From NCBI GenBank assembly GCA_963971285.1, contig OZ020246.1, positions 20,443,217 to 20,507,216 on the forward strand: DNA of 64,000 nt, written 5' to 3'. The stretch is from Astropecten irregularis (lineage: Eukaryota > Echinodermata > Asteroidea > Paxillosida > Astropectinidae). Below are positions 1-64,000 of the stretch, one piece after another (position 1 is the first letter of the stretch; every line of letters begins with the position of its first letter). The notes beneath the pieces were generated by a model. It had not been told where the DNA came from. It made no database searches and worked only from the letters and a program-made list of their open reading frames with translations. The translations under genes were made by a program, and so were the position numbers.

Positions 1-1630
1 CTGCAACATGCAAATGATCGAAGCTCAGCCAGTGTATTGAATGCAATTCATTGTCTTTAGCCAGACGATCTCTTTATCTCGGTCAGCACTGCTGATAACA
101 AAGAACAGCTGATCTTGTCGTAGTCCAAACCGACGATAACTTCGACTTGAGACAAGTCTAACGGTAAATACAGACCTCACATCAGAGTGCGTTATTGTTC
201 TGAACGTTTCCAGAAATTTCGCAATGCGATATATTATATTACTTTGTCAAAAAATATCCGCTCGTACACGTTTCGCAACGGAGGTTGTGTTGTTGTATGG
301 GGCTCAATTCAGCTTACTGCTTGTCATTTGATCGTTGTAGCACATAATTCGTTGACCTTTTTTCCCTCGTGTCGTTCGTTGTTTGTCAACGTTCCAAATA
401 TAAACGCGCTCCAGTCTGTAGCAACATTGTATGTAAATTTCCCGGGGGGGGGGGGGGGGGGGGGGATCATCCTGCGAAAGATCATAATGTTGCTACTGCG
501 ATATTTGTAGGCATATGTAGGTAGATTTCCAAGATTCTGCATGTACATGTGCATAATTATAGCTTGCATAATTGTATTTGTATGTTATACCATGGAGGAA
601 GGTATACCAGGGAGAAATAAGTCCTACAAATGGATGGATTTGTGGAAAAATTTCCATAAAACTTCAGTTAATTTAATAAGTTCAGTTAATGGAGGAAAGA
701 ACTTATTCCTCCATGGTTAGATGATTGGTCCCTGAACAAGAGGCTATGTTGAGTATATATACCTTTAACCCCCCCCCCCCAAAAAAAAAGCCATAATGCT
801 TGTGAAACATAACTGTAACTGATGCTAAATAGGATATTCCAGTTGATGAAAGTCACAACATTTATAACATCCGCATGTTTTTTTCTTGGTTTCTTGGCCC
901 AGCTAGCATTGATTTCATACTATTCAGCCGTCCCCCACATGATCCTGCAGTATCTGGGGTATAGTATGACCATCTCCATGGTATGAGAACTACATGTACT
1001 ACTTTGATATTTGAAAGGTGAAACTTTGTGCGTACTCTACACTGATTGAAACATACAATGAACACAGGGGTTTGTCCTTGTATAGCCAGGCACAAAATGA
1101 TGCAGTCTCAATTTGTTTCTGGATTGTGGGAGGAATACATCTTCCACGATGGGAAGGAGCGAATTTTGTCCTAGGTCAGCAAATTTAAGATTTTTAAGGC
1201 CAGTGGACCCAGTAGTCCACATACATGTATTAAGGGAGATGTTTCCAGTTTATGGACATAAAGTCAGACTTTGCGTGTGTTGTACAAGGTCAAACAAGGT
1301 TTACAAGGTTAACATTTTATGTAGAATAAATACAATTGACCAAGGCAGGATTCGAACCAGTATCCAATGGATCTGTGGTAATAAATTAATCTAATCCATT
1401 GTGGTTTTTTGGTGATAAGGCTTAATTAACTGAATTTCAAAGAAGTCTTGATTAATTTTAGGGACATTTTTCAAACTTCCACAAATCCATCCATTTGTAA
1501 ATGTGTCTGAAGGTGGAGGCCACTATATGTGATGCTGAATCAATTAAGTATAAAAATTAACGATTGTTTGAAGTTTGACAATCCCTTCACAAAATGTATA
1601 TCGAGACAATCTTTTAATTTCCATATAAAA
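1..1630. other. flank downstream of CHTF8; no gene recognised
   Basis: No convincing exon was seen on either strand. It holds a 22-base poly-G run (444-465). Inverted sequences around ACAAATGGATGGATTTGTGG at about 617-655 and 1465-1500 may be the ends of a decayed TIR element. A SINE-like B-box stretch (GGATTCGAACC) lies near 1348. Confidence 0.35.
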
Positions 1631-1636
1631 TATTAT

Positions 1637-1642
1637 TTTATT
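1637..1642 (-). terminator. possible CHTF8 polyadenylation signal
   Basis: This is the first AATAAA on the minus strand after the CHTF8 stop, and implies a 3' UTR of about 460 nt. It is only a hexamer match in AT-rich sequence. Confidence 0.3.
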
Positions 1643-2101
1643 CATTTAGAATAAGCTATGAGGAAGATAAGAGCATAAGGTTTGTGTGTAGTTTAACATA
1701 GAGGGGAGAATGGGAGGAGCTACAGCCAACTCCACCCTCCGAACAAGCTGAAGAAGTTTCAGTCTTTATACATCATTTTTGACCATATTGTAAGCCTTTT
1801 ATCTTTTTTTTTGTAATCCTTGTAATCCTACATATGTGAAAATAACCAAGATGACATAATCACGATGGTCTAGTAATTGAGTTTATGTCTGGCACATTCT
1901 ATGTCTACTTCTCGCATCATATTGGAAATTGTAGTTGATGCTTTTGTTGGGTACTTTGTGCAAAGACAACGCAGACAAATAATCAAGCAGACTTATTAAG
2001 TTCTGAGAGTCAGTTCCATCATGGAGGTAGAAATAGACCTCCATGGTTCCATTCCATGGATTGTTCCTTGTAGAAGATACAAACAAGGAGCTTTGCGAAC
2101 A

Positions 2102-2395
2102 TCAGAATCCTTTCTTCGGCACATATGTGATGATGGGTTTGGGCCGAGTCCTGAAGACAATCTTCCGCTTGATGGCAGCCGTCACTCTGTAATGAATCCC
2201 CTCGGAGTCTTCCTCTTCCTCTGCCCTGGCAACCGCATCGTTACCTTGGTCTGTTTCCATAGACACACTGTCGTTGAGGTGATCGGAGTCCCTCAGTGGA
2301 GACTTGGCATTCTTCAAAAGGACGATGTACGGCTTGTCTAGTGACGATACCTTGCCGTACAAGATGTGATGTCCGATGATCATGATAGGTACGCC
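2102..2395 (-). CDS. CHTF8: CHTF8 coding exon 3 (terminal)
   Basis: The acceptor is TTCAG ending at 2396. The exon encodes 97 residues and TGA at 2104-2102. It holds GHHILYGKV, the acidic insert (EEEEDSEG) and the conserved C-terminal tail TRPKPIITYVPKK. Confidence 0.95.
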   Translation of the reverse strand, partial: GVPIMIIGHHILYGKVSSLDKPYIVLLKNAKSPLRDSDHLNDSVSMETDQGNDAVARAEEEEDSEGIHYRVTAAIKRKIVFRTRPKPIITYVPKKGF

Positions 2396-4096
2396 CTGAA
2401 GAGGAAAAACAAAGAACAGTCTTAAAGAAGAGGTACCGAGATTGCCAGATTTTTTGGAATTTGGAGTGACAATAATGAATTGCAATGTTGTGAACTTCCA
2501 TGCTCACACTCACACAAAATGGATGATTACAATTGCAACCTAATTACAATTGAGTACGTTCTCTGAACTTTGAAGCCAAACTTTTAGCTTGCACAACCTA
2601 CTGAATTGGACAGTTTGAGACTTCTAGAGGAGCTAGTTGATTCCATACACTTGTGTGTAACTTCAAGCCATAGCCAAGAATGATTATTTAAAACTGCCGC
2701 AGTATGTTGGATTAACATGAAGTATACCTTCTTGTTGAAATGAAGATCTCCGATGAAATTGCCTGCAAGTTGCTGATCTCCCGGACATTCCAGCTGTCCC
2801 TGCATTTCAACCAACATCCATTCTGGAATCCTGCTATCCGACGGAGCCCTTCAAAATATGACCAAATCAAACACATATTAAATTCTACCTGTCAACTATA
2901 AATGGGATTGAAGGTAGATCCAATAACTGGAGCTAGTATAGGCTAGGGCTTACTCCTTATTAACGATTTTGGTTAATTGGTTATTTCAACAGGGGGCGCC
3001 CCTTGAAAGGGTGTATCAACTTGACTTGACTTGAGCCAATGAGCCCTGAACACAATGAGCCCTTTACCATCCCATGCATGATGCATGCTTTGCGCTGCAT
3101 ATGTGGGATCGTTGCATATGTGGGATCGTTGCATATGTACGTGATAATGTGGGATCACTGCATATGTGAGATCGCGATCAGCAATAGACTTAGGTTACTG
3201 GATCAACTGAAGAACGAGGAATTCTGCAACTCAGAACTTGGTTGGGGAAGAATTCCACTGACGGCCATCACTTGTGCACAAACATATGGGGCCAACAGAG
3301 GGCGTTAAGAGAAAAGTGGCTGCCACTGCATTTGAAGTGTATTTTTTTGGTAGGTCAAAAAACACTGAAAATCTGGCGATTGTGGGTTTACGGGATCCCA
3401 AAACACATTGATTTTTTTGGCTCTGAACTAACTTCTACTCCTCAAAAATGATACTTTTGACTTTCAGCAAATGTTCCTAGGTCCTTAAAAGCCTACATTG
3501 AAGAAATTTGTTAAACATTTCAGGGTTAAAATTCAATTTTCTTACGCGCTTCTTGTAAACTTTAAAACAGACCGTCTGATCGCGTGAGGCCATTTTGTCT
3601 GGTCTGGTTAGTCTAGTGCCCAGACCCAACAGACCAAGAGTCCTCAAAATGTCAGAGTGGAAACCAGACTATTCTCGTCTGCGGCCGTCCGTGCGGCGGT
3701 GAAATGGTACAATCTTGGTTACCGTTTTTACCCCATAATTTCCCTCAAAAATCAAAGCCCTGCCCTCTTTCCAAAAATTTAAGCTTGGTAATATAGAGGA
3801 GGAGACCAACAAAGTATATGTAGGTAAGTTACTTTTCAAATAGTAGTTTCCTTTCCTTTATAGTTTTAGGACCCGTAAAGCTACAATCCCCGAAAATCTC
3901 ACTTTTCAGACATGCTACCCCAGTGTAGACAGCTGAGACTGAAGTTAATTATGACCTGCATGCATCCAATAAGTTAACTCTTGGAGGAACCTTTTTCCGC
4001 CATGGCCGTCAGTGGAATTCTTTCCAAAAGGTTTATTATTCAATCCAAAATACAAGCAGAGATAGATACTCACACTTTCACAATCAACTGAACCAT
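2102..4096 (-). CDS. CHTF8: CHTF8 (Ctf8), Ctf18-RFC subunit; complete gene, 3 coding exons
   Basis: CHTF8 is the small subunit that with DSCC1 and CHTF18 forms the alternative clamp loader Ctf18-RFC, which acts on PCNA at replication forks in the nucleus and supports sister-chromatid cohesion (family knowledge). Joining 4096-4074, 2848-2728 and 2395-2102 on the minus strand gives 438 nt, 145 aa plus stop, with GT-AG junctions and matching phases (2, then 0). Family landmarks are the MVQ start, a GNFIGDLHF block, GHHILYGKV, and the C-terminal RTRPKPIITYVPKK. The human protein is 121 aa; the extra length is an acidic Ser/Glu/Asp-rich insert at about residues 83-108. The gene is head to head with UTP4. 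A possible polyA signal lies at 1637-1642. Confidence 0.93.
2728..2848 (-). CDS. CHTF8: CHTF8 coding exon 2
   Basis: The acceptor AG lies at 2849-2850 and the donor GTATAC starts at 2727. The exon encodes about residues 8-48, including the EWMLVEMQGQLE strand and the GNFIGDLHF block typical of Ctf8. It is in phase with both neighbours. Confidence 0.93.
3055..3180. repeat. short direct repeat, about 17-bp unit
   Basis: Four to five imperfect copies of a unit containing GCATATGTGGGATCGTT lie in CHTF8 intron 1. Confidence 0.6.
3241..4025. mobile_element. TIR element, about 785 bp, in CHTF8 intron 1
   Basis: The ends are inverted copies of about 25 bp. The left end (3241-3266) contains GAATTCCACTGACGGCCAT, and its reverse complement ends at about 4025. 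No ORF of note lies inside, so it is a non-autonomous DNA transposon. No clear target duplication was seen, and superfamily is not assigned. It lies only about 50 bp from CHTF8 coding exon 1. Confidence 0.65.
4074..4096 (-). CDS. CHTF8: CHTF8 coding exon 1 (23 nt)
   Basis: This exon encodes MVQLIVK plus two bases of a Val codon. The donor GTGAGT follows at 4073. The ATG is chosen because MVQ is the conserved family start and the exon joins in phase to exon 2. It is too short to appear as an ORF. Confidence 0.88.
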
Positions 4097-4099
4097 TTT

Positions 4100-4460
4100 A
4101 AATGCAGGTGCACACTCTTGTTAACCGCGGTATATGCACAGAATCACCATTGAGGAATGCCAGTTCGACTGAAATGTTGGCAGTATCCGTCACTCGTCGT
4201 CAGCATTTCATTCGAAATAATTATTGCGCATGTGTTTTCGCGCGAAAGTTTGTTTTGGTGATAGCGCCCTCAAGTGACGAAAGATACTAATCCACATCAA
4301 TGCCGGTCCCAGCCAGACAGACGAAGGATGTGATTGGACCAATGTTGTGAAATACATGGATGACAACCAATCAGGACTTGGGTCTTTTGCGTCATCTCGT
4401 GCATGTGCTCTGTAATAAAACCACGTTGACTGGCCGATGCCGATGTTTGATCGTTGTAAG
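4100..4460. promoter_or_regulatory. probable divergent CHTF8/UTP4 promoter
   Basis: The segment lies just upstream of the CHTF8 ATG. It holds a perfect 12-bp E2F-type palindrome TTTCGCGCGAAA (4236-4247), an NRF1-like TGCGCATG (4225-4232), CCAAT boxes at 4333-4337 (inverted), 4339-4343 and 4367-4371, and a CRE-like GCGTCA near 4390. E2F sites suit a replication gene, and NF-Y plus NRF1 sites are common in divergent housekeeping promoters. Transcription starts cannot be placed from sequence alone. Confidence 0.6.
4390..4455 (+). other. UTP4: candidate non-coding first exon of UTP4
   Basis: A strong donor GTAAGT at 4456-4461 follows the CCAAT cluster. A pyrimidine/AG acceptor (TTTGCAG, ending at 8487) precedes the UTP4 ATG by 19 nt. 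Together they suggest a short 5' UTR exon here and a first intron of about 4 kb. The 5' limit is arbitrary. This is inference; the ATG exon could instead carry its own promoter. Confidence 0.4.
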
Positions 4461-4724
4461 TGTTTTAATATTAAATTGTATGTTTAACGTTGTATAAACA
4501 ATTGAAATGTTTGGAACAGTGATGTTGACATGCATGTTGCATCGTTCAATTGAATCAAAACTTTTATTAAACATTGTAAGCAAATTTTATAGAGAAAATG
4601 TTTGTCCGGATATTGGACACTGCCCCTAAATTAGTTCAAAACTAAATGCAGTTGAGTTTGCCTGGGCAGCAGTACCATCAGTGCATATGGCCTTTACGAA
4701 ATGGAGGCTTGGACTGGGTGCCAG

Positions 4725-4965
4725 TCAACTCGGTCCGTGACCAACTCGGTCCGAGACCAACTCGGTCCGAGACCAACTCGGTCCGAGGCCAACTCGGTCC
4801 GTGGCCAACTCGGTCCGAGGCCAACTCGGTCTGTGACCAACTCGGTCCGAGGCCAACTCGGTCCGAGGCCAACTCGGTCCGAGGCCAACTCGGTCCGAGG
4901 CCAACTCGGTCCGAGGCCAACTCGGTCCGTGACCAACTCGGTCCGTGACCAACTCGGTCCCTATG
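4725..4965 (+). repeat. 16-bp minisatellite, left arm of foldback element
   Basis: About 15 tandem units of AACTCGGTCCGNGNCC, varying mainly GTGACC, GAGACC, GAGGCC and GTGGCC. Confidence 0.95.
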
Positions 4966-5567
4966 GGAAAACGTGCACAAGCAAGAATGCAGTTTGCAGA
5001 AGCAACGTACAATATGTAGGCTACTTGCATTAATGTTTTTTAATGTCATCATATCATAATATGTTTTGCTTGTGGCTGAAACCGTGAAGAAATAAATTAT
5101 GTCTTATTATGCTGATACCATAATTATTTGATAAAATGTTAAATGGCACAATACAATTTTAATTAAAATATCATTATACACGAAGTCAAAAGCCTTATGA
5201 AAACATGCTTTTTATGTTTAAAATTAATAAATCAATTAATGAATAATAATAATTATTGTTTTGTGTTTTTGGTTTTTATTTTTTAGCTTTGTTTTAATTA
5301 ATCTGTGTATATACATATATAATTGGCAGGTGTTTGGGAAGGCACGTCTTTTGATGACAGGTTTTTTTTTTTTTTTTTTTTACTTTTTGTCATCCCTGGG
5401 CAGCACCTGCCAATGTATTTTTTATTTATTCTTATAATGTTTTTAAGATAATAAATGAATAAATAAATAGATAGGCCTAAATAAATAGTTAAATTCAAGC
5501 AATTTGCGAGACTACGTGCTCGTTTTGCTGCAACAAAATTACTAGACGTTTTTGCGTGCATTTTCCC

Positions 5568-5902
5568 ATAGGGACCGAGTTGGTCACGGACCGAGTTGGT
5601 TACGGACCGAATTGGTTACGGACCGAGTTGGTCACGGACCGAGTTGGTTACGGACCGAGTTGGCCTCGGACCGAGTTGGTTACGGACCGAGTTGGTCACG
5701 GACCGAGTTGGTTACGGACCGAGTTGGTCACGGACCGAGTTGGTTGCGGACCGAGTTGGTCACGGACCGAGTTGGTTGCGGACCGAGTTGGCCTCGGACC
5801 GAGTTGGTTACGGACCGAGTTGGTCACGGACCGAGTTGGTTACGGACCGAGTTGGTCATGGACCGAGTTGGTTACGGACCGAGTTGGTCACGGACCGAAT
5901 TG
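5568..5902 (-). repeat. 16-bp minisatellite, right (inverted) arm
   Basis: About 21 tandem units of the reverse complement, GAGTTGGTNACGGACC. The variant mix (GGTTAC, GGTCAC, GGTTGC, GGCCTC) differs from the left arm, so the arms have evolved separately. Confidence 0.95.
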
Positions 5903-6496
5903 ACCTGAAACCCTTGGACTCAGGCTCAGGCTCCAGCTTTGTCATCCATATGCTGAAAATACAAGTTATGGTTTTTCATTGAAGCTGACACTCTGTTTTC
6001 CTTTTCAAACCAGAGCAGAGAATCTACTTCCGAACCGCAGCCAGGCAAAAGCCTCTATTTTGATACCAGTTAGGCCTACAATGTATTTCAGAATGGATTC
6101 ACGAAATGGAGTCGAAGCCTGAGACGGAGCCCGAGCCTCTGTTTCGTAAATGCCCATAGACTTGTCGTAGATGATTGCTTTTCACCATCGTTGACTGTTG
6201 ATCCAATAGGCAATAGTAGGAATTAGAAATCAGATTGGATGGATCATGGAGGTTTGGAGGTAGGATCCTACCTCCATGGATGGATAGTAGGCTGAAATTT
6301 TAGTTAACGCGACCTCAGTTAATCATTGTGACTGAAATGTCTCGTCTTCGTTGCTATTTTACTTAAAACTTTTAGTTACCCCATAAATAATGGGGGGTTG
6401 GGGAGAATGTTGCCCATGGCTTGGCACTTGCATTACTAGTTGCAATGATCGTTACACTTGGTCTGACCAAGTGTAACGATCATTGTAACTATTGCA

Positions 6497-7934
6497 TAGG
6501 CCTGGGCGATTAACTCGATTAATCGCGATTACATTCCTGTGTCGATTACTCGATTAGTAAATTCTGAACTACTCGATTAATCGTGCCAGCGCGATTAGTG
6601 CCTTCGAGTTGCGATTAATTTCACGAGTTACTACTATTCTCAGTCGATCAATAGCCATGCCGTGTGTGTTGCATGGAGCAGCTGCATAGACTTGATGACA
6701 AGTCGTTAGACATTCGTGTTTTGTCCATCCGTCCGTCAATATCATGCATCGTTCGTATAGTGAGGCAACGTAATCTTGATTCAATAGGGGTCGAGGGTGT
6801 ATAATATGTACCGCGGTCGCGTCCCCGCATGTTGGATATTATGCAGGACGTACACAGTGTAATGTGAACACGCACACCGTACCCCTGGTGTAGCGATACA
6901 ATTACCGACTTGATATCAAGTCTGCTGCTGCACGTGCACCGGATGCCCGCCCAATTGTGACAGCACCATGACAACATTTTGAGATTACACTGTAATTGGC
7001 CAGTAGCCCTTCGAATAATACTGCCTTATATGGTCAACGTGGATGAGGCATGAATGAGGGCTATACCATTTCGCTGTTTATTGAGGTACATTTAGTTATG
7101 TTGCCTTTCCAATAAATACTATTTATCTCACTTAGTAATAAAACGAAAGTTTGTCGGGACTTGCCACACACATGAGTTATTGGAAACATACAGTTTAAAT
7201 GTGTCGGGGTGAATTTTTATTCAAGCCTGACAGCTGACAACGAAGTTGTTCTCAACTTCTTAGGCCCACGTGTTTACAATGGATTCGGCTACCATGGCCG
7301 GCCAGCGAGGCTTGGCGCATGGCGCGATGACATTCAACTACTCGAGTACAGACGCTACTCGATTATACGATTACTGTACTGGACTACTGTATCGTATCGT
7401 ATGATAATCGTGAATTGAACATGTGGAGTAATCGTGAAATGTAAAATAATCGCGATGTTTTTAGTAATCGTGAGCTGTGTAATAATCGTGTTCACTGTTC
7501 AGTAATCGTGAACTGTATAATAATCGTGTTCACTGTTCAGCCTACTATCGTTGACTTGTACATGCATGTATGGGACTACGTCTGTGTGTACGTACGTGAG
7601 GCAGTAACTGCATGCCTTGTCGGCCAACACTTCGCGAAATCACCTTTCTTTACTGAAGGAAGTAATTATGGACGATATTAGCTTCACGAATTTTGCGTTA
7701 TACCTTATCAGAACAAAAATGGCATTGCTCAATGCCTCGGAAATCGGAACTGATCGCTGTTGAAACTTGTAAGAATGCATTACGCTAGTGCAGTTTACTG
7801 CAATGCCGCTATGATGAAAACAAGGTACATGCTGCTTTTATAGTCACTTCCGGATAATCGCGATTAATCGATTAATCGCGATTATTTCCTCCGCGATTAA
7901 TCGATTAGTGAAAAGCACTAATCGCCCAGGCCTA
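6497..7934. mobile_element. hAT-type non-autonomous DNA transposon, 1438 bp
   Basis: A perfect 8-bp target duplication CTATTGCA lies at 6489-6496 and 7935-7942. The TIR is TAGGCCTGGGCGATTA, and an 8-bp duplication is the hAT hallmark. Many subterminal ATTAATCG/TAATCGTG repeats (6510-6620, 7340-7530, 7855-7925) resemble transposase-binding sites. The short minus-strand ORFs at 6569-6977 show no recognisable transposase motif. Confidence 0.92.
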
Positions 7935-7942
7935 CTATTGCA

Positions 7943-8487
7943 TTACCTGCACACCCCTACATAAAATGGTATCGACCATGTGCAAGATGCGGTTATGTTG
8001 CTTAGTGGTGATTTTTTTTTTTGAACTTCAAACTTTTTATACTTCAAACCAAAAACGCCGAGTTGATGCCTCTATCTAGTTGACTCCGAGTTGACTTTGC
8101 TTAGTGTGACCCTAAACTACTGCCACTATCACCACAATTGCAACTTCTGTGTTCGAGCCCTATGAACATTTGGGGTGTCAAAACTCAATGAGTTTTTAGA
8201 AAGACGATTGAGTGAAATTTTTGTGAAGCATTTGAAACCGCTGCCTCTACTCCTAGTCTTACTCATGAATTCGTCTAAATAAATTTCTTCCCAGTCCTCC
8301 TTACATCATTCTTGTGCAATTTTGTTTTTTGTAACTGACCTACAACTTTTCACGAAAAAAGCAACAATCATCTTTGTACCAACTTTGCATTTAATACATG
8401 TCTTTTCCCTTAAGCTGTATATTCCCATTTGAAATTGAATCAGTACATAATAACTTAAATATGAATTGTTCTGAATTCTGTTTGCAG
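7943..8487. other. non-coding, 5' flank or intron of UTP4
   Basis: No gene or clear repeat was seen. The stretch ends in the acceptor TTTGCAG at 8481-8487. Confidence 0.5.
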
Positions 8488-8506
8488 TTTTGAAAGAGAA
8501 ATAACA

Positions 8507-8677
8507 ATGGGAGAATTCCGAGTACATCGGGTGAAATTCTTTGACTTTACTCCAAGTGCCGTCCAGTGCATTGCTTGTGACAGACAGGGTGATAAGCCAT
8601 GTGACAGACTAGCTGTCGGACGGGAAGACGGATCCGTAGAGATATGGAGCATACGCAACAAATGGTACCAAGAAAAG
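8507..8677 (+). CDS. UTP4: UTP4 exon 1, residues 1-57
   Basis: It begins at the conserved MGEF start and ends YQEK with donor GTACAT. The first blade includes LAVGREDGSVEIW. Residues CDRQGDKPCD add a few residues compared with human. Confidence 0.96.
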
Positions 8678-11600
8678 GTACATGGAACAAGCTTGTTGCA
8701 TTACAAACCCGTATCAGACTCATATCATGTACTTTCTACTTCTTCAAATTGATTTTTTTTTTTATAAGAGGATGTTCAACACTAAACAAACCTCGCTTTA
8801 ATATTTGTTATCCTTAAATTACTTGACATGAGAAACAAATATTTATCTGACACTAAATACATAAAGAGAGTGTTTTTGGATGATTTTTCTCTCAACATGC
8901 TCAACCTGCAAGCTCCCCAAAATTCAGTTTCTCTGAATTTCGTCAATGGGGGCAGCAGACAAATCTGTGTGCTTTCATGACGTCAGATATGGGAGCCTTT
9001 TGTTCAAAATTAAAGGCTCCCATATCTGATGTCACAAAATCACTCAAATTTGTCTGCTGCCTCCATTGACGAAATTCAGAGAATCTGAATTTTGGGGAGA
9101 TTGCGGGCTGAGAGAAAAATCATCAAAACACACTCTTTTTCTGTGTTCAGTGTGAGATAAATGTTTTTTTCCTCATATCAAGTTATTTAAGGGTTATAGT
9201 TGTATCAAAAATAGCGAGATTTGTTGAGTGTTGAACATCCTCTTTACATATCTCTTTTAGGTTCATTATGCATTAAATTTGTTTATGTTAATTGTTCCTG
9301 CAATGAACCTTTACGGGCTGTCAATCAAACTGTGTGCATTTACCAATTGGAGGACGCGAAAGCTTAACAATGGTTTCTAACTGTCGTTGTCGTCCATCAC
9401 CTCGGTCACATATGGTAAGAAAGGTAATATCATACTTTGGTTTTTTTTAAAGAAATGCAGATTCATGGGCAAAAATATCAAGACAGATACAGTAACAGTC
9501 ATCTGTGAAAATTTCAGTCCCATACAGTGCCCACCTTTTGAGAAAACAGTGAAAAACAGCCACAGTATTTCTTTTCTCTTTTATTTTTGATCTTTTTAAA
9601 AGATCAAAAATCATTTGGGTCACTGGTTTTACTCTTTTCTGGATAAATACAGCATTTCAGGCAGAAAAATGTTAACGGTATGTTTCCACCCTGTATTAAA
9701 GTTATATGTAAATTTGTGAACATTTCTGTTTCGATATGCTACCAAAGTGTGTTACTACCTTTAAACATGTGGCCGGAATGGTCCATTGGCGATTGATTCG
9801 CTGTTGGAAATGGTGAATACATGGATAAAGAAATGGAAAATAAATGTTGAAAACTTAAAGACATTCATATCAGATATTTTTCTTCTAATGAATACAGATT
9901 ATTCCAGGATCGGAGAGGAGGCGTGTGGATTCATTAGTCTGGGTCAACAGGAGACTGTTCTCAGCCGGTCTGCAAGGAGATGTCACTGAGTACGACCTGG
10001 TGAAATGTGCCCCCAAGGTAAGCTCAAGAGATATCTTAGGCAATGAGTCGGACTTGAGGTAAGGGTTGCACATCAGACGATGCTGCCTCGTCTACCTATA
10101 TCCGTCTCTAACCCTAACCCTCCTGCACTACGTTGTTTACCACACATTACCACATGGCTTTTTCCTTGGTATGGTATCCTGAATACCACACTACGCCACA
10201 GTGCTGTTTATGTGGTGATGCATGGTTTATGATCCAGTCCCCGTGTGGAGACTGTGGTAATGTTGTGGTAAGCAGCTTGTGTCTTGTGTGGCAGGTGTAG
10301 AGTGTATAGCTAATCATGAAGAACCCATTGCCGCTATTTGAGGGAAGTCCTAAATCTCTGGTTGTGGCTGCAAATTACACATGCACATACGGCAGCCACG
10401 AGCCAGTGACTGTGTGTTATTTGGAGTCACAGTTCGAGATTTGTGACACAGCCTACCTCTTACTCTGTAGGAAGAAGGTCCGGCCATGCAGGATGTTGCA
10501 TTTAGTAGTCATTACCACATATTTCCACAATTGATGAATTCTGTTGCGTCCAACAGGCTTGAACCTTGTTGAAACATTGGACTAGTTCATCAGAAGCTAT
10601 AATAATTTTAATTATAATTCAGGCATACACACAAGGAGGGTACCACAACCCTTTACACTATTATTATCCCTGGTCATTGGGCCCATTAACATTCCTGAAA
10701 CAATCTCAGCTCCCTGGGGAGTATGGAGTATACAGCCCGCAGCTGCCTACAAGGGCTAATCAAACAAACAAAGCCATTTCTACCCTCACAGGTACCCATT
10801 TACACCTGGGTGAAGAGGAGCAATATGTGATAAAGCGTCTTGCCCAAGGTCGCAAGCACCATTAGCTTTTGGCTGGATTCAAACCCACAATCTGTAGATT
10901 GACCACAAGACTTCAACACGCCAGACCACTAGGCCACAGCATTCCAGTAGCTAGGCTACTGTGTAGGGCCAGGTCAAGCCCAGGCCCTTACCTGTTATGA
11001 GCTTTCAAATGTAAACGTATGAGTGGAAAATAAAGAGTTACAGTCAGGTGACTCTCAATCAGAATCAGAAAGTAATTTTCAGTTGCTCTGCTGTTGTTCT
11101 GTTTGCCATTGAACAAGGTTAATGCTCGGTATTTTAGCATCAAAAACCACAGGATGGTGGCAGCGAAACAAAAATATTGTCGTGCGCTCATTGCTTTTGG
11201 GATTCTATTTTTTGTTTCTTTGGACAGGTGACGGTGATGTACGGGAGTGCCCTCTGGTGTATGCAGCAAAATCACGCCGGAACTCATCTAGCTGTGAGTT
11301 TGTTGTTGAATTAGATTAAAATGTGCAAGGGAATTTCCAGATGCCAAAAAGAGCAAAAGCATTCTGAAACGATCTGTTATAGGACTGGGTCTTTCCATGA
11401 GGTTGGGACCAAGCAGTACCATGAAAACCACACTGTGGTGTAATGTGGTATTCAATCTGGACACCATACTTACCACAGGAAAAAACACGTGTGGTAAACT
11501 GTGGTTTACACTGCAGGGAGGGTTAGGGTTTATGAGTGCATATCTGCAGCTGCATCAATCTGCATTTTAAGGAGATCCATATCCCAGCAACACTATTGAG

Positions 11601-14600
11601 GACTCTATAAAGTGAATGCTAAAAGACTAACAGTTCAATTCCATGGATCTTGGGTAGACACCGTAACAAATTGTGGTCCTGTAAGGAGTACAAATGCAAA
11701 ATTGCAAAATGTTGGTTAGTACAAAAACCAAAACATTATTTGGTAAATTTTAACTTTAGGCAAAGAGGCAAATATCACAGAGTTTGCAACTAAGATCGGA
11801 CATTTCTGCAAATTATTTTGTTCAATTTCCATTTCTACAATTTAACTCTGATTGAATTGTTTCAATTTGACTGTTTTCTTTGGCAGACTGGTGCTGAAGA
11901 TGGCTGTGTCAGGCTGTTCAACGTAGAGGAGGAGGGCGTGACCTTTGACCGGTCGCTTGACCCCGAGGAAGGGCGTGTGATCACGTTGGCATGGCACAAG
12001 TCGGACGAGGTCATTGTCACTGGGTCGATCAACACCATCACGATATTGAACGTGTCCACTGGTAGGTGTAGGATGTATGTCTAATTCTGTATGTAAACCG
12101 TAATACCATATTCAAAGTGCTGTTACGCTGTAGTTGACGGTGTGCTGCAAATTTCACAAGCTCAGAAGAACTACCCAGGGTGGCCAACAAGGATATGAAG
12201 CAGGTTCCGCTAACCTTTTTAAGGTACAATACATGATTGGTAAAGGTCACAGGACTGCACTCATACTTTGTCTGATCAAACATGTACATGAAATATTAAA
12301 CCTGTGAAAATGTGAGCTCAATCGGACATCTGAGTCGCGAGAAACTAGCAAAAACCGGACTCGATTTTTCTTATAAAACATGAAAAATAGTTTACTTTAT
12401 GTTTGTTCCAAAAATCGTTCGGAAGAACGATCTTTGGAAAAGACACTAAATCTTGATTTGCTTGAAAAAACCAGCATCTGATGAACCAAGATTTCCCATG
12501 GTGACTGTTTGCACTGTTTACAAACTGTTGAGTCCATTTTCTGTTTCAAATTCAATATTTTTTTTTTTTGAGGCCTTGCAAATCCTATATGCTCCATTTA
12601 ACCCTTTATAAAGGCAGGTCAAATGGTCTGTTTACAACTACAGCTTGGCCCAAATTTCAGGTAGACAAGTTGGGGGAAATAATTGTATCTCGTAGAACAT
12701 GGTAATATTGTATTATCTATGCTATCCGCAGCTCAGATTTTACTGTAAGAAATCTGCTTTTGACATCACGTAAAGCCTGTCACCCTCATCCCAGCTAGTT
12801 CACTCAAGAGCGAATCTGAATATTGTGTATTAAGGTTGTGACAGCACCAAAATTTCATGATATTTCTATATTTTTCTATTGCGTATAGATATTCTTGATA
12901 TGACTTTCTTATTTTATTTTTTTTGGGTTCGAATTTTGGTTCAGTCACTTTTTCTTTGTTCACTTTTCAAGGACTTATCATATTAACCAGTCAGTTTCCC
13001 TTGTGGTTATTTGATGAAAAATATTGAATGGATTTTATTTATCAGAGATCTCCTTCCTTGCTGTCCATAGGTCATGCTGTACAGAGAATCAGCATGCCTA
13101 AAGTGGCGCTGCGTAGCATGCTGTCGCCACCAGACACCATCATCTGGCGTGTGGCCATCACCAGCAACTACACCATTATCAGCGGCGACTCCTCAGGGAA
13201 AACACAGTTCTGGAACGGCCGGACCGGCACGCTGCTTAAGGTACACACTGACCACTTAGTGAGAGTCTGTGGCATAATTAAACGGACAATGTACCATTGG
13301 TAGAGATAATGCTAGGAGTCCACTGGGCCGGCGCCAGTTGGTGCCACTTTGCGCCAAAGATTATGTGATTGGCGTGTAGTGGCGCAACTTGGCGCGCGCC
13401 ATTACATTAAAGTGGATTCCAATAGGCGGATTGTTTGCGCCATTTGGTGCCACTTGGTGGACACTTCGCGCTGGTTGCTCGATGCAAGTGGCGCGACGAA
13501 AATTTCAAACATTTTGAAATTTTCTTTCTGCCAAATTCAATTTTTGGCGCCGTTACGGGCCACCACGAGCCAGTTGGGAGGCAGTTTGAGCCACTGCACG
13601 ACACGAGGCACCTTATTGGTGACACTAGGCGCCACAGCAAATTGCATTGGCCCGAAGTGGCACCAACTGGCGCTGGCCCAGTGGACTCCTAGCATAAGAG
13701 GTCCAACCTGTACATTGTAAAACTCCTCAAAAAAGTTCTGCAACTCAAGTTTAAGGGATGATATCTTCTTTGTTACTAAGATATGAACAGTGAAACTGGT
13801 ATCATTGGAAAGCGTGATTATTCCTCTTTACAATGATGTGTCATTTGTCATGCTAACGTAATCATGGAATGTGCCGTCCTGATAAATAAGCAGCAATGTC
13901 TAAAATGAAATGTTGCAAAATTTGTCGTTTTCAGTAGTGAATTTCCAATCGTTTCGTGGAAGGAGTGAGTTTGACTAATGGTGTTGTTGCGCTGATGTGT
14001 GAAAGCACAGTCCAAACATGGTGCATTCTCATTTGCATTTTGCAACGTTTCACTTCTGACTTTGCCCTTTATTCAGGAGAAATGCTCATTCCAGGATTAC
14101 ATCCCTCAAACTTGAGTTGCAGAACTTTTTTTTTAGAGGGGTTTATAATTCACCAAGGGAAGTTTGAGTGTACTCGGCCATATGAGTCACAGGAGGATAG
14201 TGAAAGATTGAGGGTTTTTTCGTATAAATCCCAAAATCCAGTGGATCTTTCTGAAGATCCACTGGACAAGGTAACCCTCCTAGTGGCTGGGCAGGTATTG
14301 AGCAAGCAGTCTGACCCTACAATACCTTATACATACTCCCTGTTGCATAAGGTAACCCTCCTAGTGGCAGGCCAGTTATTGAGCAAGCAGTCTGACCCTA
14401 CTATACATTATACATACTACCTGTTGCATAAGGTAACCCTCCTAGTGGCAGGCCAGTTATTGAGCAAGCAGTCTGACCCTACAATACCTTACAGACTCCC
14501 TGCTGCATAAGGTAACCCTGCAAGTGGCAAGACAGCTTTTGAGCAAACAGTCGGACCCAACAACACCTCACAGACTCCCTGCTGCATGAGGTAACCCTCC

Positions 14601-17600
14601 TAGTGGCAGGGCAGTTTTTGAGTAAGCAGTCTGACTCTACAATACCTTACAGACTCCCTGCTGCATAAGATAACCCTCCTTGTGGCAGGACAGTTATTGA
14701 ACACTCCTTTTTTGACTGACTCCTTCCGTTTTTGCCTTTTGAAAATCCAGAGTTTTATGAGTCACAAAGCTGACGTCCTCACCCTGTGCGTGAGCGACAA
14801 CGAGCTGTCGGTCTGCACGGCCGGCGTGGAGCCAACCATCGCGCAGTTCAGTCTCGTGGATAAGGATGGCAGCGGAGAGGCCCTGACGTGGGTCCGATCA
14901 CGGAATCTCAGCGACAGGGTCCACAGTGTCAGTCACACTCATGACATCAAGGCATTGGTCTTTGCTGGAGATTATGTGGTGTCTGGTGGTAAGGCTTCTT
15001 GTTTTCAGCATAGACAGATTTTGTTTCCTCTTCTCTCAAATATTCAGTCTTTATTGGTCAGGGGCTAATTTCATACAGCTGTTAAGCACACAAAAAAATG
15101 CTTAGCACAAAATGTCTTGCTCAATAAAACAAACCACCATTAATAATTCCATTTGATTTTCATGGTCAGCGAACAACAGCCAAAGAACAATCACAAAGTG
15201 ATACACAACACTTGAAATTCGGTTGTTAATCCTGTTTTTATTAAAGTCATTGAAAAGTGAACAAAGAAAAATTGACTGGAGCGGGATTCGAACCGGCGAC
15301 CTCCTGAATACCGTACAAGTATTCAGGAGGTCCGTTCAGGAGGTCGCCGATTCTTTGTTCATTTTTCAATGACTTTAAATTCAGTCAGTTTCCCTTGTGG
15401 TTATTTGATGACCGTTTTTATTAAGATAAAAATTTCATGGTTAGTAATTTTTTGTGCTAAGCTGGGCCATGAAATTGGCCTCAGGTTTGATAGAATGGTA
15501 CAAAACTTGAGTCAAGAGATTTAGGACATATTGGGTAAAGAGGCTTCGTGAATCCCAGATCAGCCATCGCATGGACACCCGGATATGTCAATCATGGGAT
15601 CACGTGATTAGTACTACCCACTCACATCATGCCACGCCCACCTTCCATATTATTATTGTGTGGGGTGCTGTCGCCTAGTGGTCCGGTGTATTGTACTCAA
15701 GATCTTGTGGTCAATCTACAGATTGTGGGTTCGAATCCAGCCATGGGCTAGTGGTGCTTGCATCCTTGGGCAAGATGATTTGTCACATATATTGCTCCTC
15801 TCCACCCAGGAGTAAATGGGTACCAGCGAGGGTAGAGGAGTGCTTTGTATGTTTGATTAGCCTTTGTGTGCTTTATAGTAGCCAGGGCGTATATTCTTTA
15901 GGGATTTGAGATGGTTTCAGGAATGTAAATGTAGCCCAATAACCAGGGATAATAGTAATGTGTCCATACATACATCATTGATTGTGATATGCACTATATA
16001 AAAGCGGGTAAGGAATGAAGGACGATCAAAATCACTCGATGTCGTGTTGCTGCTAGCGATGTTTTGGCTGCTGGAACTGCTAGCCTTCATCAGGCAGTAG
16101 GTTGCTTGATGAAGGCTAGTAGTTCCAGCAGCCGAAAGGTCACTACCAGCAACACGACATTGTGTGACTGTGATCACCCAGTTTTCCTTATCTGTACCTA
16201 CGATGAATAATCCTTTCCTTTCTAAATATAAAAGCTGTTATTTGTTATTATCATCATTGAATCTTGGATTGATCATCGTGACTCTCTTTGGCAGGTTTGG
16301 ACACTAATCTACTGGTGAGCCCCACCGAGGTTGACACGACCCAGAAGTCTCAGAGACAACAGGTGCCTCCGGCCAGGAGACTGATCCCAGCTTTTCCTCA
16401 CGTGGGTATTCATCAAGAGCTAGATGTTATTCATTTGATTTTTATAGTTCTTTCATTTCCTGATGATGACTAGAGCAGGCTAGTCGAAACGTTGAGACCT
16501 AAACAAGAAGCGCTACGAAACTAGAAGTGCGAAAGTACAAACGATTCTTACATGGTGTTTCTGCAAACCGATCCACATACCAATTGTCACCATGCAAAGC
16601 CTCAAATCTTTCCCACATGATTTTTTTTTATTCATGCTATCAGCAGAATATGCTTGGAGTTAGAAGGGCATGATGTTTTAGATCCTAGCAGGATCTTTCT
16701 CAAAGGCTAGAAATTTCAGGTCATTAGTTTGTTTGATGAGCAGGTTGCAGTAGTTTACTTGTAGGATTTTTGATTGACGGTAGACTGTGTAGCAATATGG
16801 TAAAGCTATCTTCACCTCTGATGTATCCTCATGGTGGAATTTTCTGATTCCTTATCCTGATTGGCTAAAATATGGTCACATGGGCTAGTGCCCAAATTTT
16901 ACGTCCTCAAAACGTACCAACACAGGCATGTAATGTCACACATGTGTACTTGTGAAATTGATTGAATTAAATGACTCTCTACTGCAGGAACTTTGATTGT
17001 GGAAAGTTAAAGGCCAAATTTGTTTTAACCTCATAAAATTTCCTTCAACAATGAATGCTGGTAGTTTAAAATGGACCTTAAACCTATCCCTCTGCACCTA
17101 CCACAAAAAACAAGAGCTGCTTACCACATAATTATTACCATAGTCTCCAGAGGGAAAATGGATCACAAACAAAACCGTTTGAAAGTGAGTATTTGGGAGA
17201 CATCGGGAATTAGGGAGACATTTCGATGTCTCCGTAAAGCATCAGCTACCTTTTGAAGATATTTTTAATATCCATCTTTTAATATAAGACAGATAATGCT
17301 TTCAATATGAACATGTGTCAATTTCAAGTTCATTGGTTTGGAGGATTATAGAAATAGGTAAGTTAAGTTTTGTACATGATCCTATATGGGAATGTCAAGT
17401 ACCCATCCTCGGTTATTATTACTATTATTATGAAAATGTATGAAACATTTTTAAAGGGCGTGTGCAACGTTGGTAAAGGTGACAGAACAGCACTCACACT
17501 TTGTCTAATCCAGCATGTACATGAAATGATAAGCCTATGAAAATCTGATCTCAATCGGACATCTGAGTCTTAAGGAAATAGCGAAAACCCAACTACTAAA

Positions 17601-20600
17601 TGTTTTTTATAAAACATAAAGGTTTTTTTTATCTTGCCTAGATCAAAAATGTTTTTGTGTTTGGTTTTAATCTTTCTGGATAAATAATACCATCTCAGTT
17701 GTAAATATTTTAACCAAATGTTTCAGCATCATCTTCATACCCTGAAAGTCGTACATAAATCTGTGAACATTTCTGTTTTGGTTTGTTACCAATGTTTGTA
17801 CATGCCCTTTAAACCTCCATTGTTGGCTAAGATGTAGTATGTCAAGGATGTTTATTTGTTTTTATCATCTCGCCAACAGAGGTCTCTCGTCTGCTGTGCA
17901 CCGGATGCCGATGCCATTCTCCTACAATTCCCACTGCATATTGAGGTGTGGAAGCTGGGATCGACCCAAACCGTAGAAGGTATAACTGATTATCAGATTG
18001 CGCCTCTGAACAGACAATAATATCAAGATTTGGAAGGGCTGTCATTATTTGATCTCAGATCGACGAGTGGTCTTGAGAAACTATGCCCATTGTGTTGCAG
18101 CTGTATGCTAAAATGTTACTGCCATTGCAAGCACTGGTTACCGATCCTCGTAGCAAGTATAGTGTGGATATGGCCTATGACTGGTACTCTGTTCTTTTTT
18201 TTACTAGTATGGACATATCTGTGCCATTACTTTTCTATTTTTTCCGTCAGACTAGGAAGAGAGATCTTCGGGTATTTTCAAGACAAACAAAAGCAGACAG
18301 TTCATGGACAAATCTTTTTTATTGTTGGTTTCAAATTCTTGTTTCCTCTCAGTTTTTGAAGGCCTGACTGAAGTGTTATCAGTTTAAGTACCAATTTTAC
18401 GGAAAAGTCCTTTTAAAGGAAAAGTCCTTAAAGGATCTGGGGTCTATTTCACCAAATTCTTCCTAACTTACTATCAATCGTAGGACTTATCGATGCATTG
18501 AAGCCCTACGTGGGATAAGCCCGATACGATGGGTTATCCTTCGTAACTCGAGATACGATCGATCGTAGGGCTTCGTGAAATCCACCCCGGGAGATTTATA
18601 ACTTGAAGTTCCAGCCTGAAGGGTCTAGCTTTCTTTAGAGAGATTTTTTTTTATGGAAGAAGAGTTCTAAGAAAGGGCTTCGCAGTTTGACCCTTATGTT
18701 TTGTGGTCATTGATGGTGGATGTGGTCAGAAAGAGCTGGCTCGATGGAATCGGTCATAATGAGTTGGTCAGTTTAAGGTGCTCAGATTAAGACGGTCGTA
18801 TAAAATCGTTGCTGATGGTGGTCCGATTGAATTGGTTTGATGGATTGGACAGGATAGTGTTGGACATGAAGTCGGTCAGGTAGATACGGTCAGATGGAGT
18901 AAGTCCAATAATGATTCCTTCTAGCCATTTTGAGAGTACATCTCACTGATTAGAGTCTCTAGCTAGCTGTGCCCACCTTCAAATCTTGACTCAGGAATGA
19001 CAGAAGCAGGATCTAGGCTTTCCCGTTCGTTTTTCTTGTCATTCTCATCAGCTTAAAAACAGTGAGAATGCCGTAAATTGTCGTGAATCGCCTGTTGTTT
19101 ACCCTCACCTGTTTGTCTGCTTCTCTCTGCATCTCATTCAAACAGGTTCTGACGGAGACACGCTTCCCCTGGCCGACCAAGCCGTTAAACTGCTGGAGCT
19201 CAAGGCCAAGGTAATTAAAGCCGTAAATATCATTGTTTGACAAGTTTGGGTGTTATTTGGCGTTTTTTTTTTACTGTTTCTTCGTTCGTTTTTAAGACGC
19301 TGTTGTTTTCAGTGGGATCGTACCACCTGTTTTTAGGTGCTTGTAATTATGTGCTTGCCCGCCTTGCACCTGCGCAATCAAGGGACCAAGCTTGTCTCAG
19401 ATTCGACATTTATTTCGCTCGCAACAAAGACACAACGACTTTGAATTCATTGCAATATAACGTCGAAGACACCGACCTAGCTGCGTGTTTGCTGCCACCT
19501 AGAGTCTCGCATCATCGTCATCCATCTCTGAGTTTTGTTCGTCAGCGTCAGCTGTTTTTGTCTCTTGCTCGGAGAAAGCCGACATCCCAATCAGATTTCT
19601 CGCTTGATTGAAAAATAAAGCTGTGCGGTCCCTGTGCAGTCTTGTTGCTGTCTCTGACAGCGTCGCATTCCGTGCAATTTATCGCTGACGCCCCGCACTC
19701 TTCCAAGCGTGAAAAACCATCCAACGTTGACATGTCTGGCGCCATGTGCCTCATGAGTTTTGTCTGCTGGTGAACGCTAGCAGTTTGAACCTGCGTACTT
19801 AACACATTTGAAAGTTTTTCAGACTATGCTGCTAATAAGAAAAAAAATCCAATACAAATAAATTTTGTGTGCATGTTGCTGACCTGTGGTACGTGCCTAC
19901 ATTTGATGTGACATAGCTCTGTATCTGTAGTAATAAATTCAAGATACCATAAATGTACCAGTACCAGGTGCTATATAGAATCTTGTCCAAAAGTTGAGAA
20001 CCAAAAGACAAAACAAACGAACCCAAATCATTTGATGTCTTACAGTAGAAATGGTTCCAGCCAGTGATGTGTGTGCCCATGGACATCCGTTGGAGAAATT
20101 GTACAACCTGTATCACTTCTTAATTTAGTCTGGAGTTCCTGTTTGGAACCTCAGTTCTTGGTTCTTGGATTTGTGGGAGTCTGAACCGTGTCCATGTCAA
20201 GGTCTCCAAATTAAACAACTGTAACACTGTGTATTGGTTGGCGACCCCTCAACCCAACTCCACCTCTACCACCCTTGCCCCCACCCTACCAACCCAGGTT
20301 GTTTTCCACTTCACCCCACCCCTTGGTCCATCCAAGATTCTGTTCAATTTTCTCCGTTACCTTGGAAGCAACAGACCGCCCATTGGACAAGTTCAAGACC
20401 ATGTTTGTCTCAGATTCTTCTGATTTCGAGGCTGCGACAACAGCAAAAACGATCAGCCTAATTGCTGAGTCTGATCATCGGCACGTGAGCGGATGTCTGT
20501 CTGGGCCCGTGAGGTTGTGCCTCGTGCATAGGTTTTGTTGATGACGGCGGTGCCCGCTGTGGCTTCGCTGACACTGATGGATCGGGCACATGTTTCTGGA

Positions 20601-23600
20601 TCACATCCCCAACTCTCAAAGCGCGCTCCGTTCAATCTTCCATTAAACCAGAATATGTCATCACCTTCACTGCTGCGCAATTACTCACCGAAGCGCTCGA
20701 CGCTTGGATTCTGGGATCACCGCTCAAATTGTTTTTGCTTGCAGTTTCCGTACGGAAAGAAAAAATATTCTTAGTTACTTAGAAATTCAAGTGTATCTTT
20801 ATGTACAAACAGCTATATGGATCATAGTTTTTTTCACAATTTCACGCTTGTTACTTAATTGTGGCAGTTTGACTTGACAGATTAATTATTCTATTTCTAG
20901 CTATTTGCACAAAAGGTCCCATTGGAGACCCTTTGAGGTTAATACTTAGAAATTGTGTGTAAATTCTAACGGGTACAGCTGAAAAGAGAATACAAGCTTC
21001 AAATGGAAGACGCTCGGTAGCCATCTTTGTTTAGAAACCCACATCCCACTCTGAAGCATCAGTCATAAGTGTAGGTTTCCAACATTGGTACCAGTCTACC
21101 ATCAATAGGGTTGTTTGGTTTTATAAAGCGTGATATAAACAGGGTCCAAGCACAGGTTTATCGAGATCATTCAGGGGGGGGGGGGGGGACAAGCTGTTTC
21201 ACAGCTCTTCGAAGACTGACCCGAACATTGACTTTGTATAAAGTCGTGAGTAATGACGGTCGATTAGGTCAGCCAATTATGTGTTCCGCATTCATGACAG
21301 CCCTCGGCACATGAGTTGGCAGTCTTGACTCAAAGCCGCCAGCGGTTTCACGACCGAACCAATCAATCAATCACAATCCAAACAAACTTTGTCTGTTTTT
21401 CTCTTCGTCGTCTTTTTTTTTTCTCTCTCTCTCAAGGCTTTTTGTTTTTTAATACCCAGCATGTGTTCTCCCAACCTTTGAAATCATCGAGGGTTCACAG
21501 CTCTTTGCAGTCATCTCCCTAGGCGGTAGCATTTGAAAAAAGAAAAAAAAAATCTTTTTTCGCTGAGAGGTCAGACAAAATGCTTATGTCTGGACCAATA
21601 TTTATAGCGGTATGCGTTTATGTTCCTGTCATAATCATGTTTATCGGAGTCGTATGTGGTTTGCGGCGATGACAGACGAGTTGAGTTCATGTGACCGATC
21701 TGATTGGGCGCGAACATGAAAATCAGATCTGACACGTTTGGTTCACGAGTTAATCACTTCGCTGAAATGGCCAAACCTAATATTGATTGCGAGGGCCGTG
21801 GGACATGTAAAATATGACCCGTTGGTACCATCTGACTTCGAGGGTAAATCTTGCCAACCTCATTTCACTATTTACCTAAGCTTACAATGCCCAATCCCCT
21901 CCCCTCCCCTCCTCCATCCCTCCCCCTCCCCCACCTCCCAAAGTGGTACATGCCTGGTCATAACCCTTTTTTTGGTATTAAAGTGGGAAAATGTACTCTT
22001 CCGATCCGTCCGTTTTTTCCCAAACTTCAGAATGAAAATCTAATGTGACATTCAATAAAATCGCTGGCATTCCAAAACATACATGTGTGTGGGGGTATCG
22101 AATGAAACATCACACAACGCTGTGGAAATAGCAATGAAAATCATTCTCCTTCTGATTGGTTGGACAATGTGTTTTGCAATATTGATTTGGATGCTGATAA
22201 GCTTTAAATTCCGTGCACATTTTTGCTCGCGCCGCAATTCGAGAAAATTCATGTGTGAAACGATGTTCAGCAATTCATTTTTCTTAGGTGTGAAAAGCAG
22301 TTTTAGGAAACAGTGCTTGTCTGTGAAAATCCAGGCACAAATTTGCACATAAATTTTCCCAAGCATGAAAATGTGTTGCTTAGAAATGTTGGTTTTTCAG
22401 CCAAATCTCGATGCAATTTTGATCTCAAACAGAAGACAGATATCTTGTTCCTTTTGTGTTTTTAGGGGAAGAAATTTGGTTGGAATACTTCGAAACCATT
22501 GATTTGTTTTTCAAAGGGGGCCAGGTGTTGAATAGTTTAAGAATGGTATGCTTAATATTTTAATGTATGATGGTTTATAGTTCATCCCAGAATAGGCTCT
22601 AATAGAAGAAAAAACACATACAGGCCCTAGCAAACGTTAATTTTATGCTTGTCTGAATTTTGGTCAATAGAGGGCAGTGTTCGGGTAAACCATCAGTATT
22701 GCTTGGTGTCTATGTGGTTAGCTCTTGAGCAGCATCCAGCATATAAACCAGCACATCCACCAAGTCCGGCACTCTCTCTCCTGAGGACGACTAGAGCACA
22801 CTGGTCGAAACGTCGAGAATCCACTCTCATCGATCCTTTTTAGGACCACACATCGTCCTAAAAAGAGATTTTTTATACATGGTGTCACTGCAAGCCTTAC
22901 TCATTCTGACGGAACTCCCCTTTGCCTTATCTCAAATGTGTCACAAAAGTGCAAACACAACATGGCTGCCCGAGATCCGGAGAATGTTCTTTCGGGGCAA
23001 TGTACGCCCAATGTATGCCGGAGGTTTCCTCTCAACTTAAATGTGCCTCAACTGGTTGGATATCCAGCAAGGCTTTTACCCTTGGTTCAACCCTACCTCT
23101 ACTAGCCCACTGGCCAAAAAAGTTCCAATAATAAGGCTCTTATAATTGGGCTCAACTGTTCAGGAACAAACCCCTCCCCCCCCAACCAACCAACCAACCA
23201 ATTCCAAAGTCTGATCTTTTTTTATTTCAATGTCGCAACTAATAGACTTAATTCCAGTAGAATGTTTGTGTAAGGCGCCTTCTCAAAATTGACTGTGCGT
23301 GCCCCCCGCGTTCTTTCTGCAGGATCCTGCAGACTTTTTTAACAAAAGAGCCCTTGACAACCCGTTCCAGCACGCCCAGAACGCTTCATTAAAATAACAA
23401 TAGGTATGAATATGTGTGATCTTCCGCCGACCGGCCGATCCAACAATGCTGGCTGACAAGTCATTTAAATATGAATACATTGTAGTTCGTCCATGTTATG
23501 ACTGGCCTGTTTGCAAAATGATCGGCAAGTCCCCCCAAAACGTATTTTCAGCCGGGGAAATAATAGATAGATTGGAGGTGACATATAATGCAGGTCTCAG

Positions 23601-25036
23601 AAAATGGTTTGCCAAGACCACCCAAAAAGTATTTTTCAGCCGGGAAATAATAGATCGGAGGGGAAAAATAATGCAGGTCTCAGAGAAAATGGTCGGCAAG
23701 TCCCCGAAAAACGTATTTTTCAGCCGGGGAAATAATAGATCGGAGGCGAAAAATAATGCAGGTCTCAGAAAATGGTCGGCCAAGTCCCCGAAAAACGTAT
23801 TTTTAAGCTGGAGAAATAATAGATCGGAGGTAAAAAATAATGCAGGTCTCAGAAAATGGTCGGCCAAGTCCCCCAAAAACGTATTTTTCAGCCGGGAAAA
23901 TAATACTGATCGGACGTGAAAAATAATGCAGGTCTCAGAAAATGGTCGGCCAAGTCCCCCAAAAACGTATTTTTCAGCCGGGGAAATAATAGATCGGAGG
24001 CGAAAAATAATGCAGGTCTCAGAAAAAAATGGTCGGCCAAGTCCCCCCAAAACGTATTTTTCAGCCGGGGAAATAATAGATCGGACGTGAAAAATAATGC
24101 AGGTCTCAGAAAATGGTCGGCCAAGTTCCCCCAAAACGTATTTTTCAGCCGGGTAAATAGTAGATCGGACGTGAAAAATAATGCAGGTCTCAGAAAATGG
24201 TCGGCCAAGTTCCCCCAAAACGTATTTTTCAGCCGGGGAAATGATAGATCGGACGTGAAAAATAATGCAGGTCTCAGAAAATGGTCGGCCAAGTTCCCCC
24301 AAAACGTATTTTTCAGCCGGGGAAATAATAGATCGGACGTGAAAAATAATGCAGGTCTCAGAAAATGGTCGGCCAAGTCCCCCCAAAACGTATTTTTCAG
24401 CCGGGGAAATAATAGATCGGACGTGAAAAATAATGCAGGTCTCAGAAAATGGTCGGCCAAGTTCCCCCAAAACGTATTTTTCAGCCGGAGAAATAATAGA
24501 TCGGACGTGAAAAATAATGCAGGTCTCAGAAAATGGTCGGCCAAGTCCCCGAAAAACGTATTTTTAAGCTGGGGAAATAATAGATCGGAGGTGAAAAATA
24601 ATGCAGGTCTCAGAGAAAATGGTCGGCCAAGACCACCCAAAACGTATTATTCAGTCCGGGAAAGAATAGATTGGAGGTGGAAAATAATGTGCACGTTCAT
24701 GCAAGTTCTTAAGACTTTTGCAATTGGGCGTCTTCCTGCGTTCCCACCGGATGTATTCATGAGGTCTTCCCAATGTATGTTTATTCATTGGCATCATTGT
24801 TGTGCTAACAAAAGCACACGGCTGGTCTAGCTCATTAAACTCGCCGTGCTTGAGAGCACACACCCGTCCAGTCTGCAGAATCACGGCCTCCTTGGCAACC
24901 GCAGACTCTCCGTGCGGAACGCAGACTTCCTGCAGAATAACGCGCAGTCAATTTTGAGAAGGCGCCTAACATAAAGGGCTCGGTGTGTGTCGAAGCTTCG
25001 GGCTTGACCATGTTTGCCCCAATGTTTTCATTCATG

Positions 25037-25070
<34 letters not shown>

Positions 25071-28000
25071 GGAAACATGGTAAGGATAAATTAGATTATG
25101 GATCTAACTCATAAATTACTCCAAGCTCTCACACCCAAATGTCTAATCCAGTCAGTGTTACAACAACATACTTACTTCCATCTAATAACGACCCAAGTTA
25201 GCTTGGGAATGTAGCTGGGACTCTGATAGTAGTACAGTAGTCCTTTATAGCTTGGGAAGGGAAAACATATAAGGAAGAATTTGTTACAAGCGTCATTCTC
25301 AGGACGTTCATCCTGTCTTGGTGGTGTACTCATATCGCCAAGTTGTAATTTATCCTCATTGATGAAATCTTCAAAAAGTCTGTATGCTGCAATAGCTACA
25401 TTTATTGTGGTCAAATCGTCTTATACGTGTCCGCAACATGGGACAATGTCCTGTGCTTGCGCTGGAAGTGGCCAGCATTCGGCCGTGCGACTTGAGACCA
25501 TGATAAGTGGCTGTGGCTTTTGTTGTGACTGTTGCCAGGCATATTGCTACGATACGTCCTATGCTTCAGGGCGTGTTGATCCAGGGGCAGTCCAGACATT
25601 TGCCATAGCTGTAAATTTTGAACACAGCGTAAACAGACAGAAAAGACAGACACTGATTTATGCCGTCTCCCCTCGACAGTTCCAGTATTTTCCACTGACG
25701 TATCGCGCCTCGTAAACATGAACGTCGGCGAGTGCAGAAACCCACTCTCTGCTCTGTTCCCATTCTGACAAATGCTCACTAGTGTCAATTTGTGTGACCA
25801 TCAATACAAAGCATTCTTGGGGAAACAAAATCATTCGTTCATGGAGATCATTTATTATAACCAAAGTTAATTAGACTGAAATATGGATGCTTTTTAGGTA
25901 AATACATGTATCTACATGTAGATTCTGTACACTGCCATTATTGCTGTAATCCACATGTTTCCTAAAAAAATTACCTAGAAAATCCCGAGTGCAAAATTGT
26001 TTTCTCTGTAAAACAAGCCAGCAGCTTTCTCTCCTGTAAATTAAACAATATTCTTGTTTGTGATCCTCATTTTTTTTTTTATTTTTTTTTTTTAACAATC
26101 GCCTGCTACATTCCACATTCCAAGCTCATTTTTGTTTTGTTTTGGTTTTGGAACAAAGATACAATCTTGCTGGTTTTTTTGTTGTCTTTTTTGTCTTGAA
26201 ACTGAATAAGTCGCATAAATCTGTGAATTACACAAAGAAATCATCCAAATCAGGCATTTTCTGTTACGGTTATAAATCAAATAACCCCAGGAAATTGAAT
26301 ACTTGATTCAGCAGACCCCCTCCTTATAAACGCCGCAGCAAACATGAAGTCGACCCTGCCAAGACCAAATTTGGCGAAATCCCTTGGTAAGGGGAAATTT
26401 CCCCAACAGCAGGGTTTTGTGGGAAGTAGAAAAACAAAGACAGCATGTGCAGACATTTTCACAAATTACGGGGCATTTCCCAGGGGGGAGGGGGGGGACT
26501 GGACAAAAAAAAACCCGAAGTCCTTGAACCCGGTAATGGGAAACAGATGTCGTCGTCTGTCAAAATGTTGCGAATGTTTCGTGCGGCATTCGCATGATCC
26601 AGCCCTCCCGCCTTTTACGCTCGTCCCTTAAAAACGCGATGGATCAACCCCAATTAAATAACGCTTTTAGAGGAGGCACTCCCCTCCTCTCAACCCTGAA
26701 CCCTTAACGGCCAACCCAACACCCGACCCAAGCACTTCCAGGAGTGTTTGGCTCTGTTGTTTGCATGTCTGCGTTTGATAAATCGTGTCGTAGCGATCGT
26801 CTGTAAATGAGCTAGTCCATCTGTCATGAAAGTTTCTTTGTCTACCATCTTCCCTTCGTTCGCTCTCTCGGTGTGAGCGTCTCTCTAGCTCTCTTTCCCT
26901 CCCCATTACAGCAGATGGCTTCAGTGTTTCCTCCTCCGAAAATATCGTCAGTAATGAGACTGTGGTTGAGATGGAGTGTCCTCAGACAGTCACTCAGGGC
27001 AGCTTTTTCCTTCCCTTTGCCTCTGATGACTATCCTTTTCATTACAATTCCGAAGTTGTAGGTTTTTGGTTTTTTTTTCAGAATAAAACACGACACAAAA
27101 GTTTAATACAAAAAATGGCATAGATTGCTTTTTACCCCTTACATATACTAGAGCCAATAACATTGAACCAACAATAAGGATCGGTGTGTGTGTGTGTGTG
27201 TGCTTGCGTGCATATTGCAGCCGTGCCCTCACACAGTTCCCACGGTATCATTTTGAAACGTGCCCAGCCATAAATTGCACAACTTTGATAGTGTGAGACA
27301 CAAAAATCCATTTAATGCAGAGCCACAGTCCCAGAAAAAATACCCGGCCACATTTTGCACATTTAGTTCCCCGGCCCCACAATGGAGGCTTTTGAATGTG
27401 TCTTGCACTATTTGCCCCGGAGCACGTTTTGTGTGATTTCAGAAGGAGAGAAAAGAGAGCTAGACCGAGAGGGTTGGGAGGGGGGGGGGAGGGGAGGTAG
27501 ATGTTTACCGTGCTGCGTGTCAGCCGACCATTTCATGCACTCTCGCGGCTGAGTGGAAGCAGACATGTCGTTAACAATAATTCAGTTCACACCTGTCTGG
27601 GCGACACGACGGGGCATCGTGATTGGTCATTATCGTCAACCCAGGGCAACGATCTTCCGTGACCGATATATCCGTAACCTTTTATTGTAAATATTTTTTT
27701 CTTGTTTTTTTTTTTTTGGTGTGTGTGTGTGTGTTCGTTCGTGTGGTGAGGGAGGAAAGAAAACCCCTCAAAGTGGACGATGCTAGACGGGAATTATTCT
27801 AGTCATGTAGCCTCCAGTTATCATACAGATATGCTATTTATGTTTGATGTCTGGGTGAGTAAAAGGACTGTCCCAAACAGACACAAAAAAAACCACAAGC
27901 ACTTTTAAAGGAGCAACCTGTCGGCTTTTATTTGTGTCTGTATTTCGTCCCTCGGCCGAACAAGGATGTGCAATTTGCAGTTTGAAGATCTTTGTTATCG

Positions 28001-31000
28001 TGAAGCCAGACATTGTTTAACTTGGTAATCATTGTGCCCCTCTTGATACAAAGAGAAAAGAGGTTTGCTGACAAATGAATTGCTGTTTCCTCTTTCTGTG
28101 TGAAATGCTTGTCTGGGCCGTTCAATTCTTGTTCAGTTTTTCTTCTCTTTTGTTGTTGATATTGTCTTTTTTAGTCTCAATATGTAGAAGTCATGTCAAT
28201 ATGTCATTCAGTTGTTTAAGGTGGAAATGTGCATTGTCACTGTGTGTTCATGTCGAGTGCTGCATTTCGTAATTCAGTCAGTCCACACAGCACTCCATCA
28301 TTTGTCTAGATCACAACCGTGCACTTTCTAGCGTGCCCCCCACCCCCTTCCCCCCTCCCCCCTCCCCCCTCTCCACATCTTTAGCGTCGTCGTTGTCGGG
28401 TTCCAGCCAAATCCATTTGAGTTTGTCTGGTGTATTTACGGTCGGGAGCTGCGGATATGGAGTACATTGGCTCTGGGGCGTGGACGTTGCCATTGAAATT
28501 AATCAGTCTTATGACAACATCGCCCGGGGCCCAAAGGAGATTTACTGACATAGTATAGGCCAGCCAGACAAATAAAGTTGTTTCCGAGTTTCTTATTCAC
28601 CAACTCCACGGATTATAATACCACAAAGAAAAAAAGGAGGGATGTAATTCCAAGTAATGTAGTATAGAAGGAAAAAAAAAACCAACCTATTCAATTTTTT
28701 TTTGCGGAATATAAAATGGGCCTTTGTTGTGCCTTTTTATCTTTTATTAAAGCTGCAATGACCATTGATATCAAGACAGGATTTGATTCCACAATAGAAT
28801 AATGATAAGGAATCACCGGAAGGCCTGTGCATTCTCGGTACTTTTGCCCAAAATATTTTCGTTACTTGAATATTTCGAAACATTTTGGATTGGAGTATTT
28901 AGAGAGTGGATATGTTTTTTCCTTTTTTTCCTCTCAAATTGATCTGTTATTCAGGCATGCAATTTTTCCTCTGATCAGCTGATTTCCTCATTTTTCTCAT
29001 CACACTCATGCTGTTGAAAATAGAAAAACACTGCACAAAGTCTTGTAAAGATTATAAGTTTTTATTATCATCAAATAACCACAAGGGAAACTGACTGAAT
29101 TTTTAAAAATCATTGAAAGGTGAACGAAGAAATATAGACTGGAGCGGCATTCGAACTGGCAACCTCCTGATGAATACCTTACAGGCACTCTACCGACTAC
29201 CAACAGTCAAATTTTCTTTGGTCACCTTTTAATGATTTTAATTTTTTGTTTTCGATTTTTATTACAAGTGGAATTCTGTACAGTGGAATGTCACCATAAC
29301 GACCACAGCTTGATGACAGAAACTGTCTGTTTATAGTGGTCGTTCATTTATTATCACAATTTAAAAAAACAATGTTGGACATGTTTTGGAAGCCAAATTA
29401 GGAGCCAACTGATGATGTTCTGTGTAGCCAAATGTCCGGTATAGCAGTGTTCGGTGAAGCGGCGTTCATCTGTCGTGGGAAACAGTTGTGAATTCAGTGA
29501 GTGCTTCCTTCGTCGTTCGGCATAAGAATATGACTTATGGATTGCTGCAAGAAAAGGCGACCATTTTGGAGAGTTTAATAGCTCAGAATCCGTCTATTCT
29601 TATTCTTTCACCATAAGCTGGTCAAGATTGATCAAAGCAGACCTGTGTTCAACTTAGAAGCTATTTTTTTTAGAAGCTATTTGTTAAAAAAAATACCCAA
29701 ACAAAACTTATCATATTTTTGGTACACTTTGTTTTTGCCTAGAATTTTGTTTTGTTTTACAGCTTCACGGTATGTTTTTTTGTTTATGACGTCGGACTAT
29801 GACAACGATAGTCTGAAAAATATGTTCCAGCAGTACTACTTTTGAAGTTTGAAGCGTGATATGGGAAACATGTTTTTTTTTTTCGTTTTTTTTTTTGGTG
29901 TGTAATCCTTAGCCAGTAGCCATTTCCTACGTAACATTGTGCACGGTCCTTCACCTCCCTTGCCAGACAAAACTAGACTGATTTATTTTCATCTGGGGGT
30001 TGATATTAGTCCCAACCTCGTTGCTAGTGGCTAGCATGCATTCCAATCTATCACCCAGCCCAGCTAAACAAAGTACTGGCGGGTCCGAAATGACTAGGGA
30101 TAATTACAGAAAGAAAAAAAAAATTCTCTTTTTTTTATGTAACATGACAGAGTGTGCGCAAGCGTGGAGGATATTTTTTTTCTGTGTTTGTAATGCGGCG
30201 ATGCATACATAATGAAAGCAGGTGTCAGGTAAAACCAGACTTTGTTTTCGTTCAAATTTTTTTTTCCTCTCCCATTTTTCCCCCCTCTATTTTCTTCCCT
30301 CTTTTTTCATTCATCTCCTGAGAGAATCTGAGGGCGATGACTCGTGAACCTCTTGACAGAGTTAGTAATTACATGCACGGTGGGGGAGGGTGGGGGAGGG
30401 GGCAGGGGGGGTGTTTATTGTACCGGAATATTGTGAACGGTCGTGGAAATAACCAGTGCCTATTTGATGATTTGGATTTGGTTGTAAGGAACAGGTACAT
30501 TCAAATCAAATAATGATATATGACCTGATGTAGAAAAGCTCCCGCTTGTGTTTTAATTAATGAATCATTAAAAAGTGGACAATGAAAAATTGACTGGAGC
30601 GGGATTTGAACCAGCGATCTCTGGAATACCGTACCGGATTTCCTTACCAGAGTGCCGGGACGGTAACATTCCCCTGTACAAATTCCACTTAAAACAAAAA
30701 TCGATAACAAAGAATTATAATCATTGAAAGGTGAATAAAGAAAATTTGACTGTTAGAAGTCATGGTAGAGAGCCTGTACGGTATTCCGGAGATCGCTGGT
30801 TCGAATCATGCTCCAGTCAATGTTTCTTTGTTCACTTTTCAGAGACTTAATTCAGTCAGTTTCCCTTGTGGTTATTTGATGATTATTTAACAAGTATAAA
30901 TAAATTGCAAAATATGTTCAACTATTGCCTGGAGGACTAGCTACAGTTCCTAAAGTTTATACAAACATTGAAATAAACTAGGAGGAGGGGGATACTACAA

Positions 31001-34000
31001 CGAATCAGTCTATCGTTTACGTCTTTTTTCATGAATTTTTTCTGAAAAGTTTGCCACAAGCTTGGACAATTTAAGACTATGAATGTAAATCATGATATAA
31101 GATATATGCTTCCTTATTAAACAGTCCAAGATGATCCGTTATAATTTAAAGTCATATTCAGTAATACTGCCTTATATAGACTTTTAATGTTCATTTTGAT
31201 CTCCTGCATTGTCATTTCTCTTCATTACGCGAGACTGATGGATCAACTTAAAAATAATTGAACTGTCTGAAGTCACAGTTGTCATCTTCCGTGCCTCTTT
31301 GATATTAAATTGCTGACAGACACTCAGGAGTTTTGAAATTGGATCACTCCGCAAAGGAGAAGAAGACGACATTAATGGTTGAAGCGATCGCTTCCCTGGC
31401 ACCTCAAAATGGACGGAAAGAGACATTATCTGCAGGCTAATGAGCCGGAGCAAGAGTTTTCACATCGCTCTCTGACGCTGGGGTCTGTCTTCTCATATGT
31501 CTGATGGAAAAAAGGGGGGGAAAAACCTGTGATAATTTTGGAAAATTCTTTTTTTGTAATGGGATGAGTCAATAGAATGTCACACTTGGACAGGTTGTCA
31601 GGCTACTGACACTAGCAGTTGATTTCACCAAATTCATCGTAACTTACTATCAATTGTATAGCACTTGTGGTATATTGCAGTCCTACATAGGATAGGCCCC
31701 CTACGATGAGTTATCCTTCGTAACTCCAGACACGATCGATCGCAGGGCTTCGTGAAATCGACTCCTGACCACTTTCCAGTTTATTTCATGCATAAATGGC
31801 AGGTCATGTTCGATGGGATACCACAGCTTTGATCGGACTGACTTACCAAATTTTTATTGACCTTTACGATAAACTTAACCTATACAAATAATAAACTGCT
31901 GCAAACTGCCCATCAGCCAAAATAATGACCTGAAATTTATAAAATACTTGGAGTTAAGAGGGCCTGATGCCTTTCTATCCTAGCAGAATCTAACGCATCT
32001 GGCTTTCCTAACTCCAAGCATGAACTTAACCTTGTAAAAAGGTTTGTCTTTCTATTTTTTGTGTGCACAACTGCACATTATGATGGTCTCTGATGAGAGT
32101 CATTTGCATTTATTATGGAAGAGAATGCATCTAAAGATGATGGTTTATAATAAGAATTCTCTGGGTCCTGTCGACCTTAAAGAGGAGGAGATTGAATCAC
32201 GAGCTACCACCATGCTAGACGAGCCAAGTGGGTGCTTACAAGTACAGTGTTTACCTCCCGGCCCTTTTTTTTCTTTTGGTCTCCTTTTTTTTTATCCCAC
32301 ATCGATTTCTTCCCCTCCTCCCCAACATACCAACATGACTAATCATGTTATGAGTAGTGTTCAATTGCTAAGCCCTGAAACATAACCTGGAGTCCCCCCC
32401 CCCCTTCTCTCTCTCTCTCCCTCTCTCTTCTCCGTCTTGATCCTGGCCAGATACAGACTCCTCGGGGCTTGTCGGCAATTCAAACTCTGAGACACCGCCT
32501 GCCTGCCTTGCCCGCCTAGCTAGCGTCTGGCATGCAGTGCGTCGCCCCCGTCGCTTGGGCACAGTTGAACGAACTTGGATGGATTTCAATTTCCTCCACT
32601 CCTGGTTTCGATCTGGTTGCGTGGAAAGCTTTGCACTTGAGACGCAGTCGCCGATGAGTGATGGTTGAGATGAGTATGGCCAGATGTTAAATCGGTCCTC
32701 ATCAGGTTGTTGAACCGTTGGTCTGTCTTCCACCTCGGGTCCAGTGCCTTCCAGTTGAAGCTCTCTCTTCTCAACCGCCCGCCACCCCCTCCCCCTCCAT
32801 AAAAGACCCATGTTCTTCTTTCTTCCATTTTGAATTAAGAATCTGAAGCGCGGACCCGGGATATGATCAAAGTGAGAAGTAAAGGCAAGGCCAACTTGCT
32901 TATTTACTTGATTTAATCCATGTCACTTTCAATCCACCCAACCACCGCCATTGACAGAGTAAGGAACAAAAGCAACAATTTATCAAATTCATTCATTCAT
33001 TTATGAGATCAAATTAAATATCATAGGATTCTTTAAGTTAAGATTAACCAAATTTAACATTATTGATTTGAGGACAAATGAATACATTAATCTGAAGGGA
33101 CAGTACATTTTTAAAAACTCGATAGATTTATGATTTGAAAGCTGAACAGAGAAAATTGACTGGAGCGGGATTTGAACCTGTGATCACTAGAAAACAGTAT
33201 CCATGATTCTACCAAATGAGCTTGTTAATCCAGTCAGTTTCTCTCGTGGTAGATTGGATTTATAATTTGTCTAGATACATTTAAAGTGATCATCTTTAGA
33301 GCAGTGATAATGTCTTATTGTTTTTTAGACTTTATATTGTCTCCTGATGATTGCGAATTAGTTTTTCAGTAATTTGTATCCCATAGGTTGACTGGTGTAG
33401 ATTTGTTTACTTTGGGTGGCATGGTTTCAAAGTTTGCAAAATTGCAAGTTATAGATTTGACTTATTCGGCAAATCATTCCCAGTATGTGGATTCCAAATG
33501 AGGAACTCGGTCAGGCGTATCAGCATTCAATTACCATACATCATAAATCTATGTGAATCTTGTGTGCATGCTCAGTCCTTTCTATTCGTTTTAAATTGCT
33601 ATCAAGCGATTGCGATACCCCCCTGCCAAGGTGCAGGTTTTGTTTGTTTGTTGCTAAAAAGGTCTCGGAGTGACTGAACTGAAACCATGTACAGCTTCAT
33701 TGGACCATAGTGGAAGAGAACAGGACTGTGTAAAAATATACAATGCCCCGATGGGGTTGCAAAATAAGGTACTTTCCTTTCCAAAGCCCCCCCCCCCCTT
33801 ACTCACATTGCAGAGTAGGTTGAAAAATGAGTATTGGAACAACAGTTGACTATTTCTCCCCAAAGTGTTTCACATTTTCTGCAATGTCTGCTTGTCGCAT
33901 TCCAAATTATCCACGTGTAGTCGCTACTTTGTCAACCTCCTTTTCGGTTTTGGATTCACATCTTTCGAGAATGTTTAACAACATCGTCAGATTCGTGCAA

Positions 34001-37000
34001 TGTTGGTGTGTACGTTTTCCTTCCTGTTTTTTTTTTTTTGGTTCAAAGTGATTAGTGCAATTCATAGTCTGGTCTTTGTGCTTGAAGTTGAGGGCTTGTC
34101 TTTGTCTTGCTCTGTTTTGTTTGAGGAGGCGTTAAAATATTCCCCCGCCCCAGGCAACGGCCTGCGGATCTAAGTGTCTGTTTGCTGAAAGGATAATGCT
34201 ACCTTTTTCAGCGAGAGTGGCGACAATCGTCGACAGTTCAGTCTCGTCAAGAAGGACAGATTTCCGGAGAGAGCGGTTATTTTGAGCGGATCGATGTATT
34301 TCGTAGGTTTTAGTTCATTGACCCCATGTACTTCATATGGGTTGGGTTGACTAGACTAGACATGACTACAAAGCTTATGTATCTGAATTTGATTTAGTCA
34401 GTGTTGATGAATTGAGGTAAGGTTTCAATCAACCGCTGAACATGTGAGACTTGGGTCTTGGGCCTCGGGTCTCTTTCGTTCTGCACTGACAATCCTTGCT
34501 CAGGATCGACAAGATTTCCATTTGACATTTTTGTTGTTTTCCCAGTTGTTACATTGCATGTGTTTGTTTGAATAGAAACAGTCTGCTGCAAGCTGCTTTA
34601 TACTGTATTTTTGTTTTGCTCAGATAGTCAGGATCGAGAGCCTGACGCTTTGATCCCTGCCGGATCTTTTTGAAAGGATTGAAGTGTCAGGCCGTCCTAA
34701 CTTTTGAGCATTATTTATTTCAGGCCATCGTGCTGGTCGTTGACCTGTTTGCAGTGCATTTATTTAGTTGCTTTGCTACACTTTTTTTTTTTTTGAAAGA
34801 AAATGGATGGGAAATGGATGATATACAGCCACTCTGAAGACTTCCCTTTAGAGAAATCTATATGCAGCAACTTGGGGATACATGCTCCAGAATCAAAACA
34901 CAAATCCAACTGGAAATGAATGTAATTGGATCCCAGAGTTGGGCACCATGGGAACACAAAAACATTACCACAGATTTTCTCATTTTCCCGTCTTGCCCTA
35001 TATATGTACAGACGTCACAAGCACACCGTGGAATTCAACCGTGAATCCATACCTTGGAAACTGACTCTAGCGCCACCGACAAATGAGCTCTGAATTCATT
35101 TCAATGTGGAGACTTAGTTACAATGCATCCAGACAATTTTCTCCCTCCTTTTTTTTTTCTTTTTTAATAGCGCTGCATCTTTCCCGAATCATTTATTTAT
35201 TATCCCCGGTTTACATGTATCTGTGTGTGTTTTCTGTGTTTTGTTTTGTCTCTGGAGCAGGGTACCGAGCATATTGCCTGCAGTGCTGTCAGCCGATGTG
35301 GCAGATGGCTAGCCTACTCAGACGTGAATCGAGTACGCATGTTTCACCTCATTCTCTCTCCACTGTCACTATCCAAGGTAAGAAGAAATAATCCTCCCCC
35401 CTTTCCATCTTTCCACGAGTCCCCCAGGGGCGTCGGGCCGATGAAACTTTTTTTTTCTGTTCATAAAATTTTAAATAGGCCGGAGAAGGTACTGCATCTA
35501 TAGGGATTTATTTAACCAATTTGGTCGTCGTTTTTTTTGTTGGGGAATTTCTTTTATCGGAATCATATCCACATGAGCAAGAATATCATTAAAGGTAGTA
35601 TTATACTTTGGTAAGAAATCAAAACAGAAATGTTCACAGATTTACCTATAACCTACAGGATATGAAGATGGTGGCGGTAGAAACATACCGTTAAAATGTT
35701 TCCGCCTGAAGCGGTGTATTTATCCAGAAATTAGTAAAATAACGACCAAAAATCTTTTTGATCTTTTAAAAGATCAAAATTAAAATAGAAAAGACTAAGG
35801 AAATACTGGTGCTGTTTTTCACTGTTTTCTCAAAAAGTGGGCACCGTATGGGACTGAAATTTTCACAGATGACTGCTACTGTATCTGTCTCGATATTTGC
35901 CCATGAATCTGTATTTCTTTGATAAAAACCAAAGTATGATATCACCTTTAAGGACAAGGAAAAAAACAAAGGAAGAAATGATTTCGAATATTAGCGTGCA
36001 GGAGTGCGGAATGATTGGAATTGAAAGAGAACATGTTGAGAACATGAGATGTGAGCAATGGCTCTCTCAGTGCATTCTACGCTGACAGCGTTTTCATCCT
36101 CTTTAGACAGATAATATGAGTCATACAGGTTTTTTTTGTTTTCATCATACGCGCAGTAGACATGATCGCTCACTGCGAATGAAAATGTAATGGTCGATGC
36201 TACGAGCATATAACATTCATGTTCTTCATGTGCAATGTAGTCAGAATCTGTTTTGGGTAAGAACATATCCAACCAGACTCTCACAGATTTTTGTGTTGAG
36301 TATCTTGCCCTAGATTTGTATGTAAATAATAAATATAAAATAATTAGTTAAGTTCTTGTTTGACCTTTAACCTCCGCAAATCCTAACAAGGCATGAATGC
36401 CACAGACCCGTGCTCTTTTTTTCTCTCTGTCCAGTTTTTCGAGGCATTTTTTTGTCAAGCTTTCCCCGTTTTCATTTCCTGACATTCTATCAGGTTCCGG
36501 CACTTCCATCTGGTCTGCAACCAGCGCATTTAATGGCGTTCACCAAAAACTCTGAGCAGCTCGTTCTGGCATCCCAAAGTGGAGCCATTCAGGTGAGTTG
36601 AATTCCTCCTCAGTTTTCCTCCTCATAATTTTTTCTTCTTGTTTTCTCCTTGTTTTCTTGATACACTCTGGGCTTTTCCTAGATGTACAATGGAAAGCTG
36701 TCCTAAAACTCTGTTTCTCTTTGAAACACCTTGCCCTGATAGTCAGGTTGGCGTAGCGGTTCTTTCCTCGCCTTTCACCTCTGGCGGACCGGGTTCAAGT
36801 CCGGCTTGGTCCACAAGTGGACTGGAATTTCAGTCCCTATCTGAATCTGTGGGTTTTACCCAGAAAATTACTCTGGGGTTTTCCTCACACCTTGGAAAAC
36901 TGTATCTTCTTCTCATCATCTTTCCATAAAAGGTATCATCAGGCTTTTGAGCTACAGTGCCGAGGGTGCATTTGAGGAATCCTTGGTTTCATTACCAGAA

Positions 37001-40000
37001 ATAAATAATGATAATAATTATGTCTCTTCACTGTGCCACCTATTGTCCTAAGAAAAATCATATTTTCCCATCTTCTGCCGTACGTCGTACTGGGCATCTT
37101 TCCTATAGTTATCCTTAACCTGGTATTCCTGTTGACCCTGAGTGCCTTGTTAAGGTTGAATTGCCATGAAAACACCATTTTTTCTCTGGCCTGTTGTTCT
37201 TGTTGTTGGCCTGTTCCTATTTTCTTTTCTTTCTTCTGAGCTCATTAAAAACAAAGATCATTGAAAGGTGTACAAAGAAAAATTGACTTGATGAGGATCT
37301 GAACCTGCGATTTCCAGAATACTGTACAAATGTGCTCTACTAATAGGCCTTATTCACAGTGCATTCATCCTACAGTGCAATCAAACTGAGGCTTGGATTC
37401 ATAATCTGGTACAATGGGACGCCACTTTAGCGAACACGTCGGGATGCACAAAAATTGTTCATTATAGTGAACAACGTTCAGCATGCCTCAGATACATTGT
37501 ACATAAAAATTGGGAGCCAAGGATGATGTTCGGTATAGTCCAAATGTTCGGTATTCGGTATTTGTTGTAGTGGCATTCCACTGTACCTGAATTGCAGTTA
37601 TCTTTTCTAATGGGTATACATGGAAGGTGACAAGATGGACGCACCGTGAATGAGGCGTATTTCGTTATCTAGCCCTATGTAAAAAGAAAAGAAAAGAAAG
37701 ATGGTTGTATAACAACAATGCTGCAGAATGTAGTTTGTACAGATTTTGATTGTCGGTCTGTGCCATCTTCTGATTTTTATGAATAGGTGGTACGAGTTGA
37801 TGCCATCCAGCCGACATTACAGCACACCTTTCCACCGATGGAGGACTCTATCAGCCACATGACAGTCAGTGACAATGGCATCTATGTCGCTGCTTCAGAC
37901 AATAAGGCTAACATCCTCGTGTACAATCTCAAGACCAAAAAGGTAGACGTACATACAGTGTTTTTGTTTTTAACCTGTGAAACAAAGAACCGTCTTCCTA
38001 TATTGGTCCTCCCTATTGGCTGTTGAGTTGACTTCATAAGTTGGCAAGGAGTTGAGAGGATTGCATACTTCTCATTGCTAAGCATTTCCATGGAGATGGC
38101 CAGGGGTCGATTTCACCAAACTCATCATAAACTTACTATCAATCATAGGACTTATGATGCATTGCAGCCCTACGTAGGATACGATGAGTAATCCTTCGTA
38201 ACTCGAGTTACAATCGATCGTAGGGCTTTGTGAAATCGACCCCAGGGCCCAGTTTTCATAGAACTTCTTAGCAAGAAATGTTGTTAAGCAATTATTTATA
38301 ATGCTATTATTAGCAAAGATTAAAGGAGCACCAATCAGAAGGAGCATACATTGCATCGGACTTTGGTTGGTAACCTTTTAACTGCTATAAAGCAAAGCAT
38401 TTGTGTAATAAGCAAATTGGTGGGCTTGAGTGAAATAGTTCAATTGAATTTATAGCCCCTTAGCTTACCGGCCAGAACGCTGAGCATATATCTCCATTTC
38501 TTTCAGAATTAGCTCGTTTGTTGGGAGTTGTTTGTAAGGTGCACTATTATCCATACTATACCTTCCAAATAATGTTCGTCAGTTTCATAGGAACTTTTTA
38601 TGCTGGCGCTGTGAGCGTAGAATTGATAAGAAATTCCATGCTTAGCCGATGCCCAATATTAAGCCTTGAGTTTCTAAGGGTATGTTCAGACAAGGGGCTG
38701 GCTTCGGGAATGGGTTACGGTTAATTGATGCCCACAGCAGGGGTTCCAGTACAAAACCAACAGTCACACAAATGTTTGAGACTAAACCCGACTGGGGTTA
38801 GCCCGAAGTTAGTCCCGAAGTGCTGAAAAATTGTGCCCCAACGGCGACTTTTGTCAGTAGTCCCAAAGCCAACCCCTTGTATGAACAGTCCATGCAAGGC
38901 GTAGATACATGTAGGTCAGGCCACATTTCACAATCTTCCTTGATAAGTTATAGTCATGCAAAGCAAGGCTTGCCAGTCGGCCTACTGTCACTCTATACTT
39001 CTCTCAAATTGCTTACAGTAGAGAAACATTCCCAGGCTGCCTTCACAGCCAAAATATTGACACTGTCCAAGTGAAAATAAGTGTGGGGAGTAGTCTCTGA
39101 TCATTTGAGATTTGGGGGAGAGGGGAATTTAAGTGATGCGAAATTTATTGTTTGCACTGTCATTTGATTTCCATTCCTGAATATATCTATAGCAATTGTA
39201 CTTTAGAAAGCATCAGGGCAATTCCAGCATAACGGACATGACAATCACACAGTTTTGGCCTTATTCAGAGGATCACATATGCCACTTGGTGTCATGTCCG
39301 TTACTGTCACACGAAGTGCATTTTCTCTACAACTGTTCAATGAAATTACATAAAATTTGATACATATGTCACTGATAGTTAAATGTGTCTGATAAGCCTA
39401 ATTAAAATTGTTTGCAAACTGCCAATCCTACTTTGTGATCCTCTGAATAAGGCAAAAACTGTGTGATTGTCATGTCCGTTGGAATTGGAACTGGAATTGC
39501 CCATCAGTCATTATGTGTTGTTGGGAACACTTACTGAGGAACAGTATTTCCTGACTGTCAAGGTTTTGAGGAGTGGTTTACTGTCGATGGGTTAGAAATT
39601 ACCCAGCCCCGTGTTTGACAATTCAAAGCATACTTCATCATCCTCTGACCATGTCATTGCTATTAACGTGTATGTTCGGAGCCGTGTTTAATGCCATGTA
39701 TAGTACCACAGGCTATATCATGTGAGTGGCTTGTACCGGCGCATGTCATTGCTCGAAGGAAATAATCAGTGGGGGGTTGTAGAATTATTATCCCTGGTCA
39801 TTGACCCACTTTGTAGCTCCTGGAAATCTTCTTGACACCCCCTCCCCTCCCCCCTCCCCGGAGGCTCGGTTGTTATTTATGCACACGAACGCCAATCAAA
39901 CACGTTGCATGCAACGAACAATGCTTGATGGAAACACATTGCCCTCACTGACAAATTAGTGGAGAGTATGGAAGAGAAGAATGTTAGCGGTATAGCCAGG

Positions 40001-43000
40001 TATATATGGTTATTTGTAGCGTGCTAGATAAGCAGCGTAGGGTTATTAATAGGCTCAAAGCTCTAAGGTTCAGTTGCCTTAAAACGCACAGCCCCCCTTG
40101 GGCATTTTTTGGGGGCTAGGAGCCTACCTGAACCCGATAAAGTCTAACGCTGTGTCGTTCGTTCGTTACCTCATGAAATGTACTTTGGGCGAGGTCGGGC
40201 AGGCCAGTGTAAAGGTACCGTGTCTGAGCTCTGTAGCCCCGTTCCATTCATGGGCGGCTAATACCCGTGATAACTGGAGATGGGTGTCAGTTGATCAAGT
40301 ATAGACTTTGTGACCAATATAGCTGCTCATTTTGCGGTCGTGTGAACACGGCAGGCCATTTTGGTTTTGACCTCAGAACCTGACTGCAGGTCTCATGGTT
40401 GCGGTTAATCTGTCTATCAGATTGGGATCAGTGAGAGATTTGAGTTATGAAGGCACGCTCTCCTGCCCCCCAAGTTATCCCCTTTAAGTCACTTGCTCCA
40501 TCTTTATGATTTGTTTTTCCCCCTTCCACAGTTGCAGTGCAGCCTACCGGGCTACAAGCACCAGCCGAGTGCCATGGCTGTGAACCCGCACACCCAGCAT
40601 CTGTTCATTGTCTACGCAGATCGCACCGTAGGTTTCTTGATCGATGACAGTCTGTTGCGCTTTAATAGTGGGCTATAGATGGGGGTATTATCACATACAG
40701 TGCAGAGTGACGGGGTTATCGTTAAATATGTCAAGTGCTCTGTACTTGGCACAGTGTCAACACTCACATCCCTTGCAGAGTGCCTTCTTAGAGAGAGTAT
40801 TATGGGATGGAGATTTGTGGTAACACCATGTTAATCATTTCTGTGTGAATATGTGTAGTTCGGTAGCAGAACGGCGGTACACCCAACACGTTGAATAGTG
40901 AGCTCTGTTCATCCTGAAGATGAACAGAGCATGCTGATCGAAATGTCAGGAATACCGCTGGTTCTTCTCAGAACCACGGATATTCACAAACAGAGGATAT
41001 CACTTCATATCTCCAAGTCATTGTACCTTCGCTAAAAGCTTAAAATATCGTCCTGAGAGAGTGGTGACAACTTCAGATATCTGATACAAAATGGCTGCTC
41101 GTTATGCCGTGTAAAGCATGGAGTGTTTGTAGCCAATTATCTATGAGCACTGATGTATAATCAGCCATTTTGTATCCATCCTAGGGACCCCAAATGAAGC
41201 TACACTCTCTGCAATAAGGGATTCCAATCCCTCATAGATAATAGCGCCCTCTAAAGTTTGTTCTAAGGAATAAAACACAAGTCAAGTTTTTTTCATTTTT
41301 TTTTACAAGCAACACTTTTGAATCTATTTGACGGATTGGAGATATGCACTTAACATCTGAATTCCCCAGACAACTAAGGACTCTTGTGATATCACATGAT
41401 CTGGGGCATACTTGTTTATTTTTCACAAGAAGAGGCTTGCACTTGTACATAGGCCGTGTCCCAAATCTCTGGCTGCGGCCGCAAATAACATACAAGTCTT
41501 TGGAAATGGCTGCTGTCACTGGCTAGTGGCTGCCATAGGTACATGTGCGTGTGTAATTTGCGGCCGTAGCCAGAGATTTGGGACATGGCCATAGTATCAC
41601 ATTAGGATACGACTGGCATAAAGGCACCAGACCATTGTAAAGCTATAGAAGGGTTACAATGCAGTCAGTTCTAACTTGAACCATGCGTTGTAGCAACAGT
41701 GTATTGGTTTACAGTCTGGAGACTTGAAATTTTTAGTGTGCACCTGCATTGAAATCAAGTCAGTGTACTAGACATTAATCAGACTTAATTCCGTGTAGAG
41801 GCTTGTTTAAGCCAAAGCAAACAGCTTTGACACATGGCTGTGACTGTTACTAAGGGCATTTCTCTGCACAGCCTAATGTGTCATTTCAGACACAAATTGA
41901 CCAAGCCGTAGCCGATTCGCTTAATACTAAGGTTTAGATTCTCAACATGTTCTTCCTTGCCTGCCTTCCTTCCCCTAGATGACCGAGTTTGACTTCATCC
42001 GTAAAGGATTAAACGCGTGGACCAAGCAGCTCCATAAAGTCGGACACCACGACGCATGGCTAGGCCGGCGGGAGACCATCACGTCGGTCACGTTTGACCC
42101 TGCGAATAAGGATCGTGTTCTATTGCAAGACTCGCAGGCCTTCTACGTCATCGACAAGAAGAAGGTATGTTGGAACTCGGGCTGTTAAAAATTCTGATTT
42201 AAGGGGCATGTACAACATTGGTTAAAAACCAAAACAGATATGTTCACAGATCTACGCATAAGTCACAAAGTATAAAGACAGAAATGGCAGAAACATACTG
42301 TGAAAATTTGTCAGCCTGAAATGCTGTTTTTGTCCAGAAAAGCATAAAACCAAATACCAAAACATTTTTTATCTTGAAAAGATTTTTGAAAGATCAAAAA
42401 TGAGACAGCTATTCCCACACAATTTGATGTAACAATTGCAACAGTTTTTCGCTGTTTTCTACTGTTTCCAATTATTAATTGACCTGAAAATTTCACAGGT
42501 CTGTTTTTATTCTGCAACAAATCAAATTATGAGCAGCCTGCAGCTGCTCTCTCACCTTTTAATACCAGTGTTGCACATGTTCTTTAAATGACGAATTAAT
42601 GATCTACATTAACTTTTCAAATCAGAGACTTCAACAGGTGCTCATTAGATCAGTTAAAAAATGAATTTCTGATTGAGTGATCGACAACAATATTTCAGTC
42701 ATCATCTATGATTCCTCTCTTAAAGACACTGTACTTACATCATCTCTTTGCAACTGTCATCAGTTTCAAATCCCTGGCAAATTATCAATTTATCCTTCGA
42801 AATCCAATTTATTTTGTATCTAGACAAAGCTCCGGCATTTTGTCTTTAAGAAGGCAGTTAATGTTCTATTGGTGATGACAGAAACCACCCCCCCGAAAAA
42901 AATGTTGGTAATTCTCGCCGAGAATCGCTGCGGGACACGCTCCAAACCAAATCAAATGAAAAGAAATGAAAAATCACGGGTTGTCAGTCAATAACCTCCT

Positions 43001-46000
43001 TTGAGAGCAGTGTCACCATATACACATCAATCTATATCCGGATCTAGTAATGGGATAGCACGGATATCGAGGTGTCCCAGCCAAAATCCATCGTTAGAAT
43101 TCACGCCCAGCATACATAACTGAAAACTGGGCTTCTATACACGTATATATATTTTGTTTAAAGCAAGATAAAAATGGGCAGTGCCCACCCTGAAAAAAAC
43201 ACTCTGGTCGTCTTTGGTTGTGGGCAGACGTATTAAGTGTCATTGCATGGATAGACCATGCAGAGGGTGATAACCTCAAGTTAGCCGATTTCAATAAAAT
43301 TTGGTGGACATGTACACTTGACCAACTTCTAAAAGAATGTAGAATATGAGCCAATTCTATTCAGTAGTTTTTGGATAAATGCCAAAAAGTGAATTTTGGG
43401 GTCTTCGGCGCCAGTTTTCAAAGATTTTCAAGTGGTTTTGGACAAGTTGCCATGAATCAAAAATGGTAAAAGCTACAATATTGCTTTTTCGCATGCAGCT
43501 TTCTGAACATACTGGCTAGTAAAATTCAAAAAATGTTTGAAAAATAAACTCTAATTTTGGAGTTATGGTCCTGAGAACAACCCTTACCCTAAGACATGGT
43601 GTTACGAATAGGTAGGTTTAGGCTCCAATAACTCAACTGCCACAGGGACATGAATAACAAAACTTGGTGGAAATATTACTAGTATAGTGGGCTTCCAAAA
43701 TCAGAAAGAAAAACTTTGGGCGCTCCTCTCAGTTTTGAAGGGTAACCATGGATATTATCATGAATTTGGAGCATTTTATAGTGCTGTCACCTATCAGCAG
43801 AATGTAGATCTATGCATTCAAAGCATAGGAGAGTTCCACATAGGATGGGGAGGGAAGGGTAGGGAGGTGGAAGGTGGTGAGAATGGTATTTTCTATTCTG
43901 AATGTGAATATATGTAATAATAGCAATGTGAAGACAATTTTAACTACCTTAAAGGAAATCATAGCTTATAACCAGATGACTAGACTCATTTTTAATGATT
44001 TTCCATTCCATACAATTCAACTAGAGAGAGCAATAGAGAAGAGGACAAAAATCTGTCGTGGGAACTATTCTTCATAAATCTCTTATTTCATGTTCATGTA
44101 CATTCATAGGATATAGATATATGCCAACGTTATTCGCAATATCACAATGCAAATTTCTCAATAAGAGTAAGGATAATCTATCCGACTGTAACGACACATG
44201 CACATAAACATTACTGAAATTACAAATGACTATCAGCCAAGCATATTTAATAGGATGGAGATATTGTCTTATCATGTCATCCTGAGCAAAACTGTAAATT
44301 TGTCAATTAAAGTAAAAATTGTGACCTATGGGGCAGTTTATGAATTAAAAAAAAAACCTGTTCACAAATCCACTTGCTGGATGACCTCAGTGTGCAGCCT
44401 GGACCTGGTCATCATATGGTTGGCAAGTTGATGCTAGTCATCAGAGTGACTGTCAGACTTTGTCAGGTGGCCACATTTCTGTTGGCAAGCTAGGCGAGAA
44501 AAGTAGATTGCCATCTGCTGTACATGTGTTGTCAGCTAGCCATCTTGTGGAAACCGGGCTTTGATTTTTCTGCAAACCAGTCCAGGATTTTCCTTCCTCC
44601 CAGTCTCAACGCCTCTGATGAATTCTTCAAAGAGGAAGTCTTTTACTGCAGCTGAAACTGCTTTGTTGTTTTCTTCTTTGCCTTAACTGCCCATCCATTT
44701 TTATTCGGACTGGGAGTCACGGACATCTTGGATTCAGTTGAAGTGGGCTGGTGTGATGATGCTGCTATTTGTAATACCTTTTCAGGCCACTCCCTTGCAA
44801 TGGCATCCAACTTACTGTCAGAAGCCGAGTCTGCAGTATGTCTTCCAACTGTCAAATGTTCAAACAAGGCCTCCTGAGTTGTAAAGGTCTTGTGACACGA
44901 GTCTTCAGTACAAGTGATACAAATACCTGACCTCATGCCACATCCAACTACTTTCTGTCTTAGAGCTCCAGCAGCAACCGCTGGATCAGAGTAGTCCTCG
45001 TTGACCTTGACCTTAGTGGGACCCTGGGGCTTGTTCTTCTTGAGAATGGCTTTGTAGGGGTAGAACTCTGGTTTTCCAAACTTGTACCCCCAAGTCACAC
45101 TCACTCCATCCTCCTGAAATTCAAAGTTAGTGAACTGGGTGATGTCAGGCCAAGTAACACGCTCTTCCATAGCCTCTTCACATATTTCAAGTACCGCAGG
45201 GTAGCATCCCCTAATACCCCACCATAGGTCCCCAAGGCAGTGTGCATTTCCAATGCACTAGTCACACTGTTGTCATCATTTACATAGCGGGTGATGTGCG
45301 TTTTCATTGGGGCTATCTTCCTGTCACACAGATCTTTACCAGCCTGGGCCTCAGAAAGGTCATACTGGCATATTTTCACATTCAGCCTCTTTCCAAGACC
45401 AGGAATGGCAAGTAAAAGTGGAGCACTGTGGTAGCATCCTGTGTTGTCTGATCTGAAGTACTATTCAGTGATGTGTGGTAATCAAGCCTCCATCTCCATC
45501 AGGGTAGCTTCAATCACAGACAGCATAGCAAACCAATTGCACAATGTTGACGAAGCAGTGGATCTGCAATAAGGAGAATAATCAGACACCCCAAGAACGA
45601 GTGAAAGATATATCGATATGATATTCCGACGCACATACAGACACAACGTATCCTCTGTGCCTGGTTGTTGGTGAAACTGTGCAATGTGTGCATAGGCCTA
45701 ACATATCCATGCATAAATAATATCAATTTAAACTATCTATAGACATCTCCGACTCGCATTCAAAACATGGCAATACCAAGGAGATAATTGCATGGGGAGG
45801 AGAATATTTGTTACTATAGAACGACACTTTTTGAAAAGTATCTTAAATATCATGTCAACATTCTATCATGGCTGCCAGTATTGGTTCCACTCACCTTGAA
45901 TTCATCGTCTTCTGTCTTGGTGACTGCAGCAGACACATGCCAGGAGATACCCTTTTCCCAATACCAATCCTGCTGAGCCTCTCTGAATGTGCAGGGCAGA

Positions 46001-49000
46001 AACTTCATGGTCCAGTCCATGGTGGTTAATGCCTGAGATGTCGTTAGATTAACCAGTATGTCTGATTTTGCCTGGACCTGGCTTTTCTGGCGCAGAAGGT
46101 GACCCTTTAGAATGAGGATTTGCTCTTCTGCTGTTTGTTTGTCATACAGCAGATGGTCTTGCTGCTTTGGATATCTGGTGTGAAAGAAGACCATATACAT
46201 TTTATGGCATAGCCAGAACTATTTTTGCATTAATCACAATTGTAATGTAGCCATGGGACTAAAACATTAACATTACCACCACCTAGATCACACATGCTTA
46301 AAATGCTATTGGTTAATATATCTAGACGTTGCCCAACGAATGTAATAATTTGCACCTACCTAATCCTATTGGCAATAAAACATTCCATATCTCAAACACT
46401 TCCTTCGAGACTGATGCCTGAATGGAACGGTCACGGCGAGGCTGTCGTTTTGAAGCTGCAGGATGGAGTGGGTGCTGATATTTTCTAGATGGCTTCCAGT
46501 TAAGGCCTAACTTAAAGCGATGGGTAGGACAGATGGTTATCTCCTGATCAACATCATCAAACAGCCCAGCACACAAGGCAATAAGTTCCCACTCAGTGTT
46601 TGGTGTGGTAGGCCGAGTAGGCTTAGTGCCACTACTGCTGTGTCGGGGCACTTTCTGACCAGAAAGATGACCAAGAATGTCCTTGTTGCACTTCGACAGG
46701 GTAATGCAGCTACATGTAGTTTCCTTTGGGTACTTTCTCATCAACCCACATGTCAAATCAGGCTGAACATGGTCAAACCCGCATTTAATGACCCTTAGGG
46801 TCTGAATTTCGTGATCCTCCTTTTGCATGTCTAGCTCATGCTGCATGGCTGCCATAATGTCTTACTCAGTAGACTATAGCGCCACAAAGAGTTTTCCCAC
46901 AGACAATCAAATTTTCAACCCCTATGTGATACGGTATGCATGTTGTAAGAGTGAAGGACTGTGGGAATGTGGTTGAATAGGCTTGGACATAGTATGATAA
47001 GGTTTCCTGGTGAAGAACTGGAAATCAAATAAATAAATCATCTCAAACTGGTGCAAAAACCGGTGCAAACTAGAGGTTTAAGGCCTAAATTACTCAAAAT
47101 AAATGAGCACGAAACTTCAAGGGCGACATAGCGCCCAAAGTTTTTATAACTTTAAATGAACCAACACTACTTCAGGTCTGTTGTAAACAAAAATTATGAT
47201 CCCAATCCCTGTGGCAGTTGAGAAATCACAACGTCAAGATGGTGTACTTTTCACAATTTAAGGAGGGGGGGTGTCTACTAATTGAAGGGACATGTGACCT
47301 TCCATGCTGCGGGTTATAAACAAAAGATGAAAATGGAAAGATACCTTAAGACCTCTAATTTGATCTTAAAGTAATTGTTATGTGGTCCTATTGCAGGGTA
47401 AGAATGAAAAAACTTTTAAAAATCGACATAATTGGCAATTTTGTAAAATAATTGCCATTTTTAATAGAAAATGCATTGAAATTGTTAATGCCAGTAAATC
47501 CTAAACGGCGCGATGTTTCACCGAACGGCTTAACCTGCCGTAATTGTACCCTAAGACGAAACTTTTGTGCAAATTTGAGCCAGATCCGTTATCCACCGGG
47601 TTATCACCTTCTGCAGATTTCTGCATGGTGTACTCATGCAATGACACTTAAGTGGTGGGCGAAAGAAGAAAACAGAGACCAAAGGACGAGGAAGCGAGTG
47701 CAAAGAATGAAAAATATGGCAGTTTTTCTTCGGCTTCCGTCCCAAATGTTATTGCCGTGTCTGGCCGACCCAGACAAATCTTGGCAAGCCTTCCTCCCCC
47801 CAACCTGACCCGAAAAGGCCAGAAACTGCCATCAAGCAAACAAACAAATAAAATCATATGATAAAATGTTGATAAAACGCCGTAACATTCATGCTATCTC
47901 GAAGTGAACTCGTCCCATATTCTTCTGCAGCTTTTATACAAAACATCCTCCTTCACCAACCCCCTCCAACCTTATTACCTAATCCCTTCCCTTATCATGT
48001 TATTCAATCTTGCCATACACATCTCTGCATACACTTAACCAGAATCAAAGTAGTCCGTCAGACAAACGCGTCCTATATTTTGACTTCAAAGACAAAATGA
48101 ATGAATAAATTGAATTACTCACACTTTAAAGCCCGTTTTTTTACCTTTTGTTTGAAAGCCGAGTGATTATCTGATACTGCTCTACTTTCCTTCTGCATGT
48201 CGCAAATACACAAATGTTAACGTTGATAACAAGAGCTCAACGACTGCTCTCATTTGTTGTGCAAAAAGTCTGATTTGGAAAGCAAGATTTTGGAAGGGCA
48301 TTTTTTTTTTTTTTTTCCCAGATTGCATTGAAAACAAAAGCATTATGTCACACAGATTTCCCTTTATACAACTAGCCGTAGGTATATATCATGTGACTTG
48401 CTGTCTTGCACTGCATCAGTGAGTGCTCCATAGCAACCAGGAGATTTCGAGTTGATAGCTAGAGGCAGGAAACAGGCCGTCATTAGTTATGCACTGAGCA
48501 ATTATAGTTATGTGATTCTGCATGCGTTGTGTCTGTTACTGTTGCTGTAAATTTATGTGTAACTTTGTTTCCAAGTGGAATTAAGAGATTCCAATCACAA
48601 ACCGGCAAAGGCACCATGTTGGAGAAAATAAACAATATTTTGTGTTAAACTCATAGAAATCGTGTGGGTTTTTTTTTTAAGTTGACTGAGCTGTGTTACA
48701 AAATCAAAAGATCAGAAAAAATAAGAATTGAAACTGCAAAATGTGGTTGATTTCATGAATAGAATTCGTGACAAGCAACAGCATTTCTCAGAGTATGTTA
48801 GATTTTTTTTCCCAAAGATTTGTCATTTGTCATTGTATTTTTTGGTCTGAAATAAGAAGCCCTATGCAATGTCGCCAACTTTTCTCTTTGAAACCCTCTC
48901 TTGAGCAACCCAAATAACAAACATTTATTGAGCAAGACATTTGTCGGTCTCAGCTTGTGCCTGGGTGTGGTTGAAACATCTTTAAAGATTGAAGTGACTG

Positions 49001-52000
49001 CAGATCCTCATGGGGGAAGTGCAGTGGAGACAGACAACTGATATATCTGTATTATCATTCGGAAAGATGAGAAGGAAAATGTAAAAAAGTATCACAGAAA
49101 TGCATTTGTCAGCTCTGTGCCGTGTTTCGTAGAGGAAAAAGTCGAGAATCTCGATGACAGCACAAGCGCACACACAATTTTATTTTTTTGATTTCCAACA
49201 AAATGTGCCCCGGGAAGTATCGTATTGCAGCCAATATTTCTGGAACCATCTTCCCACGAACATTGATGCGATCTTTTCATGAGAGGTGGCTGACATCTCT
49301 GCTCATTCAAGAATGGTGTCGTCAGACCGTGCTTTGTACATGTAGTAGCAGCCTGAGAAGACCGGATCAGATTATCTTCTTTTTGGGGGCTGTGGGGAGG
49401 GTTTCTTCTACTATCACATACTTTCTAAATATATAACAGCGTGGTAACTTAATAGCAGAGGTTTGGGGGCATTTCATGGACAGAGTTACTCAGGCTTATG
49501 CTTCCCTTACATAAATACATAAGATAAACACTATGGTTCATACATTCATTCATTCATTTATTCATTCATTCAAACGAAACTTTTTTTGAAAATTGCATGA
49601 TGGCGCAGTATTAAATAATTGATATGCAGTTGAATCTCAGCCCAGTGAATAAAAAACCAAGGGCCAGATCTGGATTGTCGGTTGCGGCTTGGTCAGTTTG
49701 TATCTGCAGCATCAGCCTCTGAAGAAATCTTTAGCAAGAGGGAGGGGTGGAGGGTTGTGAAATGTAGTCAGTGTTACCTCCTTGACAAGGAGTGTGTGCT
49801 ATCGGGGATCGACACTTCGGTAGAGCGGTTTCTATACAGACGATTCAATAAAATGGTGAGATTTGTGTATATCGAGTGGGATCAGGGTACAGGCTGTAAT
49901 AATGTGTCATCATTCTGTGGATTTGGACAAGGACTACCTGCCCTACGTTCCCACCCAACCACCACCCCTTACCTCCCTCCCCTTGATGCATCCTGCATAC
50001 ACCATACAGCAAGTGGCTGTTTCTTCAGGAGGGGGGCGAACATCAGCATTCATGTCAAACACGTTCACCATTCTGACAAGCAGCTGTGCCACGTCACACG
50101 GCCAAAGATAACATTGCTGCAGACAAGGAAAGGGGAGGGCCCCCAGTCTGCGTCCGTCCCGTCCTGTAGGAGACATGTTTTCTTATTGATGCGGGGATTA
50201 ATAGGACAAGACAAGGAGCCTGACTTATCACTTGATGTCGGGCAACACAGTACTCTGACACTCAAGCACCAGTCGCTGGGAAACCAATTGCCCTCATGTT
50301 TTTCAGCTCCTCATATAACCAACCCCCCCTTTCCCCTCCCCCCAACCCCCAGGGAAACCAAAAAATCGATAACTTTGAAATTAACAGAAACAACATAACC
50401 CGTAGACTTTACATTAACCCATCGCTCGTAGACTGCAAAGAAGGTTGATGGAATAATAAGACAAGGGGAGACGTTGCATGCTGCCTTCGTGCCAGTGCTT
50501 GGCAAATCTAGCCTCTGGCAGTCTGGGGGAAAAAAAAAACCAAGAAAAAAATAAACACACCAAACTTTATTAGTTTTGTCTGGCAGTGGCGGACAACGAT
50601 TCTTACGGTGTATTGCGAGCAAATTTTATGAAGCATGAAATTTTCTCTTCGGTTTTTTTTTTTTTTTTTTTTTGGTCCGGTTGTATTCGTTTATTTTCTT
50701 TTTCATGTTAGGTTTATGTATGTAATTTGGGGGGGTTCCAAGTCTGCCTCCATCAGCCAATGTCAGAAAGGGTTAGTTTTACGAAGTGTGTGCACCAGCA
50801 TGTTATACGATCTTATCAATTGCCTCGCATTGTTGCCCATAACATGCACGTTTAATGGAGTTTGGATAGTGTTTATGGGTTTTTCCATGGGTGCGTTTAA
50901 TGTGTTGATGTAAATACGATCGGAGGTTTTGCCAGATATTGAGGAGATACAGTCAGGTTTACGTAGTATCAGGGGAGTATTCAACTCCTCTTGGGTAAGA
51001 AATAAAGTCATTCTGAAGGAACTTGAGACAACGATCAAAACTACTATGTCCAGGTCAACATCCGTTGGATGTTAAAAGAGTGACGCATTCATGATGTCGA
51101 TATACATTATGAACGAAACGTTGAAGATTAACTCTCTGTTTTGGTGACAAATTGAATGATGGAACATTTCAAAAGATACATTTGACTGTGACATGTTGTG
51201 GGTTGTCATGCAAAATGTTACATGGTCCTGATTGGGTTACAAGTACGAGAAAAAAAAATTGAAATTAATTTGTAATTTTCATTTTTTTTTTACAGTGAAT
51301 CAGATATTGCTAAAAATTGCTCTTTTTAGGCAATTGAATCGTTACTTTTTGTCACGCATACATTATGTCTGACGAAAGCTCATGACAGAAATATCAGTGG
51401 TTGCACTACATATTTCCTGGCCATGCTCAAATCTGAACCAACTAGTGCAAGTTGAATTCCCTTCATGTATATCCGAACATTTTTATTTTTATGTTTTTGG
51501 TTGGTCTGATAGTTTGTTTTCGGTTGTCTGTTAACATTCAAGTGCCCCGAATCTTCATAAGGGAAAAAAATGTGGACATCGGTGTAGACAATATGACATA
51601 TGAATGACAGATTCTTTAATCGTTAATCCTAGTTTGTAGTTTGTAATGCAGATGGGTCTCATGCTTGCCCAGCTAAGATGAATGGTCTCTGAAGACATTG
51701 ATTTTACAAAGGCGATCGTTGTTACTGTCTTTCCCTCCCCCTCCCCCTGCCCCCCTTCAGCTTGAATCATATTGGTGAATCTAGTCAACGTATACTGCGG
51801 AATTAGTGTCGAATTGCTCAACTTTCATAACATCAATGAGAGGAGGCTATTCTTATTCCGAACAAAAATCTGGAGACATTGCTCGAACTTGTACTTGGCC
51901 AATTTTCATGCAATAGGTAAAAATAGTAATCATTGAAATATGTGGATCCGTTACATTCATGTAAGAATCGTTTGTACTTTCGCACTTCTATTTGGTTCGC

Positions 52001-55000
52001 ACTTCTCATAAGGTCTCAACGTTTCGACTAGCCTGCTCTAGTCCTCATCAGGAGACCATCAGGTCCCTGATTAGGACTAGAGCAGTCTAGAGCAGGCTAG
52101 TCAAAATGTTGAGACCTTAGTAGAAGTGCGAACGAAATAGAAGTGCGAAAGTACAAACGATTCTTACATGGTGTTTCCGTAAACCGATCCACATACCAAT
52201 TGTCACCATGCAAAGCCTCAAATCTTTCTAATTTAAATAAATATTAAAATAAATACGAAAAGTAAAATGTTGACCAAAAGTATCTATAGACTTGTATACC
52301 TTGTAATTCTGTGTGCAGTATTCAAATGTAAATTGAACATTTTATACACAAAATATGACCGATGAATTCCCCTTTGAGGTGCATGGAAATACCAGGGCAT
52401 TGTTTCTTCACATAGCTTGCTGTGCAAAGAACTCATTCATGTTATTGCATAAAATGTTTTTCGATGCTCATTTCAGACGTCTGCAGTTTTGTTTTAAAAG
52501 CAAATACTTGTCTCAGACCAGCACATTTTGTCAGAAGTCAAACAAAGTCTAGAGTTTTCACTGAGACAAGTAGGAAAGTAACCATAAACATTTGACACAT
52601 ACATGTATAAGTTGTGCCGATCAATCTTTTTTGACATAATTTTTTGTTTGCAGGCTAAGAGCTGTGGTTTTGTCGTCCTGTGCTTTTTGTTATGGTTTTG
52701 ATGTCGCATTGATTTTTTTTAGACATAATAAAGCTCAGAATGTGTTTTATATATATGGCTTTAATAACTGCACATTGTACACACACATTACAGTGTAGCT
52801 TCCTCAGTATTAGTCAATGCTTTTAACACATAATGAATTGAATATTCCAAATTCTTTTGTATGTTTACAAATCATCACATGATATCCCCGTGTTTGCATC
52901 TCAAAACAGCATCTCATAAGTCATCAAGACAAGGCCTAGGCCCTTCCACAGATTCCTCCATGTGGCTCAGGGTGCCTAGGGGCCAGAAGATGGTTGCAGA
53001 AAGGTCTTTGTACTCTCCTGCTCCTAGACTGTTGAATGATCTCCCATCGACCATTAGGATGGCTTCTAGTCTCCAGACTTTCAAGAGCCCCCCTCAAAAC
53101 ACACTTGTTATGTTGACATACACTGTTTCTTCCCTCTTTCGTTTTTCCATGCAATGTGTAATATCTTTTGTTTCATTTTCACATTATTCTTTGTCAAGCA
53201 CAATGATCAGTCATGGAATTTTGCGATATATCGTAAATACTTTTAGTATGTGGACCGGTTTGCAAAAACACTGTGTAAGAATCGTTTGTACTTTCGCACT
53301 TCTATTTCATTCGCACTTCTCGTAAGGTCTCAGCGTTTCAACTAGCCTGCTCTAGTCATCATCAGGAGATCCCTGATGATGACTAGAGCAGGCTAGACGA
53401 AACGTTGAGACTTAGTGCGAACGAAACAGAAGTGTGAAAGTACGAACGATTCTTACATATGATGTTTCCGCAAACCGATCCACATACCAATGGTATGTCA
53501 ACAGCGCACGTGCACGCAATTGTGAGCATGCGCGTGTTGTTTTGCACCTGCACTGTTGTGCGTGCGCTGTTGACGTAACGATCGGTTCTCAAAAGTCTCC
53601 CATTGTCATCATGCAAAGCCTCAAATTTTTCATAAATACTTTTACTGTTATCATTCAAAGAAACCCCAAGATTTGTATTTTATTTGCGGGAAGCACACTT
53701 GGTGTACCCTTATTTGAAATACCAATTTCTGAAAGCACAGAATGATCATAGTCGGGTTATTCTGATAAACCAATGACCATCTCAAAAGTGCAGGCCTACA
53801 GCTCTGCAGCCCACAATGAAACTGTAGACCCCTTCTTGCAGTTGAGGAGGCTGACAGAAAACCCCGGGATAATATTCCAGGACATGGTACTAGAGCAGAT
53901 TTGTAATAATGCTGATGTTTTCTGGTTGTTTCTTTTTTTGTAGCCTGTTCCATCAAAGTTTGGGAAGTTGTTCAACCGTGGACTGGGAAGCCCTCCCCTT
54001 GGAGAAGCCAAACAGCACGGATTCAGCATCTGCCAGAAATACAAGGTATGATACTCACCGGAAGACAAAGTCTCAGTCTCACCTGGTCTGAATTTACAAC
54101 CACAAAAACCCCTTCATCCGCCTCTCTACTCCTAAATGTTTTCGCATTTCAAATCTGTTGCAACCCACTCCCATATTTCTCAAACTCTTAAGATAAACTT
54201 CGTGAAAGTTATAATGGTCAGAGCATACTGGCCGGAACATTGAGTAAACCGGCTCTTTTCAGAGCTACCCCTTACTCACAAATGTATGTCACATGGTGTT
54301 ACCGCAAAACCTAGGGAGACTTTTGAGAATCGGTCTTCATGTCAACAGCGCACGCACACGCGTCTCCCATTACTTTACTTTACTGGACAAGTCTTGCTTT
54401 TTTGATGTAGCATAGGGAAATGCAAGATCTTTAAGAATCCTAAGGCTCATGAGAGTAAGTCTTGTTAGTTGAACTTTGGAACTTTGGATGCTGAAGACTG
54501 TATGGATCTGGCAGACATCTTGGGGTGAATCTTAAAACTGTCAAGACTTCCAATGGAACCATTTTTCCTGACATTCATTCAGTGATGTGATTGAATCTCA
54601 ATATCGTCAGATTTCTTCTTATATCTTCATTTTTGATTCTTCTTTCGCCGACTGAAACATGTTTTGTTGTTTGCTCATCGACATATGAATTCCGTCCTTT
54701 GGTTGGGATGTTTTATTCCTTGTCTCTCCTAATGACCGTCAGCTTTCATCTGAGGTTCGCAAATCTTGAAAATCAAATCATGGCTATGCTTAAATGACCC
54801 GAGGTTGATTTCACGAAGCCCTACCATCGATCTTAACTCAAGTTAGGAAGGATAACCCATCGTAGGGGGCCTGTCCTACATAGGGCTGCAGTGCATCATA
54901 AGCCCTACGATTGATAGTAAGTTACGATGAGTTTTGTATACAATGCGGCTAAAAAGGCCACTTGTGATATCTAAAATAAAAACACTAAATGTGAACAACG

Positions 55001-57793
55001 ATGACAACAACTATTTATGTGCTTTTAAGAGTCATAAATAATAGACGTCATCCCTCCCCAGAAAAGTAAAACAGAATTTGGCAGAAAGCCAGTAACGAAG
55101 CAATAAAATATGTTACCTTTTGTGGTGCAAATAGGCCTTGTCTGTATTTTTTTTTTCCCTTTCTGCTCGGTGCCCAAAACCTGAAATACATTTTGCTTTG
55201 TAAAGTGACATAACTTCATATGATTGCCGTGGGCGAAATGCTGCTGTTTTCTATGTGTCTGCGGTGGGAATGTTTTCATTTTTTCTATTATTTTCACTTC
55301 AGCCTATTAGTAAAACGTCATGGTCTACGATTATTCAGGCCCACCATAGAAAAAAAATATTTCCTGTGTAGAAGTAGCAGCTTCCTTTGTTTGGCTGTGC
55401 CACAACAATCAGCTCCAGCGTTTTAGACATTCGACAATTGAAAAGTGCCTTGCACCTCTCTCCCCCCCCCCCTTTGTACTATGTAGCAGGATTTTTTATA
55501 GTTTTTTTATTCAAGTTCTCTGCAAAAATGACGTGTAAAAGTGCACGTTTTGTTATTTTGTGTGCAATTTAGTGTTGCGCAAGTCATTGCACCTGTAAAA
55601 GGTTAATGAACATAACTGAAGAGACGTTGCAGAATGCAGATTCATCTTGTTGTCTTGGAAGGGTTATTCATTCCAGGTATTAATCAAAAGAAAAACTGTT
55701 CCTGAAAAATGGCATGATTAGCACCAGGGTCTGTAAACTTACATCCCTGTCCCATGCGTGCCCCAGCTGCAGTAGATAAAGATTCCAGCACGCTTGTATA
55801 ACTATAATAGATAGTCTTCCTCATCCAAAGCATCAACATGTTACACAGTTGCTGTCCGGTTCAAGTGAAACTTATGAGTTTCTTGCTCATATGTCTTGTA
55901 GATTGTTCTTACCTGAAATATGAAACCCTGCTGAAATCATGAAAGATGGGGCTTTTGAAGATGTCCGATTGGTATATATGGGCTATTGAGACACGCTCTT
56001 TCTGCCTTTTGAAACCCCCTGATACGATTATGGATAATTTGATGGGATAAAAGTCAGTTGCCATGATTTGAATTCTCTGAATAATCTTGGACGGTATGAA
56101 CGACACCTGGTACATTTCTACTTGGATTCTGAAGCCAAGTCACGTAGGTGAAAACATGAACGCGAAGGAGGAACATTCTCGATCCACTAACACGTCCGGA
56201 AACATTTTATCCAAAACAACGAGATCGAGAATGCGGGAGGTGTATTTTTTTTTATTCTCGGTGCTTTCAAATGTTTGCCTCCTTTTCTGCCGTTAAATTG
56301 ATTGATTTCTTTTTGACACGTCACAACTGATTGTGATTTGGGTCCTAGGCAGGAAGAAATGATCCTTTGTGATTACCGGTGACTGCCTGCCAGAAACCAT
56401 TATTCCTCGGTACCCGGCAGACAAGCCAGACGTACTTTCATTCATAGCATAATACCTGTCGGGTTAACGGTTGGGCGTACACAGATATTTGTACATTGCC
56501 CGAGGCAAAGCGTCAACCAAAATACCTGTTGATGCCAAGTGATAAATGGCACATTTTTACCACATTAATTACCAAAAATGTATGCATTCAAAATAGTTAA
56601 GTGGATGCTATATTTCCACTGCAAAGTGGAATTGGCTTCTTGAATAACTGCGGCGGCGTTTGTTGCGCTGTAATTTCTTTGGAATTCATATTTTTGAAGG
56701 ATTACCTTTCACGAGTACAGGTAGTGCTGTTCTTTCAAACTATTGTCCTCTGTGAGCAACATGGCCATTGAAAAAAAAAAAAACATGATAAAATCCGGCT
56801 TTCAGATAATTGAAAATATGTTTGTGAATCATGTGTATATTGCCCTACCGGGGAGCAGACTTGTCCATAATGTATGTTTCAGCTTCTTATTCCCCAAATA
56901 TCTGGGATATTCTTGCCATTTCTCACCCTGAATGAATTACTGCATGTACTGATCATCCGTTTTAGGCGTCTGTATTGTCGCTGACTTTCATCATGACAAG
57001 TTGATAAGAGATCTTCGTCTCTGAATTTTTACTTGGACGGTTGAAGCCTGTTGTTGTTTATCAGTCACGCTAAAAGAAATCATTATATTCCAGATGGGAA
57101 CGACAAATACTGGAGAAAGTTTATAGTTTTGTTGTTGTGAGACCTGATTGCATTTCAAGGAATCTCTTGTTGTATATTCAGGGATGAGATTGACCAATGA
57201 TAACAATGTCTGAAAACAGCTGACAGGGAGCATAAAAAGTCTGAAATCAGATTTTAATCTGAGAAATCTCACCCCTGTATATTCTGAAAGGCTGATGTAC
57301 TAATGGAAAGTAAAATGTCTGTGGGTTTAATGTTCCATACAGCAGCCGATTTCACGAAACTTTACGCCATGGCGTAAGTCCACTTACGCCACAAATGTTG
57401 CGTAAGTTGTGCCACTTACGCAACATTTGTTGCGTAAGTTGGACTTACGCCATGGCGTAAAGTTTCGTGAAATCGGCTGCCGGGGTTTCAATGTATCTTG
57501 ATAATGCTGCATATGAACCTGAGATGTGGTGTTGTAAACTTCCTCTTTTTAAAGAAACAAACAATGTGTTCAATATTCTGTACACTATACAGTGATAAAT
57601 ATGATAATTGTCCACTATTTCTTATCTCTTTTCTAACACTCTTCATATTTCTCTTACATTCTTGATCACACAGCCTCTGCTGCACGCTGGCTACTTTGGC
57701 AAACCTGGTTGGCTAGTGGTTGTAGAGCGCCCCCTAGAGGATATATACGAGAACCTACCGTCCACACTGCCAGAGAAGAAGTTTGGAACATAA
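8507..57793 (+). CDS. UTP4: UTP4 (cirhin), SSU processome WD40 protein; complete, 16 coding exons
   Basis: UTP4 belongs to the t-UTP/UtpA module of the small-subunit processome, acting in the nucleolus on pre-rRNA transcription and 18S maturation (family knowledge). I rebuilt 16 coding exons: 8507-8677, 9898-10017, 11228-11293, 11887-12061, 13071-13240, 14751-14988, 16295-16401, 17880-17979, 19146-19210, 35261-35377, 36494-36592, 37787-37942, 40532-40627, 41979-42164, 53944-54045, 57674-57793. They total 2088 nt, 695 aa plus stop, and every junction is in phase; human UTP4 is 686 aa. Diagnostic segments are the start MGEFRVHRVKFF, RLFSAGLQGDVTEYDL, ISGDSSGKTQFWNGRTGTL, LSDR..THDIKALVF, and the end VVERPLEDIYENLP..KKFGT. 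Weak WD40 blades fill nearly the whole protein. AATAAA hexamers at 58607 and 59041 are possible polyA signals. Confidence 0.96.
8766..9244. mobile_element. full-length palindromic MITE, about 480 bp (UTP4 intron 1)
   Basis: The two halves are imperfect reverse complements from AAGAGGATGTTCAACACT at the left to its complement at the right, meeting near 9010. A flanking TA is plausible. Nothing coding lies inside. Confidence 0.85.
9420..9760. mobile_element. TTAA-type MITE, inverted copy
   Basis: The ends are AAAGGTAATATCATACTTTGG and CCAAAGTGTGTTACTACCTT. The interior is the reverse complement of the copy at 35593-35947, with a central TTTTAAAAGATC palindrome. Only the right flank retains TTAA. 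Confidence 0.75.
9898..10017 (+). CDS. UTP4: UTP4 exon 2, residues 58-97
   Basis: The acceptor AATACAG is used rather than the nearer TTCCAG, because only the former keeps phase 0 and gives IIPGSERRRVDSLVW, which aligns to the human FFPGHESRATEALCW. The donor is GTAAGC. Confidence 0.93.
10105..10290 (+). mobile_element. MITE-like repeat with CCACA motifs (UTP4 intron 2)
   Basis: It shares, in opposite orientation, long stretches with 11370-11530 (TTTACCACAC, GAATACCACA, CACAGTG) and an end reading CCCTAACCCTCCTGCA. The two copies bracket UTP4 exon 3. Confidence 0.55.
10340..10456. mobile_element. short palindromic MITE (CTAAATCTCTGG family)
   Basis: It is a related, diverged copy of the MITE at 41452-41591, with inverted ends near AAATCTCTGG..CGAGATTTG. 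Confidence 0.5.
10622..10948 (-). mobile_element. tRNA-derived SINE, family 1, minus orientation
   Basis: It matches in reverse complement the SINE at 15662-15965. Pol III box-like sequences (GCCTAGTGGTC, GGTTTGAATCC) lie at its right end, followed by a shared body (CTTGGGCAAGACG, GGTGTAAATGGGTACC). Confidence 0.8.
11228..11293 (+). CDS. UTP4: UTP4 exon 3, residues 98-119
   Basis: This 66-nt exon encodes VTVMYGSALWCMQQNHAGTH plus LA. The acceptor is TGGACAG and the donor GTGAGT; phases are 0/0. Related MITE copies in opposite orientation flank it in introns 2 and 3. Confidence 0.92.
11370..11535 (-). mobile_element. MITE-like repeat, inverted partner of 10105-10290 (intron 3)
   Basis: It shares TTTACCACAC, GAATACCACATT and the terminal CTGCAGGGAGGGTTAGGG in opposite orientation to the intron 2 copy. 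Confidence 0.55.
11887..12061 (+). CDS. UTP4: UTP4 exon 4, residues 120-178
   Basis: It encodes TGAEDGCVRLFNV and VITLAWHKSDEVIVTGS, a typical WD40 blade. The acceptor is TTGGCAG and the donor GTAGGT; it ends in phase 1. Confidence 0.96.
12200..12420. mobile_element. partial TTAA-family MITE (intron 4)
   Basis: It shares GGTAAAGGTCACAGGACTGC, TACATGAAAT and CAATCGGACATCTGAGTC with the copy at 17455-17808. The right half is missing or much diverged. Confidence 0.55.
12950..13020 (+). mobile_element. tail fragment of SINE family 2
   Basis: It contains TTCACTTTTCAAGGACTTA and the family end AGTCAGTTTCCCTTGTGG, and stops just before UTP4 exon 5. Confidence 0.55.
13071..13240 (+). CDS. UTP4: UTP4 exon 5, residues 178-234
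   Basis: The acceptor is TCCATAG, phase 1. It encodes IIWRVAI and ISGDSSGKTQFWNGRTGTLL, parallel to the human SVDSAGKVQFWDSATGTL. The donor is GTACAC. Confidence 0.96.
13310..13694. mobile_element. TAA-flanked MITE, 385 bp, 42-bp TIRs (PIF/Harbinger-like)
   Basis: The TIRs begin TGCTAGGAGTCCACTGGGCC and are inverted at the right end. Flanking TAA lies at 13307-13309 and 13695-13697, and a TWA duplication is typical of PIF/Harbinger. The interior is rich in GGCGCCA/GTGGCGC words. Confidence 0.88.
13717..14147. mobile_element. TIR element, about 430 bp (UTP4 intron 5)
   Basis: The ends are inverted copies of about 35 bp around AGTTCTGCAACTCAAGTTT at 13732-13753 and about 14106-14130. The interior is non-coding. 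Confidence 0.75.
14238..14265 (+). repeat. perfect 12-bp-stem hairpin
   Basis: CCAGTGGATCTT, loop TCTG, then AAGATCCACTGG, directly adjoining the 81-bp tandem array. Confidence 0.7.
14266..14698 (+). repeat. tandem repeat, about 81-bp unit, 5-6 copies
   Basis: Each unit carries AAGGTAACCCTCCTAGTGGC, AGCAAGCAGTCTGACCC and GCTGCAT. The first two units are 81 bp (27 codons), so the array reads open; it is intronic, about 50 bp before exon 6, and not a gene. Confidence 0.9.
14751..14988 (+). CDS. UTP4: UTP4 exon 6, residues 235-314
   Basis: This is the longest coding exon. It encodes SHKADVLTLCVSDNELSVCT and HTHDIKALVFAGDYVVSGG, corresponding to the human HHTHDVRTV..LISGG region. The acceptor is AATCCAG and the donor GTAAGG. 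An 81-bp tandem array ends about 60 bp upstream. Confidence 0.96.
15235..15412 (-). mobile_element. SINE family 2, palindromic double copy (intron 6)
   Basis: A minus-oriented B box (GGTTCGAATCC, seen as GGATTCGAACC) and the body GACTGGAGCGGG are followed by an inverted partial copy ending AGTCAGTTTCCCTTGTGG. Confidence 0.7.
15662..15965 (+). mobile_element. tRNA-derived SINE, family 1
   Basis: A tRNA-like head contains A-box-like TCGCCTAGTGGTC and B-box GGTTCGAATCC 50-60 bp apart, then a body of about 220 bp. A second copy lies at 10622-10948 and a 3' fragment at 39781-39835. Confidence 0.85.
16015..16170. mobile_element. palindromic repeat with hammerhead-like core
   Basis: The arms are inverted (TGTCGTGTTGCTG, GCTGCTGGAACT, CTAGCCTTCATCA and their complements). 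The right arm reads TGATGAAGGCT..AGCCGAAA, resembling the hammerhead core with stem II. Confidence 0.65.
16295..16401 (+). CDS. UTP4: UTP4 exon 7, residues 314-349
   Basis: It encodes GLDTNLLVSP..ARRLIPAFPH, matching the human GTDTHLVFRP..RKITFPH. The acceptor is TTGGCAG and the donor GTGGGT, which is weaker than consensus. Confidence 0.93.
16455..16612 (+). mobile_element. hammerhead-like small repeat, copy 1 (intron 7)
   Basis: CTGATGA (16460-16466), a 6-bp stem GACTAG/CTAGTC and GAAAC (16486-16490) mimic the hammerhead ribozyme core, but one extra base separates CTGATGA from the stem. The tail GTACAAACGATTCTTACATG..ATGCAAAGCCTCAAATCT recurs at 52065-52225 and 53371-53635. Confidence 0.75.
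17455..17808. mobile_element. TTAA-flanked MITE, complete (intron 7)
   Basis: TTAA lies on both sides (17451-17454, 17809-17812). The TIR is AGGGCGTGTGCAACGTTGGT, and the right end reads ACCAATGTTTGTACATGCCC. The TTAA target recalls piggyBac, though the terminal bases differ from the usual piggyBac CCC start. Confidence 0.85.
17880..17979 (+). CDS. UTP4: UTP4 exon 8, residues 350-383
   Basis: It encodes RSLVCCAPDADAILLQFPLH and EVWKLGST, matching the human HHLELWRLGST. The donor is GTATAA. Confidence 0.95.
18440..18590. mobile_element. 150-bp palindromic MITE, copy 1 of 4
   Basis: The ends are ATTTCACCAAATTC and CTTCGTGAAAT, with a body of CTATCAATCGTAGGACTTAT, CCCTACG and GATCGATCGTAGGGCTT. 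Other copies lie at 31618-31768, 38101-38247 and 54800-54940. Confidence 0.85.
19146..19210 (+). CDS. UTP4: UTP4 exon 9, residues 383-404
   Basis: This 65-nt exon encodes GSDGDTLPLADQAVKLLELK plus AK, matching the human NGDTLPLSKNADHLLHLK. The acceptor is CAAACAG and the donor GTAATT. The following intron is 16 kb. Confidence 0.94.
19211..23270. other. UTP4 intron 9, proximal part; no gene recognised
   Basis: There is no supportable exon. It contains a poly-G run at 21174-21188, pyrimidine-rich microsatellite stretches near 21412-21434, and a hammerhead-like repeat at 22775-22905. Confidence 0.5.
22775..22905 (+). mobile_element. hammerhead-like small repeat, variant B
   Basis: CTGAGGA (22781-22787), one extra base, stem GACTAG/CTGGTC and GAAAC (22807-22811) are followed by GTCGAGAATCCACTCTCATC. 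A matching short insertion occurs at 62511-62570 on the opposite strand. Confidence 0.7.
23274..24966. mobile_element. TAA-flanked TIR element carrying an 84-bp tandem array (PIF/Harbinger-like)
   Basis: The TIR GGCGCCTTCTCAAAATTGAC is at 23274 and inverted at the end at 24966. Flanking TAA lies at 23271-23273 and 24967-24969. Most of the interior is the 84-bp array. TIR homology extends inward (TTCTGCAGGA). No transposase is present. Confidence 0.87.
23540..24680. repeat. 84-bp tandem array, about 13 copies
   Basis: The unit contains AATAATGCAGGTCTCAGAAA, ATGGTCGGCCAAGT, AACGTATTTTTCAGCCGG and AATAATAGATCGGA. Because 84 is 28 codons, long open frames run on both strands (304 aa plus, 324 aa minus), but they are simple repeat translations with no start context or known domain. 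Confidence 0.95.
24970..29050. other. UTP4 intron 9, middle; no gene recognised
   Basis: There is only low-complexity sequence: poly-T at 25041-25067 and near 26073-26092, a (GT)n run at 27184-27202, and G- or C-rich runs. No ORF resembles a known protein. Confidence 0.5.
29055..29240 (-). mobile_element. SINE family 2 copy
   Basis: It carries minus-oriented CCACAAGGGAAACTGACTGA, TGAAAGGTGAACGAAG and GACTGGAGCGGCATTCGAAC. Confidence 0.65.
29281..29485 (+). mobile_element. pogo/Tigger-like MITE, copy 1
   Basis: It begins after TA with CAGTGGAATGTCACCATAAC, like the Tigger/pogo end CAGTNGAACCTCNNTATAACG. The right end is decayed (GTATAGCAGTGTTCGG). Related copies lie at 37412-37583 and 58367-58719. 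Confidence 0.6.
30555..30885. mobile_element. two inverted SINE family 2 copies
   Basis: The left half has the B box on the minus strand (GGGATTTGAACC), the right half on the plus (GGTTCGAATC near 30800). It ends with AGTCAGTTTCCCTTGTGG. Confidence 0.7.
31618..31768. mobile_element. 150-bp palindromic MITE, copy 2 of 4
   Basis: It shares ATTTCACCAAATTCATCG, ACTTACTATCAATTG, GATCGATCGCAGGGCTT and CGTGAAATCGACTCC. Confidence 0.85.
31770..33100. other. UTP4 intron 9; no gene recognised
   Basis: Overlapping short ORFs at 32044-32828 have biased composition (CT-rich tracts near 32390-32430) and no recognisable domain or splice context. Confidence 0.45.
33110..33255 (-). mobile_element. SINE family 2 copy
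   Basis: GACTGGAGCGGGATTTGAACC and the end AGTCAGTTTCTCTCGTGG are recognisable; it is a diverged copy. Confidence 0.6.
33256..35260. other. distal end of UTP4 intron 9; nothing recognised
   Basis: It is ordinary AT-rich intron with short homopolymers, running up to the exon 10 acceptor. Confidence 0.5.
35261..35377 (+). CDS. UTP4: UTP4 exon 10, residues 405-443
   Basis: It encodes GTEHIACSAVSRCGRWLAYS and RVRMFHL, matching the human GPENIICSCISPCGSWIAYS. The acceptor is GGAGCAG and the donor GTAAGA. Confidence 0.96.
35593..35947. mobile_element. TTAA-flanked MITE, complete (intron 10)
   Basis: TTAA lies at 35589-35592 and 35948-35951. The ends AGGTAGTATTATACTTTGG and CCAAAGTATGATATCACC are inverted. 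Confidence 0.85.
36494..36592 (+). CDS. UTP4: UTP4 exon 11, residues 444-476
   Basis: It encodes VPALPSGLQPAHLMAFTKNS and LVLASQSGAIQ, matching a human blade ending FVASNQGALHI. The donor is GTGAGT. Confidence 0.95.
36738..36965 (+). mobile_element. tRNA-derived SINE, family 3
   Basis: A-box-like TTGGCGTAGCGGTT and B-box GGTTCAAGTCC head a 3' body of about 170 bp ending in a CATTACCAGAAATAAATAAT-like tail. Confidence 0.75.
37242..37340 (-). mobile_element. SINE family 2 fragment
   Basis: It shares TCATTGAAAGGTG, AAAGAAAAATTGACT and GATCTGAACCTGCGA. Confidence 0.55.
37412..37583. mobile_element. pogo/Tigger-like MITE, copy 2 (intron 11)
   Basis: TA lies on both sides (37410-37411, 37584-37585). 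The ends CAATGGGACGCC and GGCATTCCACTG are inverted, with inner TTATAGTGAAC and TGTTGTAGTGG blocks. Confidence 0.7.
37787..37942 (+). CDS. UTP4: UTP4 exon 12, residues 477-528
   Basis: It encodes MTVSDNGIYVAASDNKANIL and VYNLKTKK, matching the human AVSPDGNWLAA..VHVYNVKQLK. The acceptor is GAATAG and the donor GTAGAC. Confidence 0.96.
38101..38247. mobile_element. 150-bp palindromic MITE, copy 3 of 4
   Basis: The ends GGGGTCGATTTCACCAAA and TTGTGAAATCGACCCC are nearly perfect inverted repeats. Confidence 0.88.
38682..38892. mobile_element. MITE, about 210 bp (intron 12)
   Basis: The inverted ends are TATGTTCAGACAAGGGGCTG against CAACCCCTTGTATGAACAGT. GGG/CCC termini would suit PIF/Harbinger, but the target duplication is unclear. 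Confidence 0.75.
39216..39502. mobile_element. MITE, 287 bp, about 60-bp TIRs (intron 12)
   Basis: It is flanked by ATCA (39212-39215, 39503-39506). The TIR begins GGGCAATTCCAG, then AACGGACATGACAATCACAC and CCTTATTCAGAGGATCACA in both arms. Confidence 0.88.
39781..39835 (-). mobile_element. SINE family 1, 3' fragment
   Basis: ATTATTATCCCTGGTCATTG is shared with the SINE at 10622-10948. Confidence 0.6.
40532..40627 (+). CDS. UTP4: UTP4 exon 13, residues 529-560
   Basis: It encodes LQCSLPGYKHQPSAMAVNPH and FIVYADRT, matching the human LHCTVPAY..AMAIAPNT..VIAHSDQQ. The acceptor is TTCCACAG and the donor GTAGGT. Confidence 0.95.
40905..41000 (+). mobile_element. decayed hammerhead-like repeat (intron 13)
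   Basis: CTGAAGATGAAC, AGAGCATGCTGATCGAAATG resemble the core and stem of the better copies, with a diverged tail. Confidence 0.45.
41452..41591. mobile_element. palindromic MITE, 140 bp, TA-flanked (intron 13)
   Basis: The ends GGCCGTGTCCCAAATCTCTG and CAGAGATTTGGGACATGGCC are inverted; TA lies at 41450-41451 and 41592-41593. A related copy lies at 10340-10456. Confidence 0.85.
41979..42164 (+). CDS. UTP4: UTP4 exon 14, residues 561-622
   Basis: It encodes NAWTKQLHKVGHHDAWLGR and TSVTFDP, matching the human TDWSRTVQKQGFHHLWLQR segment. In my alignment Lys-576 occupies the place of human Arg-565, the residue changed in North American Indian childhood cirrhosis. The donor is GTATGT. Confidence 0.96.
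42203..42583. mobile_element. TTAA-flanked MITE, complete (intron 14)
   Basis: TTAA lies at 42199-42202 and 42584-42587. The left end GGGGCATGTACAACATTGG is inverted at the right as CCAGTGTTGCACATG. It starts 34 bp after exon 14. Confidence 0.83.
43195..47705 (-). mobile_element. decayed DNA transposon with long diverged TIRs and antisense transposase-like gene
   Basis: Blocks at 43200-43745 recur inverted at about 47100-47705: TTAAGTGTCATTGCATG (43235 and 47640), CACCATGCAGA-type and AGGTGATAACC, CTCAACTGCCACAGGGA (43632 and 47210), AAAACTTTGGGCGCT (43710 and 47130). They imply terminal inverted repeats of about 0.5 kb. Between them the minus strand carries a multi-exon transposase-like pseudogene. 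The whole element lies in UTP4 intron 14. Exact ends and target duplication were not found. Superfamily is not recognised. Confidence 0.65.
44643..46855 (-). pseudogene. DDE-like transposase with C2H2 finger, decayed, minus strand
   Basis: In order on the minus strand: an N-terminal exon (46855 to about 46360) with a Cys-rich start and ITICPTHRFKLGLNW; a second exon (about 46178-45894; acceptor CACCAG, donor GTGAGT) with TTMDWTMKFLPCTFREAQQD and WEKGISWHVS; a third (from about 45560) with FRSDNTGCYHSAPLLLAIPG, YDLSEAQAGKDLCDRKIAPM and GTYGG; and a C-terminal part with FTNFEFQEDGVSVTWGYKFG and a C2H2 finger (CX4C-X12-HX5H near 44860). MDW, RSDN and SEAQ sit where the three acidic residues of an RNase-H-fold transposase would be; this is inference. 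Similar proteins occur in many marine invertebrates as uncharacterised predictions (memory only). At least three interruptions make it non-functional. Confidence 0.6.
47706..51950. other. UTP4 intron 14, middle; no gene recognised
   Basis: It is mostly AT-rich unique sequence with homopolymers (poly-T at 48301-48317 and 50655-50673). One unusually long open frame (49682-50398, plus, 238 codons) has no recognisable domain, no repeat structure and Pro-rich low-complexity stretches; it may be chance. Confidence 0.4.
51956..52225. mobile_element. head-to-head pair of hammerhead-like repeats (intron 14)
   Basis: The left copy is on the minus strand (GTTTC at 52021-52025, core end 52045-52051), the right copy on the plus (from about 52063, with a partly duplicated stem AGAGCAG). 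Both outer ends carry AAGAATCGTTTGTACTTTCG or its complement. Confidence 0.75.
52900..53250 (+). mobile_element. CR1-like LINE, C-terminal ORF2 fragment and 3' end
   Basis: The frame beginning at 52861 reads LRVPRGQKMVAERSLY, APRLLNDLPSTIRMASSLQT and FKS, closely like the conserved C-terminus of CR1/L2-type reverse transcriptases (APRLWNSLP..IR..SL..FKS..KTHLF). Only the last 60 or so residues remain, so it is a typical 5'-truncated insertion. Confidence 0.8.
53272..53640. mobile_element. second head-to-head pair of hammerhead-like repeats
   Basis: The minus copy has its core at 53335-53365 and the plus copy at 53373-53403 (CTGATGA..GAAAC). The right copy's tail is interrupted at about 53490-53595 by a GC-rich palindrome (GTCAACAGCGCACGTGCACG). 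Confidence 0.75.
53944..54045 (+). CDS. UTP4: UTP4 exon 15, residues 623-656
   Basis: It encodes PVPSKFGKLFNRGLGSPPLG and FSICQKYK, corresponding to the human TAHAFKISKIYK stretch. The acceptor is TTTGTAG and the donor GTATGA. An 11.8-kb transposon-rich intron precedes it. Confidence 0.94.
54200..54380 (+). mobile_element. decayed repeat of the same family (intron 15)
   Basis: GGTCAGAGCATACTGGCCGG, AACATTGAGTAAACC, CACATGGTGTTACCGCAAAA and GTCAACAGCGCACGCACACG recall the copies at 40905 and 53460-53600. Confidence 0.45.
54800..54940. mobile_element. 150-bp palindromic MITE, copy 4 of 4 (inverted)
   Basis: It has GATTTCACGAAGCCCTACCA, CATCGTAGGGGGCC and ATTGATAGTAAGTTACGATG, in opposite orientation to copies 1-3. 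Confidence 0.82.
54941..57341. other. UTP4 intron 15, distal; no gene recognised
   Basis: There is no supportable exon or repeat; it is AT-rich with short homopolymers. Confidence 0.5.
57342..57480. repeat. near-perfect 139-bp palindrome
   Basis: GCAGCCGATTTCACGAAACT at the left is exactly inverted at the right. Stems of about 65 bp meet near 57411 and use GTAAG/CTTAC and GCCATGGC words. It is probably a MITE of the ATTTCACGAA-ended class. Confidence 0.92.
57674..57793 (+). CDS. UTP4: UTP4 exon 16 (terminal), residues 657-695
   Basis: It encodes PLLHAGYFGKPGWLVVVERP, LEDIYENLP and the conserved C-terminal KKFGT, then TAA. The acceptor is CACACAG. Confidence 0.97.
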   Translation, partial: PLLHAGYFGKPGWLVVVERPLEDIYENLPSTLPEKKFGT

Positions 57794-57831
57794 CAGTATA
57801 CATATTACTCTATATATTTCCCTATTATCTA

Positions 57832-58056
57832 GGGCCTTTCTCAAAGCTCTGCTCTGGCTCCGGCTCTGGCTCCATTTCATGAATCCATTCTAAAATAACT
57901 GGTATCAAAATAGAGGCTTTTGGCTGCGGTCCGGAAGTAGATTCTCTGGTTTAAAAAAGAAAAGCAGAGTTTCAGCTTCAATGAAAAACAACAACCTATA
58001 TTTTCAGCATATGGATGACAGAGACAAAGCCAGAGCCTGAGCTTTGAGAAAGGCAG
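57832..58056. mobile_element. TA-flanked palindromic element, intact copy
   Basis: TA lies at 57830-57831 and 58057-58058. The ends GGGCCTTTCTCAAAGCTC and GAGCTTTGAGAAAGGC are inverted. The body matches 5921-6156 in reverse complement (GGAAGTAGATTCTCTG, TTTTCAGCATATGGATGACA). It sits just after the UTP4 stop and may lie in the 3' UTR. Confidence 0.82.
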
Positions 58057-58366
58057 TATTAATGGGACATTGATGAAATTTCAATTGGACAGGATTTTGA
58101 TCTGCCTGGTATATACATGGTGCATCAGAGTCAAGTTGGGAAATGGCTGGAGCCTACCAAACTATCGCTGAAACAAATCCTAGATACATCCTAGGTTTAT
58201 TCTGTATTGGATGGCTGTCGAGACCCATATTTTGGCCTGGGCAGTTGTTCGGTTGTTGATGAATCCTTCAGTTTGTATTGGGCCTCTGTCTGTTCCATAT
58301 GTTCTGTCTGCGTTCTGAATTCAGTTGGGTTAAAAAAATGATCATTTTTTTTTTATTTTTGGAGTA

Positions 58367-58719
58367 CAGTGGAATGCCGATATAATGAACACCACTATAA
58401 CGGAACATTCAGCTATACCTGACATCGTCCTTGACTCCAAATTTGTGTGTACAAATACAGAACATCCCTGTTCGAAGGAAAAAAATCAGAAGATTTTACA
58501 AATACTGCTTTGCCAATTGCAATTCCCGAAAAATGAAAGATTTTCGTACATGTACGTATGTACGGCTGCAAATATGTAGAACATGTACCTGGTATGTAAA
58601 GAAAACAATAAAAAGAGAGCACATTTCATTGGCGCCTAATAAAAATCGCTATTCTGAACCACCGCTCTACCGAACAAATATTGTGCATTTTGGGTGTTTG
58701 TTATATCGCCGTTCTACTG
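58367..58719. mobile_element. pogo/Tigger-like MITE, copy 3
   Basis: TA flanks it (58365-58366, 58720-58721). It starts CAGTGGAATGCCGATATAAT and ends GTTATATCGCCGTTCTACTG. The interior is non-coding. Confidence 0.72.
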
Positions 58720-58819
58720 TATTTATGGAATTAAATTTCGTCAAGAATCAAATCTCGATAAGAATATTCCTTATAGTTGTCGTTATGCAGCCAGTACCAG
58801 CTGAGATATGCACTGACCA

Positions 58820-58915
58820 CAGTCAGTTTGGTGGTCAAGTTGGTTAGACACCTTGCATAGTAAATAGGAGGTTACTGGTTGGAATCCTACCCTAGCCAGC
58901 CTACCCGACACTCAA
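58820..58915 (+). mobile_element. tRNA-derived SINE head, family 4
   Basis: A-box-like GTCAAGTTGGTTAGA and B-box-like GGTTGGAATCC lie about 35 bp apart; no long body was recognised. Confidence 0.5.
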
Positions 58916-59046
58916 TGGCATTTAATATACAATACCAATACAAGTCCACGAACGACAAACACTTATGATTCTGAAAAGTTGTGAATGCAGTATTTTTTTT
59001 AGAAAAGTACTTTTTACTGTAACATTATCAAAAGAAGAGCAATAAA

Positions 59047-60036
59047 ATGCTACATGAATCGATCTTAATTTATGACAATTTGATATTTGTGAGTCTATTA
59101 TCGTGTTCTATCCTATTATTGTCTTAGTACTGTTCTTTAGTTGTTTTATTTATCTATGAAACTAAAATACTTCCTTCTGGTTTAAAGTAGTAACGATAAA
59201 TGGAATAACTTTATACTGTGACTGACACCGAAATTAACAAATCACGGCACTTCGTACATAGTTCTGCAACAAGATTAGAACTACAGCAAGAAGTTACACA
59301 GAAATATCTCTAAGTATCCTTTGCTAGTTGCCAATTTTAAATTTCAAGATTTTCTTTTAATACAAGCACTATGGTTTCATCTCAAGAGAAATAAACCGCG
59401 AAAGTTTCATTCTGTCCATATGTACCTCTCTTGTTTTTATTAAAAGTACGTTCTGTAGTTCCTGTTCATTTCAATCTGCTGCAGTTAACATTTGGAGTCC
59501 CAAATTACGACACATAATTGTTCAATCTTGATACTTGTTAATTTCAACGTGCACTGGGATCTTAATTTAACTATGCACGATATGAAAATGTTTTTTTATG
59601 ATAACAATCGCTATCACTTTCTGTTTCTTGAATGTTTCACATACAGTATTCACTCATACATTCACTTTCAATCTACAATGCTTTTATAAACTATTGATGT
59701 ATGTATGTACCATGAATTTCATATGCAAGCAAGGGGGCCTTCCTATAAAGGGTAGTCAGTAATGCATCGATGAATTGCTCAATTCAAGCACACCAGTGAA
59801 AAAATGTTTACTTGCAGTATTCTAGTCCTGATTTTGGTCATCAGAATGTCACAAGAGTGTATATTGGACTTATTGGCTGGTATTCATAAAAACGTAGCAT
59901 ATGCTTTTACTTCACTTTTCAAGTATTTAGCATGCACCATATTCATAAAAAGGGAAGGATTTATCTGGGTTTTAATTGGACTCATTTTTGTCATTGGCGG
60001 TCTGGTACCCGTCCTTCTCGGCACTGCTCTCAATAC
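59047..60036. other. UTP4 3' flank; no gene recognised
   Basis: The segment is AT-rich. Sequence at 59875-59905 (GGTATTCATAAAAACG) recurs inverted at 61668-61690, so MITE remnants are likely. Confidence 0.4.
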
Positions 60037-60037
60037 A

Positions 60038-60233
60038 CGGGTTTACACTTCGAAAAAAGCGCATGCGTGATAGTGCCTCGTTTTGAAGTCGCGATCAAAA
60101 CCGCCGAAGTGTAAACCCGTGCATTGTCTTCGACAATGGACGTGCTTACACTTCGAAAAGTGCGCATGCGTGGAAGTGCCTCGTTTTGAGGTCGCGATGA
60201 AAATCTAAGATGGCCGCCATGGTGTAAACCCGT
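60038..60233 (+). mobile_element. tandem pair of small MITEs
   Basis: Two direct copies (60038-60122 and about 60132-60233) share ACACTTCGAAAA, GCGCATGCGTG and AGTGCCTCGTTTTGA; each is bounded by GGGTTTACAC-type inverted ends. The second carries an extra AAGATGGCCGCCATGG segment. Confidence 0.78.
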
Positions 60234-60305
60234 GTATGATCTTCTGTAGTCTTTCCCTGGCTACGTCGGCCATGATCTGCCTCATGTCCGGATGCTCTGC
60301 CAACA
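60205..60305 (-). CDS. candidate terminal exon of a convergent gene, product unknown
   Basis: On the minus strand a long pyrimidine tract and acceptor (TTTTCTGTCTACTAG) precede an open frame LAEHPDMRQIMADVARERLQ, KIIHGFTPWRPS and TAG. The first 24 codons look coding (charged helix, GC-rich third positions) and end exactly where the MITE pair begins, so the last residues and the stop come from the MITE. I do not recognise the protein. No upstream exon was identified between 61200 and 64000. The gene would converge on UTP4. Confidence 0.4.
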
Positions 60306-60374
60306 CTAGTAGACAGAAAACAAGAGAACAGCCGATCAGAATTAGGCCTACCATATTACAATGACAAACATACT

Positions 60375-61200
60375 GGGGGTACAACTCCATACTGGGGGAA
60401 CTACTCCCATACTGGGGGAACTTCCATACTGGGGGAACTACTCCCATACTGGGGGAACTACCTGGGGGCACTACTCCATACTGGGGGAACTACTGGGGGA
60501 ACTACCGAGGGAACTACCGGGGGCACTACTCCATACTGGGGGAACTACCGGGGGGCACTACTTCATACTGGGGGAACTACCTGGGGGCACTACTCCATAC
60601 TGGGGGAACTACCGGAGGGCACTACTCCATACTGGGGGAACTACCTGGGGGCACTACTTCATACTGGGGGAACTACTGGGGGAACTACCGGGGGGCACTA
60701 CTTCATACTGGGGGAACTACCTGGGGGCACTACTCCATACTGGGGGCACTACCGGGGGACACTACTCCATACTGGGGGAACTACCGGGGGGCACTACTCC
60801 ATACTGGGGGAACTACTAGGGGGCACTACTCCATACTGGGGGAACTACTGGGGGAACTACCGGGGGCACTACTTCATACTGGGGGAACTACTGGGGGAAC
60901 TACCGGGGGGCACTGCTCCATACTGGGGGAACTACCGGGGGGGGACTACTTCATACTGGGGGAACTACTGGGGGAACTACCTGGGGGCACTACTCCATAC
61001 TGGGGGAACTACTAGGGGAACTACCTGGGGGCATTACTCCATACTGGGGGAACTACTGGGGGAACTAACTGGGGGCACTACTCCATACTGGGGGAACTAC
61101 TGAGGGAACTACCGGGGGGCACTACTTCATACTGGGGGAACTACCGGGGAACTACCTGGGGGCACTACTCCATACTGGGGGAACTACCGGGGGGCACTAT
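60375..61200 (+). repeat. G-rich minisatellite, about 32-bp composite unit
   Basis: About 25 units mix CTCCATACTGGGGGAACTAC with CTGGGGGCACTA and CCGGGGGGAACTAC-type half-units. GGGGG runs recur every 13-17 bp. Open frames across it (152 aa) are repeat translations. Confidence 0.93.
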
Positions 61201-61204
61201 AATT

Positions 61205-62489
61205 GGAGAAAAATCTCAACCAAAAATATTCTGTTCTGTAAACGAAGAATTTGATGTGCTCTAGCCATGACACGTCCCTCGATAAGTTTTTCAGATTGCG
61301 ACTCAGTTTAGGACTTGATTTCATCGAAATGACACTTTTTGCTTTCCAACCACCCTGTTTTCTGAAGGCTAAATCTGCCCTAACTGTTCGCCTGCACGGA
61401 GCCAAACAGTTGCTATCCTCTGACAATGGTTTCTTCTCTCAAATTGTTCATGTAATCCCATTATTAAACATCAAACCAATCTGTATTCCACTGGCAATTG
61501 AATAGGTACTTAACCACAAAACCACAAAGCATTACCTTGAAGTTTGTAAGTCTAGCATTCTGTACCAAATGCTCGTTTTATGAATATGAAATCAAGTATA
61601 AGCTTCACCTTATGCTAAATACTTAGAGAAAAAAGTACTTACTAGAAGTATTTACTTGGAAGCACCTGCTAGTTTTTATGAATACGAGCCATTGTCAAAT
61701 GATAATCCAAAAATTGTAATTGCTGCACTAATAGTACTAGGATTTGTATGTTGTTTCCAGATAAACCTTGTTTAGTTATGAAATATCGCATTTAATAAAT
61801 GAAAACTTTGTTGGGAGAAGTTAATTTATGTTGGTTTCATTCCAAAGTAGTGTTTTTTCTTCCTAACATTTGGGAAAAGTATAACAGATGCAGTACATAT
61901 TAAAATTTCCTGTTCGCTTGAGTAAAAGAAAGAGTGAGTGCCTAACTGCCTATTTAATCTGAGAATCTAAGTTCACATGAGGCGACTTATGCACATTATG
62001 CGTATATGTATATACAAACCCAGACCCATTCATACCGTCAGGTCTCGGCTTCTAAATGAAATCAGCACCAAGAGATTAGGTTATCTCATTAAGGAGTGCC
62101 TCCCCTCTCCCCTCCCCTCTCTCTACCCCTGGGCTGGAGATGGCTTTCACCAAGAGCGGAACCTTACACATATTTTAAACCCACAAGGTCACTTCTCCAA
62201 AATCCAATCAGTTTCTGTATTGTAAAATCGGCATAAATGCTGACACTGACGGGAGGGCAAGAAACCAGCTGATGGAAGGCTTCATTTGAAAGGCAAATTC
62301 GTGTTAATTACGGCCGCACCCGGTCATTGTAGATCTTGTTCACAAGTGCAAAGGAATTAAGTGTCCCAACAGCCTCGTTTTTTAATTTTTTAAAAGGCAG
62401 CAGCCTGACAAACTGTCTATGATTGCTTTCAAGATTCGTTTTAAGGCAAATTCAGTTCTGAAACATACAATTAAGCACCGTGGGAGATG
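61205..62489. other. no gene recognised
   Basis: Short overlapping ORFs at 61184-61505 show no known motif. A CT-rich tract lies at 62100-62130. Confidence 0.4.
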
Positions 62490-62493
62490 TTAA

Positions 62494-62934
62494 AGGGCTT
62501 GTACAACAATGAGTAAGATGAGAGTGGATTCTCGACGTTTCGACTAGTGTGCTCTAGTTGTCCTCAGGACAGCTTGTACAACATTGGTTACAAACCAAAA
62601 CAGAAAATAATGTTCACAGATTTACGTATAACTTTCAGGGTATGAAGATGGTGCTGGTAGAAACATATCGTTAAAATATCCCCGCCTGACTGGTGTATTA
62701 TCCACAAAGAGTAAAACCAAACACCCAAAAATTTTTTGTTCTTGGCAAGATCAAAAATCCTCTTTTCTGTTTTATAAGAAACAAATTCAGTCGGGTTTTT
62801 GCTGTTTTCTTGGGACTCGGATGTCCGATTAAGCTCAAATTTTCACAAGCTTATTATTTCATGTACCGGTACATGCTGGATTAGACAAAGTATCAGTGCC
62901 GTTCTGTCACCTTTACCAATGTTGTACACGCCCT
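62494..62934. mobile_element. TTAA-flanked MITE with a nested short insertion
   Basis: TTAA lies at 62490-62493 and 62935-62938. The ends AGGGCTTGTACAAC and ATTGGTAAAGG/ACCAATGTTGTACACGCCC match the copy at 17455-17808. The left end is split by the 60-bp insertion at 62511-62570. Confidence 0.83.
62511..62570 (-). mobile_element. 60-bp hammerhead-like insertion with 12-bp target duplication
   Basis: GCTTGTACAACA is duplicated at 62498-62509 and 62571-62582. The insert on the minus strand reads CTGAGGA, one base, ACTAG..CTAGT, CGAAACGTCGAGAATCCACT, CTCATC, matching 22781-22830. Confidence 0.75.
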
Positions 62935-63282
62935 TTAAAGGGATCCCAGAAACTGTAAGATCCAATCACGTAGGGCATGGTATAGTACAACAGCAAAAAA
63001 CAATGAATGAACAAGAATTTTGGCATAAAATATTGCAGTATTGTAAATGTTGCAGTTTTCTTTGTTAATGTTAATATTGTTGTTGTGTCAAGTTAACTAA
63101 AAGGCTTCAAAATTGAATGTTTGATTTCGATTTACATTTTAGGCTCTGATAACTTACTCTTGGGAAAGAGATGGTTCGGAAGAATGTCACATCCCAAAGA
63201 TAGCTGGAACAGAATTGGACGAAACATCACATTAATACATCATGTTCAGGTTCCTTCAGAGCTATTTCTGAAGAATTATTAG

Positions 63283-63500
63283 CTGTTCCGACATTTCGGA
63301 TGTCGGAACAGGTTTAGTTTTTGCTTAGATTTTTATTATTATTATTATTAGCTGTTCCGACATTTCGGATGTCGGAACAGGTTTAGTTTTTGCTTAGATT
63401 TTTATTATTATTAGCTGTTCCGACATTTCGGATGTCGGAACAGGTTTAGTTTTTGCTTAGATTTTTATTATTAGCTGTTTCGCATGCGGCGGAACAGCTT
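63283..63500 (+). repeat. tandem hairpin repeat, about 66-bp unit, 3 copies plus a variant
   Basis: Each unit contains the hairpin CTGTTCCGACA..TGTCGGAACAG followed by GTTTAGTTTTTGCTTAGA and a TTATTA run of shrinking length. A fourth, diverged unit (TTAGCTGTTTCGCATGCGGC) leads into a poly-T tract at 63510-63560. Confidence 0.9.
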
Positions 63501-63519
63501 TTGTTTTTGTTATTTTTTT

Positions 63520-63552
<33 letters not shown>

Positions 63553-63559
63553 TTTTTCT

Positions 63560-64000
63560 TTTTCCACTTTTTTCCCATAGACATAACACAGGGGTTTTCT
63601 AAGAGCCACTTCTACCATTATGCCAATTCCGATCAACTTTATACTTGGCACATAGTTAGACCACCACCCCGAATAGTGTCCCGCGTAAGTACGTCATCGT
63701 GACGTCATCACGTGCACAATTACGTCATCATAAAAGTGCAAATTTTAGGGCTCTTTATCTCCGGAACGGCAAGTCCGATGCAACTCAAACTTGGTATGCA
63801 AGTATATGGGGACGTGTTATAGACAAAAATTGCAGTCACGTGTCGATGACGTCATCGTGTGATTTTATACGAATTATTAAATTTTTGGACCTTTTCTTTA
63901 TATCTCCTGAACGACAAATCGCAATTTCGAAATTCTTTCGGTCAAATGTTTGTTATGTTACAGGCATATGCCACAAAATACCAAAAAGTGGTGACGTCAT
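63560..64000 (+). repeat. probable dispersed repeat rich in TGACGTCAT
   Basis: It has repeated GACGTCATC/CGTCATCGTGACGTCATC words (63692-63715, 63848-63858, 63991-64000) and duplicated phrases such as AACTTTATACTTGGCACA and AACTCAAACTTGGTATGC. It is non-coding and truncated by the window edge. Confidence 0.5.

Follow-up and report, generated by a model that had tools for sequence, protein, structure and literature searches.

What is the sequence between a pair of diverged inverted arms in the genome of the sea star Astropecten irregularis? The locus lies within a 64,000-nucleotide stretch of contig OZ020246.1 that was analyzed as a whole (hereafter, the window). A sequence-only reading had proposed that positions 43195-47705 are an unclassified DNA transposon whose antisense gene encodes a DDE-like protein with a C2H2 finger. 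In our analysis, the best explanation is that positions 43233-47651 are a dead, ~4.42-kb copy of an autonomous cut-and-paste DNA transposon with a DDE/D transposase, a reading to which we assign a probability of roughly 55%. Thus, the proposed kind of element was retained as the best reading, with its inverted boxes and a protein that matched no Pfam transposase model, but its limits were not. That the interval is a transposable-element relic of some kind is likely.

The window contains three plus-strand matches to UTP4 (U3 snoRNA-associated protein 4; chain 7mq8_LN): 14745-15011 (residues 229-311, E 0.00052), 35258-35404 (residues 388-436, E 0.00018), and 41976-42164 (residues 549-611, E 0.0028). 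The left end of the element is 1.07 kb beyond the third match. The final 75 residues of UTP4, 612-686, were not located downstream in the window, so the element lies either within one of the late introns of UTP4 or immediately 3' of it. Other repeats were also present. An inverted pair at 29067-30883, with exact words of 35 and 18 nt and measuring 1.8 kb end to end, is possibly another TIR element. Foldback-like repeats occur at 51959-53458 (sharing five inverted words, each exact over 14-35 nt) and 8766-9244 (80% identical to its own reverse complement over 495 columns). The segments 12924-12970 and 15250-15296, where a GGTTCGAAT box adjoins an inverted 22-nt match, look by eye like two tRNA-derived SINE copies. 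Finally, minisatellites span 23515-24689 (an 84-bp unit repeated 13.9 times) and 60369-61187 (a complex array of 19- to 172-bp units).

Inverted arms and element boundary

The element's two arms are each ~0.5 kb long and comprise an outer box and an inner box ~0.4 kb further inward, with poor alignment between them. As in TIR DNA transposons, these terminal inverted repeats surround a gene. The left outer box (43233-43275, plus strand) matched the right outer box (47599-47651, minus strand) in two ungapped segments: 29 of 32 positions between 43233-43264 and 47651-47620 (score 25.4), and 16 of 17 between 43259-43275 and 47615-47599 (score 14.8). The inner box on the left (43632-43724, plus strand) matched its counterpart on the right (47130-47222, minus strand) at 59 of 93 ungapped positions (score 18.2). 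By comparison, the maximum ungapped score among 37 random pairs of 900 nt was 13.4. Identity in the inner box was concentrated at its ends, which were exact (17/17 and 16/16) and separated by a 60-nt spacer that was equally long in both arms and matched at 26 of 60 positions. Allowing up to three mismatches, these 17- and 16-nt words had no occurrence in the window outside the two arms.

When the arms were aligned in full with gaps, the score was 111, which was beaten by 2 of 295 random window pairs. With the first 45/55 nt removed, the score dropped to 74, and no fewer than 8 of those 295 random pairs reached 75 or more. In a shuffle test, the gapped alignment of the same arm region scored 114 versus a maximum of 95 in 100 shuffles. 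Of the diverged half-kilobase terminal blocks described earlier, three boxes stood above the random-pair null while most of the arm length was unalignable. Since exact words would not be expected to survive uniform decay in otherwise unalignable sequence, the boxes would be the parts that were conserved while the element was alive. They are probably transposase-binding sites, as they have kept their similarity and the intervening DNA is not alignable. The left outer box contains a 7-bp hairpin, TGCATGG-N5-CCATGCA (43244-43262; z −3.70, with 1 of 200 shuffles as good); the right outer box folds otherwise (z −1.48, 16 of 200 shuffles as good). One 10-mer repeated inside each arm was taken as chance.

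The patchy alignment of the arms, together with the occurrence of other inverted pairs in the window, is also consistent with a different origin: a broken, orphan C2H2 host gene, encoding no transposase, that either lies by accident between inverted fragments or was carried by another transposon. Against this, three collinear boxes enclose the gene. With six tandem arrays left out of the count, the window had only four inverted pairs that were exact over 16 nt or more and spaced 2.5-6 kb apart, and three of them were the element's boxes. The fourth (10882/15731) was longer, at 29 nt, but stood alone.

The best-supported ends of the element are the TTAA at 43233-43236 on the left and the TTAA at 47648-47651 on the right. 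At each, the inverted similarity starts with the TTAA, and the next outward base differs. The TTAA counts in the inverted match as well because a palindromic duplication joins that match. The boundary suggests a TTAA target-site duplication, as judged from a single copy. By our own estimate, the chance of finding any 4-nt palindrome at the boundary was ~0.06 (1 in 16), and that of finding TTAA itself was ~0.008 (1 in 120). We consider the odds that TTAA is the target site of this element to be about even. With TTAA taken as the boundary, the sequence inward of it begins with GT at both ends, giving GT..AC termini.

A real transposon with another boundary, either 43195/47705 or one marked by a duplication of 6-9 bp, for example GTGGGC, appears rather unlikely. 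The limits 43195/47705, put forward in the sequence-only reading, depend on the similarity TCGTC-TTTGGT common to both sides outside the TTAA. This match was equalled by 52 of 2000 random pairs of 45 nt and, when longer spans were considered, by 211 of 2000 (80 nt) and 773 of 2000 (150 nt), and these limits were rejected. Direct repeats other than TTAA occur close to both ends: GTGGGC at 43220-43225/47655-47660, and the 7-nt TGAAAAA at 43191-43197/47708-47714, beside 43195/47705. However, the first 12 nt of the corresponding termini were alike at only 2 and 4 of 12 positions, respectively. Moreover, the end-pair scan listed ten pairs with direct repeats of 6-7 nt, three of which arose from the arms' own TTAAGTG words.

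The antisense gene relic and its predicted protein

The probable dead transposon, with TTAA as its candidate boundary, contains a gene relic that lies wholly between the arms on the minus strand, from a start ATG at 46855 to a stop at 44643. Three exons were predicted. Exon 1 (46356-46855) carries the ATG and a Cys/His-containing N-terminal region in an open frame, with a candidate donor, AG/GTGCAA. Exon 2 (45895-46174) includes the motif MDW with the candidate first catalytic Asp, D220, between a candidate acceptor and a donor (AAG/GTGAGT). The splice of exons 1 and 2 preserves the phase, and their joined reading contains no stop. Exon 3 (44643-45563) carries RSDN (D300), SEAQAGKDLCDR (E332/D338/D341), and the C2H2 finger. 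All splice donors and acceptors are candidates picked by eye. Exon 3 is interrupted by in-frame TGA (45484-45482) and TAG (45463-45461) stops and by a frame change near 45205-45235 that was seen from two overlapping open frames; the splice phase points to a further frame change near the start of this exon. The joined reading is 567 letters long and includes four X; its lesions are the two in-frame stops, the observed frame change, and the deduced one.

Codon-position bias in the four gene pieces was equalled by 83 of 1739, 68 of 1765, 203 of 1718 (exon 3), and 5 of 1707 random plus-strand stretches, the frames of the pieces having been chosen for being open. This bias supports coding. The exon-3 count weighs against the transposon reading, as does the chain of open frames, for which 43 of 888 control windows did as well. 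Together, the ordered minus-strand frames, the in-phase junction of exons 1 and 2, and the codon-position bias bear out the earlier description of an antisense, intron-containing gene relic. As the gene appears to have introns, it would not be a processed copy, which argues against the host-gene explanation.

DDE/D transposases have a third acidic residue some 30-45 residues after the second. In the joined reading, the acidic residues occur in DDE/D order with the spacing D-79-D-31/37/40-E/D, where, from this single sequence, the third residue may be any of E332, D338, and D341. The gaps of 79 and 31/37/40 fit those of DDE/D enzymes. The motifs on which the earlier proposal was based, namely MDW, RSDNTGCYH, and SEAQAGKDLCDR followed by a C2H2 finger, were thus all found in the translation, in an order that again argues against a host gene. 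From MDW onward, the protein can be read by eye as strand-strand-strand-helix-strand-helix-strand-helix, resembling an RNase H-like fold. AlphaFold2 models from single sequences were unusable for both the 120 residues around RSDN (pLDDT 36.7) and the C-terminal 196 residues (pLDDT 36.3).

The predicted finger (44847-44915, minus strand) matched PF00096 with an E-value of 0.014; its score of 16.2 bits falls short of the model's curated threshold, 25.2. Its spacing, C-x4-C-x12-H-x5-H, fits the C2H2 pattern C-x2-4-C-x12-H-x3-5-H. Presumably, the same motifs occur in the same order, as MDW..RSDNAGCYH..GKDxCDR, in animal proteins labelled as C2H2-type or uncharacterised, including those of marine invertebrates.

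Searches for relatives

The joined reading matched no Pfam-A transposase model; only four zinc-finger models were returned, all sub-threshold, in a scan limited to E 10 whose HMMER filters drop most matches above ~0.1. No transposase match beyond chance was found in the PDB or PHROGs: a PHROGs match of exon 2 to a minor head protein (E 0.14) and a PDB match to an MHC chain (E 1.2) were taken as chance. Protein scans of viral contigs with each of the four gene pieces confirmed no relatives. For two of the pieces, 30 and 4 viral-contig stretches contained a short pattern, and all failed tblastn. Motif patterns gave 0 matches in viral contigs and five in genome contigs. The latter were all bacterial, with similarity over 9-15 residues at the motif (E 0.007-0.023), and are chance matches by construction. 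The exon-3 piece had no relative among phages. The missing relatives say little because the collections searched contain no animal genomes. Within the window, neither a second copy of the element nor an empty site was found. Among the matches listed, the titles and abstract openings of the literature described neither the protein nor the element.

Overall, the gene between the arms is likely to be a DDE-type transposase belonging to the 43233-47651 element. This enzyme is probably unclassified and DDE-like, matching none of the transposon family models tested. Neither fold nor homology proves its identity as a transposase, which leaves some room for the broken host gene. Considering the enclosing boxes, the apparent introns, and the motif order, we regard that origin as unlikely.

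Proposed mechanism and comparison with TTAA-targeting transposons

We infer the fold, catalysis, target duplication, and mobility of the element from its sequence. In the living transposon, two ~0.5-kb arms would have carried the conserved inverted boxes, the outer ones bounded by TTAA. A single, apparently spliced antisense gene would have encoded a transposase of ~567 residues comprising a Cys/His N-terminal region, possibly for DNA binding; a core that the order D-79-D-31/37/40-E/D predicts to be of the DDE/D RNase H type; and, at the C-terminus, a C2H2 finger. This enzyme would bind the boxes and cut at the TTAA-flanked ends, and joining of the excised element into a TTAA would duplicate that site.

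A more tentative and somewhat doubtful proposal is that the element belongs to a superfamily of DNA transposons in animals that has yet to be named. Its members would target TTAA, end in GT..AC, and have half-kilobase arms that are alike in patches and contain paired inner boxes; their DDE/D transposase would combine a Cys/His N-terminus with a C2H2 finger at the C-terminus. With one copy only, membership of an unnamed group cannot be proven. If true, this proposal would account for many orphan proteins of animals. Should intact relatives have an RNase H fold and lie between TTAA-bounded inverted boxes, a group of animal proteins now called uncharacterised would become a named transposase superfamily, which repeat libraries could mask, and another TTAA-specific enzyme could be studied beside those of piggyBac and Kolobok.

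The TTAA at the boundary also raises the possibility that the element belongs, in diverged form, to one of two known superfamilies that target TTAA, Kolobok and piggyBac. According to PMC9587614, Kolobok elements occur in many animals, generate TTAA duplications, have 5'-RR..YY-3' termini, and encode transposases that almost all contain a zinc finger. That source also describes a C/DxxH motif between the second D and the last E as common to Kolobok, hAT, P, MuDR, and Dada. Elements of the piggyBac superfamily use TTAA as well. Their termini are 5'-CC..GG-3' (PMC10045372).

The element resembles Kolobok in its TTAA boundary and in its DDE-like protein with a zinc finger. However, its termini begin with GT rather than RR, and its finger follows the candidate catalytic residues instead of being placed among them. 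No C/DxxH was found within the 70 residues after D300, where three His residues are preceded at −3 by G, M, and L; the last E may lie further on. In addition, Pfam recognised no second gene in the pieces of the element that were scanned. The resemblance to piggyBac consists of the TTAA boundary and a single gene, whereas the termini begin with GT rather than CC and the protein had no Pfam match. Based on the GT..AC termini and the lack of C/DxxH from the 70-residue stretch that follows D300, we filed the element in neither superfamily and consider such membership improbable. The working mode of the element would most likely be that of other cut-and-paste DDE/D transposons.
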